DNA from: Bryobacterales bacterium
GTDB lineage: Bacteria > Acidobacteriota > Terriglobia > Bryobacterales > Bryobacteraceae
NCBI GenBank assembly: GCA_019261985.1
Contig: JAFAQY010000059.1
Location: forward strand, 1-36,830
Direction of reading: 5' to 3'
DNA length: 36,830 nt
The notes beneath the pieces were generated by a model. That model did not search any database. It saw only the letters and a list, made by a program, of their open reading frames with translations, and was not told the origin of the DNA. The translations under genes were made by a program, and so were the position numbers. Numbering within the stretch: position 1 is the first letter of the stretch; every line of letters begins with the position of its first letter. This document shows, in pieces, positions 1 through 36,830 of this stretch.

Positions 1-1319
1 ACGCGGCCTACCGGGACCTGCTCGCCCCTGCGCGCGCCCTCGCGGTCGATCTCCAGCGTGTCGCCGCACTCGAGAATAAAGGTGTTTTCCAGGCCGGAAT
101 GGCTCAAATGTTGCGCAAGCTGCGCATGCTTCGCCATCTGCCGGTACTCCCCATGGATCGGAACAAAATACTTCGGACGAACCAGGTTCAGCACCAGGCG
201 CAGCTCTTCGGCGCTGCCATGGCCGGACACGTGAATCGGCGGATTCATGGTTCCGTACACGACATCGGCGCCGCGCCGCGAAACGTGGTTAATCATGCGG
301 TAGATCGCTTTTTCATTGCCGGGAATGATGCGCGCGCTGATCGCCACGGTATCGCCTGGCTCAATCGACAGGTGCTTGTGATTGTCAACGGCTACGCGTG
401 ACATGGCGGACATAGGCTCGCCCTGCGTGCCGGAAACTACCACCGCGACTTTGCTCGGGACCGACGTCATCACATCTTGTGGACGGAGCAAAAGCCCGTT
501 CGGAATGCTGAGCAACCCCAAATCATGGGCGATCTCGGTAGTGTTCATCATGCTGCGACCCAGAAACACGACCTTGCGCTCATACTCGGCGGCCAGATCG
601 ACGATCTGTTGAAGACGGTGAATCGAGGAGCTAAAGCACGAGATCACAAGCCGGCGCGGCGCGCGAACGAACAAGTCCTCCAAACGCGGGGAAACGGCGC
701 GCTCGCTTTCCGTGTAGCCGGGGCGGTCCACGTTGGTGGAATCGGACAGCAAAAGCAGCACGCCGCGCTTGCCATATTCGGCGAGCGTGTGCAGGTCGAA
801 CAGCACGTTATCCGTTGGCGTGGGATCCACCTTGTAGTCTCCGGTGTGGATCACCACTCCCAAAGGCGTCGTGATTGCCAGGGCAACGCAGCTCACGATG
901 GAGTGCGTCACGTGAATGAATTCGATGGAAAAGGATCCCAGCTCAAGACGGTCGCCGGGCTTAACTTTATTCAGCCGGGCCTGCTCCAGCATTTCGTGCT
1001 CTTCCAGGCGGCGCTCCACTAGCGCCAGTGTAAAAGCCGTGCCGTACACCGGCATCGGGACCTGCGTCAGCAGAAACGGAACCCCGCCGATATGGTCCTC
1101 ATGCCCGTGCGTTAAAACCAGGCCCCGCACGTGCTCGGCGTTCTTTTCTAGATAACCGAAATCGGGCGTGACAATGTCCACGCCAAGGAGTTCGGCGTCC
1201 GGAAACATCATTCCGGCGTCGATTACGATGATGTCATCGCCATAACGCAGAGCCAGGCAGTTCATCCCGAACTCGCCCAGCCCCCCGAGCGGGATGACTT
1301 GCAATTTGCTGTCGGACAT
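1..1319 (-). CDS. rnj: Ribonuclease J, N-terminal part (cut by window edge)
   Basis: RNase J is a metallo-beta-lactamase/beta-CASP ribonuclease, with 5'-exo and endo activity, used in bacterial mRNA decay and RNA maturation in the cytoplasm. Reading the minus strand from the ATG at 1319 gives MSDSKLQVIPLGGLGEFGMN, the usual RNase J opening. The zinc-binding motif LTHGHEDHIGG follows at about residue 75, then HTGDYKVDPTP and LLLSDSTNVDRPGYTESE. The beta-CASP part contains VVSGTQGEPMSAMSRVA, and HVSGHGSAEELRLVLNLVRP and PIHGEYRQ come near the cut. About 439 codons are present; the family is usually about 550 residues, so the C-terminal domain lies outside the window. The gene is divergent from the kinase at 1665. 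The open frame has no internal stops. Assignment is by motif recognition. Confidence 0.95.
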   Translation of the reverse strand, partial: MSDSKLQVIPLGGLGEFGMNCLALRYGDDIIVIDAGMMFPDAELLGVDIVTPDFGYLEKNAEHVRGLVLTHGHEDHIGGVPFLLTQVPMPVYGTAFTLALVERRLEEHEMLEQARLNKVKPGDRLELGSFSIEFIHVTHSIVSCVALAITTPLGVVIHTGDYKVDPTPTDNVLFDLHTLAEYGKRGVLLLLSDSTNVDRPGYTESERAVSPRLEDLFVRAPRRLVISCFSSSIHRLQQIVDLAAEYERKVVFLGRSMMNTTEIAHDLGLLSIPNGLLLRPQDVMTSVPSKVAVVVSGTQGEPMSAMSRVAVDNHKHLSIEPGDTVAISARIIPGNEKAIYRMINHVSRRGADVVYGTMNPPIHVSGHGSAEELRLVLNLVRPKYFVPIHGEYRQMAKHAQLAQHLSHSGLENTFILECGDTLEIDREGARRGEQVPVGR

Positions 1320-1359
1320 GCTCGAAATTCAAGCGTAGCAGGATTTCGATCAAACATTT

Positions 1360-1470
1360 GTGGGGCAGATTGCCAATCTGCGGCGGGTTGCTAACCCGCC
1401 TGGAGGGCCTGGTGATAAACACCGAACAGCGCGATTGGCAATCGCGCGCAGGATCGGCATCCTGCCCCAC
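1360..1470. repeat. Four-hairpin palindromic element with 9-bp terminal inverted repeats
   Basis: The ends are a perfect inverted repeat, GTGGGGCAG (1360-1368) and CTGCCCCAC (1462-1470). Inside lie four consecutive hairpins: 1365-1381 (GCAGATTG-C-CAATCTGC), 1382-1400 (GGCGGGTT-GCT-AACCCGCC), 1429-1447 (GCGCGATTG-G-CAATCGCGC) and 1448-1465 (GCAGGAT-CGGC-ATCCTGC). All stems are perfect. No long reading frame explains them. The organisation resembles REP/BIME-type or other non-autonomous intergenic repeats. It sits between the divergent RNase J and kinase genes, so it cannot be a terminator for either. Family membership is inference. Confidence 0.7.
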
Positions 1471-1531
1471 TAAACTCTCACCTATTTGCTATACTGAGCA
1501 AACGTTAGGATAGACAAGTTGTAGGGAAGTT

Positions 1532-1625
1532 CCTAGCTTTGTAGGAGGCCGAAATGGACGGGCAACTGCAAGGAGAATGGGACGGCGTCTCCCGGATGTG
1601 CCTAGGAGAAGTAGCCTAGCGGCCT
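1532..1625 (+). ncRNA. Possible structured leader RNA upstream of the kinase
   Basis: The 5' region can fold into several stems: CCTA (1532-1535) with TAGG (1542-1545); a closing stem AGGCCG (1546-1551) with CGGCCT (1620-1625); and, inside it, GGAGA (1572-1576) with TCTCC (1588-1592) and CTAGG (1602-1606) with CCTAG (1615-1619). It also contains a short frame with a good ribosome binding site. No known riboswitch class was recognised. The stems are short enough that chance is a real alternative. Confidence 0.25.
1554..1619 (+). CDS. Possible 21-codon leader peptide
   Basis: A TAGGAGG Shine-Dalgarno sequence at 1542-1548 sits 5 nt before ATG 1554. The frame runs 21 codons (MDGQLQGEWDGVSRMCLGEV, then Ala) to TAG at 1617-1619, 45 nt before the kinase gene. 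The ribosome site is better than the one in front of the kinase. That, and its place inside a possible structured leader, are the only arguments for translation. No run of a single amino acid suggests classical attenuation. Confidence 0.25.
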   Translation: MDGQLQGEWDGVSRMCLGEVA

Positions 1626-1664
1626 TTCACGAAAACTAGCGCATCGCCCGGTCACAGACGGTAG

Positions 1665-4600
1665 GTGATTACTCCAGCGATGCAATGCCCCGCCTGCCAT
1701 ACCGAGAACACTTCCGGCGCAGCCCGCTGCCGGACGTGCGGCGCTACGCTCGGAGCCAGCTTGAGCGCAGCTGCTAGCGCCTCCACTCCCATTCGCGAAG
1801 AAAGCCCAACGATTACAGAGGTTCCTTCCAGCGCGTGGTCGCGGCCTTTTTCAACCGCCTCACGGCATCTAGGTTCCATAAGTCAGCTAAGCACGGGCAC
1901 GTTACTAGGTGAACGGTACGAAATCATTGCATTGCTTGGCGAAGGCGGCATGGGCGCGGTGTACAAAGCGCGCGACCGGGAAGTGGGCCACCTTGTAGCA
2001 TTAAAGGTAATCCGGCCTGAACTCGCTAACCAACAGGTTATTTTGAACCGGTTCAAGCAGGAGTTGATCCTCGCCCGCCAGATCACGCACAAAAACGTGA
2101 TCCGGATTTTCGATCTGGGCCAAGCCGAAGGCATCAAGTTCATCACCATGGAGTTCGTGGAGGGCCGCGACCTCCACTCGCTATTAAAAGACGGGCGTGT
2201 CTTCACGCTGAACGAGAAGGTGCGGATTATCCAGCAGGTCTGCCGGGCGCTGGAAGCGGCGCACGCCGAAGGCGTTGTTCATCGCGACCTGAAGCCGCAC
2301 AACATCATGGTGGAGGAAAGCGGCCGCGTGGTCGTCATGGACTTCGGGATTGCCAGATCGATGGAGGGCACAGGCGGCCAAACTTCCACGGGCGCGCTTC
2401 TCGGAACACCCGCTTACATGTCGCCGGAGCAGGCGAAAGGCGACAAAGTCGATACGCGGTCCGATCTTTTCTCTCTCGGCATAATCTTTTATGAGCTGCT
2501 GACCGGGTGCGCGCCATTCGAGTCCGAGACGATGGTCGGCCTATTGCTGAAGCGCATCCAAGAGCGGCCAATTCCGCCGGTTGGGCGCGACCCCGCGATT
2601 CCGCAGGGCCTGAATGACGTGGTGCTGAGGTTGATGGCCGTGGACCTCGCGCAGCGGTATCAAACCGCCCACGAAGTTTTGCAGGATTTACAAGCCTGGC
2701 AGGGCGCGCCCGATACTTTCCGGACGGTTGCCGGAACACTGGCGCTGCCTCAACAGACGCAACTTTCCGCGACGATGGTTGCGCCGCAGCCCCCGGCGGT
2801 AAAAAAGCGCACGCATTGGGTGTGGGTTGGCGGAGCCACGATTGTCGTGCTGCTGGGAGCCGCCGGGTTTATCTTCCGAGATCGTTTTTCGTCCGGACCG
2901 CCGGCGCCGCATTCGCCGGTAACGATGATGATCGCCGACTTCAATAACCATACCGGCGATCCGATCTTCGACGGCACGCTGGAATCGACGCTCAAACTGG
3001 CATTGGAAGGCGCGGGGTTCATCAGCGCTTACGACCGCGGCCAGCTGAAGAACCTTGGAGTTGCGCCCGTCGACAAGCTCGACGAAGCGGCGGCGTCCAA
3101 GATCGCCTTGAGCCAGGGTATGGGCGCGGTGGTTTCGGGATCGTTGGAACCGCAAGGTTCCGGTTATGCGCTCGCGTTGAAGGCGGTGCAGGCCGTCACC
3201 GGGGCGACGCTTGCGACTGCCCAAGACACCGCCGCGAATAAGGATCAAGTGCTGTTTGCGATTACCAAAGCCGCCGCCAGCATCCGCAAGGCGTTGGGTG
3301 ATTCGACCTCGGATTCCAACCAGCGCTTCGCGGCAGAGACCCTGACCGCTTCTTCGCTCGAATCCGTCCACGAATACGCTCAGGCGATGGACGAATTATC
3401 GAACAGCAAAAACGAAGAGGCGTTGAAGGGATTTTCCAGAGCAGTGGACGTCGATTCCAATTTCGGTTTGGCTTACGCGGGAATGGCCATCGCGTCCGAA
3501 AATCTGGACCGGCACGAGGACGCAGAGAAATACATCAGGGAAGCGCTCCAGCACATTGACCGTATGACGGAGCGCGAACGGTACCGTACGCGCGGAATGT
3601 TCTATTACATTACACGGGATTGGCAAAAATGCACGGATGAGTACGGCGCTCGCATCGCGCAATTCTCTTCCGACGTCGCCGCTCACAACAACCTCGGCGT
3701 CTGCTACAGCCAGCTACGCAACATGCCGAAGGCGCTTGAAGAAATGCAGCGCGCCGCGGACATTCTTCCGAAAAAAGCCACGTATCGTTTCAATCACGCT
3801 CTTTATCAGGCTTACTCGGGAAATTTTCAAGTGGCCGAAACTGAAGTTCAAGCTGCGCTGCGGATGAATCCCGGGTACGTAAAGGGCTACTTGACTCTGG
3901 CTTATTCTCAACTGGGCCAAAATCAGATCGAGCAGGCTCAAACGACCTATCGTACCTTGGAGAATACCGGCGCGCTCGGAGGATCGCTTGCTGCGTCCGG
4001 CGTCGCCGACATCGCGGTTTACGAAGGCCGCTACAACGATGCCGTTCGGATTCTGGACAAAGCCGCGGCCGCGGACGTGTCCGCGGGCAAAATGAATTTG
4101 GCAGCCGATAAATTTACCGCCTTGGCGTATGTGCAGACTTTACGCGGGCAGAAGGCTGCGGCGGTTGCGGCGGCGCAGCGCGCCGTGGATTTGAGCAATT
4201 CGGTTAAGACGCGCTTTCTTGCGGCGCGTGCCTTCATCGAAGCCGGAGAGACCGCGAAAGCCAAAATGCTCCAGACGAGTTTAGCCAATGAGCTTATCGC
4301 CGAGCCGCAAGCCTACGCGAAGTTAATTGACGGCGACATCGCGTTGAAAGGCGGCGACGCCCGCGCGGCTATACAGTCCTTTGTGCAAGGCAACGTCTTA
4401 TTTGACACGTGGATCGGACATTTTGATCTCGGGCGCGCGTATTTGGAAGCTGCGGCCTACACCGATGCCGACTCCGAATTCGACCGCTGCATGACCAAGC
4501 GCCGCGGCGAGGCGATGGAACTATTCATGGATGACGTGCCCACCTACGGCTATCTCCCGCCCGTGTATTACTATATCGGGCGCGTCCGCGAGGGCCTGAA

Positions 4601-4700
4601 GAGTCCGGGGTTTGCCGATTCCTACAAAGCGTATCTTCAGATTCGCGGCAAGGCCGGCGAAGATCCGCTGTTGAACGAAGTCCGCAGGCGGGCTCAGTAG
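1665..4700 (+). CDS. Membrane Ser/Thr protein kinase with N-terminal zinc ribbon and C-terminal TPR domain
   Basis: A Hanks-type (PknB-like) receptor kinase. The N-terminus has a zinc ribbon (C8, C11, C22, C25). The kinase domain spans about residues 84-350: glycine loop LGEGGMGAVY (91-100), lysine K114 in VALKVI, HRDLKPHN (206-213), DFG (226-228) and activation-segment end GTPAYMSPEQ. All catalytic residues are present. A single transmembrane helix lies at about 385-405. The external part opens with MMIADFNNHTGDPIFDGTL, resembling the FlgO/TolB-like domain of such kinases, and continues as TPR-like helical repeats to residue 1011, probably for protein binding. The GTG at 1665 is the longest start. 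ATG 1680 would begin directly with MQCPACH and is equally plausible; neither has a strong ribosome site. The kinase targets are unknown. Confidence 0.9.
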   Translation: MITPAMQCPACHTENTSGAARCRTCGATLGASLSAAASASTPIREESPTITEVPSSAWSRPFSTASRHLGSISQLSTGTLLGERYEIIALLGEGGMGAVYKARDREVGHLVALKVIRPELANQQVILNRFKQELILARQITHKNVIRIFDLGQAEGIKFITMEFVEGRDLHSLLKDGRVFTLNEKVRIIQQVCRALEAAHAEGVVHRDLKPHNIMVEESGRVVVMDFGIARSMEGTGGQTSTGALLGTPAYMSPEQAKGDKVDTRSDLFSLGIIFYELLTGCAPFESETMVGLLLKRIQERPIPPVGRDPAIPQGLNDVVLRLMAVDLAQRYQTAHEVLQDLQAWQGAPDTFRTVAGTLALPQQTQLSATMVAPQPPAVKKRTHWVWVGGATIVVLLGAAGFIFRDRFSSGPPAPHSPVTMMIADFNNHTGDPIFDGTLESTLKLALEGAGFISAYDRGQLKNLGVAPVDKLDEAAASKIALSQGMGAVVSGSLEPQGSGYALALKAVQAVTGATLATAQDTAANKDQVLFAITKAAASIRKALGDSTSDSNQRFAAETLTASSLESVHEYAQAMDELSNSKNEEALKGFSRAVDVDSNFGLAYAGMAIASENLDRHEDAEKYIREALQHIDRMTERERYRTRGMFYYITRDWQKCTDEYGARIAQFSSDVAAHNNLGVCYSQLRNMPKALEEMQRAADILPKKATYRFNHALYQAYSGNFQVAETEVQAALRMNPGYVKGYLTLAYSQLGQNQIEQAQTTYRTLENTGALGGSLAASGVADIAVYEGRYNDAVRILDKAAAADVSAGKMNLAADKFTALAYVQTLRGQKAAAVAAAQRAVDLSNSVKTRFLAARAFIEAGETAKAKMLQTSLANELIAEPQAYAKLIDGDIALKGGDARAAIQSFVQGNVLFDTWIGHFDLGRAYLEAAAYTDADSEFDRCMTKRRGEAMELFMDDVPTYGYLPPVYYYIGRVREGLKSPGFADSYKAYLQIRGKAGEDPLLNEVRRRAQ

Positions 4701-4737
4701 GCCACCGGCGATTACCGCAACCCGATAACCTGAAAGC

Positions 4738-5814
4738 GTGAAGCTTCCCGTAAACCCTCCGGTCCTGCCGATGCTCTCAAAAAGAATCGACGAGATCCCA
4801 GCGCAGGGCGATTGGATTTTTGAACCGAAGTGGGACGGCTTTCGCGCCTTAATCTTTCGCGATCGCGACGAAATTCTGATTCAGAGCCGTGACGATAAGC
4901 CGCTGAACCGGTACTTTCCGGAGCTGCTTGAACCGTTGCACGCGCAACTGCCGCCGCGGTGCGTTCTGGATGGCGAACTGGTGATCGCAAACAATGGCAA
5001 GCTGGATTTCGATGCCCTTCAACTCCGGCTGCATCCCGCCGCTTCGCGAGTGAAGCTCCTTTCGAAACAGACACCGGCATCCGTGGTATTTTTCGATTTG
5101 CTCTGCGAAGATAACCGCGATCTGCGTGGCGAACCTTTTGAGCACCGGCGCCGCAGTCTGGAGGCGCTGCTTGCTTCGGCCGCTCCACCGATACATCTGA
5201 CCCCGGCGACGCGCGATCGGGCGCTTGCCGCGGACTGGTTTCGCCGCTTTGAAGGCGCGGGTCTCGACGGCGTGATGGCGAAACCCACCTCCGGCGCCTA
5301 CGAATCCGACAAGCGAACCATGTTTAAGGTAAAGCACGAACGCGATTGCGACTGCGTCGTCGCCGGGTTCCGGTGGCATAAGGAGGGCCAGGGCAGCGTC
5401 GGATCGCTGCTGCTTGGCCTGTATGATTCTTCGAAGGCCCTGCAGCACGTGGGCGTCTGCGCCAGCTTCACTAAAGAGAAACGCAAGGAGCTGGTGGATT
5501 TCCTGGCGCCGTATCGAAAGCATGCGCTTGCGCATCACCCCTGGAAAGCTTGGGCCGATCCCGCAGGCTTGGGCGAGCCGCGCCGCATGCCTGGAGGGCA
5601 GAGCCGCTGGAGTCAAGGGAAGGACCTATCGTGGGAGCCGCTGCGTCCGGAATTGGTGGTTGAGGTTGCCTATGAGCATATGCAAGGCGACCGCTTCCGT
5701 CACATGGCGCAGTTCCGCAGATGGCGCTTCGATAAGGACCCTGCCGATTGCACGTACGCGCAGCTCGAAGTGGCGCCGCCGGAGGAACTGGCGGCAATTT
5801 TTGGAAACAGCTAA
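4738..5814 (+). CDS. ligC: ATP-dependent DNA ligase, LigC type
   Basis: A 358-residue ATP-dependent DNA ligase of the short bacterial LigC/LigD-ligase family, which seals nicks through an enzyme-AMP intermediate. Motif I is EPKWDGFR with adenylated lysine K31. Motif III is VVFFDLL, motif IV is LDGVMAKP and motif V is MFKVKHERDCDCVVAGF. The OB-fold end carries RHMAQFRRWRFDKDP, where motif VI is expected. Length is normal for LigC, and no polymerase or phosphoesterase domain is fused. The start is GTG, 37 nt after the kinase stop; no better upstream start is visible. Such enzymes act in backup end-joining or excision repair. A full LigD lies 12 kb away on the same strand; no Ku gene is in the window. 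Confidence 0.9.
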   Translation: MKLPVNPPVLPMLSKRIDEIPAQGDWIFEPKWDGFRALIFRDRDEILIQSRDDKPLNRYFPELLEPLHAQLPPRCVLDGELVIANNGKLDFDALQLRLHPAASRVKLLSKQTPASVVFFDLLCEDNRDLRGEPFEHRRRSLEALLASAAPPIHLTPATRDRALAADWFRRFEGAGLDGVMAKPTSGAYESDKRTMFKVKHERDCDCVVAGFRWHKEGQGSVGSLLLGLYDSSKALQHVGVCASFTKEKRKELVDFLAPYRKHALAHHPWKAWADPAGLGEPRRMPGGQSRWSQGKDLSWEPLRPELVVEVAYEHMQGDRFRHMAQFRRWRFDKDPADCTYAQLEVAPPEELAAIFGNS

Positions 5815-5876
5815 GCAGCCCGATCAACTCCGCTGTGCTGCTTATTCTTGAAAACGACCTGCTACATTGGGAACGC

Positions 5877-6701
5877 ATGATGGTTGAGATTGAAGGAGTT
5901 CCGCTGCATCTCGCGCATCCGGATGAATTGTCCGTGTCATGGGTGGGCCAAGAGGAGGTCATGCGACAGCTTTTAGCCGCATGGCTGGTGATCGACTCTG
6001 AGGATTTGCCTATGAACCCGCGTTTGCTCGGCAAACCGGGCGTCGGCAAGACTACGCTGGCGTATGCCGCGGCAAAACGCCTTGGCCGCGAAGTCTACAT
6101 CATGCAGGCGACCGTAGACACGCGGCCGGAAGATCTGCTGATCACCCCGGTAATCGAGGGCGCTTCGAAGCTGCGCTATGTCGCCTCGCCGCTTGTGACG
6201 GCGATGCTGCGCGGAGGCATCGCGATATTGGACGAAGGCAACCGCATGAGCGAGAAGAGCTGGGCCAGCCTCGCGCCGCTGCTCGATAACCGGAGATATG
6301 CCGAGTCCATCGTAGCCGGCATCAAAATACGGGCGCATCCCTTGTTCCGCCTGGTCGCGACCATGAACGACGACGCCAGCACGTTCGATCTGCCCGAATA
6401 TATTCACTCGCGTTTGCAGCCGCAAATTCTTATCGATTTTCCCGAGCGTCACGAAGAACTGGCGATTTTGCGCGAAAATCTTCCGTTCGGCGATGATCAA
6501 ATTCTGAATTATGTGACCGATTTCCTGCAGCATGCCCACGTTGCGGACGAGCGCTATACCGCGCGCGACGGCATCAACATTGCCCGCTTTGCCATGAAGC
6601 TGGCGCATGAAAACGCGGCGCCGCCCGGGCCCGAGGCGCTCCGCACAGCCATTACGCAGACGCTTGGAGAAGAGGCTCTGCGCTATGTCCCTCGAAGCTG
6701 A
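5877..6701 (+). CDS. MoxR-like AAA+ ATPase
   Basis: A 274-residue AAA+ ATPase of the MoxR/AAA_5 type, which usually remodels partner proteins. Walker A is GKPGVGKTT (52-60) with K58. Walker B is GIAILDEGNRM with D119-E120, and ATMND fits sensor 1. An AAA lid-type helical end follows. The ATG at 5877 (followed by another at 5880) is chosen because the protein then starts with MMVEIEGVPLHLAHPDE. An in-frame extension upstream overlaps the ligase gene and has a low-complexity, non-family sequence. The last 17 nt overlap the next gene, so the two are probably translationally coupled and act together. No von Willebrand A partner, common for MoxR proteins, lies next to it. Confidence 0.85.
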   Translation: MMVEIEGVPLHLAHPDELSVSWVGQEEVMRQLLAAWLVIDSEDLPMNPRLLGKPGVGKTTLAYAAAKRLGREVYIMQATVDTRPEDLLITPVIEGASKLRYVASPLVTAMLRGGIAILDEGNRMSEKSWASLAPLLDNRRYAESIVAGIKIRAHPLFRLVATMNDDASTFDLPEYIHSRLQPQILIDFPERHEELAILRENLPFGDDQILNYVTDFLQHAHVADERYTARDGINIARFAMKLAHENAAPPGPEALRTAITQTLGEEALRYVPRS

Positions 6702-8514
6702 ACTCAAGCTCGGCGGGCTCAAGCGTGGGCGGTTCCTATATTTTCCCGTGGTGCCCGGGCGCGTCGAATTCGCGGCCGCGCTGCGGCGGCTGCTGCTGGA
6801 ACGCAAACCCAAAATAGTCGCGGTAGAGGCGCCCGGCTTCCTCGAGCGCGCTTATCGCCAGGCGCTGCGGCGGCTTCCGGAAATGTCCGTGATTCTCTAT
6901 ATGGAAGAAAACGGGGACGAGGACCGCGCTATCTATGTGCCGGTCGAGCCCGCGGATCCCTTCACCGAAGCGCTGCGCACCGCGGGGGACGTAGGCGCGG
7001 AGACGATCTTCCTTGAGCCGGATACCAACGAGCGGCCACACCTTCCCGACCGCTACCCGGATACGTATTCGATCGCTCGGGTAGGTATCGATGCGTATGT
7101 GGAGGCATATCGAGTGTGGCCGCAGCCGCGCACGGAGGAAATGATCGCGCACGCGTCCGCGATGGCGTGGAAACTTCAAGGCGCCGATCCCGAGGCTGAG
7201 GTGGTGGTGGTAGTTTCGCTCAACCTCCTGGATCTGGTATTGGAAGCGATGGAGCTGCCGCAAGAGGAACCCGCTTCGCGCCGCCGGCGCGTCAGCGAGG
7301 TCAGATTGCTGAATCCGCATCCGGATTGCCTGGCCGAGATCACCGTCGAATATCCGTACTTGCAGGAGCGCTACGAGTTTTTCCGATTGGGCGGCAAGGA
7401 AACGGGGTGGCTGGACCGCCCGCGCGTGCAACTGGAATTGCTTCGTGAGGCAGAGGCCAAGTACACGCAATCCACGGGCGAAAAGATCGCGCACTGGCAA
7501 CGGCGGGCGCTGGCGCGATATACCCGTAACCTCGCCCAAACGAGCAACGAACTGGTAGCCAACGTTTACGATCTCGCGGTTGCGGCGCGGTCTATCGTAG
7601 ACGATAACTTCGGCTGGGAAGTGTGGCAGATGGCCAACCGCTACCTCGCTCAGCACGAAACATCACCGCTTGAAACAGTTAAATTAACGGGCGACGAGAT
7701 CTGGTTGAACACGCGCAAGCTGCGCATTCGGCGGCGGCTGCCCCGCCCGAAGCAGCGGCTGAAACCGGCAGGCTTGAAAGCGCGCAAAAAAGAAAAATAT
7801 GCCGGTGAGTGGGCGAAGCAAACCACCGGCGATGCGATCTGCTCCTATCCGCCTGAAGATCTCGTGATCGAGGATTACGGGCGCTTCCTCAAGAAAAAAG
7901 CCAAGGCGATGCTTTCGGAGGAGCGCGTGCGAGTGGAGCCGTTTACCACCTCCATCCTCGACGGCATCGATATCCGAGAAACGGTCCGGAACTGGCACCA
8001 GCGCAAAATTTATGTCCGGCAGGCGGACCGACTCGCGGGCGAGGTCGGAGCGGTGGTGGTGATATTCGACGAGGATCGCGAGGGCCGGTACCAATATTTG
8101 ACCACTTGGCTGGGCGAGCATCAGAACGAATCGGATATGGCGTTCTATTCCACATATCCGTTCGCGAATCTTGTTGGTCCTGGAATCGGGCGCGCCGAAT
8201 ATGGTGGATTTCTGATGACGCTGCCTCCGAGGCGGCTGTTTGATGTGTGGTCCGACCCCGACTACGATTTCGCCGAATCGAAGCCCGAGCGGCTACTTAT
8301 GGCCGCGTTGGATTATTCGGTGCAGCGATTCGTTGTTTACGTCGCCGCAAAGCCGCCGAGGTCGATTTTCCGCAGCATCGGCGCCCATCTTGGCCGCAAG
8401 ATTTTGTATGTCCCTATTGGCGCGCTTTCGCCGACCAAGCTGAAAAAAGTACGAGTGGTGCACGTGTTGGATAGCTACGCGCGAAGGACGGAAGCAAAAG
8501 ACTACCTATGGTAG
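6685..8514 (+). CDS. Uncharacterised 609-residue partner of the AAA+ ATPase
   Basis: I do not recognise this protein. The ATG at 6685 (MSLEAELKLGGLKRGRFLYF) is chosen because it gives a 17-nt overlap with the ATPase; a longer version would add a basic out-of-character tail. The first 130 residues, with KPKIVAVEAPGFLERAYRQA, IYVPVEPADPFTEALR and DRYPDTYSI, faintly recall the TraB/PrgY-like fold found in DUF5682 proteins that accompany MoxR ATPases, but this is weak. The middle is charged and helical, with a lysine/arginine-rich stretch near 7750-7800. No signal peptide or membrane segment is visible, so it is probably cytosolic. The C-terminus has LFDVWSDPDYDFAESKPERL. It is most likely a substrate or effector of the ATPase. 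Confidence 0.8.
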   Translation: MSLEAELKLGGLKRGRFLYFPVVPGRVEFAAALRRLLLERKPKIVAVEAPGFLERAYRQALRRLPEMSVILYMEENGDEDRAIYVPVEPADPFTEALRTAGDVGAETIFLEPDTNERPHLPDRYPDTYSIARVGIDAYVEAYRVWPQPRTEEMIAHASAMAWKLQGADPEAEVVVVVSLNLLDLVLEAMELPQEEPASRRRRVSEVRLLNPHPDCLAEITVEYPYLQERYEFFRLGGKETGWLDRPRVQLELLREAEAKYTQSTGEKIAHWQRRALARYTRNLAQTSNELVANVYDLAVAARSIVDDNFGWEVWQMANRYLAQHETSPLETVKLTGDEIWLNTRKLRIRRRLPRPKQRLKPAGLKARKKEKYAGEWAKQTTGDAICSYPPEDLVIEDYGRFLKKKAKAMLSEERVRVEPFTTSILDGIDIRETVRNWHQRKIYVRQADRLAGEVGAVVVIFDEDREGRYQYLTTWLGEHQNESDMAFYSTYPFANLVGPGIGRAEYGGFLMTLPPRRLFDVWSDPDYDFAESKPERLLMAALDYSVQRFVVYVAAKPPRSIFRSIGAHLGRKILYVPIGALSPTKLKKVRVVHVLDSYARRTEAKDYLW

Positions 8515-9119
8515 GCCGGTTGGCAATCGGCCGGACATGGGCAGGGTGCCGGCTAAGCTGCGCGATCGTCCTCAGCATCGTTTTCTTGCTGATCTCCTGT
8601 TCGAAACGTCCGCCGGTTGAGAACGAAGCCGTGCTTCGCAAAGGCTGTCTGATCACTGCGGGAGGAATCGCCGGCGGAGAGGTAGAGTTGCTGCGCTTCG
8701 GACACTTCGCGCCGAACGGTCCTCTCGATTGCGTCGTCGCAGCAGCGCTCCCGGATGTGGAATCGCAGGGCGATGATGTGGCCGCCTCGCGGCTTCTGAT
8801 CCTCCGGCATCAGGGCGAGAACTGGCGAGTGGCCCTCGACGTGGCGAAGTGGGCCACTAATCCCGAAGGGTACGTCGGGGTCGATTCGCTCGATGATACA
8901 TATCCTTTCAAGGGACTACGAGTCCTGGTGGACGATAAAACTCCCACGCACCAGCCGGGCATCACGCTATGGATCTCGTATCTCGACGAAAATGGCGCAG
9001 ACGAGGGCGACGCCAAGCCGTTTGCCCTGAACCCGGCTAGCGGCCGGTATCAGGAGTTCGATGAAAAGCTCGGATTTAAGCCCGAGGTCAGAGATCCGCC
9101 GCATGTTCGGGTAAAGTGA
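8508..9119 (+). CDS. Putative lipoprotein of unknown function
   Basis: A 203-residue protein with a hydrophobic N-terminal segment (CAIVLSIVFLLISC) ending in a lipobox-like LLISC, so it is probably a lipoprotein with the modified cysteine at about residue 31. The mature part has no motif I recognise; it contains GLRVLVDDKTPTHQPGITLWISYLDENGADEGD. ATG 8508 overlaps the stop of the preceding gene by 7 nt. The first residues are encoded by a palindromic repeat (8514-8532), so the true start may be later, for example TTG 8520. No export sorting partner is nearby. It is possibly co-transcribed with the AAA+ pair. Confidence 0.65.
   Translation: MVGRLAIGRTWAGCRLSCAIVLSIVFLLISCSKRPPVENEAVLRKGCLITAGGIAGGEVELLRFGHFAPNGPLDCVVAAALPDVESQGDDVAASRLLILRHQGENWRVALDVAKWATNPEGYVGVDSLDDTYPFKGLRVLVDDKTPTHQPGITLWISYLDENGADEGDAKPFALNPASGRYQEFDEKLGFKPEVRDPPHVRVK
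8514..8532. repeat. Short palindromic repeat sharing the TTGGCAAT core
   Basis: GGCCGGTTGGCAATCGGCC is a near-perfect palindrome: 5-bp GC arms, one G.U-type pair and a TTG/CAA inner stem. Its centre matches the third hairpin of the element at 1360-1470 (GATTGGCAATC). It abuts the stop codon of the preceding gene and lies inside the N-terminal codons of the lipoprotein gene. It is probably another copy of the same kind of short repeat. Confidence 0.5.
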
Positions 9120-9226
9120 CATATGCCTGTTCCCCGTTCTGTCCGCGAACTTCCTTTACAATGGCCAGAAAACGTCGCGCTCGCTAATCCAACCTCGCTC
9201 GAGCCAGGAAATCGCCTTGGGTTGGA

Positions 9227-9364
9227 TCATATTCTTGCCAATATCGGAATGCCGCTTTCCGCAACCGCGTCGGCGGCGAACATCGCGTCCTGGGCGGAGG
9301 ACAAACGAATGGCGGGGATGATTCCGACCGCCTTCATACGGTCTCGAATTTGTTTTGGGGGCAT
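9227..9364 (-). pseudogene. eda: N-terminal fragment of KDPG/KHG aldolase
   Basis: From ATG 9364 the minus strand encodes 45 residues, including IRDRMKAVGIIPAIR, LSSAQDAMFAADAVAESG and IPILARI, then TGA. This matches the conserved start of 2-dehydro-3-deoxyphosphogluconate aldolases (IxxxGIIPAIR, SAEDAxxAAxAV, GGIPIxEVT). The match stops after the first beta-alpha unit; the catalytic Glu after GIPI and the Schiff-base lysine region are absent. No continuation is visible in the remaining 100 nt in any frame. The fragment starts 11 nt after the stop of the DUF4097 gene and has GGAAA before the ATG, so it may still be transcribed. I read it as a remnant left by deletion or recombination. A chance small ORF is unlikely given the pattern. 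Confidence 0.7.
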
Positions 9365-9375
9365 GAGCAATTTTC

Positions 9376-10056
9376 CTAGCGTGGCGCTGGAATCGGCGGC
9401 ACGCGAATTTTGAGGATGACGATGTCGCCGTAGCCAATATGAAGGTGAATTTTCTGCGGCGCGCTCGGCATGTTTTGGACAAACCGGACGCCGAAGAGCC
9501 ACGGCCTGCGCTTCTGGCGGCCTTCGAAGTCCGAATTTATGGCGCCGTAGTCGCTCGTAGCGTCGATTGCGTACTGTTGATTTTCACGCAGATGAAGAAG
9601 AAGTTCGCCTTGACGGGAGGTCGCACGAATGTCGCCGTGAATGTCGTCCACATGGACCTCGCCGACGCTGTGTTCGACGTCTACTTTGGCACTTTTGGGG
9701 ACCTTGATGTGGTACTCGAGCTTGAACTTTTCCGCGGGGCCGATCGGTGAGAACCCTACATGCCGCGGGAATTCGGTCGTGATGATCAGTTCCCGGCCTT
9801 CGGTTCGTGTAATCACGCGGATTTTATCGATATCCGCCGCGTCTTTGCCGGATTTAATCGTCGTGATCTCAGCGTCGTCGCAATCGCACCCCTCAATGGT
9901 GACGTCGCCGGTCGCATTCTTCATATGCAATAAGCCGCCAGAAGGAAACGCCGCCTGCTCAGTGTTAGTTGTCTGAACGGGTTGTTTCAATTCCGGCGGC
10001 GTAACGGCGGAGCTGCCGGCCAGCAGCATATTAATTACTGTTTGCAGAACCATCAA
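9376..10056 (-). CDS. DUF4097-type (adhesin-like beta-helix) protein
   Basis: A 226-residue protein with the repeated short beta-strand pattern of DUF4097: LLHMKNATGDVTIEGCDCDDAEI, then VEHSVGEVHVDDIHGDIRATSRQGELLL and IDATSDYGAINSDFEG. Such proteins often occur with membrane stress or envelope genes, and their biochemical role is not known. A weak N-terminal hydrophobic stretch (VLQTVINMLLAGSSAV) could be an export signal or anchor. Its ATG overlaps the stop of the upstream beta-barrel gene (ATGA), which argues for translational coupling and membership of the efflux operon. It is the last intact gene of that operon. Confidence 0.75.
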   Translation of the reverse strand: MMVLQTVINMLLAGSSAVTPPELKQPVQTTNTEQAAFPSGGLLHMKNATGDVTIEGCDCDDAEITTIKSGKDAADIDKIRVITRTEGRELIITTEFPRHVGFSPIGPAEKFKLEYHIKVPKSAKVDVEHSVGEVHVDDIHGDIRATSRQGELLLHLRENQQYAIDATSDYGAINSDFEGRQKRRPWLFGVRFVQNMPSAPQKIHLHIGYGDIVILKIRVPPIPAPR

Positions 10057-10667
10057 AAAAGCACCCCAAACGCCGCGGAGATTTCCGTTTGGTACAGCAG
10101 GCCGCCGCGATTTGTGAGCAGCCCGCCCCAGCCGGGTTTGCCGGTCAAGTACTCCCGCGCGTCAAACCGGACCGCGAACAAAGGTGAAAGCCGGATTTTC
10201 ACCCCACCCCCGATGTTCCCTCCCGGTTTGACGCTACTTCCTTGCGGGATGCCGGATCCGGGCAATACAAAATCGCTCAGATGAAATCCTCCCGTGAAAA
10301 ACGGCCGGAGTTTTTGATCCTCGCTAGTTGCCCGAGTGTAATAGAGCAAGTTGTAGCCGAACTGGTGGATCGCGGTTCCAACGCTGCTGGTATCGCTTAA
10401 AATCGCGCCTGTATTATCGGTGAAAGTTGTACGGTTGTAAGCGTATTGCAACTCATGGCCGAAATGGCCGGAGGTGTTGAAGGTATATCGGAAGTTCAGA
10501 CGGAAACCGTTACCGAGTGTCGTATCGTCCGGCTGGCCATCCGGAACCGGTGTGCCGATGTTTGTGTTTGCCAAAATTGACGTTCCGGCGCCCAGCCAGA
10601 ATTCGCCGGATTGCGCACACGCGAATCCGGCGAAAATGTATAGTATTAAAAACCGTTTCGTCATCAA
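10053..10667 (-). CDS. Outer-membrane beta-barrel protein
   Basis: A 204-residue protein with a short signal peptide (FLILYIFAGFACAQ) followed by alternating amphipathic strands typical of an OmpA/OmpW-like 8-stranded barrel: FRLNFRYTFN, GHELQYAYNRT, FGYNLLYYTR, KLRPFFTGGFHLS, VKIRLSPLFAVRFDAREYLTG. The last residues, ISAAFGVLF, end in phenylalanine, the expected outer-membrane sorting signal. Its start overlaps the stop of the small membrane protein gene, and its own stop overlaps the DUF4097 start. It probably belongs to the efflux operon, but a transport role is not shown. Function beyond barrel formation is unknown. Confidence 0.8.
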   Translation of the reverse strand: MMTKRFLILYIFAGFACAQSGEFWLGAGTSILANTNIGTPVPDGQPDDTTLGNGFRLNFRYTFNTSGHFGHELQYAYNRTTFTDNTGAILSDTSSVGTAIHQFGYNLLYYTRATSEDQKLRPFFTGGFHLSDFVLPGSGIPQGSSVKPGGNIGGGVKIRLSPLFAVRFDAREYLTGKPGWGGLLTNRGGLLYQTEISAAFGVLF

Positions 10668-10909
10668 TTCGATCCTCCGCGTCCCCGGGCCGAACCCATC
10701 AAAAACCCACCCACAAATACGACCAGCATTAGAAAGACAATTCCAAAAACTCCCGGCCTCTGAAGCTGTCCGTTTGCATCGGCGATGCTTCCCAAAAAAA
10801 GCATGAAGCCGATGATCAGAATCGCCAAAGCCACCACGGCACGGGGAAACTCAAGCGAGCTTACGAAATTTCGGCTTCGCACCTTCTTGTGAGTTCCAAG
10901 CATTTGCAT
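10664..10909 (-). CDS. Small two-helix membrane protein
   Basis: An 81-residue protein with two predicted transmembrane helices, VVALAILIIGFMLFLGSI and FGIVFLMLVVFVGGFLMG, joined by a short hydrophilic turn, and a basic N-terminus (THKKVRSRNF). It starts 2 nt after the RND pump stop, with AGTAGG close to the ATG, and its stop overlaps the barrel gene start. It may be an accessory subunit of the pump, comparable in size to the small proteins that associate with some RND transporters, but I see no sequence match to a known one. Confidence 0.75.
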   Translation of the reverse strand: MQMLGTHKKVRSRNFVSSLEFPRAVVALAILIIGFMLFLGSIADANGQLQRPGVFGIVFLMLVVFVGGFLMGSARGRGGSN

Positions 10910-10911
10910 AC

Positions 10912-13900
10912 CTACTCTTCAAATCCGGGCTCCGGCTCGGGGAGCTTATCGTTTTCTCCGGCCATCCACACGTACAGAGTTGGAAGTAGGAAGATGCTCA
11001 TGAGCAAGTCGGAGATGAGACCGCCGACGATCACGATGGCGAACGGCCGCTGCGAGTCCGAGCCGATGTCATGCGAGAGCGCGGCGGGCAATAGCCCAAG
11101 AGTTGCCACCAGCATGGTCATTAGGATCGGGCGGAGTCTCAAAACCGCGCCCTGTACTGCGGAATCCAGCACCGAATGGCCGCGCACACGAAGCTGGTTG
11201 ATGTATTCGAGCATGATCACGCCCGTCTGGACGGACACCCCGAACAGCGCCAGAAATCCGACGCCCGAGGAAACACTGAAGTTGGTATGCGTGACGAGCA
11301 ACGCCAACAGTCCGCCCACGCGAGCAAGTCCCACGTTAATGAGAATAAGAAGCGCCCATTTGAAGGAGCGAAACATGGTGTAGAGAATCAGAAAGATCAG
11401 AAGGATAGTCAAAGGAACGATGAAGGCAAGGCGCGCCTCGGCGCGCTTCTCGCTCTCATATTCGCCTTCCCAATCGATGTGGTAGCCGCGCGGCAATTGA
11501 ACGCCTTTGCCGACTTTATCGATGGCCTCTTCAACCGCGCCGCCCAGGTCGCGCCCGCGGACGCTGTATTTGATCGCGACATAGCGCTCAGGGGCTCGCC
11601 CTCGGTCGGGGTTCCCTTCCCGGTAGATCATGGAGCCTTCGTCTCGCTCTTCAATTTTGCAAAGCTGCGCAAGGGAGACCCGCTCACCTGTTGGCGCCAA
11701 TAGACGAATATTCTCAATGGCTTCCTTGGTGTTGCGAAACTGCGGAAGGTAGCGCATCACCAGGTCATACCGGGCCTCGCCTTGCAAAACTTGCGTTAGA
11801 GCATTGCCTCCGGCGGCGGTTTGAACCGCGTCCTGTACGTCCGCAACATTGATCTGATAGCGCGCCGCCGCTTGCCGGTCCACCACGAAATTGTCGTTGG
11901 GCTGGCCGGTAACCCGAAAGACGCCGAGATCCTGAATGCCAGGAATCTTACGCATCATATTGGCGATCTCTTCCGCCTTCTCCTCCAAGACGTGCAGATC
12001 TTGTCCATAAACCTTCGTGGCGAGTTGCCCCTTAACGCCGCTTACGGCTTCCTCCATGTTGTCCGCTATCGGTTGCGAGAATCCCCACACGACGCCTGGT
12101 AATTTCGAAACTTCCCGATTTAACGCCGCGATCACTTCTTCTTTGTTTTCGTGGAAAACAGGACGCCACTGCTCCTTCGGCTTCAGGTCGACGAAGTACT
12201 CCGTGTTGAAGAAACTAGTCGTGTCCGTTCCATCATCCGGCCGTCCCGTTTGGCTGGTGCACTGGGAGACCTCGGGGAAGGAGCACAAAATGATCCGCGC
12301 TTGATTCGATAACCGGATTCCTTCAGTAGGCCCGGTGCTCGGCGCCAGCGTGCCGCGCACCCATAAGGATCCCTCGTCCAGGTGTGGAAGAAACTCGGAG
12401 CCGATCACGCCGCCAAGCCACAAGTACACGGCCACTGCCAATCCGGCCACTCCCGTAGCGACCGTGACCCAGCGCAACCGAATCGCCCATCGCAAGGCCG
12501 CGCGATAGCCAGTTGTGAGCCACGCCATTACGGGGTTATGCCATTCGCGCGTGCCTTTCGGATAGAACAGGCTTGCGATCACGGGGGCGATAATCATCGA
12601 AAACAACAGCGCGCCCAATAACGCAAACGCTACCGTCCAGGCCATCGGCTTGAATAACCGTCCCTCCACGCTTTGAAGAGTGAAGATAGGCAGGTAAGCG
12701 GTGATGATAATGGCGATCGCATAGAACACCGGCCTCTGCACTTCATGCGCGGCATCGAAGATCTTCTGTTTCGGCGTGCGCCGGTCCTCGCCCCGGCCAA
12801 GGTGGCGCACGATGTTCTCTACCATCACCACAGCGCCGTCCACCACCATGCCGAAGTCAAGCGCGCCAAGCGACAGCAGATTTGCCGGGATGCCCTTAAG
12901 CTGCAAACAACTGGCGGCGAACAAAAGCGAGAACGGAATTGTCAACGCGACGATAATGGCCCCGCGAATATTTCCAAGAAACAAAAACAAGATAATGACA
13001 ACCAGAATGATGCCCTCGGTCAGGTTGTGCAGAACCGTATGCGTGGTTAGATGCACCAAGTCGCTTCGATCAATGAAGGGGACGATCTTTACGCCCGGAG
13101 GAAGAATCGAATCGTTCATCTCCTTCACCTTCGCCTCGATGCCCCGGAGGGCTGTATCCGCGTCCGCCCCTTTGCGAAGCAGAACGATGCCCGAAACGAC
13201 ATCGCCGTTGTCGATAATCTTTCCGTCCTCACGACGGATGGCGCGCGCGAACTGGCCGAGGCGTATCTTCTCGCCTTGCGACACCACGGCGATATCCTTC
13301 ACGTGTAGAGGTGTGCCATTCTTGGACAGCAAGACCGTGTTCTCAATATCTTGAATGTTGCGCACCAACCCGACTTCGCGGATATTGATCTGCTGTAATC
13401 CGGCCTCGATGAAGCTGCCGCCAGCATTGGCGTTGTTGTTGGTGAGTTGTTGCTCGACCTGTCCAATACTGAGACCGTACGAGACAAGCTTGTTCGGATC
13501 GACGCGCACCTGATATTCCCGCGTCGGTCCGCCGAAGCTCGCGACATCGACGATGTTGGCGACCGACTTGAAGTTCTTCTCCACCACCCAGTCCTCGATC
13601 GACTTGAGCTCCATCACGTCATAGGCCGGGTTGGTGCTGTGCAGCGTAAAAAAGTAAATCTGCCCCACTGGGCTCCAGTCCGTGCCCATCTGCGGCACCA
13701 CGCCGGGCGGGAGCGTCACCTGAGAGAGCCGCTCCAGAACCCGCTCGCGGTTCCAGGCGTTTTCTTCTTCATCGTCGAAAACGAGCTTGAGATCGGAGAG
13801 CCCAAACAGAGAAAACGACCGCAAATGGGTTATGTGGGGAATTCCGTTCATCACAATTTCGAGCGGAATGGTGACTTGCTGCTCGATCTGCTCGGCCGAG

Positions 13901-14070
13901 ATGCCGGGCCACTGCGTGATGATCTCGACGTAATTGTTGGCGACGTCGGGATACGCCTCAACGGGCAGTTGATGAAATGAATACGCGCCCCACCCGAACA
14001 ACAGCAGCGCCGCAGCTATTACCAGAAGGCGGTTCTGCAGAGCAAAATCGACAGCCTTGCGAATCATCAA
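10912..14070 (-). CDS. czcA: CzcA/CusA-family RND heavy-metal efflux pump
   Basis: A 1052-residue inner-membrane proton/substrate antiporter of the heavy-metal efflux branch of the RND family. It opens with a first transmembrane helix followed by LPVEAYPDVANNYVEIIT. The helix-4 motif ALDFGMVVDGAVVMVEN carries the two aspartates of the proton relay. Porter-domain signatures include QWPGISAEQIEQQVTIPLE and IGSEFLPHLDEGSLWVRGT, and the second half repeats the topology. Length is normal and complete. It lies 6 nt after the adaptor gene. Which metal or other substrate it exports is not evident; the methionine pairs of CusA were not identified. With the adaptor and TolC-like gene it would form an envelope-spanning CzcCBA-type pump. 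Confidence 0.95.
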   Translation of the reverse strand: MMIRKAVDFALQNRLLVIAAALLLFGWGAYSFHQLPVEAYPDVANNYVEIITQWPGISAEQIEQQVTIPLEIVMNGIPHITHLRSFSLFGLSDLKLVFDDEEENAWNRERVLERLSQVTLPPGVVPQMGTDWSPVGQIYFFTLHSTNPAYDVMELKSIEDWVVEKNFKSVANIVDVASFGGPTREYQVRVDPNKLVSYGLSIGQVEQQLTNNNANAGGSFIEAGLQQINIREVGLVRNIQDIENTVLLSKNGTPLHVKDIAVVSQGEKIRLGQFARAIRREDGKIIDNGDVVSGIVLLRKGADADTALRGIEAKVKEMNDSILPPGVKIVPFIDRSDLVHLTTHTVLHNLTEGIILVVIILFLFLGNIRGAIIVALTIPFSLLFAASCLQLKGIPANLLSLGALDFGMVVDGAVVMVENIVRHLGRGEDRRTPKQKIFDAAHEVQRPVFYAIAIIITAYLPIFTLQSVEGRLFKPMAWTVAFALLGALLFSMIIAPVIASLFYPKGTREWHNPVMAWLTTGYRAALRWAIRLRWVTVATGVAGLAVAVYLWLGGVIGSEFLPHLDEGSLWVRGTLAPSTGPTEGIRLSNQARIILCSFPEVSQCTSQTGRPDDGTDTTSFFNTEYFVDLKPKEQWRPVFHENKEEVIAALNREVSKLPGVVWGFSQPIADNMEEAVSGVKGQLATKVYGQDLHVLEEKAEEIANMMRKIPGIQDLGVFRVTGQPNDNFVVDRQAAARYQINVADVQDAVQTAAGGNALTQVLQGEARYDLVMRYLPQFRNTKEAIENIRLLAPTGERVSLAQLCKIEERDEGSMIYREGNPDRGRAPERYVAIKYSVRGRDLGGAVEEAIDKVGKGVQLPRGYHIDWEGEYESEKRAEARLAFIVPLTILLIFLILYTMFRSFKWALLILINVGLARVGGLLALLVTHTNFSVSSGVGFLALFGVSVQTGVIMLEYINQLRVRGHSVLDSAVQGAVLRLRPILMTMLVATLGLLPAALSHDIGSDSQRPFAIVIVGGLISDLLMSIFLLPTLYVWMAGENDKLPEPEPGFEE

Positions 14071-14076
14071 GTCCCC

Positions 14077-15264
14077 TTACTGCTCCACCGTGTTTTGGAA
14101 TACCAAAGCGTTCGCCACTACTTGGGACCCGGGTTCGAGGCCGGAGACGATCTCCTGCATGTTGCCGGGAAGCATGCTTCCGGCCACGACTTCCAGCCGT
14201 TTGAATGTCCCCCGTCCGGTTGGCGTATACACCCATTCGCGATCGTGCAGGTGCAAGATCGCGGTTGCCGGCACGGTCGAGCGCCGCTCCATCTTGTCTC
14301 CACGAAAGACCGCGGTTACGAACATTCCGAGCCGCATGAGCCCGGGATTTTCCACTTCGATTCGGACCTTCGCGGTACGAATATTTGGGTCGATGATCGG
14401 AAGGATATTGTTGATTCGCCCTCTCAACATGCGATCCGGATAAGCGGCGAGGCGAATATCCGCATATTCGCCGACCTTTACCTGAGACATGTTGTTTTCC
14501 CAAACGTCGCAAACAATCCAAACGTGTGACATGTCGGAAATCGTGAACGGATTCGGCGGCGTCAGCGCCTGCACGCCCGATTGGTCGGTGATTTGCTGAT
14601 CGGTAATCGTGCCGGAAACGGGCGCGAAGACCTCGACGATGCCGGAGGGGTGTTCCGGGTCAGATCCGAGCAGCTTAAGGTGCTCTGTCGCGGTGACAGT
14701 ATCGACCTTTGCGTTTTCGAGCGCAGTTATCGCCTGGATTTCATTGTTGTCGGCGATCTCCAGAGCGCTCTTCGGAACAGCGCCGTTCTCAAACAGCGTG
14801 TGGGCACGGTCCTGCTGAATTTTCGCTAAATGCTCGTTATCGACTGCAAGCCTTTCATTCTTGACGGCCTTCTGATAATCCGAGTAGGCGCCTGCTATAT
14901 CGGTGCTGCGGATTTTGAATAACAGCTGGCCTTTGTTCACTTCGTCGCCCAGCCGCGCGTCGATTTCCACAATCCTTCCGGTGGCGAGCGACGGCACGGG
15001 AACCTGCCGCGAGATATCCGGGCTGACAACGCCCGTCACAGCCAGTTCGGGCGCAGTGACACGCTCGCCCGCCGCCGCTAGCTGAAAGCGTTCCGGATGC
15101 TCGACTTTGAAGTTGTTGGCGTCGAGATCCGGCTCGACTTTCACAGGCAGGGGCCCGGTACTGGCTTCCAGACTCTCCTGGGCGGAGACTTTCTTCTCGA
15201 ATTTCCCGCAGCTTGCGGAAAAAGTACACCCAGCCAATAGTAAAGTGAATGGAGCGAATTTCAT
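14077..15264 (-). CDS. czcB: RND efflux periplasmic adaptor (CzcB/CusB-like)
   Basis: A 395-residue membrane-fusion protein linking the inner-membrane pump to the outer-membrane channel. The N-terminus (FAPFTLLLAGCTFSASCGK) has a lipobox-like LLAGC, so it is probably lipid-anchored. Adaptor features follow: a lipoyl/barrel-sandwich half (VPSLATGRIVEIDARLGDEVNKGQLLFKI), a helical hairpin (about residues 130-185), the second half (IVEVFAPVSGTITDQQ) and a beta-barrel (VWIVCDVWENNMSQVKVGEYADI). The start overlaps the TolC-like gene stop by 4 nt (ATGA). No extra N-terminal metal-binding domain is evident. Confidence 0.93.
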   Translation of the reverse strand: MKFAPFTLLLAGCTFSASCGKFEKKVSAQESLEASTGPLPVKVEPDLDANNFKVEHPERFQLAAAGERVTAPELAVTGVVSPDISRQVPVPSLATGRIVEIDARLGDEVNKGQLLFKIRSTDIAGAYSDYQKAVKNERLAVDNEHLAKIQQDRAHTLFENGAVPKSALEIADNNEIQAITALENAKVDTVTATEHLKLLGSDPEHPSGIVEVFAPVSGTITDQQITDQSGVQALTPPNPFTISDMSHVWIVCDVWENNMSQVKVGEYADIRLAAYPDRMLRGRINNILPIIDPNIRTAKVRIEVENPGLMRLGMFVTAVFRGDKMERRSTVPATAILHLHDREWVYTPTGRGTFKRLEVVAGSMLPGNMQEIVSGLEPGSQVVANALVFQNTVEQ

Positions 15265-16508
15265 TGCATAACCTCCCGGCCAACGGCTTGATTCATCTGC
15301 GCCGCCGCAGTCAAATAGGCGCCAACCAGATTCAAATACGCCAGGCGAGTGTCCCGGTAGGACTTCTCGGCATCTAAGAAATCAAGCAAAGAAGCGCCGC
15401 CATTCTGATACGAAAAGGACATGCGATCGCGGACCTCTGTCGCGAGCGGCAGATATTTACTTTTGTATGGCTTCAGCAAGTTTACGTTTTGAATCACAGC
15501 CCAGTACGCGGAATCGACATCGCTAAAAACTTGCGCTTCGGTCGCGTCCTGCAGACGCTCATTGCGGCTGATGTCGAGCTGAGTTCGCGCTTTTTCGCCT
15601 TGATTGCGATCAAAGATACGCAATGGGATGCTGATGCTGCCTCCCATGGTTTCGTTGGCGTAGGGGTTGCTAAAAGACGGATTGTGCGAGTACCAGATAC
15701 CGAAAGTAGGGTCGGTTGAGCCGTTCGCAATCGCCAGTTGATGATTGGCTTTCGCCAAAGCGACATTTTGAACCGCCGCCTTCAGATCTGGGCGCGTCTC
15801 CAGGGCGATATTTCGAAACTCTTCGAGTGGACGGAACTCCTCCGCGAAATCGAACGCGCCGGTGACATCGAACTTCTCGAGTGGCGTGCGTTCATTCAAC
15901 AGCATCAATAATTGAATCTTCGCGGTCCGTAGACTTACGTATGCGGTTTCAAAGTCCGACTCGAACTGAACGCGTTGAAGCTCAAGCCTTTCAAGGTCCA
16001 CCTGCGCCAAGTCGCCGGCGTTGAAGCGAGTGCGATTGACGCCGAGCTCGCGGTCCCAATAAGCCAGGTTCTCCCGCGCATTGTCGAGCACGGCTTTGGC
16101 TTGCAAAGTTTGCACAAATGCCGTGCGCAAATTGAACATCAGCCCGCGCTCCTGGTCCGAGTAAGTCGACCCGGCAACATCGGTGGACAATGTTGCGGTT
16201 TCCAGGCGCAGTTCACGTTTGCCCTTTCTTTCATGCAGGTAACTGAAGCCCGGAGTCACAACGACACCGTTCAGCGGACGCCATACGCCGTTGTTCCGGC
16301 TGATCTGCAATCCGTCGGCTGTGAGGCTGAAGTCCGGATTGGGGCGAAGATAAGCCGTGATCTCGGCCGCGCGCGATTCATCTATATTGATCTGCGCAGC
16401 CCTAAGCGTGGGATTGGTTGCTTCAAATTTACTTCTGACTTGCTCCCAAGTGAGCGCGCTTTGAGCATACAGCGGCACAGCAAGAGCAAGTAATACGAAA
16501 TGCTTCAT
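15261..16508 (-). CDS. czcC: TolC-like outer-membrane efflux channel (CzcC-like)
   Basis: A 415-residue outer-membrane efflux protein. A signal peptide (HFVLLALAVPLYAQ) precedes two OEP-family repeats of about 190 residues with long alpha-helices and amphipathic strands: LTWEQVRSKFEATNPTLRAA..., then RPLEEFRNIALETRPDLKAA. The trimer would give the exit duct of the pump. It is the first gene of the minus-strand operon, preceded by a 222-nt gap with two inverted repeats and then the PAS-LuxR regulator. The start ATG at 16508 gives a clean signal peptide. Confidence 0.93.
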   Translation of the reverse strand: MKHFVLLALAVPLYAQSALTWEQVRSKFEATNPTLRAAQINIDESRAAEITAYLRPNPDFSLTADGLQISRNNGVWRPLNGVVVTPGFSYLHERKGKRELRLETATLSTDVAGSTYSDQERGLMFNLRTAFVQTLQAKAVLDNARENLAYWDRELGVNRTRFNAGDLAQVDLERLELQRVQFESDFETAYVSLRTAKIQLLMLLNERTPLEKFDVTGAFDFAEEFRPLEEFRNIALETRPDLKAAVQNVALAKANHQLAIANGSTDPTFGIWYSHNPSFSNPYANETMGGSISIPLRIFDRNQGEKARTQLDISRNERLQDATEAQVFSDVDSAYWAVIQNVNLLKPYKSKYLPLATEVRDRMSFSYQNGGASLLDFLDAEKSYRDTRLAYLNLVGAYLTAAAQMNQAVGREVMQ

Positions 16509-16647
16509 GAGTCAGCCCTGACTTTAAACCGGACTCAGGACTGAAGCCAGCTATCTTGTTGCTAAAACTGCGCCCTCATTCGATTGCTGTAGCTGAGCGA
16601 CTGATCGTCCGATTATCGTTTGCCGGTGATGAAAATAGAAAATCGGG

Positions 16648-16675
16648 CATATAAAAACTCTTGATCGTTTATATG
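16648..16675. promoter_or_regulatory. Perfect inverted repeat, candidate operator of the efflux operon
   Basis: CATATAAA (16648-16655), a 12-nt spacer, then TTTATATG (16668-16675). Half-site centres are 20 bp apart, about two helical turns, a spacing that suits a dimeric regulator. It lies in the gap between the LuxR-type regulator and the first pump gene, about 140 nt before the pump start. The AT-rich arms could also hold the -10 element. A binding protein is not shown. Confidence 0.5.
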
Positions 16676-16693
16676 GCGAAAAATACTTTTCGC
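16676..16693. promoter_or_regulatory. Second inverted repeat abutting the first
   Basis: GCGAAAA (16676-16682), 4-nt loop, TTTTCGC (16687-16693), a perfect 7-bp palindrome touching the neighbouring repeat. In transcripts from the minus strand it would lie 38 nt after the regulator stop, so it could be a weak stem near the regulator 3' end, but no clean T-run follows. Paired with its neighbour it looks more like an operator region. Confidence 0.4.
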
Positions 16694-16730
16694 ACATTGG
16701 GGCAAGGATTGGATATGAGGAGGACGTGCC

Positions 16731-17630
16731 CTACAGGAGATCGCGGTATTGCTCAAGCGCGACACGCACAAGTTGAGCCCGCGTGCGGACGTTCGTCTTT
16801 GCAAACAGTTGTTGAAGCGTGTTCTTGACAGCGCTTTCGGAGATCTCCATTTTCGCGGCGATTTCTTTGTTCGCCATGCCTTGGACCAAATATCGAAAGA
16901 CGTCCATCTCGCGGTCAGTCAGCGGCGAGCGGTCATGATCGGCAGGCTGGCCGTTGGCTTGTGCCGTATCTTCGGTTACATCCGCAATGATAGCAGCCAG
17001 CTTTGGATTTGGGCCCTGCTGGTACGTAGAGAACCATACATCCGCCATAAAAGATTCGCCATTATCGCGATGCCCGCGACATTGCATAGAAGCCCGGAAC
17101 TGCGGCGTTTCTTCTCTCCTTCGCAGTGCGTGGTGTAATTCCGGAAGATACATCGCAACCGGGTTGCCCACCAGCAGCCGGTCGTGCGGTGCCATTAACT
17201 CGCCTGCCGCGCGGTTGGCTAGCTCAATATAGCCCTTCTCATTTACGGTCACGATCGCGGCAGGGCTCGTCTCCACCAGAGCTTTAAGTTGCTGCTGCAT
17301 CTCTATATTGAGTCTGCGATTTCGGGAAAGCTCGGCAAAAAACAATCCGCATCCGCTGAGGGCCAGCGCTTCGAAAATCAGCCTCACCACGGAGCGGTCG
17401 AGCGAACTGAAGACTTCGCTCAATCCAGCGCAGGCAATACCGAGCAACGCGACCATCCACCTGGGAAGGAAGGCGGCCGCAAGCATGATCGGAAACAGGT
17501 AAAGGAAGCCAAGCGAGAAATAGGGTTCGGTGCGCCAGTCTACGAAAGCAACGATGAGAATGAAAATCGCGCTGGCCACCAGGACTCGCGCACGATTCCG
17601 CGGCTCCCAGATCCACTCCAGGCTGAACAT
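16731..17630 (-). CDS. Membrane-bound PAS-domain LuxR-family regulator
   Basis: A 299-residue one-component regulator. About four hydrophobic helices occupy residues 17-100, a short linker follows, a PAS domain spans roughly 112-222 (LVETSPAAIVTVNEKGYIELANRAAGEL, ending IIADVTEDT), and a LuxR-type helix-turn-helix spans 235-299 (LTDREMDVFRYLVQGMANKEIAAKMEISESAVKNTLQQLF). It lacks a receiver domain and a kinase domain, so signal sensing and DNA binding are in one chain. It is immediately upstream of, and on the same strand as, the efflux operon, making that operon its likely target. The signal is unknown. It is divergent from the LigD gene with only 69 nt between starts. Confidence 0.9.
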   Translation of the reverse strand: MFSLEWIWEPRNRARVLVASAIFILIVAFVDWRTEPYFSLGFLYLFPIMLAAAFLPRWMVALLGIACAGLSEVFSSLDRSVVRLIFEALALSGCGLFFAELSRNRRLNIEMQQQLKALVETSPAAIVTVNEKGYIELANRAAGELMAPHDRLLVGNPVAMYLPELHHALRRREETPQFRASMQCRGHRDNGESFMADVWFSTYQQGPNPKLAAIIADVTEDTAQANGQPADHDRSPLTDREMDVFRYLVQGMANKEIAAKMEISESAVKNTLQQLFAKTNVRTRAQLVRVALEQYRDLL

Positions 17631-17699
17631 TGGTTCTCGTTAATTATCCCATTCGGCGACTCTAATCCCACCCAATCAAAAGATCAAGCGCGCTAACGA

Positions 17700-20348
17700 A
17701 TGGCCAACCATGCGATAGGCGCGCCGGTTGCTTTAGAGTTCGCACCGAAACAATGCGCCCACATTCGAATCCGACATTATGGGATGCCGCGCCGGCGAAC
17801 GAGTTCTGCCGAGAATAATAATGATGCAGGGACGACTGTATCGATCGGAAAGCGCCACCTTAAGCTCACACGTTTAAATAAGGTCCTCTATCCCGACGGG
17901 ACAACAAAAGCGCAGATCGTCGATTATTATGTGCGGGCGGCGCCTGTCTTGCTGCCACATCTCGCCGGGCGGCCGGTCACGCTCAAGCGTTACCCGGACG
18001 GCGTGAAGTCGGAAGCGTTCTGGGAAAAGGATGCGCCGAGCTTTACTCCCGACTGGGTCCGCACCTCTCCGGTGCCCAGACGCGCGGGCGGCGAGCCGAT
18101 CCACTATATCGTCATCGAAGAACCTGCCACACTGGCTTGGACCGCCAATATCGGCGCGATCGAACTACACCCGTTTTTGCATCGTGTAACGGATCTGAAT
18201 CAGCCTACGGCTGTCGTGTTCGACCTGGACCCGGGAGAAGGGGCGACGGTTCTTTCTTCTATCGAGGTCGCGTTCCTGGTGCGGCGCCTGTTGGAAAGAC
18301 TTTCGCTCGCCGTCTACCCGAAGGTCTCGGGATCGAAAGGCATTCAACTATATGTTCCGCTGAATTCGCCCGAGACGTATTCGGTTACGCAGCCGTTTGC
18401 CAGGACAGTTGCCCGGCTTTTGGAAGAGCAACGGCCCGATTGCGTTGTCTCTGAAATGCCGAAGGCTCAACGCACGGGACGCATCTTTATCGACTGGAGC
18501 CAAAACTCGGATTATAAGACCACGGTCGGCGTGTATTCTCTGCGGGCGAAGCGCGAGCGGCCGTATGTATCCATGCCCGTGGATTGGGAGGAACTGGAGA
18601 CGGCGTTGAAGAAGAAGACGCCCGATTTGCTGCTCTTCTCTCCCGAAGCAGCGCTGGCGCGAATCGCGGAGCGAGGCGATCTATTCGAGCCTGTGCTCAC
18701 GGCCCGGCAGCACTTGCCCGACCAAGTGATCGAGAGCATCGAAGGTGAACGCCGCCGCGCTGGCGCGGCGCCGAAAAACCTACAAAAATACGAGCAGAAA
18801 CGCGATTTCTCGAGAACGCCGGAGCCGGCTCCGCTCCCGCGTAGAAGCGCGCAAGGCGGGCGGCGGCGCTTCGTTATTCAGAAGCACGCCGCATCTCATC
18901 TGCATTACGATCTTCGTCTTGAAATTCATGGCGCGCTGAAATCCTGGGCCGTACCGAAAGGCGTGCCTCTGGAGCCGGGCGTAAGACGGCTGGCCAGTGC
19001 CACGGAAGACCATCCGCTCGAATATCTCGATTTTGAGGGCGTGATTCCGCAGGGCCAGTACGGCGGCGGAACGGTCATGGTTTGGGACATCGGCACGTAC
19101 GAAATCGTGGAAGGGAATTACTGGAAAGGCCGTTTGCACGTCGCGTTCTCGGGCAAGAAGCTTAATGGCGAATGGATGCTTACGCGGGACCGGCACAAAG
19201 GGGAAAACGCATGGACCATGGAAAAGATGGGTGCGGCCCAGCGAATTCCGGAATCGAGCCAGGATCGTTCGGCGCTGTCAGACCGAACGCTCGAAGAAAT
19301 CGCCGCGGCGCGCGAGCGCATTTGGCATAGCAACCGAGGTGACGCAGCCGTCATCGGGCAATTACCCGAGGCTGAGCAGAAATTCGTTGCCCCGATGCTG
19401 GCGAAACTTGTAGACCATTTGCCGACGGGGCGCGAATGGTTATACGAGACGAAACTGGACGGCTACCGCACGCTGATCGTACGCGCGGATCGCAGTTTGA
19501 TCCTCTCCCGACGCAATCAGGACCTCACGGGCGATTTTCCGGAATTGATTACCGCTTGCGGCGCGCTGGAGCAGGGTACAACTCTGGACGGCGAAATCGT
19601 AGCTATCGATGAGCAAGGCAGGCCCAATTTCAACCTTCTTCAAAACCGGCGGCGGACACCGAGCGCCATTCGGTTCTACGCATTCGATTTGATTCATTAT
19701 CGGGGGCGCTCGCTGCTTAACTTACCGTTGGAACAGCGCCGTGGCTTGCTCGAAAACGCGTTGGCCGGGATGGATTCTCAAGGACCGATGCGGCTTTCCG
19801 CAACATTGGACGCGCCGCCTGAAACTCTTGTGGCGGCGGCGCGCAAGCTCGGTCTTGAGGGGATCGTCGCCAAACGCCGGGAGAGTGTTTACGAGCCTGG
19901 AAAGCGCAGCGGAGCTTGGGTGAAGTTCAAGCTGAATTTAGATCAGGAGCTTGTGATCGGAGGCTATCTGCCCGCGCCCAAGCGTCATTTCGATGCGCTG
20001 CTGGTTGGATATTACGACTCGCGGAATCGATTATTCTTCGCAGGTAAAGTTCGTAATGGGTTCAAAGAGCCCGGGGTAAAGGAAAACCTATTCAAGAAAT
20101 TTGCCGGTTTAGGCCTACGAAAATGTCCCTTCGGTAATTTACCCGAGCCGGCGAATGCCCGCCGCGGAATGGCGCTCACGCGCGAGGCGATGCAGCTGTG
20201 CTGCTGGCTGAAACCGGAGCTCGTTGCACAGATCGGCATCCGCGAATGGACCCAGGATGGCCATCTGCGGCATGCCACGTTCGTCGGTCTGCGAGAAGAT
20301 AAGGATCCGATAACGGTCCACAAAGAACAAAGCGCCTCTTCCCATTAG
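17700..20348 (+). CDS. ligD: Multifunctional DNA repair ligase LigD (Pol-PE-Lig)
   Basis: An 882-residue non-homologous end-joining ligase with three enzymatic domains in the mycobacterial order. The primase-like polymerase domain (about 50-340) has VVFDLDPGEG with D175/D177 and IDWSQNS with D265. The 3'-phosphoesterase domain (about 388-510) has FVIQKHAASHLHYDLRLE with H396, H402 and D404, and H438 in EDHPLEY. The ATP-dependent ligase domain (about 565-870) has YETKLDGYR with adenylated K585, TTLDGEIVAID and GLEGIVAKR, and ends in an OB fold. All key residues are present. ATG 17700 is the first start; ATG 17784 (MPRRRTSS) would remove 28 residues of atypical sequence and may be the real one. 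Ku, its usual partner, is not in the window. Confidence 0.93.
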   Translation: MANHAIGAPVALEFAPKQCAHIRIRHYGMPRRRTSSAENNNDAGTTVSIGKRHLKLTRLNKVLYPDGTTKAQIVDYYVRAAPVLLPHLAGRPVTLKRYPDGVKSEAFWEKDAPSFTPDWVRTSPVPRRAGGEPIHYIVIEEPATLAWTANIGAIELHPFLHRVTDLNQPTAVVFDLDPGEGATVLSSIEVAFLVRRLLERLSLAVYPKVSGSKGIQLYVPLNSPETYSVTQPFARTVARLLEEQRPDCVVSEMPKAQRTGRIFIDWSQNSDYKTTVGVYSLRAKRERPYVSMPVDWEELETALKKKTPDLLLFSPEAALARIAERGDLFEPVLTARQHLPDQVIESIEGERRRAGAAPKNLQKYEQKRDFSRTPEPAPLPRRSAQGGRRRFVIQKHAASHLHYDLRLEIHGALKSWAVPKGVPLEPGVRRLASATEDHPLEYLDFEGVIPQGQYGGGTVMVWDIGTYEIVEGNYWKGRLHVAFSGKKLNGEWMLTRDRHKGENAWTMEKMGAAQRIPESSQDRSALSDRTLEEIAAARERIWHSNRGDAAVIGQLPEAEQKFVAPMLAKLVDHLPTGREWLYETKLDGYRTLIVRADRSLILSRRNQDLTGDFPELITACGALEQGTTLDGEIVAIDEQGRPNFNLLQNRRRTPSAIRFYAFDLIHYRGRSLLNLPLEQRRGLLENALAGMDSQGPMRLSATLDAPPETLVAAARKLGLEGIVAKRRESVYEPGKRSGAWVKFKLNLDQELVIGGYLPAPKRHFDALLVGYYDSRNRLFFAGKVRNGFKEPGVKENLFKKFAGLGLRKCPFGNLPEPANARRGMALTREAMQLCCWLKPELVAQIGIREWTQDGHLRHATFVGLREDKDPITVHKEQSASSH

Positions 20349-20471
20349 CTATTAACCGCGCGATTTAACGTAATCAAATTCACCGCTGTATTTGCAAATT
20401 CTGCAGTCTTATTGTTTATTACGCCAAAAACAAAAATACATGAAACGGTTGGACGGGCGTTAAGCTCTTAC

Positions 20472-20497
20472 ACGCGTACGCCAGGGGCGTAAGCTGC
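20472..20497 (+). promoter_or_regulatory. Hairpin in the leader of the secreted BACON-like protein gene
   Basis: TACGCC (20477-20482), AGG loop, GGCGTA (20486-20491) form a perfect 6-bp stem 40 nt before the gene start. An alternative stem pairs the same right arm (GTAAGCT) with AGCTCTTAC upstream, with one bulge. The gene has a good Shine-Dalgarno site, GGAGGG at 20519-20524, 8 nt from ATG 20533. The region might control translation; no known riboswitch was recognised. Confidence 0.3.
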
Positions 20498-20532
20498 CCG
20501 GCGTTCGAAACTCTTCGCGGAGGGATCCCAAA

Positions 20533-23475
20533 ATGAAGCGTGTTCGCCACTTGGCCCCGCCGGCCGGGTTGTTGTCGTGCCTCGTGCTGATTCATTCGAA
20601 TATTGCACTCGCTCAAAGCTCGGAATTGACTTTGAGTAATAACCAAGTCACGTTTTTCGATCTAGCGAATGGCGGTACCGCCACGCAAACGCTGATGCTC
20701 AACTCAAGCAGGGCGTCGAGCGTTTTCATTAATAGCAGGAGTTCGCCGCCCTGGCTTTCCGTAACGCCGAGCGGCTCCATAAATACGCGCGCCGGCTCGC
20801 CGAGCGTCCTTAGTATCACGGCCAAACCAACCGGACTGACTCCCGGCACCTACGAAGGTTCCTTCACGGTCGGCGCGCAGAATCGCGCTGAAAGGCCGCA
20901 GACCGTGAGGGTGACCGCGTTCATCACCGGAACATCGGCGTTGAGCGCAAGTCCGGCCTCGCTTACATTCACGGCTCAACCCGGAGCGAGTCAAGCGACA
21001 CCGCCGGTTCAAACTGTAACGATCTCAAGCACCGGACAGGCGCTTGAATACACCGTGTCGGCATCGACTTCGAGCGGTGGTAATTGGCTGATCCCGTTTA
21101 CGGTCACGGGAACCACTTCAACCTCATTTACAAGCGGCGCCACGGGCACGGGTGCAACCGGCGGCTTCGGCAACTCGCCTGTCATGGTGGGCGTGAACCC
21201 CTCGGGCTTGACGGCGGGAACTTACACCGGCCAAATCCTGGTTCAAAGCGTCACCACATCCGATTCCGTCGCGCTCGCGGTATCTCTAAACGTTGGAACC
21301 AGCACGGGTTTGAACGTAGCACCCACTACGCTTCAGCCGTTCGTTTATCAGCTCGGCACGGCGATGACGTCGTCAACACAAACGTTGACGGTTACATCCG
21401 CGAATGGGCCGTTCAGCGTCGCGCTCAGTCCACAGGTTACTTGGGCAAGCGTCTCGGTAGCCCCGGGCACGACGACTTCCGGCGGCGCAACCACTGGAAC
21501 AATCACTGTGGCTGTCGTTCCCCCTCAAACAGCAGGGGTTTACAGCACCACCTTGACCATCACCAGCGGGACGCAATCGGTTTCGGTTCCGCTCAGCCTG
21601 ACGGTGGGGACGAACGCTATACCGCAATTGACGCCTACGTCATTGACGTTCACGTCATCGGGGTCGCAGTTCCCAGCGTCTCAGACGGTACAGGTGACGG
21701 TCCCGAATACCGCCAATGCGGTTCCATTCAGTGTTACCACTGCAGGATTTTTCGGCTCAAGCGCACCGTGGTTGAGTGCATCCGCATCCTCAACCAGCAC
21801 GCCGTCAACAATCACAGTTAATGCAAATCCCGCGGGGCTCTCTCCTGGAACCTATTCAGGCACGATTACGGTCACACCCAATAACGGAGATCTTTACACC
21901 ATCCCGCTGAACGTCACGTTCAACGTAACAGGGACTCCGCCTTTATTGACATCCGGCCCGCCGGTGCTGACGTTTACCAACCAGATCGGGCACCCAGGGC
22001 CGCCTGTTCAGTTAATCCAGCTCAATAGTAACGCCCAACCTTTATCCGTTACCGCTTCGACATCGTCGACAACGATGACCAATTGCCCGGCGAACTGGCT
22101 CCAGACGTCCACGCCTTCCGGCGCAACGACGCCCACGGCAATCGCGGTTAACGTCAACCCGACCGGGCTTACTCCGGGCGCTTGTTCCGGTACGATCACC
22201 GTCAATTACGGCTCTGCCGGGGCTACCGGAATGCTTGGATCGGTTCAAATACCAGTCACGGTGATAACGAGCAACTCAGCGTTGATTACCGCCAGCATTC
22301 CCGCGGGCTTCGGTTTCGAAAGCACGGGGGTGTGCTCGACCACGGGAACGGGCACCACCGGGACCGGGACAGGCACTGGGACTGGGACAGGCACTGGGAC
22401 CGGGACAGGTACTGGGACTGGAACAGGCACTGGCACTGGAATAGGCACAACCGGAACCGGGACAGGCACTGGGACTGGAACAGGCACCGGCACTGGAACG
22501 GGCACCGGGACTGGAACAGGCACAACCGGAACGGGCACTGGGACAGGGACGGGTACTGGGACTGGAACAGGTAGCGGCACTGGGACCACCGGAACCGGGA
22601 CCACCGGTACCGGAACTTCCGGTGGCGGTGGCGGCGCGGCGATAGTCTCCAGCAACGTCTCGTCGTGCGGTGTAGTCATGCGTCAGATAGCGCTGACCAG
22701 CACGGACGGGATTACACCGCTCGGTTTTACAGCAACAGCGAGCAACACCGGAACTATTCCGTGGTTATTTGTCGCTCCGAATACCGGACAGACTCCGGCA
22801 CTTCTTACGGTATTGATCGACTCGACCGGGCTGAATCCGGGCAACTACACCGGGACGATTACGATCAGGTCCAGCCAGACCAATTCGGCCTCGCTGCCGG
22901 TCCCGATCACGATTCCGATTCAGTTCGCAATCCTTTCGAACGTAAACGTGACGACATCTCAGACAACGCTCAACTTCACTCAGGTCGCCGGGGGTACGCC
23001 CGCGGCGTCGCAAACGATCACGCTGACTAGCGCGGGCACGACTGGATCGACCGCCGCTCCAACTTTCACCGCGTCCATCCCGAATAGCGCGAGCTGTTCA
23101 TGGGTCCAGCTGACCCCGATGAGCGGCGCCGCATCGGGCACAATTACAGTAGGCGTAAAATCCAATGCGCTGGCCGCCGGCACCTACGCGTGCACGTTCG
23201 CGCTTGTCCTGACCGGCGCCTCCGCCCCTAGCCTCACCCTGACGGCGAACCTAACCGTTACCAGCTCCACCACTGGAACGGGTACGGGTACTGGCACTGG
23301 CACAGGAACCGGCACCGGCAGCGGTGGGACTGGCACGGGGACGGGAACAGGAACAGGTACGGGCACGGGAACTGGGACTGGTACGGGAACAGGAACAGGG
23401 ACCGGCACGGGCACGACGGGAACCGGCACTGGGACATCCGGTACCGGGACCTCGGGCACCGGGTCCGGCGGTTAA
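20533..23475 (+). CDS. Secreted repeat protein with BACON-like domains and Thr-Gly tracts
   Basis: A 980-residue exported protein. A signal peptide (about residues 1-28, ending NIALAQ) is followed by six or more beta-sandwich repeats of about 90-100 residues. Each ends in a variant of WLSVTPSG...LSITAKPTGLTPGTYEGSFTV, a pattern like BACON or Ig-like surface modules. Two Thr-Gly tracts interrupt it, at about residues 602-695 and 913-980; the second forms the C-terminus. Such tracts are flexible, could be O-glycosylated and could act as linkers. No enzyme motif, membrane anchor or standard sorting signal is seen, so it is a candidate extracellular or surface-layer protein. A strong terminator follows. 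Confidence 0.85.
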   Translation: MKRVRHLAPPAGLLSCLVLIHSNIALAQSSELTLSNNQVTFFDLANGGTATQTLMLNSSRASSVFINSRSSPPWLSVTPSGSINTRAGSPSVLSITAKPTGLTPGTYEGSFTVGAQNRAERPQTVRVTAFITGTSALSASPASLTFTAQPGASQATPPVQTVTISSTGQALEYTVSASTSSGGNWLIPFTVTGTTSTSFTSGATGTGATGGFGNSPVMVGVNPSGLTAGTYTGQILVQSVTTSDSVALAVSLNVGTSTGLNVAPTTLQPFVYQLGTAMTSSTQTLTVTSANGPFSVALSPQVTWASVSVAPGTTTSGGATTGTITVAVVPPQTAGVYSTTLTITSGTQSVSVPLSLTVGTNAIPQLTPTSLTFTSSGSQFPASQTVQVTVPNTANAVPFSVTTAGFFGSSAPWLSASASSTSTPSTITVNANPAGLSPGTYSGTITVTPNNGDLYTIPLNVTFNVTGTPPLLTSGPPVLTFTNQIGHPGPPVQLIQLNSNAQPLSVTASTSSTTMTNCPANWLQTSTPSGATTPTAIAVNVNPTGLTPGACSGTITVNYGSAGATGMLGSVQIPVTVITSNSALITASIPAGFGFESTGVCSTTGTGTTGTGTGTGTGTGTGTGTGTGTGTGTGTGIGTTGTGTGTGTGTGTGTGTGTGTGTGTTGTGTGTGTGTGTGTGSGTGTTGTGTTGTGTSGGGGGAAIVSSNVSSCGVVMRQIALTSTDGITPLGFTATASNTGTIPWLFVAPNTGQTPALLTVLIDSTGLNPGNYTGTITIRSSQTNSASLPVPITIPIQFAILSNVNVTTSQTTLNFTQVAGGTPAASQTITLTSAGTTGSTAAPTFTASIPNSASCSWVQLTPMSGAASGTITVGVKSNALAAGTYACTFALVLTGASAPSLTLTANLTVTSSTTGTGTGTGTGTGTGTGSGGTGTGTGTGTGTGTGTGTGTGTGTGTGTGTTGTGTGTSGTGTSGTGSGG
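22338..22620 (+). repeat. In-frame hexanucleotide-type tandem repeat encoding (Thr-Gly)n, tract 1
   Basis: Imperfect tandem units of GGN-ACN, with longer sub-units such as GGCACTGGGACTGGGACA recurring, encode an almost pure Gly-Thr tract with a few Ile or Ser changes. Third positions vary, so the protein repeat is better conserved than the DNA repeat. Length changes in 6-nt steps would keep the frame open. Confidence 0.9.
23271..23472 (+). repeat. In-frame tandem repeat encoding (Thr-Gly)n, tract 2 (C-terminal)
   Basis: A second GGN-ACN tract with the same unit as tract 1, about 200 nt, reaching the stop codon of the secreted protein. It includes a few Ser substitutions and a GSGG variant. 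The opposite strand reads Val-Pro repeats, which are shadows. Confidence 0.9.
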
Positions 23476-23502
23476 TTCGACCACTGTTCGCTTCTCCCAT
23501 TG

Positions 23503-23539
23503 GAGGGCCGCTGCTTAAGGCAGTGTGCCCTCTTTTTTT
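23503..23539 (+). terminator. Rho-independent terminator after the secreted protein gene
   Basis: GAGGGC (23503-23508) pairs with GCCCTC (23527-23532), with an inner CTGC/GCAG stem and a TTAAG loop, followed by seven T residues (23533-23539). It starts 28 nt after the stop codon of the secreted protein gene and separates that gene from the biosynthetic operon downstream. Confidence 0.85.
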
Positions 23540-23958
23540 AATGATCTTGTTCCCCCGGGCATAGAACACCGCTCGCCGGCCCATCAGTGTCGCAGAGATT
23601 ACACGAACTGGCGGCCCAGTTCGAGGCAGTTGGATTTCAACAGGATCGCCGCTAGTCGCAGATTGCACGCTTGCCAGGGCGCGCATGCAGGAATAGCAAA
23701 ATTGACATCCCCGGCGAGATGCCAAACCTGGCGGGAATGCGCGAAATGCTTTAATTACTGTGGCGTGCACGCTTGTGCGTGTGGCATCCGCAACGGAACG
23801 TGAAATGCAACTCCGTCACCCGTTGGGCTAAGCAAGCCATCGATCCAGAGGAAGAGATCGGTGGCCGCTGGCTTTGCTTCGGGGCTGTTCACTGCAGCAC
23901 CTACCGGTCCCGCTGCCAAGTTTTGTGCGGAGTTGACGGCTTGGTCCGGGCGCCGATT
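23540..23958 (+). other. Intergenic region ahead of the biosynthetic operon
   Basis: About 420 nt without a convincing gene. An in-frame upward extension of the glycosyltransferase, starting from TTG 23773, runs through part of it but has a Cys/Trp-rich, non-family sequence and no ribosome site. The region holds a perfect inverted repeat at 23604-23623 and presumably the promoter of the operon. No convincing -35/-10 pair stands out. Confidence 0.5.
23604..23623. promoter_or_regulatory. Perfect 8-bp inverted repeat, possible operator
   Basis: CGAACTGG (23604-23611), loop CGGC, CCAGTTCG (23616-23623). It is followed by no T-run, so it is not an intrinsic terminator. It lies 336-355 nt before the likely glycosyltransferase start at 23959, in the only long gap ahead of the biosynthetic operon. 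It could be an operator or an RNA hairpin. Confidence 0.4.
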
Positions 23959-25200
23959 ATGCGTGAGGCCGATTTTATCGCGAGCCACACTTCTCGCGAT
24001 GGCGTGATCCGAATGCCGAGTTCCCACACCGGCAGAATCCGGGTGCTGACGATGATTACGAGTTTTCACATCGGCGGCACGGAAAGGCAAGTCACCAATG
24101 TTTCGTTAGGGCTCGACAGGACCCGCTTCGACCTTCACCTGGCGTGCATGCGCGACATCGGCGAACTGAAGCGGGAACTCGACGGTGTCTTGAATATTCC
24201 GCGTCCGGTTTTCGACATTGGAAGTCTGTACAGTTTTCGCACGCTTAAACAAGCCAAGCGGCTGGCGCGCTACATCCGCGACAACGGGATTCACGTTGTC
24301 CATACCTACGGTTTGTATCCCAACATCTTTGCAGTGCCGGTGGCGCGGCTCGCCGGCGCGCCCATCGTGATTGCGTCGATACGGGACTGCGGCGACATCT
24401 TGAAGCCATGGCAGCGCCGGGCCCAGAAAACGATCTGCGCTCTTGCCGATTGCGTTCTGGTGAACGCGGACGCGATCCGGGACACCCTGATCAAACAAGG
24501 GTATCGCGCGGAAAAGATCGCCGTCATTCGCAATGCGGTCACGCCCGCCAACCGCGCCGGTTCGCTGGCGGAACCTGGGATTCGCGCCGAAATGGGCTGG
24601 GATTCCAACGCTCCGGTAGTGATCGTACTTTCCAGGCTCAACCGGATGAAAGGCATTGAATACTTCCTGGAAGCTGCAAAGCTAGTGGGGCAAAGGATTG
24701 CCGCTGCGCGCTTCCTCGTTATCGGCGACGGAGCAATTAAACGCGAGCTGCAAGACCGTGCGTCCGCTCTAGGTCTCGCAGACAAAGTTATTTTCACTGG
24801 ATTTCGCACCGACGTAGGCCGGCTACTTCAGCAGGCCAACTTGTCGGTTCTCCCCTCGTTAAGCGAAGGACTCTCGAACGCTTTGCTGGAATCCATGGCG
24901 GCGGGCGTCCCCGTGATTGCCACCAGCGTCGGTGGAAACCCGGAGGTTGTGGAAGACGGCGTGTCCGGTCTATTGGTGCCGCCGAAGGATCCCACAAGTC
25001 TGGCGGATGCGATGTTAACGCTGCTTGAGAAACCCGCGCTGGCAGCCCGGTACGCAGCCGCGGGCTCGCAAAGGATTGACGAAATGTTCTCGGTAAAGCA
25101 GTCCGTCGCGAGAATTGAGAGCCTGTACCGGCAATTGGTGGATGGCCCTAATTACGTTCCGTTGGAGGCCGCGCCCGTCGAGAATTTTTTTGAAAGCTAA
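23959..25200 (+). CDS. GT4-family glycosyltransferase
   Basis: A GT-B fold retaining glycosyltransferase (GT4, Glyco_transf_4 plus Glycos_transf_1). Conserved parts are RVLTMITSFHIGGTERQV at the N-terminal domain, VVHTYGLYPNIFAVPVARLAG, the donor-binding core VIVLSRLNRMKGIEYFLEAA, FLVIGDGAIKRELQ, and the E-x7-E motif (EGLSNALLE) in LPSLSEGLSNALLESMAAGVPVIATSVGGNPEVV. It would transfer a nucleotide sugar to an unknown acceptor at the cytoplasmic face. ATG 23959 and ATG 24013 (MPSSHTGRIRVL) are both possible starts, and neither has a clear ribosome site; the family homology begins just after the second. Only 5 nt separate its stop from the next gene, so it appears to head the biosynthetic operon. 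Confidence 0.88.
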   Translation: MREADFIASHTSRDGVIRMPSSHTGRIRVLTMITSFHIGGTERQVTNVSLGLDRTRFDLHLACMRDIGELKRELDGVLNIPRPVFDIGSLYSFRTLKQAKRLARYIRDNGIHVVHTYGLYPNIFAVPVARLAGAPIVIASIRDCGDILKPWQRRAQKTICALADCVLVNADAIRDTLIKQGYRAEKIAVIRNAVTPANRAGSLAEPGIRAEMGWDSNAPVVIVLSRLNRMKGIEYFLEAAKLVGQRIAAARFLVIGDGAIKRELQDRASALGLADKVIFTGFRTDVGRLLQQANLSVLPSLSEGLSNALLESMAAGVPVIATSVGGNPEVVEDGVSGLLVPPKDPTSLADAMLTLLEKPALAARYAAAGSQRIDEMFSVKQSVARIESLYRQLVDGPNYVPLEAAPVENFFES

Positions 25201-25205
25201 ACCCT

Positions 25206-25889
25206 ATGAGTCCATCAACCACCGCAGTAGAAACTGAATACCATCCGCAAATCACTTCGATCAGGCAGCAGATCGCTAGCGTCTCCGGCGATCTGCTCGC
25301 GTCGCTTCCGGTGATCGAGCAACTATCTTCGGAGGCGCGGCGCGGGATTATCGCCCGCTATAGCGCCGTTCTCGAAGGCAACTTTATTTATTGGATGACT
25401 GGCGCGTATCTGGCCGCGAGGTCCCGAGAATCGCGCATCATCATCGAAGATAACCTGCTCACCGAGGTGCGCGATTCCCATCCGGGTATGCTGCGCAGAT
25501 TCGCTCTCGCGGCTTACTCCGTACCGAGCGATCTGGATGCGCTTGCCGTTTACCCGAGGCTTTCCGCCGTGCGCCTGTTCGTCGGGCGACTTTCTGCGGC
25601 GCCGCTGATGGCAATGATGGCTTTTTTTGAAGGCTTTATTCAAGGCTTCATGCCTTATCTGGCGGAGCTTGCAAAGCGGCAAGGATCCGAGGAAATGGAG
25701 TACACGGATGTCCACGGCGTTTGCGACATTGAACATTCCGAAGAACTGTTCCGCGCATTAGAGCTCGAAATGGAGCTTGCCGGGGACTCCCGCGAAGCCT
25801 CCGAATATTTATTCGAAGGTGTTTATCTCTTGCGGGACCTTATCAAGGCGATGATTTCGAGCCCAGGTATTTTCCGCAATGTCAATTAA
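25206..25889 (+). CDS. Heme-oxygenase-like diiron oxidase candidate (HDO / TenA-PqqC-like fold)
   Basis: A 227-residue all-helical protein resembling the iron-containing redox enzyme group of the heme-oxygenase-like superfamily (UndA, SznF and BesC are characterised relatives). Candidate metal ligands follow the usual order: E57 in AVLEGNF, E81/E87 and H92 in EDNLLTEVRDSHPGML, E142 in FFEGF, and H170-x3-D174-x2-H177 in VHGVCDIEH. The ENLxxE...HP pattern is characteristic of the group. Known members oxidise fatty acids, amino acids or amines. Here the substrate may be a carrier-bound acyl group or an amine made by the neighbours, which is inference. Its end overlaps the carrier protein gene by 11 nt. 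A non-redox TenA-like role cannot be excluded. Confidence 0.7.
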   Translation: MSPSTTAVETEYHPQITSIRQQIASVSGDLLASLPVIEQLSSEARRGIIARYSAVLEGNFIYWMTGAYLAARSRESRIIIEDNLLTEVRDSHPGMLRRFALAAYSVPSDLDALAVYPRLSAVRLFVGRLSAAPLMAMMAFFEGFIQGFMPYLAELAKRQGSEEMEYTDVHGVCDIEHSEELFRALELEMELAGDSREASEYLFEGVYLLRDLIKAMISSPGIFRNVN

Positions 25890-26133
25890 AGAGACCATCC
25901 TCTCCGAGATCGAGCGGATCCGGCTAGCCGGCCGCGCGAAAGACCTGCCGGGGTTGACGGATGATTTGGTTTTGCTTGATTCGGGACTTGACTCGCTAGG
26001 CATAGCTGTTCTGGTTACACGTCTTGAAGACAGCTTGGGAATCGATCCGTTCGACGACTCCGAATTCGCGTCTCCGCCGGTGACGCTCGGAGACTTCGTA
26101 CGGCTTTATGAAAATGCGGCGCAGTCCGTTTAA
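25879..26133 (+). CDS. Acyl carrier protein
   Basis: An 84-residue acidic carrier protein of the PP-binding family. The phosphopantetheine attachment site is LLDSGLDSLG, with S39 in the D38-S39-L40 core. Helix-2 and helix-3 residues follow as IAVLVTRLEDSLGIDPFDDSEFASPPVTLGDFVRLY. It differs from a housekeeping fatty-acid ACP (usually DSLDTVE), which fits a dedicated carrier. It overlaps both neighbours, and the next gene encodes an AMP-forming ligase that may load it. No phosphopantetheinyl transferase is in the window, so activation would rely on one elsewhere. Confidence 0.93.
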   Translation: MSIKETILSEIERIRLAGRAKDLPGLTDDLVLLDSGLDSLGIAVLVTRLEDSLGIDPFDDSEFASPPVTLGDFVRLYENAAQSV

Positions 26134-27475
26134 TTCGATCCGGGAGCATTTGATTAACCACGCCAATCCCGGGCGTTTTCTCTGGGGCACGGCGGCGCAG
26201 GTCCACCTCTCCGACGTGCTCACCGGAACATACTCGGACGGCCGCGCTCCGGATTTGTGCGGCAAATCGGTGTTGCTCGCCACGCAAGATCAAGCGGCGG
26301 CTGCATTGGCGCTGATCGAGCTCGACGGCATTGCGAGGCGAATTATCGTATGCCCGCCCGATCTGGCGGCCGCGCATTTTCCGGCGGTGATCGCGAGAGG
26401 AGAAGCGGATGCGATTGTGTCGGATTATGATGTTCCGTTCGCGCACGATTTACTGCGCGTTTCCTCCGTAGCGGGGATAGCCGGCGGGGCAGCCGGGCAA
26501 GATCGCCCGCTCCAAAGGACAGAGTGGGTGCTGCTCACTTCGGGCACAACCGGCGCTCCGAAGATGATCGTGCACACACTAGCAAGTCTTACTGCGCCGA
26601 TTGATGCTAACCAAGAACCAGGACGCGTTTGGGGCACGTTCTATGACATCCGCCGCTATGGCGGTTTGCAGATTTTTTTGCGCGCCCTGCTGGGTGGCGG
26701 CTCGCTCGTGCTTTCAAGCGCGGGCGAGCCGGTTTCGGACCATCTCGGGCGGCTGGCGGCGCGAGGCGTCACACATCTCTCCGGCACTCCATCGCAGTGG
26801 CGGCGCGTTTTGATGAGCCCCGCGGCGCGCCTGATTTCGCCGGCGTACATCCGACTCTCCGGCGAAATCGCGGACCAATCGATTTTGGACGCGCTGCGAT
26901 CTTTCTATCCTGACTCCCGAATCGGCCATGCGTTCGCCTCGACGGAAGCCGGGGTTGCATTTGAGGTGAACGACGGTCTTACCGGCTTCCCCGCGAGCTT
27001 CATAGGATCTCGAGGTGAAGTCGAGATCGGGATTCGCCATGGATCTCTAATAATTCGCTCCGGCCGCGCCGCATCGCACTACCTGGACGCGGAAAGCGGA
27101 CCGCTGAAGGACCAAGAGGGGTTCGTAGATACCGGCGATATCGTTGATGTGCGCGGCGAGCGGTGCTACTTTCTCGGCCGCCGCAACGGAGTCATCAATG
27201 TCGGCGGGTTGAAAGTGTATCCGGAAGAAGTGGAGGCGGTGATCAACCGCCATCCGGCCGTACGCATGTGCATGGTAGTGGGCAGAAAGAATACACTAAT
27301 GGGCGCGCTTGTGGCCGCGGACGTCGTGGTTACCGATGCCGCGGTGGGCGTTCCGAACGAAATCCTGGCCATTTGCCGCCAGAGTCTGCCTGTCCACAAA
27401 GTGCCCGCAACCATTCGTTGCGTCACTGCGCTCGAAATCGCCTCCGCCGGAAAAATGGTTCGCCATTATGCGTAA
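26108..27475 (+). CDS. AMP-forming acyl/aryl ligase (ANL superfamily), probably loading the carrier protein
   Basis: A 455-residue adenylate-forming enzyme, which activates a carboxylic acid with ATP and passes it to a thiol. Core motifs: P-loop LLTSGTTGAPKMIVHT, A5-like FASTEAG, A7 DTGDIV, hinge FLGRRNGVINVGGLKVYPEEVEAVI, and the catalytic lysine in ASAGKMVRH near the end. The N-terminal part is short for the superfamily (usual total 500-550). ATG 26108 overlaps the carrier gene by 26 nt; ATG 26114 is an alternative. The position right after the ACP suggests an acyl-ACP ligase rather than an acyl-CoA ligase, but this is inference. Its substrate is unknown. Confidence 0.85.
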   Translation: MKMRRSPFNSIREHLINHANPGRFLWGTAAQVHLSDVLTGTYSDGRAPDLCGKSVLLATQDQAAAALALIELDGIARRIIVCPPDLAAAHFPAVIARGEADAIVSDYDVPFAHDLLRVSSVAGIAGGAAGQDRPLQRTEWVLLTSGTTGAPKMIVHTLASLTAPIDANQEPGRVWGTFYDIRRYGGLQIFLRALLGGGSLVLSSAGEPVSDHLGRLAARGVTHLSGTPSQWRRVLMSPAARLISPAYIRLSGEIADQSILDALRSFYPDSRIGHAFASTEAGVAFEVNDGLTGFPASFIGSRGEVEIGIRHGSLIIRSGRAASHYLDAESGPLKDQEGFVDTGDIVDVRGERCYFLGRRNGVINVGGLKVYPEEVEAVINRHPAVRMCMVVGRKNTLMGALVAADVVVTDAAVGVPNEILAICRQSLPVHKVPATIRCVTALEIASAGKMVRHYA

Positions 27476-28193
27476 TGTGATCGTGACGGGCGGAACGCGG
27501 GGCCTCGGATTGGCCGTCGCCGGCCATGTCGCGGCCCAAGGTTATCGCGCGATCGCGGTGGCCAGGAGCAAAAGCGCGGAGTTCTCGTCGCTAGAGGAAC
27601 GATTGGGCCGCAACTCGCTCGAGTTCGTTCCGTTCGATCTAGCCGAAGTAGAGGAACTGCCGAATTTGGCCAAGCAACTCACCGCGGATTTCGGTCCTAT
27701 GTATGGACTGGTAAACAATGCAGGCATCGGAACGGATGGAGCGCTCGCCATGATGCCCGTCTCGCGCATTGAACGCGTTGTGCGCTTGAACACGCTCGCC
27801 CCCATTATTTTGAGCAAATACGTGGTCCGCCGAATGATGGCCGACGGCGGCGGCAGGATCGTAAACGTCGCATCGATTACCGCCTTTACAGGATACTCCG
27901 GCCTTTCGGTTTACGCCGCAACCAAATCGTCGATGATCGGTTTCACACGGTCGCTCGCGCGTGAAGTGGGACGTCTGGGCATTAATGTGAACGCCGTCGC
28001 TCCGGGTTTTATGGAGACGGAAATGACGCGACAGATGGACCCGAAGCGACGCGAGCAAATTGCCGGGAGGAGCGCACTGCGGCGCTTCGTTTGCGTGGAG
28101 GATGTTGCAAAAGCGGTGGGCTATTTGCTTGGGGAGAATGCGAGGAACATCACCGGCACGGTGCTCACGGTTGATGCAGGGGCAACGGCATGA
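27468..28193 (+). CDS. SDR-family reductase, FabG-like
   Basis: A 241-residue short-chain dehydrogenase/reductase. It has the nucleotide-binding TGGTRGLG motif at the N-terminus, VNNAG, and the catalytic Ser plus YAATK (Y-x3-K) in VNVASITAFTGYSGLSVYAATKSS. The C-terminal APGFMETEMTRQM and ITGTVLTVDAG are typical of 3-oxoacyl-ACP reductase-like members. It would use NAD(P)H to reduce a keto group or oxidise an alcohol, possibly on the carrier protein. The start ATG at 27468 overlaps the ligase stop by 8 nt. An in-frame upstream extension exists but would not match the family. Confidence 0.93.
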   Translation: MRNVIVTGGTRGLGLAVAGHVAAQGYRAIAVARSKSAEFSSLEERLGRNSLEFVPFDLAEVEELPNLAKQLTADFGPMYGLVNNAGIGTDGALAMMPVSRIERVVRLNTLAPIILSKYVVRRMMADGGGRIVNVASITAFTGYSGLSVYAATKSSMIGFTRSLAREVGRLGINVNAVAPGFMETEMTRQMDPKRREQIAGRSALRRFVCVEDVAKAVGYLLGENARNITGTVLTVDAGATA

Positions 28194-29899
28194 TCGCATC
28201 TGAAGCAGCAATACGCGCAAAGCGAGCCTCGCCCTCCAAAACGTGGCGGCGAGCGCTCGAGCTCACCGCGACAATCGCCGGAAATCCCACGCGCTTGCTT
28301 TCAAGCGCGATTCAAGATTGGGCCGAGACGTCGCCGGATGCTCCGGCGCTGCTTTCCGGCCGCGAGTGCATGAGCTATCGCCAGCTGGCGGAGAGATCGA
28401 ATCGGTACACGCGCTGGGCAATAAAGCAACGGCTCGGCAAATCGGATGTCGTCGCTTTACTAATGCCGAACGGGCCGGAATATGTGGCGATGTGGCTCGG
28501 CCTTACGCGCGCCGGCTGCACGGTCGCGCTGCTGAATACGAACCTTACCGGATCGTCGCTCGAACATTGTATCGATATCGTGGCGCCAAAGCTTGTGTTT
28601 ACGGCCCCGGTGGAGAACATTGACGCGCTCCCGGGCAAGCGCGTGGGGTTGGACGAATGTGGTCCTGTCACGATTGAAGATCGCGCGTTATACATCTACA
28701 CGTCGGGAACCACCGTGCTCCCAAAGGCAGCTAATATCAGCCACTCCCGCATAATGCAGTGGAGCCTTTGGTTCGCGGGAATGCTCGGGGCCGCACCGGA
28801 AGACCGCCTTTATAACTGCCTTCCCATGTATCACAGTGTCGGCGGCGTGGCGGCCTTAGGCGCGATGCTCTGCTCGGGTGGTTCCGTTGTCATACGCGAA
28901 AGGTTTTCCGCGAGCAACTTCTGGAGCGATATCGTCCAATGGGACTGCACAATTTTCCAATACATCGGCGAATTGTGCCGGTATTTGATGCATGCCCCGC
29001 TAACCGCAATCGAGAAAGAACACCGGATCAGGGTTTGTTGCGGCAACGGATTAAGGCCCGATATTTGGGAGGCCTTTAAAACGCGATTTTCCATACCGCA
29101 AATTCTCGAATTCTATGCCTCAACCGAGGGCAATGTTTCCTTGTTCAATGTCGAAGGGAAGCCCGGCTCCATCGGCCGCATCCCTCCCTTCCTGGCGCAC
29201 CGTTTCCAAACGGCGCTAGTCCGCTTAGATCATCAGACCGGCGAACCCATCCGTGATGAGCGTGGATTCTGCATCCGCTGCGCGCCGGATGAGCCGGGCG
29301 AAGCGATCGGGCGCATTTTCGAAGACCGCTCAAATATAGGCAGCCGCTTTGAAGGCTACACCAACCAGGCGGACTCAGAGAAAACAATCCTTCGCGGCGT
29401 CTTCGAGCCCGCGGATGCCTGGTTCCGCACCGGCGATTTGATGCGCCGGGATGAAAATGGCTACTTCTACTTCGTCGACCGCATCGGAGATACTTTCCGA
29501 TGGAAAGGCGAGAATGTCTCTACGACCGAAGTAGAGCAAGTTTGTTGTGAGTTTCCGGGCGTCTTGCAAGCCAACGTTTCCGGTGTATCGGTGCCCGGGA
29601 CGGATGGCCGCGCCGGGATGGCCACTCTGGTCACAACCACCCAGTTCAGCCTGGATGATTTCCGAAATCACCTGTGGAAGCATCTGCCGCGTTACGCGCA
29701 GCCGTTATTTTTGCGTCTTCGAGACGACCTGGAAACGACCGCTACTTTCAAGCCGCTCAAGAGCGCATTGGCTCGCGATGGTTACGACCCATCCGCCACA
29801 GCCGACCCAATCTTCTTCAACGATTGTGAAGAGGGCGCGTTCCTTCGGGTTAATGAAGAATTATTCGGTCAAATTAAGAGCGGAAAGCTGAGATTATGA
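28190..29899 (+). CDS. FATP-like acyl-CoA synthetase (AMP-forming)
   Basis: A 569-residue enzyme of the fatty-acid-transport-protein/very-long-chain acyl-CoA synthetase branch of the ANL superfamily. Motifs: P-loop YIYTSGTTVLPKAANISHSR (about 168-187), where Val replaces the usual Gly after TSGTT; the FATP-type EFYASTEGN; FRTGDLM; FVDRIGDTFRWKGENVSTTEVE; and ATFKPLK near the C-terminus with the catalytic lysine region. It would activate a carboxylic acid, probably a fatty acid, to the CoA or carrier thioester. It overlaps both neighbours by ATGA. Being the second AMP-forming ligase in the operon, it may supply a second acid building block or act on a different carrier. Confidence 0.9.
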   Translation: MIASEAAIRAKRASPSKTWRRALELTATIAGNPTRLLSSAIQDWAETSPDAPALLSGRECMSYRQLAERSNRYTRWAIKQRLGKSDVVALLMPNGPEYVAMWLGLTRAGCTVALLNTNLTGSSLEHCIDIVAPKLVFTAPVENIDALPGKRVGLDECGPVTIEDRALYIYTSGTTVLPKAANISHSRIMQWSLWFAGMLGAAPEDRLYNCLPMYHSVGGVAALGAMLCSGGSVVIRERFSASNFWSDIVQWDCTIFQYIGELCRYLMHAPLTAIEKEHRIRVCCGNGLRPDIWEAFKTRFSIPQILEFYASTEGNVSLFNVEGKPGSIGRIPPFLAHRFQTALVRLDHQTGEPIRDERGFCIRCAPDEPGEAIGRIFEDRSNIGSRFEGYTNQADSEKTILRGVFEPADAWFRTGDLMRRDENGYFYFVDRIGDTFRWKGENVSTTEVEQVCCEFPGVLQANVSGVSVPGTDGRAGMATLVTTTQFSLDDFRNHLWKHLPRYAQPLFLRLRDDLETTATFKPLKSALARDGYDPSATADPIFFNDCEEGAFLRVNEELFGQIKSGKLRL

Positions 29900-30738
29900 T
29901 CGCGCCAGAGTGGGATATACAGCACCTTTGTATCGGATTAGTTAACAATATGCCGGATGCGGTGAAACCGGCGGCGGAGCGGCAATTTCGCGATTTGTTG
30001 GCTGCCGCGGCTCAAAACGTTTGCGTGAGCGTGTCGGTTTACTCATTAGAGACAATTGACGCGCTGTGGGGCGCTCAACTCGACGGACTTATCGTTACCG
30101 GACGCGAACCGCGCACTCGAACGCTCACGTCGGAGCCTTACTGGCCGACACTAGCTGCGGTCATCGAGTGGGCCGAGCGCAACACTTATTCAACAATCTG
30201 GAGTTGTCTGGCCGCGCATGCCGCGGTGCTTCATATCGATGGCATTGAACGGCGGGCGCTCAACCAGAAGCTGTTCGGAGTTTTCGACTGCGCGAAGGTC
30301 GCGGAACATCCTTTGATGTCCGCCACTCCATCGCGATGGTGCGTGCCCCATTCCCGGTGGAACGATCTCGCCGCGCACAAACTGGAGGCCTGCTGCTATC
30401 GTATTTTGACCCGATCCCCGCAGGCCGGCGCCGATATATTCATAAAACATCGGCGGCGCAGCTTATTTGTTTTCTGTCAGGGCCATCCGGAATACGATTC
30501 GGAGACTCTGTGGCTTGAGTATCGAAGGGATCTTCGACGGTTCCTGCAAGGGCTGGTCCCCCGGCCATCGCTGCCGCACGGAAACACTTATGGCGCGGCG
30601 TGGCGTCCAGGGGCAATTCGACTTTATCGCAACTGGCTCGATTATCTCCACTCGCGAAAGAGCTTACAGCACAATGCGCGGCTGCGGCTACGGCACAACC
30701 AAGCCGGATATGCGCAAGCCAGTCAGGTGGGCCGATGA
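29896..30738 (+). CDS. MetA-like homoserine O-acyltransferase
   Basis: A 280-residue protein of the MetA (homoserine O-succinyl/acetyltransferase, glutamine-amidotransferase-like fold) family. It begins with GLVNNMPDAVKPAAERQFRD, like MetA GLMNLMP. DGLIVTGREPR and YWPTLAAVIEWAE follow. The nucleophilic cysteine is C104 in IWSCLAAHAA, and GHPEY contributes H197 and E199, matching the catalytic Cys, His and Glu of MetA. PHSRWNDL is also conserved. It would acylate the hydroxyl of homoserine, creating a leaving group for gamma-substitution. The MetY-like gene three places downstream would use that product. It could serve methionine synthesis, but its place inside an acyl-carrier operon suggests a dedicated pool. 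The acyl donor is unknown. Confidence 0.82.
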   Translation: MIAPEWDIQHLCIGLVNNMPDAVKPAAERQFRDLLAAAAQNVCVSVSVYSLETIDALWGAQLDGLIVTGREPRTRTLTSEPYWPTLAAVIEWAERNTYSTIWSCLAAHAAVLHIDGIERRALNQKLFGVFDCAKVAEHPLMSATPSRWCVPHSRWNDLAAHKLEACCYRILTRSPQAGADIFIKHRRRSLFVFCQGHPEYDSETLWLEYRRDLRRFLQGLVPRPSLPHGNTYGAAWRPGAIRLYRNWLDYLHSRKSLQHNARLRLRHNQAGYAQASQVGR

Positions 30739-31838
30739 TGATAGCAGCTCCGGCCCGGCCGCATCGCGAAGTCAAGACCGATTTCGTTATCGAGCCGCTC
30801 TTCCCTTGGGCTTTGGCGGATGTGGCCGAATTCATTGACAAGCAGCGGCGCGCCGGCCTGGGCGCGGAAGATGCACCCGCCATCGAACGCCGCTTGAAGT
30901 GGCTGCTGCTGGAGAACCCGCTCGCGGGCGATCGACATCCAATGGGTTATTCTGTCCGTGATCTTTGGGGCAATATCAAGGGCGTCAATCTCTGTTTTCC
31001 GTCCGCGTTTCTTGCCGGTGAGCGCCGGTTTTTCGGTCTGTGCTCGGGGAGTTTCTTCGTCGAGCCCTCGGCGCGGCCGATGGGTTTTTATCTTTTCAAA
31101 AAATATCTGGGCGCCCCCGATTACAAAGTCTTCTTCGCAACCACCTGCAATGCGAATTCGGTGCCGCTGTGGCGAAGCCTGGGCGGGCGGTTAATCCCCA
31201 ATTCTGAAACCGAGTACATTGTTCCTCTGCGTTTAGATCTAATGTTGTCCGCAAAATTCAAGTCTGCGTTTGCGCAGTTCGCCGCGCGTTGCATTCATCG
31301 GGTTCAGCATTTTCTTACTCGCCGCACGCCGGCGTTCACGATCGAGAAATGTGAAGACTGGGACAAGCTTGCCGCGCTTTTCCGCGCGCACCGGCCGCCA
31401 CAATGGATTTCCTACGAGCGGTCCAGGGAGTTTCTTGAATGGCGCTACGGATCGAACTCCCCCGCGCACCCTTGCAGCCTTTATGTATTCCGCGACCGGC
31501 AAGGCAACGAGGGATGGTTCGCTTTGGGCACTCTAAAACGGGGCGCCTTTAAAGGGGCAATGCTTTTGGATGCCGTCTGGCCGCGCGACAAGGTGAGCTT
31601 CAAAGACGTGTTCTCAGAAATCACAGCAGTGGCAGCCGACTCCGCGGCGGCGCTTTTCTTCCGCCGGCAACCGGGATTTAATCGCAGTGAATATTGCCGT
31701 TTTGCAATCTCGCGCGAATTGGATGCGCGAACATTTGTGATATCCGCGAAGAACTCGCCGCAAATTGACCTGAATACGTTCGATTACGACGATAACGACT
31801 ACATAGCATGGATGCCTCGCCCCAGCTCCGCCGAGTAA
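30735..31838 (+). CDS. GNAT-family acyltransferase
   Basis: A 367-residue protein of the GNAT-type N-acyltransferase fold: DLWGNIKGVNLCFPSAFLAGERRFFGLCSGSFFVEPSARPMGFYLFKKYL fits the first GNAT core and VFFATTCNANSVPLWRSLGGRL the acyl-CoA/acyl-carrier site. A second related half contains FLEWRYG and VFRDRQGNEGWFALGTLKRG, as in double-GNAT proteins such as FemX-like enzymes. The ATG at 30735 (MMIAAPARP) overlaps the MetA-like stop; a longer reading frame upstream lies on the MetA-like gene. In this operon it is the most likely N-acylating enzyme, joining an activated acyl group to an amine, which is inference. It overlaps the decarboxylase gene by 31 nt. Confidence 0.75.
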   Translation: MMIAAPARPHREVKTDFVIEPLFPWALADVAEFIDKQRRAGLGAEDAPAIERRLKWLLLENPLAGDRHPMGYSVRDLWGNIKGVNLCFPSAFLAGERRFFGLCSGSFFVEPSARPMGFYLFKKYLGAPDYKVFFATTCNANSVPLWRSLGGRLIPNSETEYIVPLRLDLMLSAKFKSAFAQFAARCIHRVQHFLTRRTPAFTIEKCEDWDKLAALFRAHRPPQWISYERSREFLEWRYGSNSPAHPCSLYVFRDRQGNEGWFALGTLKRGAFKGAMLLDAVWPRDKVSFKDVFSEITAVAADSAAALFFRRQPGFNRSEYCRFAISRELDARTFVISAKNSPQIDLNTFDYDDNDYIAWMPRPSSAE

Positions 31839-33196
31839 CGCCCGCGTTTGGCGAATTGCGCGAGGCCGCCGCGCAACTCGAGCGCGACATCGCCGCGGGC
31901 CCCATCGTGCCGCATGTAGCCTCGCAAGAAATACGCGATTATCTTTCCTCGCGGTACGACTTCACCCAGCCTCGCCCGCTTGATAATGTTATCGCCGACG
32001 TCGAGGAGATGCTCCGAAAGTGGCAAGTGCATGTAACTCATCCGCGCTATTTCGGCCTGTTCAATCCGAGCGTGACCATTGCCTCCGTTGTCGCGGACGC
32101 GCTAGTCGCGATGTACAATCCACAGCTCGCGACGTTGCGTACATCGCCGGCGGCGAACGAGATCGAGCGGCACACTCTGGCGTGGCTCGCCGGCAAATTC
32201 GGCCTGCCCGGCCACACAGCGGCGAATTTCACCAGCGGCGGCGCGGAAGCGAACTCGTCGGCTGTACTCGTCGCTCTTGCCCATGCGTTCCCGGAATATC
32301 GGGATCGGGGGTTGGTCGGGCTGAAGAAATCGCCGGCCATTTATCTTACGGGCGGCGCTCATCACGGATTTCTGAAAACAGCGCGTATGGCGGGACTCGG
32401 CAGCCGCGGGCTTCGCACCGTCGCGGTGGATGGCGACCTGAGAATGAATGTCGCCGATTTAGAGCGAAAAATATCGGAAGACAGCAAGAACGGATTCGTT
32501 CCATTTCTGGTGATTGCCACCGCGGGCACAACGGCGGCAGGCGTTATCGATCCGCTGCCTGAAGTTGCGCGCTTCTGCCGTTCGCAAAATTTGTGGTTCC
32601 ACGTGGATGCCGCGTGGGGCGGCGCGGCGGTTATATCGCCGCTCCTGAAGCGCCATTTGGCGGGAATCTCGGAAGCCGATTCGATCACCTGCGACGCGCA
32701 CAAATGGTTTTCCGTGCCGATGGGCGCCGGGATGTTCTTCTGCCGTCATCCCGAGGCGATTTCGCAAGCCTTTGAATCGGATATTTCCTTCATGCCGGAA
32801 AAGACGGCTGGCGCCTTGGATCCGTACTCTTCCACCATGCAGTGGTCGCGGCGATTTATCGGCCTGAAGTTCTTCCTAGGCCTCGCCGAACGCGGCGAGT
32901 CCGGATACGCGGAGTTGATCGAGCATCAGGCTCGGATGGGCGACGTTCTGCGCCAAGCGCTGTTGCGCGCCGGCTGGCGCATCGTGAACAATACTCCCCT
33001 GCCGCTTGTGTGCTTCACGCGTTACGGACTCGATACATCCAAATTCTTAAAGACCCTCTACGATCGCCAGATCGCATGGATGTCGGAAGTCAGCCTCGAC
33101 GGTGGCCTGCCGGTGCTGCGGGCGAGCATCACCAGCTTCCGCACCACGGAGCAGGATATCGAATGGGTGGTCCGCGAAATGAGCAAGATTCTGTGA
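31808..33196 (+). CDS. PLP-dependent amino-acid decarboxylase (group II, DDC-like)
   Basis: A 462-residue fold-type I PLP enzyme of the group II decarboxylases (aromatic amino acid/DABA/glutamate type). It shows HPRYFGLFNPS, FTSGGAEANSSAVLVAL, the ring-stacking histidine H185 in GGAHHGFLK, D267 in WFHVDAAWGGA and the PLP lysine K299 in DAHKWFSVPMG. It removes the alpha-carboxylate of an amino acid to give a primary amine. The natural substrate cannot be told from sequence; a product of the MetY-like enzyme encoded next to it is an obvious candidate. It is complete and overlaps the GNAT gene by 31 nt and the next gene by 4 nt. Confidence 0.88.
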   Translation: MDASPQLRRVTPAFGELREAAAQLERDIAAGPIVPHVASQEIRDYLSSRYDFTQPRPLDNVIADVEEMLRKWQVHVTHPRYFGLFNPSVTIASVVADALVAMYNPQLATLRTSPAANEIERHTLAWLAGKFGLPGHTAANFTSGGAEANSSAVLVALAHAFPEYRDRGLVGLKKSPAIYLTGGAHHGFLKTARMAGLGSRGLRTVAVDGDLRMNVADLERKISEDSKNGFVPFLVIATAGTTAAGVIDPLPEVARFCRSQNLWFHVDAAWGGAAVISPLLKRHLAGISEADSITCDAHKWFSVPMGAGMFFCRHPEAISQAFESDISFMPEKTAGALDPYSSTMQWSRRFIGLKFFLGLAERGESGYAELIEHQARMGDVLRQALLRAGWRIVNNTPLPLVCFTRYGLDTSKFLKTLYDRQIAWMSEVSLDGGLPVLRASITSFRTTEQDIEWVVREMSKIL

Positions 33197-34479
33197 GAGC
33201 GGAAACGATTGCAATACATGGCGGCTACGAAGACGATCCAGCGACAAACGCCGTGGCCGTGCCCATATACCAAACCGCGGCATATGCATTCGACAGCGCC
33301 GATCACGCGGCCGCGCTTTTCAATTTAGAAGCGGGCGGGTATCGCTACACCCGCATTAACAACCCGACCACGGCCGTGTTGGAGCGGCGCGTTGCCGCGC
33401 TCGAAGGCGGACTCGAAGCCTTGGCGGTGAGCTCAGGGCAGGCAGCGGTGAACTATGCCGTTACCAATCTAACCAGCCCAGGCGCGAATATCGTATCCGT
33501 TCCGCAGTTGTACGGCACAACCCACACGCTGTTTGCCCATATCCTGCCAAATCAGGGGGTTTGCACGCGCTTCGCGGAGTCGGATCAGCCCGGCGCTATT
33601 GAGGAGCTGATCGACAAAAACACGCGTGCGGTGTTTTGCGAAACCGTCGGCAACCCGGCGGGCAATATTTGCGATATCGAGGCGCTCGCGCGCGTCGCCC
33701 ATAGACAAGGCGTTCCGCTGATTGTCGATAATACGGTCGCGTCGCCCATCCTGCTTCGGCCGATCGAGTACGGCGCGGATATTGTTGTTCATTCGCTCAC
33801 GAAGTTCATGGGCGGCCATGGGACGGCGCTGGGCGGCGTGATCGTGGATAGCGGCAAATTTCCATGGCGGGAGAATGCCCGCCGTTTTCCAATGTTCAGC
33901 CGGCCTGACCACTCCTATCACGATCTCGTTTACAACGACCGCTTCGGGGATGCCGCGTACATCGGCCGCTGCCGGTGCGTGTGCGCGCGGACCATTGGCG
34001 CCGTTCTTTCTCCCTTCAATGCGTTTCTGCTGCTGCAAGGAATCGAAACGGTGGCATTGCGCATCGAGCGTCATATTGAAAATGGCCGCCGCGTCGCGGA
34101 ATTCCTTCGCGGCCATCCGAGAGTTGAGTGGATCAACTATGCGGGTTTCGACGACAGCCCTTATCACGCGCTTGCTCAAAAATATCTCCGGGGACGTGGG
34201 TGCTCATTGATGACATTCGGAGTCCTTGGCGGTTATGAAGCCGCCAAGACGTTCTACGACGCTCTGCGTCTGGTAAAGCGGGTCGTCAACATCGGCGACG
34301 CCAAATCCCTGGCCTGTCATCCGGCTTCGACAACTCACCGGCAGATGTCGGCAGAAGAACAACGCAAGGCCGGCGTAACGCCGGAAACCCTCCGCTTGAG
34401 CGTGGGCATCGAGCATATCGACGACATTCTCGCCGATCTCGATCAAGCGCTGGCCGCTGGCAGCGCAAAGGTGGCTTAA
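33193..34479 (+). CDS. MetY-like PLP gamma-substitution enzyme (O-acylhomoserine sulfhydrylase family)
   Basis: A 428-residue enzyme of the Cys/Met-metabolism PLP family. The GTG at 33193, overlapping the decarboxylase stop (GTGA), gives RAETIAIHGGYEDDPATNAVAVPIYQT, the normal MetY beginning and length; a longer frame upstream lies on the decarboxylase gene. Residues include YRYTRINNPTTAVLERRVAALEGG, VDNTVASP and the PLP lysine K204 in HSLTKFMGGHG. The end has VVNIGDAKSLACHPASTTH and LRLSVGIEHIDDI. It would replace the acyloxy group of an O-acylhomoserine with a nucleophile: sulfide in ordinary MetY, carbon or nitrogen nucleophiles in relatives such as LolC, CndF or Fub7. Which applies here is unknown. 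Confidence 0.85.
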   Translation: MRAETIAIHGGYEDDPATNAVAVPIYQTAAYAFDSADHAAALFNLEAGGYRYTRINNPTTAVLERRVAALEGGLEALAVSSGQAAVNYAVTNLTSPGANIVSVPQLYGTTHTLFAHILPNQGVCTRFAESDQPGAIEELIDKNTRAVFCETVGNPAGNICDIEALARVAHRQGVPLIVDNTVASPILLRPIEYGADIVVHSLTKFMGGHGTALGGVIVDSGKFPWRENARRFPMFSRPDHSYHDLVYNDRFGDAAYIGRCRCVCARTIGAVLSPFNAFLLLQGIETVALRIERHIENGRRVAEFLRGHPRVEWINYAGFDDSPYHALAQKYLRGRGCSLMTFGVLGGYEAAKTFYDALRLVKRVVNIGDAKSLACHPASTTHRQMSAEEQRKAGVTPETLRLSVGIEHIDDILADLDQALAAGSAKVA

Positions 34480-34510
34480 CGTTGGCCGCCCTTCACGCCG
34501 CGCGGCTTCA

Positions 34511-34538
34511 TTGACACGGTGCGTTCCGGTGTCATAAG
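34511..34538 (+). promoter_or_regulatory. Candidate sigma-70 promoter with overlapping inverted repeat
   Basis: TTGACA (34511-34516) is a perfect -35 element; CATAAG (34533-34538), 16 nt later, is an acceptable -10. The same stretch carries an imperfect inverted repeat, TGACAC-GG (34512-34519) and CCGGTGTCA (34526-34534), so a regulator could cover the -35. It lies in the 82-nt gap after the biosynthetic operon, suggesting the downstream gene is expressed separately. Confidence 0.45.
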
Positions 34539-34561
34539 CTGCACGAAGACAGGAGAATTGC

Positions 34562-36463
34562 ATGTCAAAAGCAAAGAAGACCCCCGTTGGCCGGCGCGGA
34601 TTTTTGAAGGGCGCGGCTGTGGGTGCGGCGGCAATGGCTGCTCGACCGAACATCGGACGCGCGCAAGATTCGCCCCAGCCCGGCGGCCGCGGGGCCGCGG
34701 CGCCTACGCAAACCGCGCTTGCCCGAGAAGCGGGAAATGCCCGTCCAACGGCAGCCGCGCTGCGCGTGATCGACCGGCCTGGGTCGGACTTCATGGTCGA
34801 AGTACTGAAATCGCTGAATATTGAATATCTCGCCGCGAACCCCGGCTCTACGTTCGAGTCCCTGCACGAATCGCTGATCAACTACGGCAACAATCAGATG
34901 CCGGAGTTTCTGACCGCTTGCCACGAGGAGTCCGCCGTCGCGATGGCGCACGGCTATTTCAAAATCGAAGGCAAGCCGATGATGGCGCTCATTCATGGCG
35001 ACATCGGCCTGCAGCACGCCGGCATGGCGATTTACAACGCCTACTGCGACCGTGTGCCGGTCTTTATGATTGTGGGCAACCACGCCGATTCGGCCGAGCG
35101 CGGACAGGGCGTGCAGTCCATCCACAGCGCGCAGGACCTGGGAGCGCTGGTTCGCGACTACACCAAGTGGGACGATGAGCCGTACTCGCTTCAAGCCTTT
35201 GCCGATAACTCGGTTCGCGCGTATAAAATCGCCATGACCCCGCCGATGGGGCCGACGCTCATCGTCGCGAATAACGAAATTCAAGCCCATCCGCAAACGG
35301 AGCGGAATTTGCGCATCCCGAAATTGGTGCTGACGTCTCCACCCGCCGGCGATTACGGCGCCGTGAAGGAAGCCGCCAAGATGCTCGTCAACGCGGAACG
35401 GCCCATCATCATCGCCGAAAGAGCGGTCCGCACGCAGCGCGGCGTTGATCTGCTTATCGAACTGGCGGAAACCCTGCAAGCCCCGGTGAACAGCCAGGAG
35501 CGCATGAATTTCCCGAATCGCCATCCGCTGGCCGGCACAGGTGGGCCGGGATACAGCCCCGATGTGGCGCTGTGTCTGGAGTTGAACGATCTTCAAAACG
35601 AGACCCGCGCCGCGCGGGCGCGCAACGGCAAGATCATCAGCATTTCTTCGCTCGCGCTCTCGCATAAGAGCAATATTCAGGATTTCGGCCACTACGCGGA
35701 TGTGGACCTTGACATCGGCGCGGACGCCGAGGCCACGCTTCCGGTGCTTATTGAGGAGTGCAAGAAACTGATCACGCCCGATCGGAAAGCTGCGATTCAG
35801 GCGCGCGGCATGAAAGTCGCCGAAGCCAACCGGCAGGCCCGCGTCCAGGGTATCGAGAGCGCCCGGCTTGGCTGGGACGCGAGTCCGATCGCCTTAAGCC
35901 GCATCGCCGCGGAACTTTGGCCTCTGGTGCAAAAGGAAGATTGGTCCTACGTGTCACCGATGGCTTTCGCCGGCGGCTGGGCCAACCGGCTTTGGGACAT
36001 GACCAAGACCTATCAGTACATCGGCGGCCAGGGCGCGGGTGGAATGGGATATGGCGCTCCTGCTTCGGTGGGAGCGGCTCTAGCCAATCGCAAGTACGGC
36101 CGGCTGTCCATCAACATTCAAACCGATGGCGATTTCAACTACGCTCCTGGCGTCTTCTGGACGGCGGCGCATCATCGCATCCCTCTGCTGACCATCATGC
36201 ACAACAACCGCGGCTATCACCAGGAGGTCATGTTTATCGAGCAGATGGCCAGCCTGCATAACCGCGGCGCGGAGCGGGCGCATATCGGCACGAAGCTGTG
36301 GGACCCCGACATTAATTACGCTCAGATCGCAAAAGGTTACGGTCTTTATGCGGAAGGCCCCATCACCGATCCCAACGACTTAGCTCCGGCATTGAAGCGC
36401 GGCATCGAGCGCGTGAAGAAGGGCGAGCCGGTGTTGCTGGATGTAGTGACGCAGCCGCGGTGA
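34562..36463 (+). CDS. Tat-exported thiamine-diphosphate-dependent enzyme (acetolactate synthase-like)
   Basis: A 633-residue ThDP enzyme of the acetolactate synthase/benzoylformate decarboxylase superfamily. The N-terminus, KKTPVGRRGFLKGAAVGAAA, is a twin-arginine signal, followed by a Gly/Ala-rich linker; catalytic homology starts at about residue 75. The PYR domain has E122 in CHEESAVAMAHGY, corresponding to the ThDP-activating glutamate. The PP domain has the metal/diphosphate motif DGDFNYAPG (522-530) ending in HNN (547-549). Tat export of a folded, cofactor-loaded enzyme is unusual for this superfamily. The start has a strong AGGAGAA site 5 nt upstream. It probably decarboxylates or ligates a 2-keto acid in the periplasm; the substrate is unknown. 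No FAD-binding requirement can be read from the sequence. Confidence 0.88.
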   Translation: MSKAKKTPVGRRGFLKGAAVGAAAMAARPNIGRAQDSPQPGGRGAAAPTQTALAREAGNARPTAAALRVIDRPGSDFMVEVLKSLNIEYLAANPGSTFESLHESLINYGNNQMPEFLTACHEESAVAMAHGYFKIEGKPMMALIHGDIGLQHAGMAIYNAYCDRVPVFMIVGNHADSAERGQGVQSIHSAQDLGALVRDYTKWDDEPYSLQAFADNSVRAYKIAMTPPMGPTLIVANNEIQAHPQTERNLRIPKLVLTSPPAGDYGAVKEAAKMLVNAERPIIIAERAVRTQRGVDLLIELAETLQAPVNSQERMNFPNRHPLAGTGGPGYSPDVALCLELNDLQNETRAARARNGKIISISSLALSHKSNIQDFGHYADVDLDIGADAEATLPVLIEECKKLITPDRKAAIQARGMKVAEANRQARVQGIESARLGWDASPIALSRIAAELWPLVQKEDWSYVSPMAFAGGWANRLWDMTKTYQYIGGQGAGGMGYGAPASVGAALANRKYGRLSINIQTDGDFNYAPGVFWTAAHHRIPLLTIMHNNRGYHQEVMFIEQMASLHNRGAERAHIGTKLWDPDINYAQIAKGYGLYAEGPITDPNDLAPALKRGIERVKKGEPVLLDVVTQPR

Positions 36464-36557
36464 ACCACGCCGGCGGTTGGTAGCAAGGTCAACAGGCGGG
36501 TTAGCACCTAAATTATGCACGTAATAGAAGAGCACTGACGGAGGGCTGACTGCCTCG

Positions 36558-36648
36558 CCATTTGGTGACCCCGAAAATCCTGCGTTAAAACAGAAGAGCC
36601 GCGAAGACAGAAACTTCGCGAGCCGACTTTCGGGAGTCACCCAAATGG
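36558..36648 (+). promoter_or_regulatory. Long hairpin covering the ribosome site and start codon of the transposase gene
   Basis: The left arm CCATTTGGTGACCCCGAAA (36558-36576) pairs with 36628-36648 over 19 bp with two single-base bulges. A perfect inner hairpin CGCGAAG (36600-36606) / CTTCGCG (36614-36620) sits in the loop. The right arm contains the likely ribosome site GGGAG (36632-36636) and the ATG at 36645. Several insertion sequences use such stems to stop translation of transcripts coming from outside the element. It may lie at or near the IS left end. Confidence 0.6.
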
Positions 36649-36830
36649 TGAATAACACTAACGAGCATACGCGTAAAACGCCTGCCAAACAAGGCGCGCA
36701 GATCACCTCTCGCCAGCCCATGAAAATTGGGGCTTCCACGCCTTACGATTTTGAAGGCTCGAATATGACGGCCTACGGTGGTCTTTTGCCGGTGGCCAGC
36801 ATGCTGGAGAAATTAGAGTTCCAGCAACTG
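36645..36830 (+). mobile_element. Start of an IS1380-like transposase gene, cut by window end
   Basis: The ATG at 36645 opens 62 codons to the window edge: MVNNTNEHTRKTPAKQ, then GASTPYDFEGSN and MTAYGGLLPVASMLEKLEFQ. The segment STPYDFEG..MTAYGGLLPVASMLEKL is the conserved N-terminus of IS1380-family transposases (DDE type) as I recall them. The catalytic residues lie beyond the window, so completeness cannot be judged. The gene follows the ThDP enzyme gene by 181 nt, which holds a long inverted repeat. No second end or target duplication can be seen. Confidence 0.75.

What the first reader, a model, noticed from the sequence alone, without database searches (positions are those of the whole stretch)
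23959..34479. Ten-gene, tightly overlapping operon that looks like an undescribed biosynthetic cluster
Seen: GT4, HDO-like oxidase, ACP, ANL ligase, SDR, FATP-like synthetase, MetA-like, GNAT, PLP decarboxylase and MetY-like genes run on one strand with overlaps of 4-31 nt and one 5-nt gap, bounded by a terminator upstream and a new promoter downstream. Known: a dedicated ACP with its own ligases plus tailoring enzymes is the mark of natural-product or special-lipid pathways. Inference: a small acyl-amine or glycolipid-type metabolite is made. There is no PKS or NRPS module, so cluster finders may miss it.
Basis: partly seen in the sequence, partly recalled or inferred. Interest (0 to 1): 0.9.

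Follow-up and report, generated by a model that had tools for sequence, protein, structure and literature searches.

The report
Unnamed conserved soil-bacteria biosynthetic gene cluster
A run of ten tightly packed genes contains an eight-gene set that recurs together in soil bacteria and probably builds an unusual small building block, perhaps for decorating the cell's sugar coat; its product is not yet known.

Summary
In detail: ten same-strand ORFs, 4-31 nt overlaps, one 5-nt gap, behind a strong terminator. The claimed downstream promoter is not supported. Eight genes form a conserved core: HDO-fold oxidase, ACP, ANL ligase, SDR, FATP-like synthetase, MetA-like, PLP decarboxylase, MetY. Of 22 public loci with at least 9.5 kb held downstream of the oxidase, 17 have all eight and 21 at least seven. 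Oxidase and ligase occur in the same 7 of 121 relatives and the same 2 of 297 phylum genomes, own genome included. GT4-like and GNAT-like genes are accessory (each in 5 of 48 loci). The oxidase keeps the 3H/3C dimetal ligands and models as an HDO. Flanks elsewhere are rich in polysaccharide genes, some exosortase-type. Best reading: the core makes an ACP-bound oxidised acyl unit and a homoserine-derived unit destined for a surface glycan. Substrates and product are inferred. Nine searches of an open-access library listed no paper describing this set. A new variant of a known kind: a biosynthetic cluster without PKS/NRPS.

The parts
23503..23540 (+). intrinsic terminator behind the upstream gene (20533-23475), upstream boundary of the operon
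   Evidence: -24 kcal/mol, z -4.8, 0 of 200 shuffles as good; run of seven T read
23959..25200 (+). GT4 glycosyltransferase, nearest NCBIfam TIGR03088 (XrtA/PEP-CTERM system glycosyltransferase, 173 bits, under its 409 cut-off); accessory
   Evidence: relatives at >=200 bits in 5 of 48 public loci
25206..25889 (+). HDO-fold dimetal oxidase; core
   Evidence: (invariant E57, H92, E142, H170, D174, H177)
25879..26133 (+). stand-alone acyl carrier protein with GLDSL motif; core
   Evidence: (PF00550 23.1 vs 20.8 bits)
26108..27475 (+). stand-alone ANL adenylating ligase, best NCBIfam profile MenE (under cut-off); core
27468..28193 (+). SDR reductase, FabG-like (under equivalog cut-offs); core
28190..29899 (+). 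FATP/FadD6-type acyl-CoA synthetase; core; lacks a block that holds a median of 32 residues in 28 aligned relatives
   Evidence: (NF006134 703 vs 625 bits)
29896..30738 (+). MetA-like homoserine O-acyltransferase; core; the only PF04204 match in the genome; 280 aa against 318-389 aa in 21 uncut relatives
30735..31838 (+). unassigned protein, perhaps a tandem GNAT-type acyltransferase; accessory
   Evidence: relatives in 5 of 48 loci
31808..33196 (+). group II PLP-dependent amino acid decarboxylase; core
33193..34479 (+). MetY-type O-acetylhomoserine sulfhydrylase, second copy in the genome; core
   Evidence: (TIGR01326 604 vs 495 bits)

Best explanation
SHOWN: eight genes (HDO oxidase, ACP, ANL, SDR, FATP-like, MetA-like, PLP decarboxylase, MetY) are kept together as a unit in rare, scattered soil bacteria. 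INFERRED MECHANISM: the ANL ligase adenylates a carboxylic acid and loads it on the dedicated ACP; the dimetal HDO and the SDR oxidise/reduce the carrier-bound (or free) acid; MetA acylates the gamma-hydroxyl of homoserine and MetY displaces that ester with sulfide or another nucleophile to give a gamma-substituted amino acid; the PLP decarboxylase turns an amino acid into an amine; the FATP-like synthetase supplies an acyl-CoA, either as acyl donor for MetA or for the last acylation. The finished group is passed to a sugar of a surface glycan by a changeable acyltransferase (the GNAT-like protein here; hexapeptide or Acyl_transf_3 acyltransferases, or hydrolase-like proteins, in relatives), next to glycosyltransferases. 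So the core makes a building block and the accessory genes fix where it goes.
For: Core conservation: of 22 loci with >=9.5 kb downstream, 17 have all eight and 21 at least seven; 37 of 38 loci with >=2.5 kb downstream hold the ANL. Co-occurrence, own genome included: HDO (E<=8.3e-72) and ANL (E<=1.9e-136) in the same 7 of 121 relatives, MetA (E<=4.7e-62) in 6 of those 7; HDO and ANL in the same 2 of 297 phylum genomes. Distances of core proteins correlate for 27 of 28 pairs (r 0.38-0.90, at most 1 of 499 permutations as high). Catalytic residues kept: HDO 3H/3C set in 43 of 43 aligned rows (ligand set as described in PMC13108848, passages); MetA Cys104, His197, Glu199 in 22 of 22 (roles recalled). 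A further full-length MetY lies elsewhere in the genome, so this copy is extra. Glycan link: among 100 sampled flank proteins GT group 1 in 6, GT2 in 4, hexapeptide transferases in 6, Bac_transf, Polysacc_synt and Poly_export in 2 each; none of these is among the 25 families listed for 100 control proteins; XrtA amidotransferase TIGR03108 in 2 flank proteins; XrtA-type chain-length determinant, ATPase and kinase beside the cluster in L024, FemAB-like in L026; acyltransferase or hydrolase genes in or beside the cluster in other hosts.
Against: No substrate or product is known. In the window itself the only polysaccharide-type neighbour is the GT4 gene; the two exosortases of the genome lie on other contigs. 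Only 11 of 30 loci with >=5 kb upstream carry one of six EPS-type gene groups (groups seen in fewer than 3 loci not counted; one group, c12, named by eye). The XrtA-type matches in L024 and L026 are all below their curated cut-offs. L033/L034 have no recognisable ACP or SDR, L021 lacks FATP and has only a fragment of the decarboxylase, L023 has no MetA in the held DNA. L017 has an HDO with no core gene on its 10.6-kb contig. ACP and PLP decarboxylase distances do not correlate (r 0.13). The HDO review speaks of no carrier-bound HDO substrate ('carrier protein' occurs only in a reference title), so that step has no precedent there. The window's MetA lacks 17- and 35-residue blocks that all 21 aligned relatives have, so it may be altered.
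Confidence: 0.42

Rival explanations
1. The cluster makes a free, diffusible specialised metabolite (for example an unusual gamma-substituted amino acid, its decarboxylated amine, or an N-acyl amine), and the polysaccharide genes are mere neighbours.
For: MetY relatives are used in such pathways: the sulfhydrylase FUB7 is among its 9 PDB relatives at E<=1e-100 (its role in fungal fusaric acid synthesis is recalled). Characterised HDOs have mostly been linked to fatty- or amino-acid substrates (PMC13108848). Patchy distribution suits specialised metabolism. 19 of 30 loci with >=5 kb upstream lack an EPS marker in my count.
Against: No transporter or resistance gene recurs: beyond the eight core groups no gene group is found in more than 6 loci. 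Flanks are enriched in glycan genes.
Confidence: 0.37
2. It makes a special membrane lipid (amino- or glycolipid), with the FATP-like enzyme, SDR and ACP handling fatty acyl chains.
For: The FATP-like enzyme is over the cut-off of a long-chain acyl-CoA synthetase family; the SDR is FabG-like; UndA, a fatty-acid HDO, is among the fold matches.
Against: None of the ten proteins hits a glycerolipid- or serine-palmitoyl-type acyltransferase family; the MenE-like ANL and the MetA/MetY pair are not explained.
Confidence: 0.13
3. It is a sulfur-assimilation/methionine operon.
For: MetA-like and MetY genes in one operon; this MetA is the only PF04204 match in the genome.
Against: A second full-length MetY and a further Cys/Met PLP enzyme exist; the set is absent from most of the relatives searched; HDO, ACP, ANL, SDR, FATP and decarboxylase have no place in methionine synthesis (general knowledge).
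Confidence: 0.03
4. Chance juxtaposition of unrelated enzymes in one operon.
For: None found.
Against: All eight genes recur together in 19 of 48 loci, cut ones included, and co-occur in whole genomes.
Confidence: 0.01

Closest known systems
Heme oxygenase-like dimetal oxidases (HDOs: UndA, HrmI, BesC, CADD, PolF, MboA)
   Same: Fold and 3H/3C ligand set (PMC13108848, passages)
   Different: 13-17% identity to the solved HDOs listed; I saw no HDO with ACP, ANL, MetA and MetY partners in the parts of the review that I read, and 'carrier protein' occurs there only in a reference title
Exosortase A (XrtA/PEP-CTERM) system exopolysaccharide loci with ligase TIGR03098 and hydrolases TIGR03100/TIGR03101
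   Same: ACP plus ligase plus PLP decarboxylase; hydrolase-like pair between HDO and ACP in L022, L035, L052, L055 and one such gene in L036; EPS genes nearby
   Different: ANL scores far under TIGR03098 (66 vs 592 bits); the decarboxylase is PF00282; HDO, MetA, MetY and FATP are additional. That the usual cassette also has an ACP and a decarboxylase is recalled; Haft 2006 does not hold those terms
MetA/MetY methionine branch (O-acylhomoserine sulfhydrylation)
   Same: Both enzyme families, MetA triad kept
   Different: Extra copy of MetY, patchy occurrence, other partners
FUB7/fusaric acid and rhizobitoxine type pathways that use O-acylhomoserine with MetY-like enzymes (recalled)
   Same: MetY-family enzyme in a biosynthetic cluster; FUB7 is a solved relative
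   Different: No PKS domain here; HDO, ACP, ANL instead; rhizobitoxine genes recalled, not compared

Membership tests
HDO superfamily | seven-helix heme-oxygenase-like fold | tested here: met
   model pLDDT 91.5; first solved matches HrmI, CADD, UndA, probability 1.00, TM 0.62-0.69; E-values weak, only 1 match at E<=0.001; TenA and PqqC, of the same fold, also match
HDO superfamily | 3H/3C ligand set E..H..E..HxxxDxxH | tested here: met
   E57, H92, E142, H170, D174, H177 invariant in 43 of 43 aligned rows; E87 also invariant, possibly a fourth carboxylate. Which position is which ligand is assigned by spacing recalled for SznF/UndA
HDO superfamily | O2-dependent dimetal oxidation | not testable with these tools
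   needs protein
XrtA/PEP-CTERM ACP-ligase cassette | ligase over TIGR03098 cut-off | tested here: not met
   65.8 bits (ANL) and 110.9 bits (FATP) vs 592
XrtA/PEP-CTERM ACP-ligase cassette | hydrolases TIGR03100/TIGR03101 over cut-off | tested here: not met
   no such hit among the ten window proteins; the L055 pair scores 62 and 72 bits vs 168 and 203
XrtA/PEP-CTERM ACP-ligase cassette | exosortase or EPS locus adjacent | tested here: inconclusive
   not in the window (exosortases on other contigs); XrtA-type genes beside the cluster in some relatives
NRPS/PKS cluster | condensation or ketosynthase domain | tested here: not met
   no such Pfam hit in the ten proteins
Methionine biosynthesis operon | kept in relatives as a primary-metabolism operon | tested here: not met
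   HDO and ANL in 7 of 121 relatives and 2 of 297 phylum genomes, MetA in 6 of 121 (strong matches)
O-acetylhomoserine sulfhydrylase (MetY) | TIGR01326 over cut-off | tested here: met
   604 vs 495 bits; below the cut-offs of the narrower equivalog models listed
Homoserine O-acyltransferase (MetA) | PF04204 over cut-off and Cys/His/Glu triad | tested here: met
   201 vs 27 bits; triad (recalled from MetA) in 22 of 22 rows; below NF003776, NF047918 and TIGR01001 cut-offs, so subfamily and acyl donor are open
GNAT | GNAT profile hit or confident fold | tested here: inconclusive
   no profile hit; model pLDDT 52 with a strand/helix order that would suit two GNAT units (my reading)

The most novel reading that the evidence does not exclude
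A previously undescribed, horizontally shared pathway in which a dimetal HDO works on an ACP-bound acyl group and a private MetA/MetY pair makes a homoserine-derived partner, the joint product being an unknown chemical decoration of soil-bacterial exosortase-type exopolysaccharide; the same core is fitted with different acyltransferases in different hosts.
Probability: 0.33. Interest if true: 0.78.

Novelty: new variant of a known kind. Interest (0 to 1): 0.6.

Why it matters
It names an eight-gene set, found also in named strains (complete in Terracidiphilus gabretensis S55; six genes up to the contig end in Acidipila rosea DSM 103428; all eight matched in Granulicella sp. L46, where the ligase lies in two pieces), whose product is unknown and which has neither PKS nor NRPS domains. 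It joins an HDO, a free ACP/ligase pair and a private MetA/MetY pair, a combination I know from no described pathway. If the HDO works on a carrier-bound group, that would extend HDO chemistry as reviewed in PMC13108848; if the glycan link is right, it gives a chemical handle on how exosortase-type polysaccharides are decorated.

Tried and rejected
Considered and rejected: methionine operon; chance operon; inclusion of the downstream TPP enzyme and the upstream 980-aa gene (no tblastn hit in the loci held then); downstream promoter. Led nowhere: GNAT-like fold (too poor to search); pdb_via comparison (library absent); nine literature searches, of which I saw only the listings, several cut short (for example 20 of 409 papers), and no listed paper described the set; Haft 2006 (PMC1569441) was only searched for six terms, none of which occurs; of PMC13185094 I saw outline and abstract; of PMC13108848 the first of six parts and passages. 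ANL substrate pocket: alignment looked at, no substrate assigned. Plasmid search with MetA found 45 records, all under 60% identity. HDO phmmer against PDB gave one meaningless match.

Rows dropped before counts: alignment A1 (43 rows) leaves out L013 (stop at residue 220 of 230), L018, L033, L054, L056 (cut or without start) and L053 (frame runs on), and the genome-search loci L002-L007; A2 leaves out L021 (in-frame stop). Alignments keep only uncut rows without stops. Presence counts rest on tblastn scores over fixed thresholds, whether or not the frame is intact: L013 HDO, the two-piece ANL of L047 and the 83-aa decarboxylase piece of L021 count as present. Flank scan: 100 of 221 flank proteins and 100 of 196 control proteins, controls from two genomes only, G068 and G063.


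Full report
Observation. The ten ORFs exist as described on the + strand between 23959 and 34479, with one 5-nt gap and overlaps of 11, 26, 8, 4, 4, 4, 31 and 4 nt. Pfam supports GT4, ACP, ANL, SDR, FATP-type synthetase, MetA, PLP decarboxylase and MetY over its cut-offs. The oxidase misses the PF14518 cut-off by a little (26.5 vs 28.9 bits). The 'GNAT' has no family hit. Upstream there is a strong terminator directly behind the preceding gene. A new promoter downstream is not supported by the scan.

Conservation. A search of named genomes with the oxidase gave 48 loci, by record title from Acidobacteriota, Rokubacteriota, one Pirellulales and one short cut contig labelled Formivibrio. tblastn of the window's genes showed the same neighbours again and again. 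Counting with fixed score thresholds: 22 loci have at least 9.5 kb of DNA downstream of the oxidase; 17 have all eight core genes and 21 have seven or more. The five that fall short: L021 (no FATP), L023, L026 and L045 (no MetA; in L026 and L045 the held DNA ends at or just behind MetY), L034 (no ACP, no SDR). Per gene, of 22: HDO 22, ANL 22, PLP decarboxylase 22 (in L021 only an 83-aa piece), MetY 22, ACP 21, SDR 21, FATP 21, MetA 19. Over all 48 loci, cut ones included, 19 have all eight. The order HDO-ACP-ANL-SDR-FATP is nearly fixed; MetA, PLP decarboxylase and MetY change places, FATP is inverted in L013, L026 and L045, and HDO has moved in L031 and L044. Relatives of the window's GNAT-like and GT4 genes are each found in 5 of 48 loci (GT4 at 200 bits or more), so these two are accessory.

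Co-occurrence in whole genomes (own genome included in all counts). Among 121 relatives the oxidase is strongly present in 7 (an eighth, G063, has a weak partial match, E 1.5e-4), the ANL at E<=1.9e-136 in exactly these 7 (weaker ANL matches in G050, E 7.7e-64, and G020, E 9.6e-52), and MetA at E<=4.7e-62 in 6 of the 7 (missing in G070, 84% complete; one weak match with a stop in G001). In an even sample of 297 genomes of the phylum both markers are in the same 2 genomes, G000 and G304. So the set is rare and patchy, yet its members come together. Pairwise protein distances correlate for 27 of 28 core pairs (r 0.38-0.90; ACP against PLP decarboxylase is the exception, r 0.13); common descent of the hosts would also give such correlation. 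In trees of ANL and HDO the Rokubacteriota rows are not one clade (at least 5 and 3 label changes forced by well-supported branches), which suggests transfer between phyla, but some of these metagenome bins may be mislabelled: L033 and L034 are nearly identical though titled as different phyla.

Enzymes. Oxidase: E57, H92, E142, H170, D174 and H177 are invariant in 43 rows and fit the three-histidine, three-carboxylate set described in the HDO review PMC13108848 (first part of the text and passages seen); E87 is also invariant and could be a fourth carboxylate. The model is confident and its first solved matches are HrmI, CADD and UndA, with TenA/PqqC proteins of the same fold below and BesC at rank 28; HDO matches are at 13-17% identity, so the reaction cannot be read from them. 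ACP: GLDSL serine kept in the rows shown. MetA-like: Cys104, His197, Glu199 and Arg210/Arg211 kept in 22 of 22 rows (their roles are recalled from MetA). The window copy alone lacks 17- and 35-residue blocks that 21 aligned relatives have, and its FATP lacks a block that holds a median of 32 residues in relatives. MetY: close to O-acetylhomoserine sulfhydrylases, with the fungal FUB7 among its PDB relatives. The genome has another MetY on contig C67 that scores higher with TIGR01326 (665 vs 604 bits), and one further full-length Cys/Met PLP enzyme on C81, so the cluster copy is an addition. PLP decarboxylase: group II, related to diaminobutyrate, glutamate, cysteine-sulfinate and aromatic decarboxylases; substrate open. 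ANL: MenE-like by profile, no close solved relative.

Setting. In the window the only glycan gene is the GT4, whose best NCBIfam model is the XrtA/PEP-CTERM glycosyltransferase TIGR03088, under its cut-off. In other genomes the flanks are rich in glycan genes: of 100 sampled flank proteins, 6 match GT group 1 families, 4 GT2, 6 hexapeptide transferases, 2 each Bac_transf, Polysacc_synt and Poly_export; in 100 control proteins from two relatives none of these families is among the 25 listed (the list is cut within families of 2 members, so up to 2 matches of each could be hidden). Two flank proteins match the XrtA amidotransferase TIGR03108, best E 4e-186. L024 has XrtA-type chain-length determinant, ATPase and tyrosine kinase genes beside the cluster, and L026 a FemAB-like and a sugar-aminotransferase-like gene, all below their cut-offs. 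In or beside the cluster sit acyltransferases of other kinds in other hosts: hexapeptide enzymes between HDO and ACP in L023 and L025, and a group of compact ones (c1, by protein clustering; one copy, from L037, scanned) in L013, L015, L026, L031, L037 and L038; an Acyl_transf_3 group (c11; the L045 copy scanned) in L013, L015 and L045; a pair resembling the exosortase-associated hydrolases in L022, L035, L052 and L055, with one member in L036. L026 carries a second carrier-like small protein and a TIGR03098-like ligase (234 bits, under the 592 cut-off) behind the oxidase. Against this, only 11 of 30 loci with at least 5 kb upstream carry one of six EPS-type gene groups.

Explanation. The data show a biosynthetic module. 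What it makes is inferred: ANL and ACP imply a carrier-bound acyl group; HDO and SDR change its oxidation state; MetA and MetY imply a gamma-substituted homoserine-derived amino acid; the decarboxylase an amine; the FATP-like enzyme an acyl-CoA. Changeable acyltransferases and glycan neighbours make attachment to a surface polysaccharide the likeliest fate (0.42), ahead of a free metabolite (0.37) and a lipid (0.13).

Known or new. Nine literature searches listed no paper describing this set; that is a statement about this open-access library, those terms and the listed top papers only. Membership in the HDO superfamily is met on fold and ligands; membership in the XrtA ACP-ligase cassette is not met on the profiles tested; no NRPS/PKS domain was found in the ten proteins, and it does not behave as a methionine operon. 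I rate it a new variant of a known kind: a biosynthetic cluster of unknown product.

Noticed in passing
window 29896-30738 and 28190-29899: The window's MetA alone lacks 17 and 35 residues that 21 aligned relatives have, and its FATP lacks a block of about 32 residues, all in frame; function could be altered.
   Followed up: partly
window 34562-36463: TPP-dependent enzyme with an RRGFLKG Tat-like N-terminus follows the operon after an 82-nt gap; no tblastn hit in the loci held.
   Followed up: partly
window 20533-23475: 980-aa protein with long threonine-glycine repeats upstream of the operon (sequence printed); nature not tested.
   Followed up: no
window 17700-20348: Multidomain LigD-type DNA ligase (Prim-Pol, phosphoesterase, ligase domains).
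   Followed up: no
window 1665-4700: Serine/threonine kinase with TPR repeats.
   Followed up: no
L010, L015, L025, L032, L043, L046, at the 3' end of the cluster: A class-III aminotransferase-like gene group (c2) lies beside the cluster in six loci (PF00202 found in 2 of the sampled flank proteins).
   Followed up: partly
L033 and L034: Nearly identical clusters in bins titled Acidobacteria and Rokubacteriota lack a recognisable ACP and SDR: a reduced version or a mislabelled bin.
   Followed up: partly
L022, L035, L036, L052, L055 between HDO and ACP: The alpha/beta hydrolase c4 lacks serine at its GxSxG position in 5 of 5 copies; its partner c8 has cysteine there in the three copies where the motif was found.
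   Followed up: partly
L026:11342-13063: Second ACP-like gene and a TIGR03098-like ligase behind the HDO.
   Followed up: partly
L017 (same assembly as L014 by record title): HDO copy with no core gene on its 10.6-kb contig.
   Followed up: no
L021: Cluster looks degraded: no FATP and only an 83-aa piece of the decarboxylase.
   Followed up: no
L047:10882-12325: The ANL gene of Granulicella sp. L46 matches in two pieces with a break in frame.
   Followed up: no
G000:C37 and C82: Two exosortase genes elsewhere in the window's genome.
   Followed up: no
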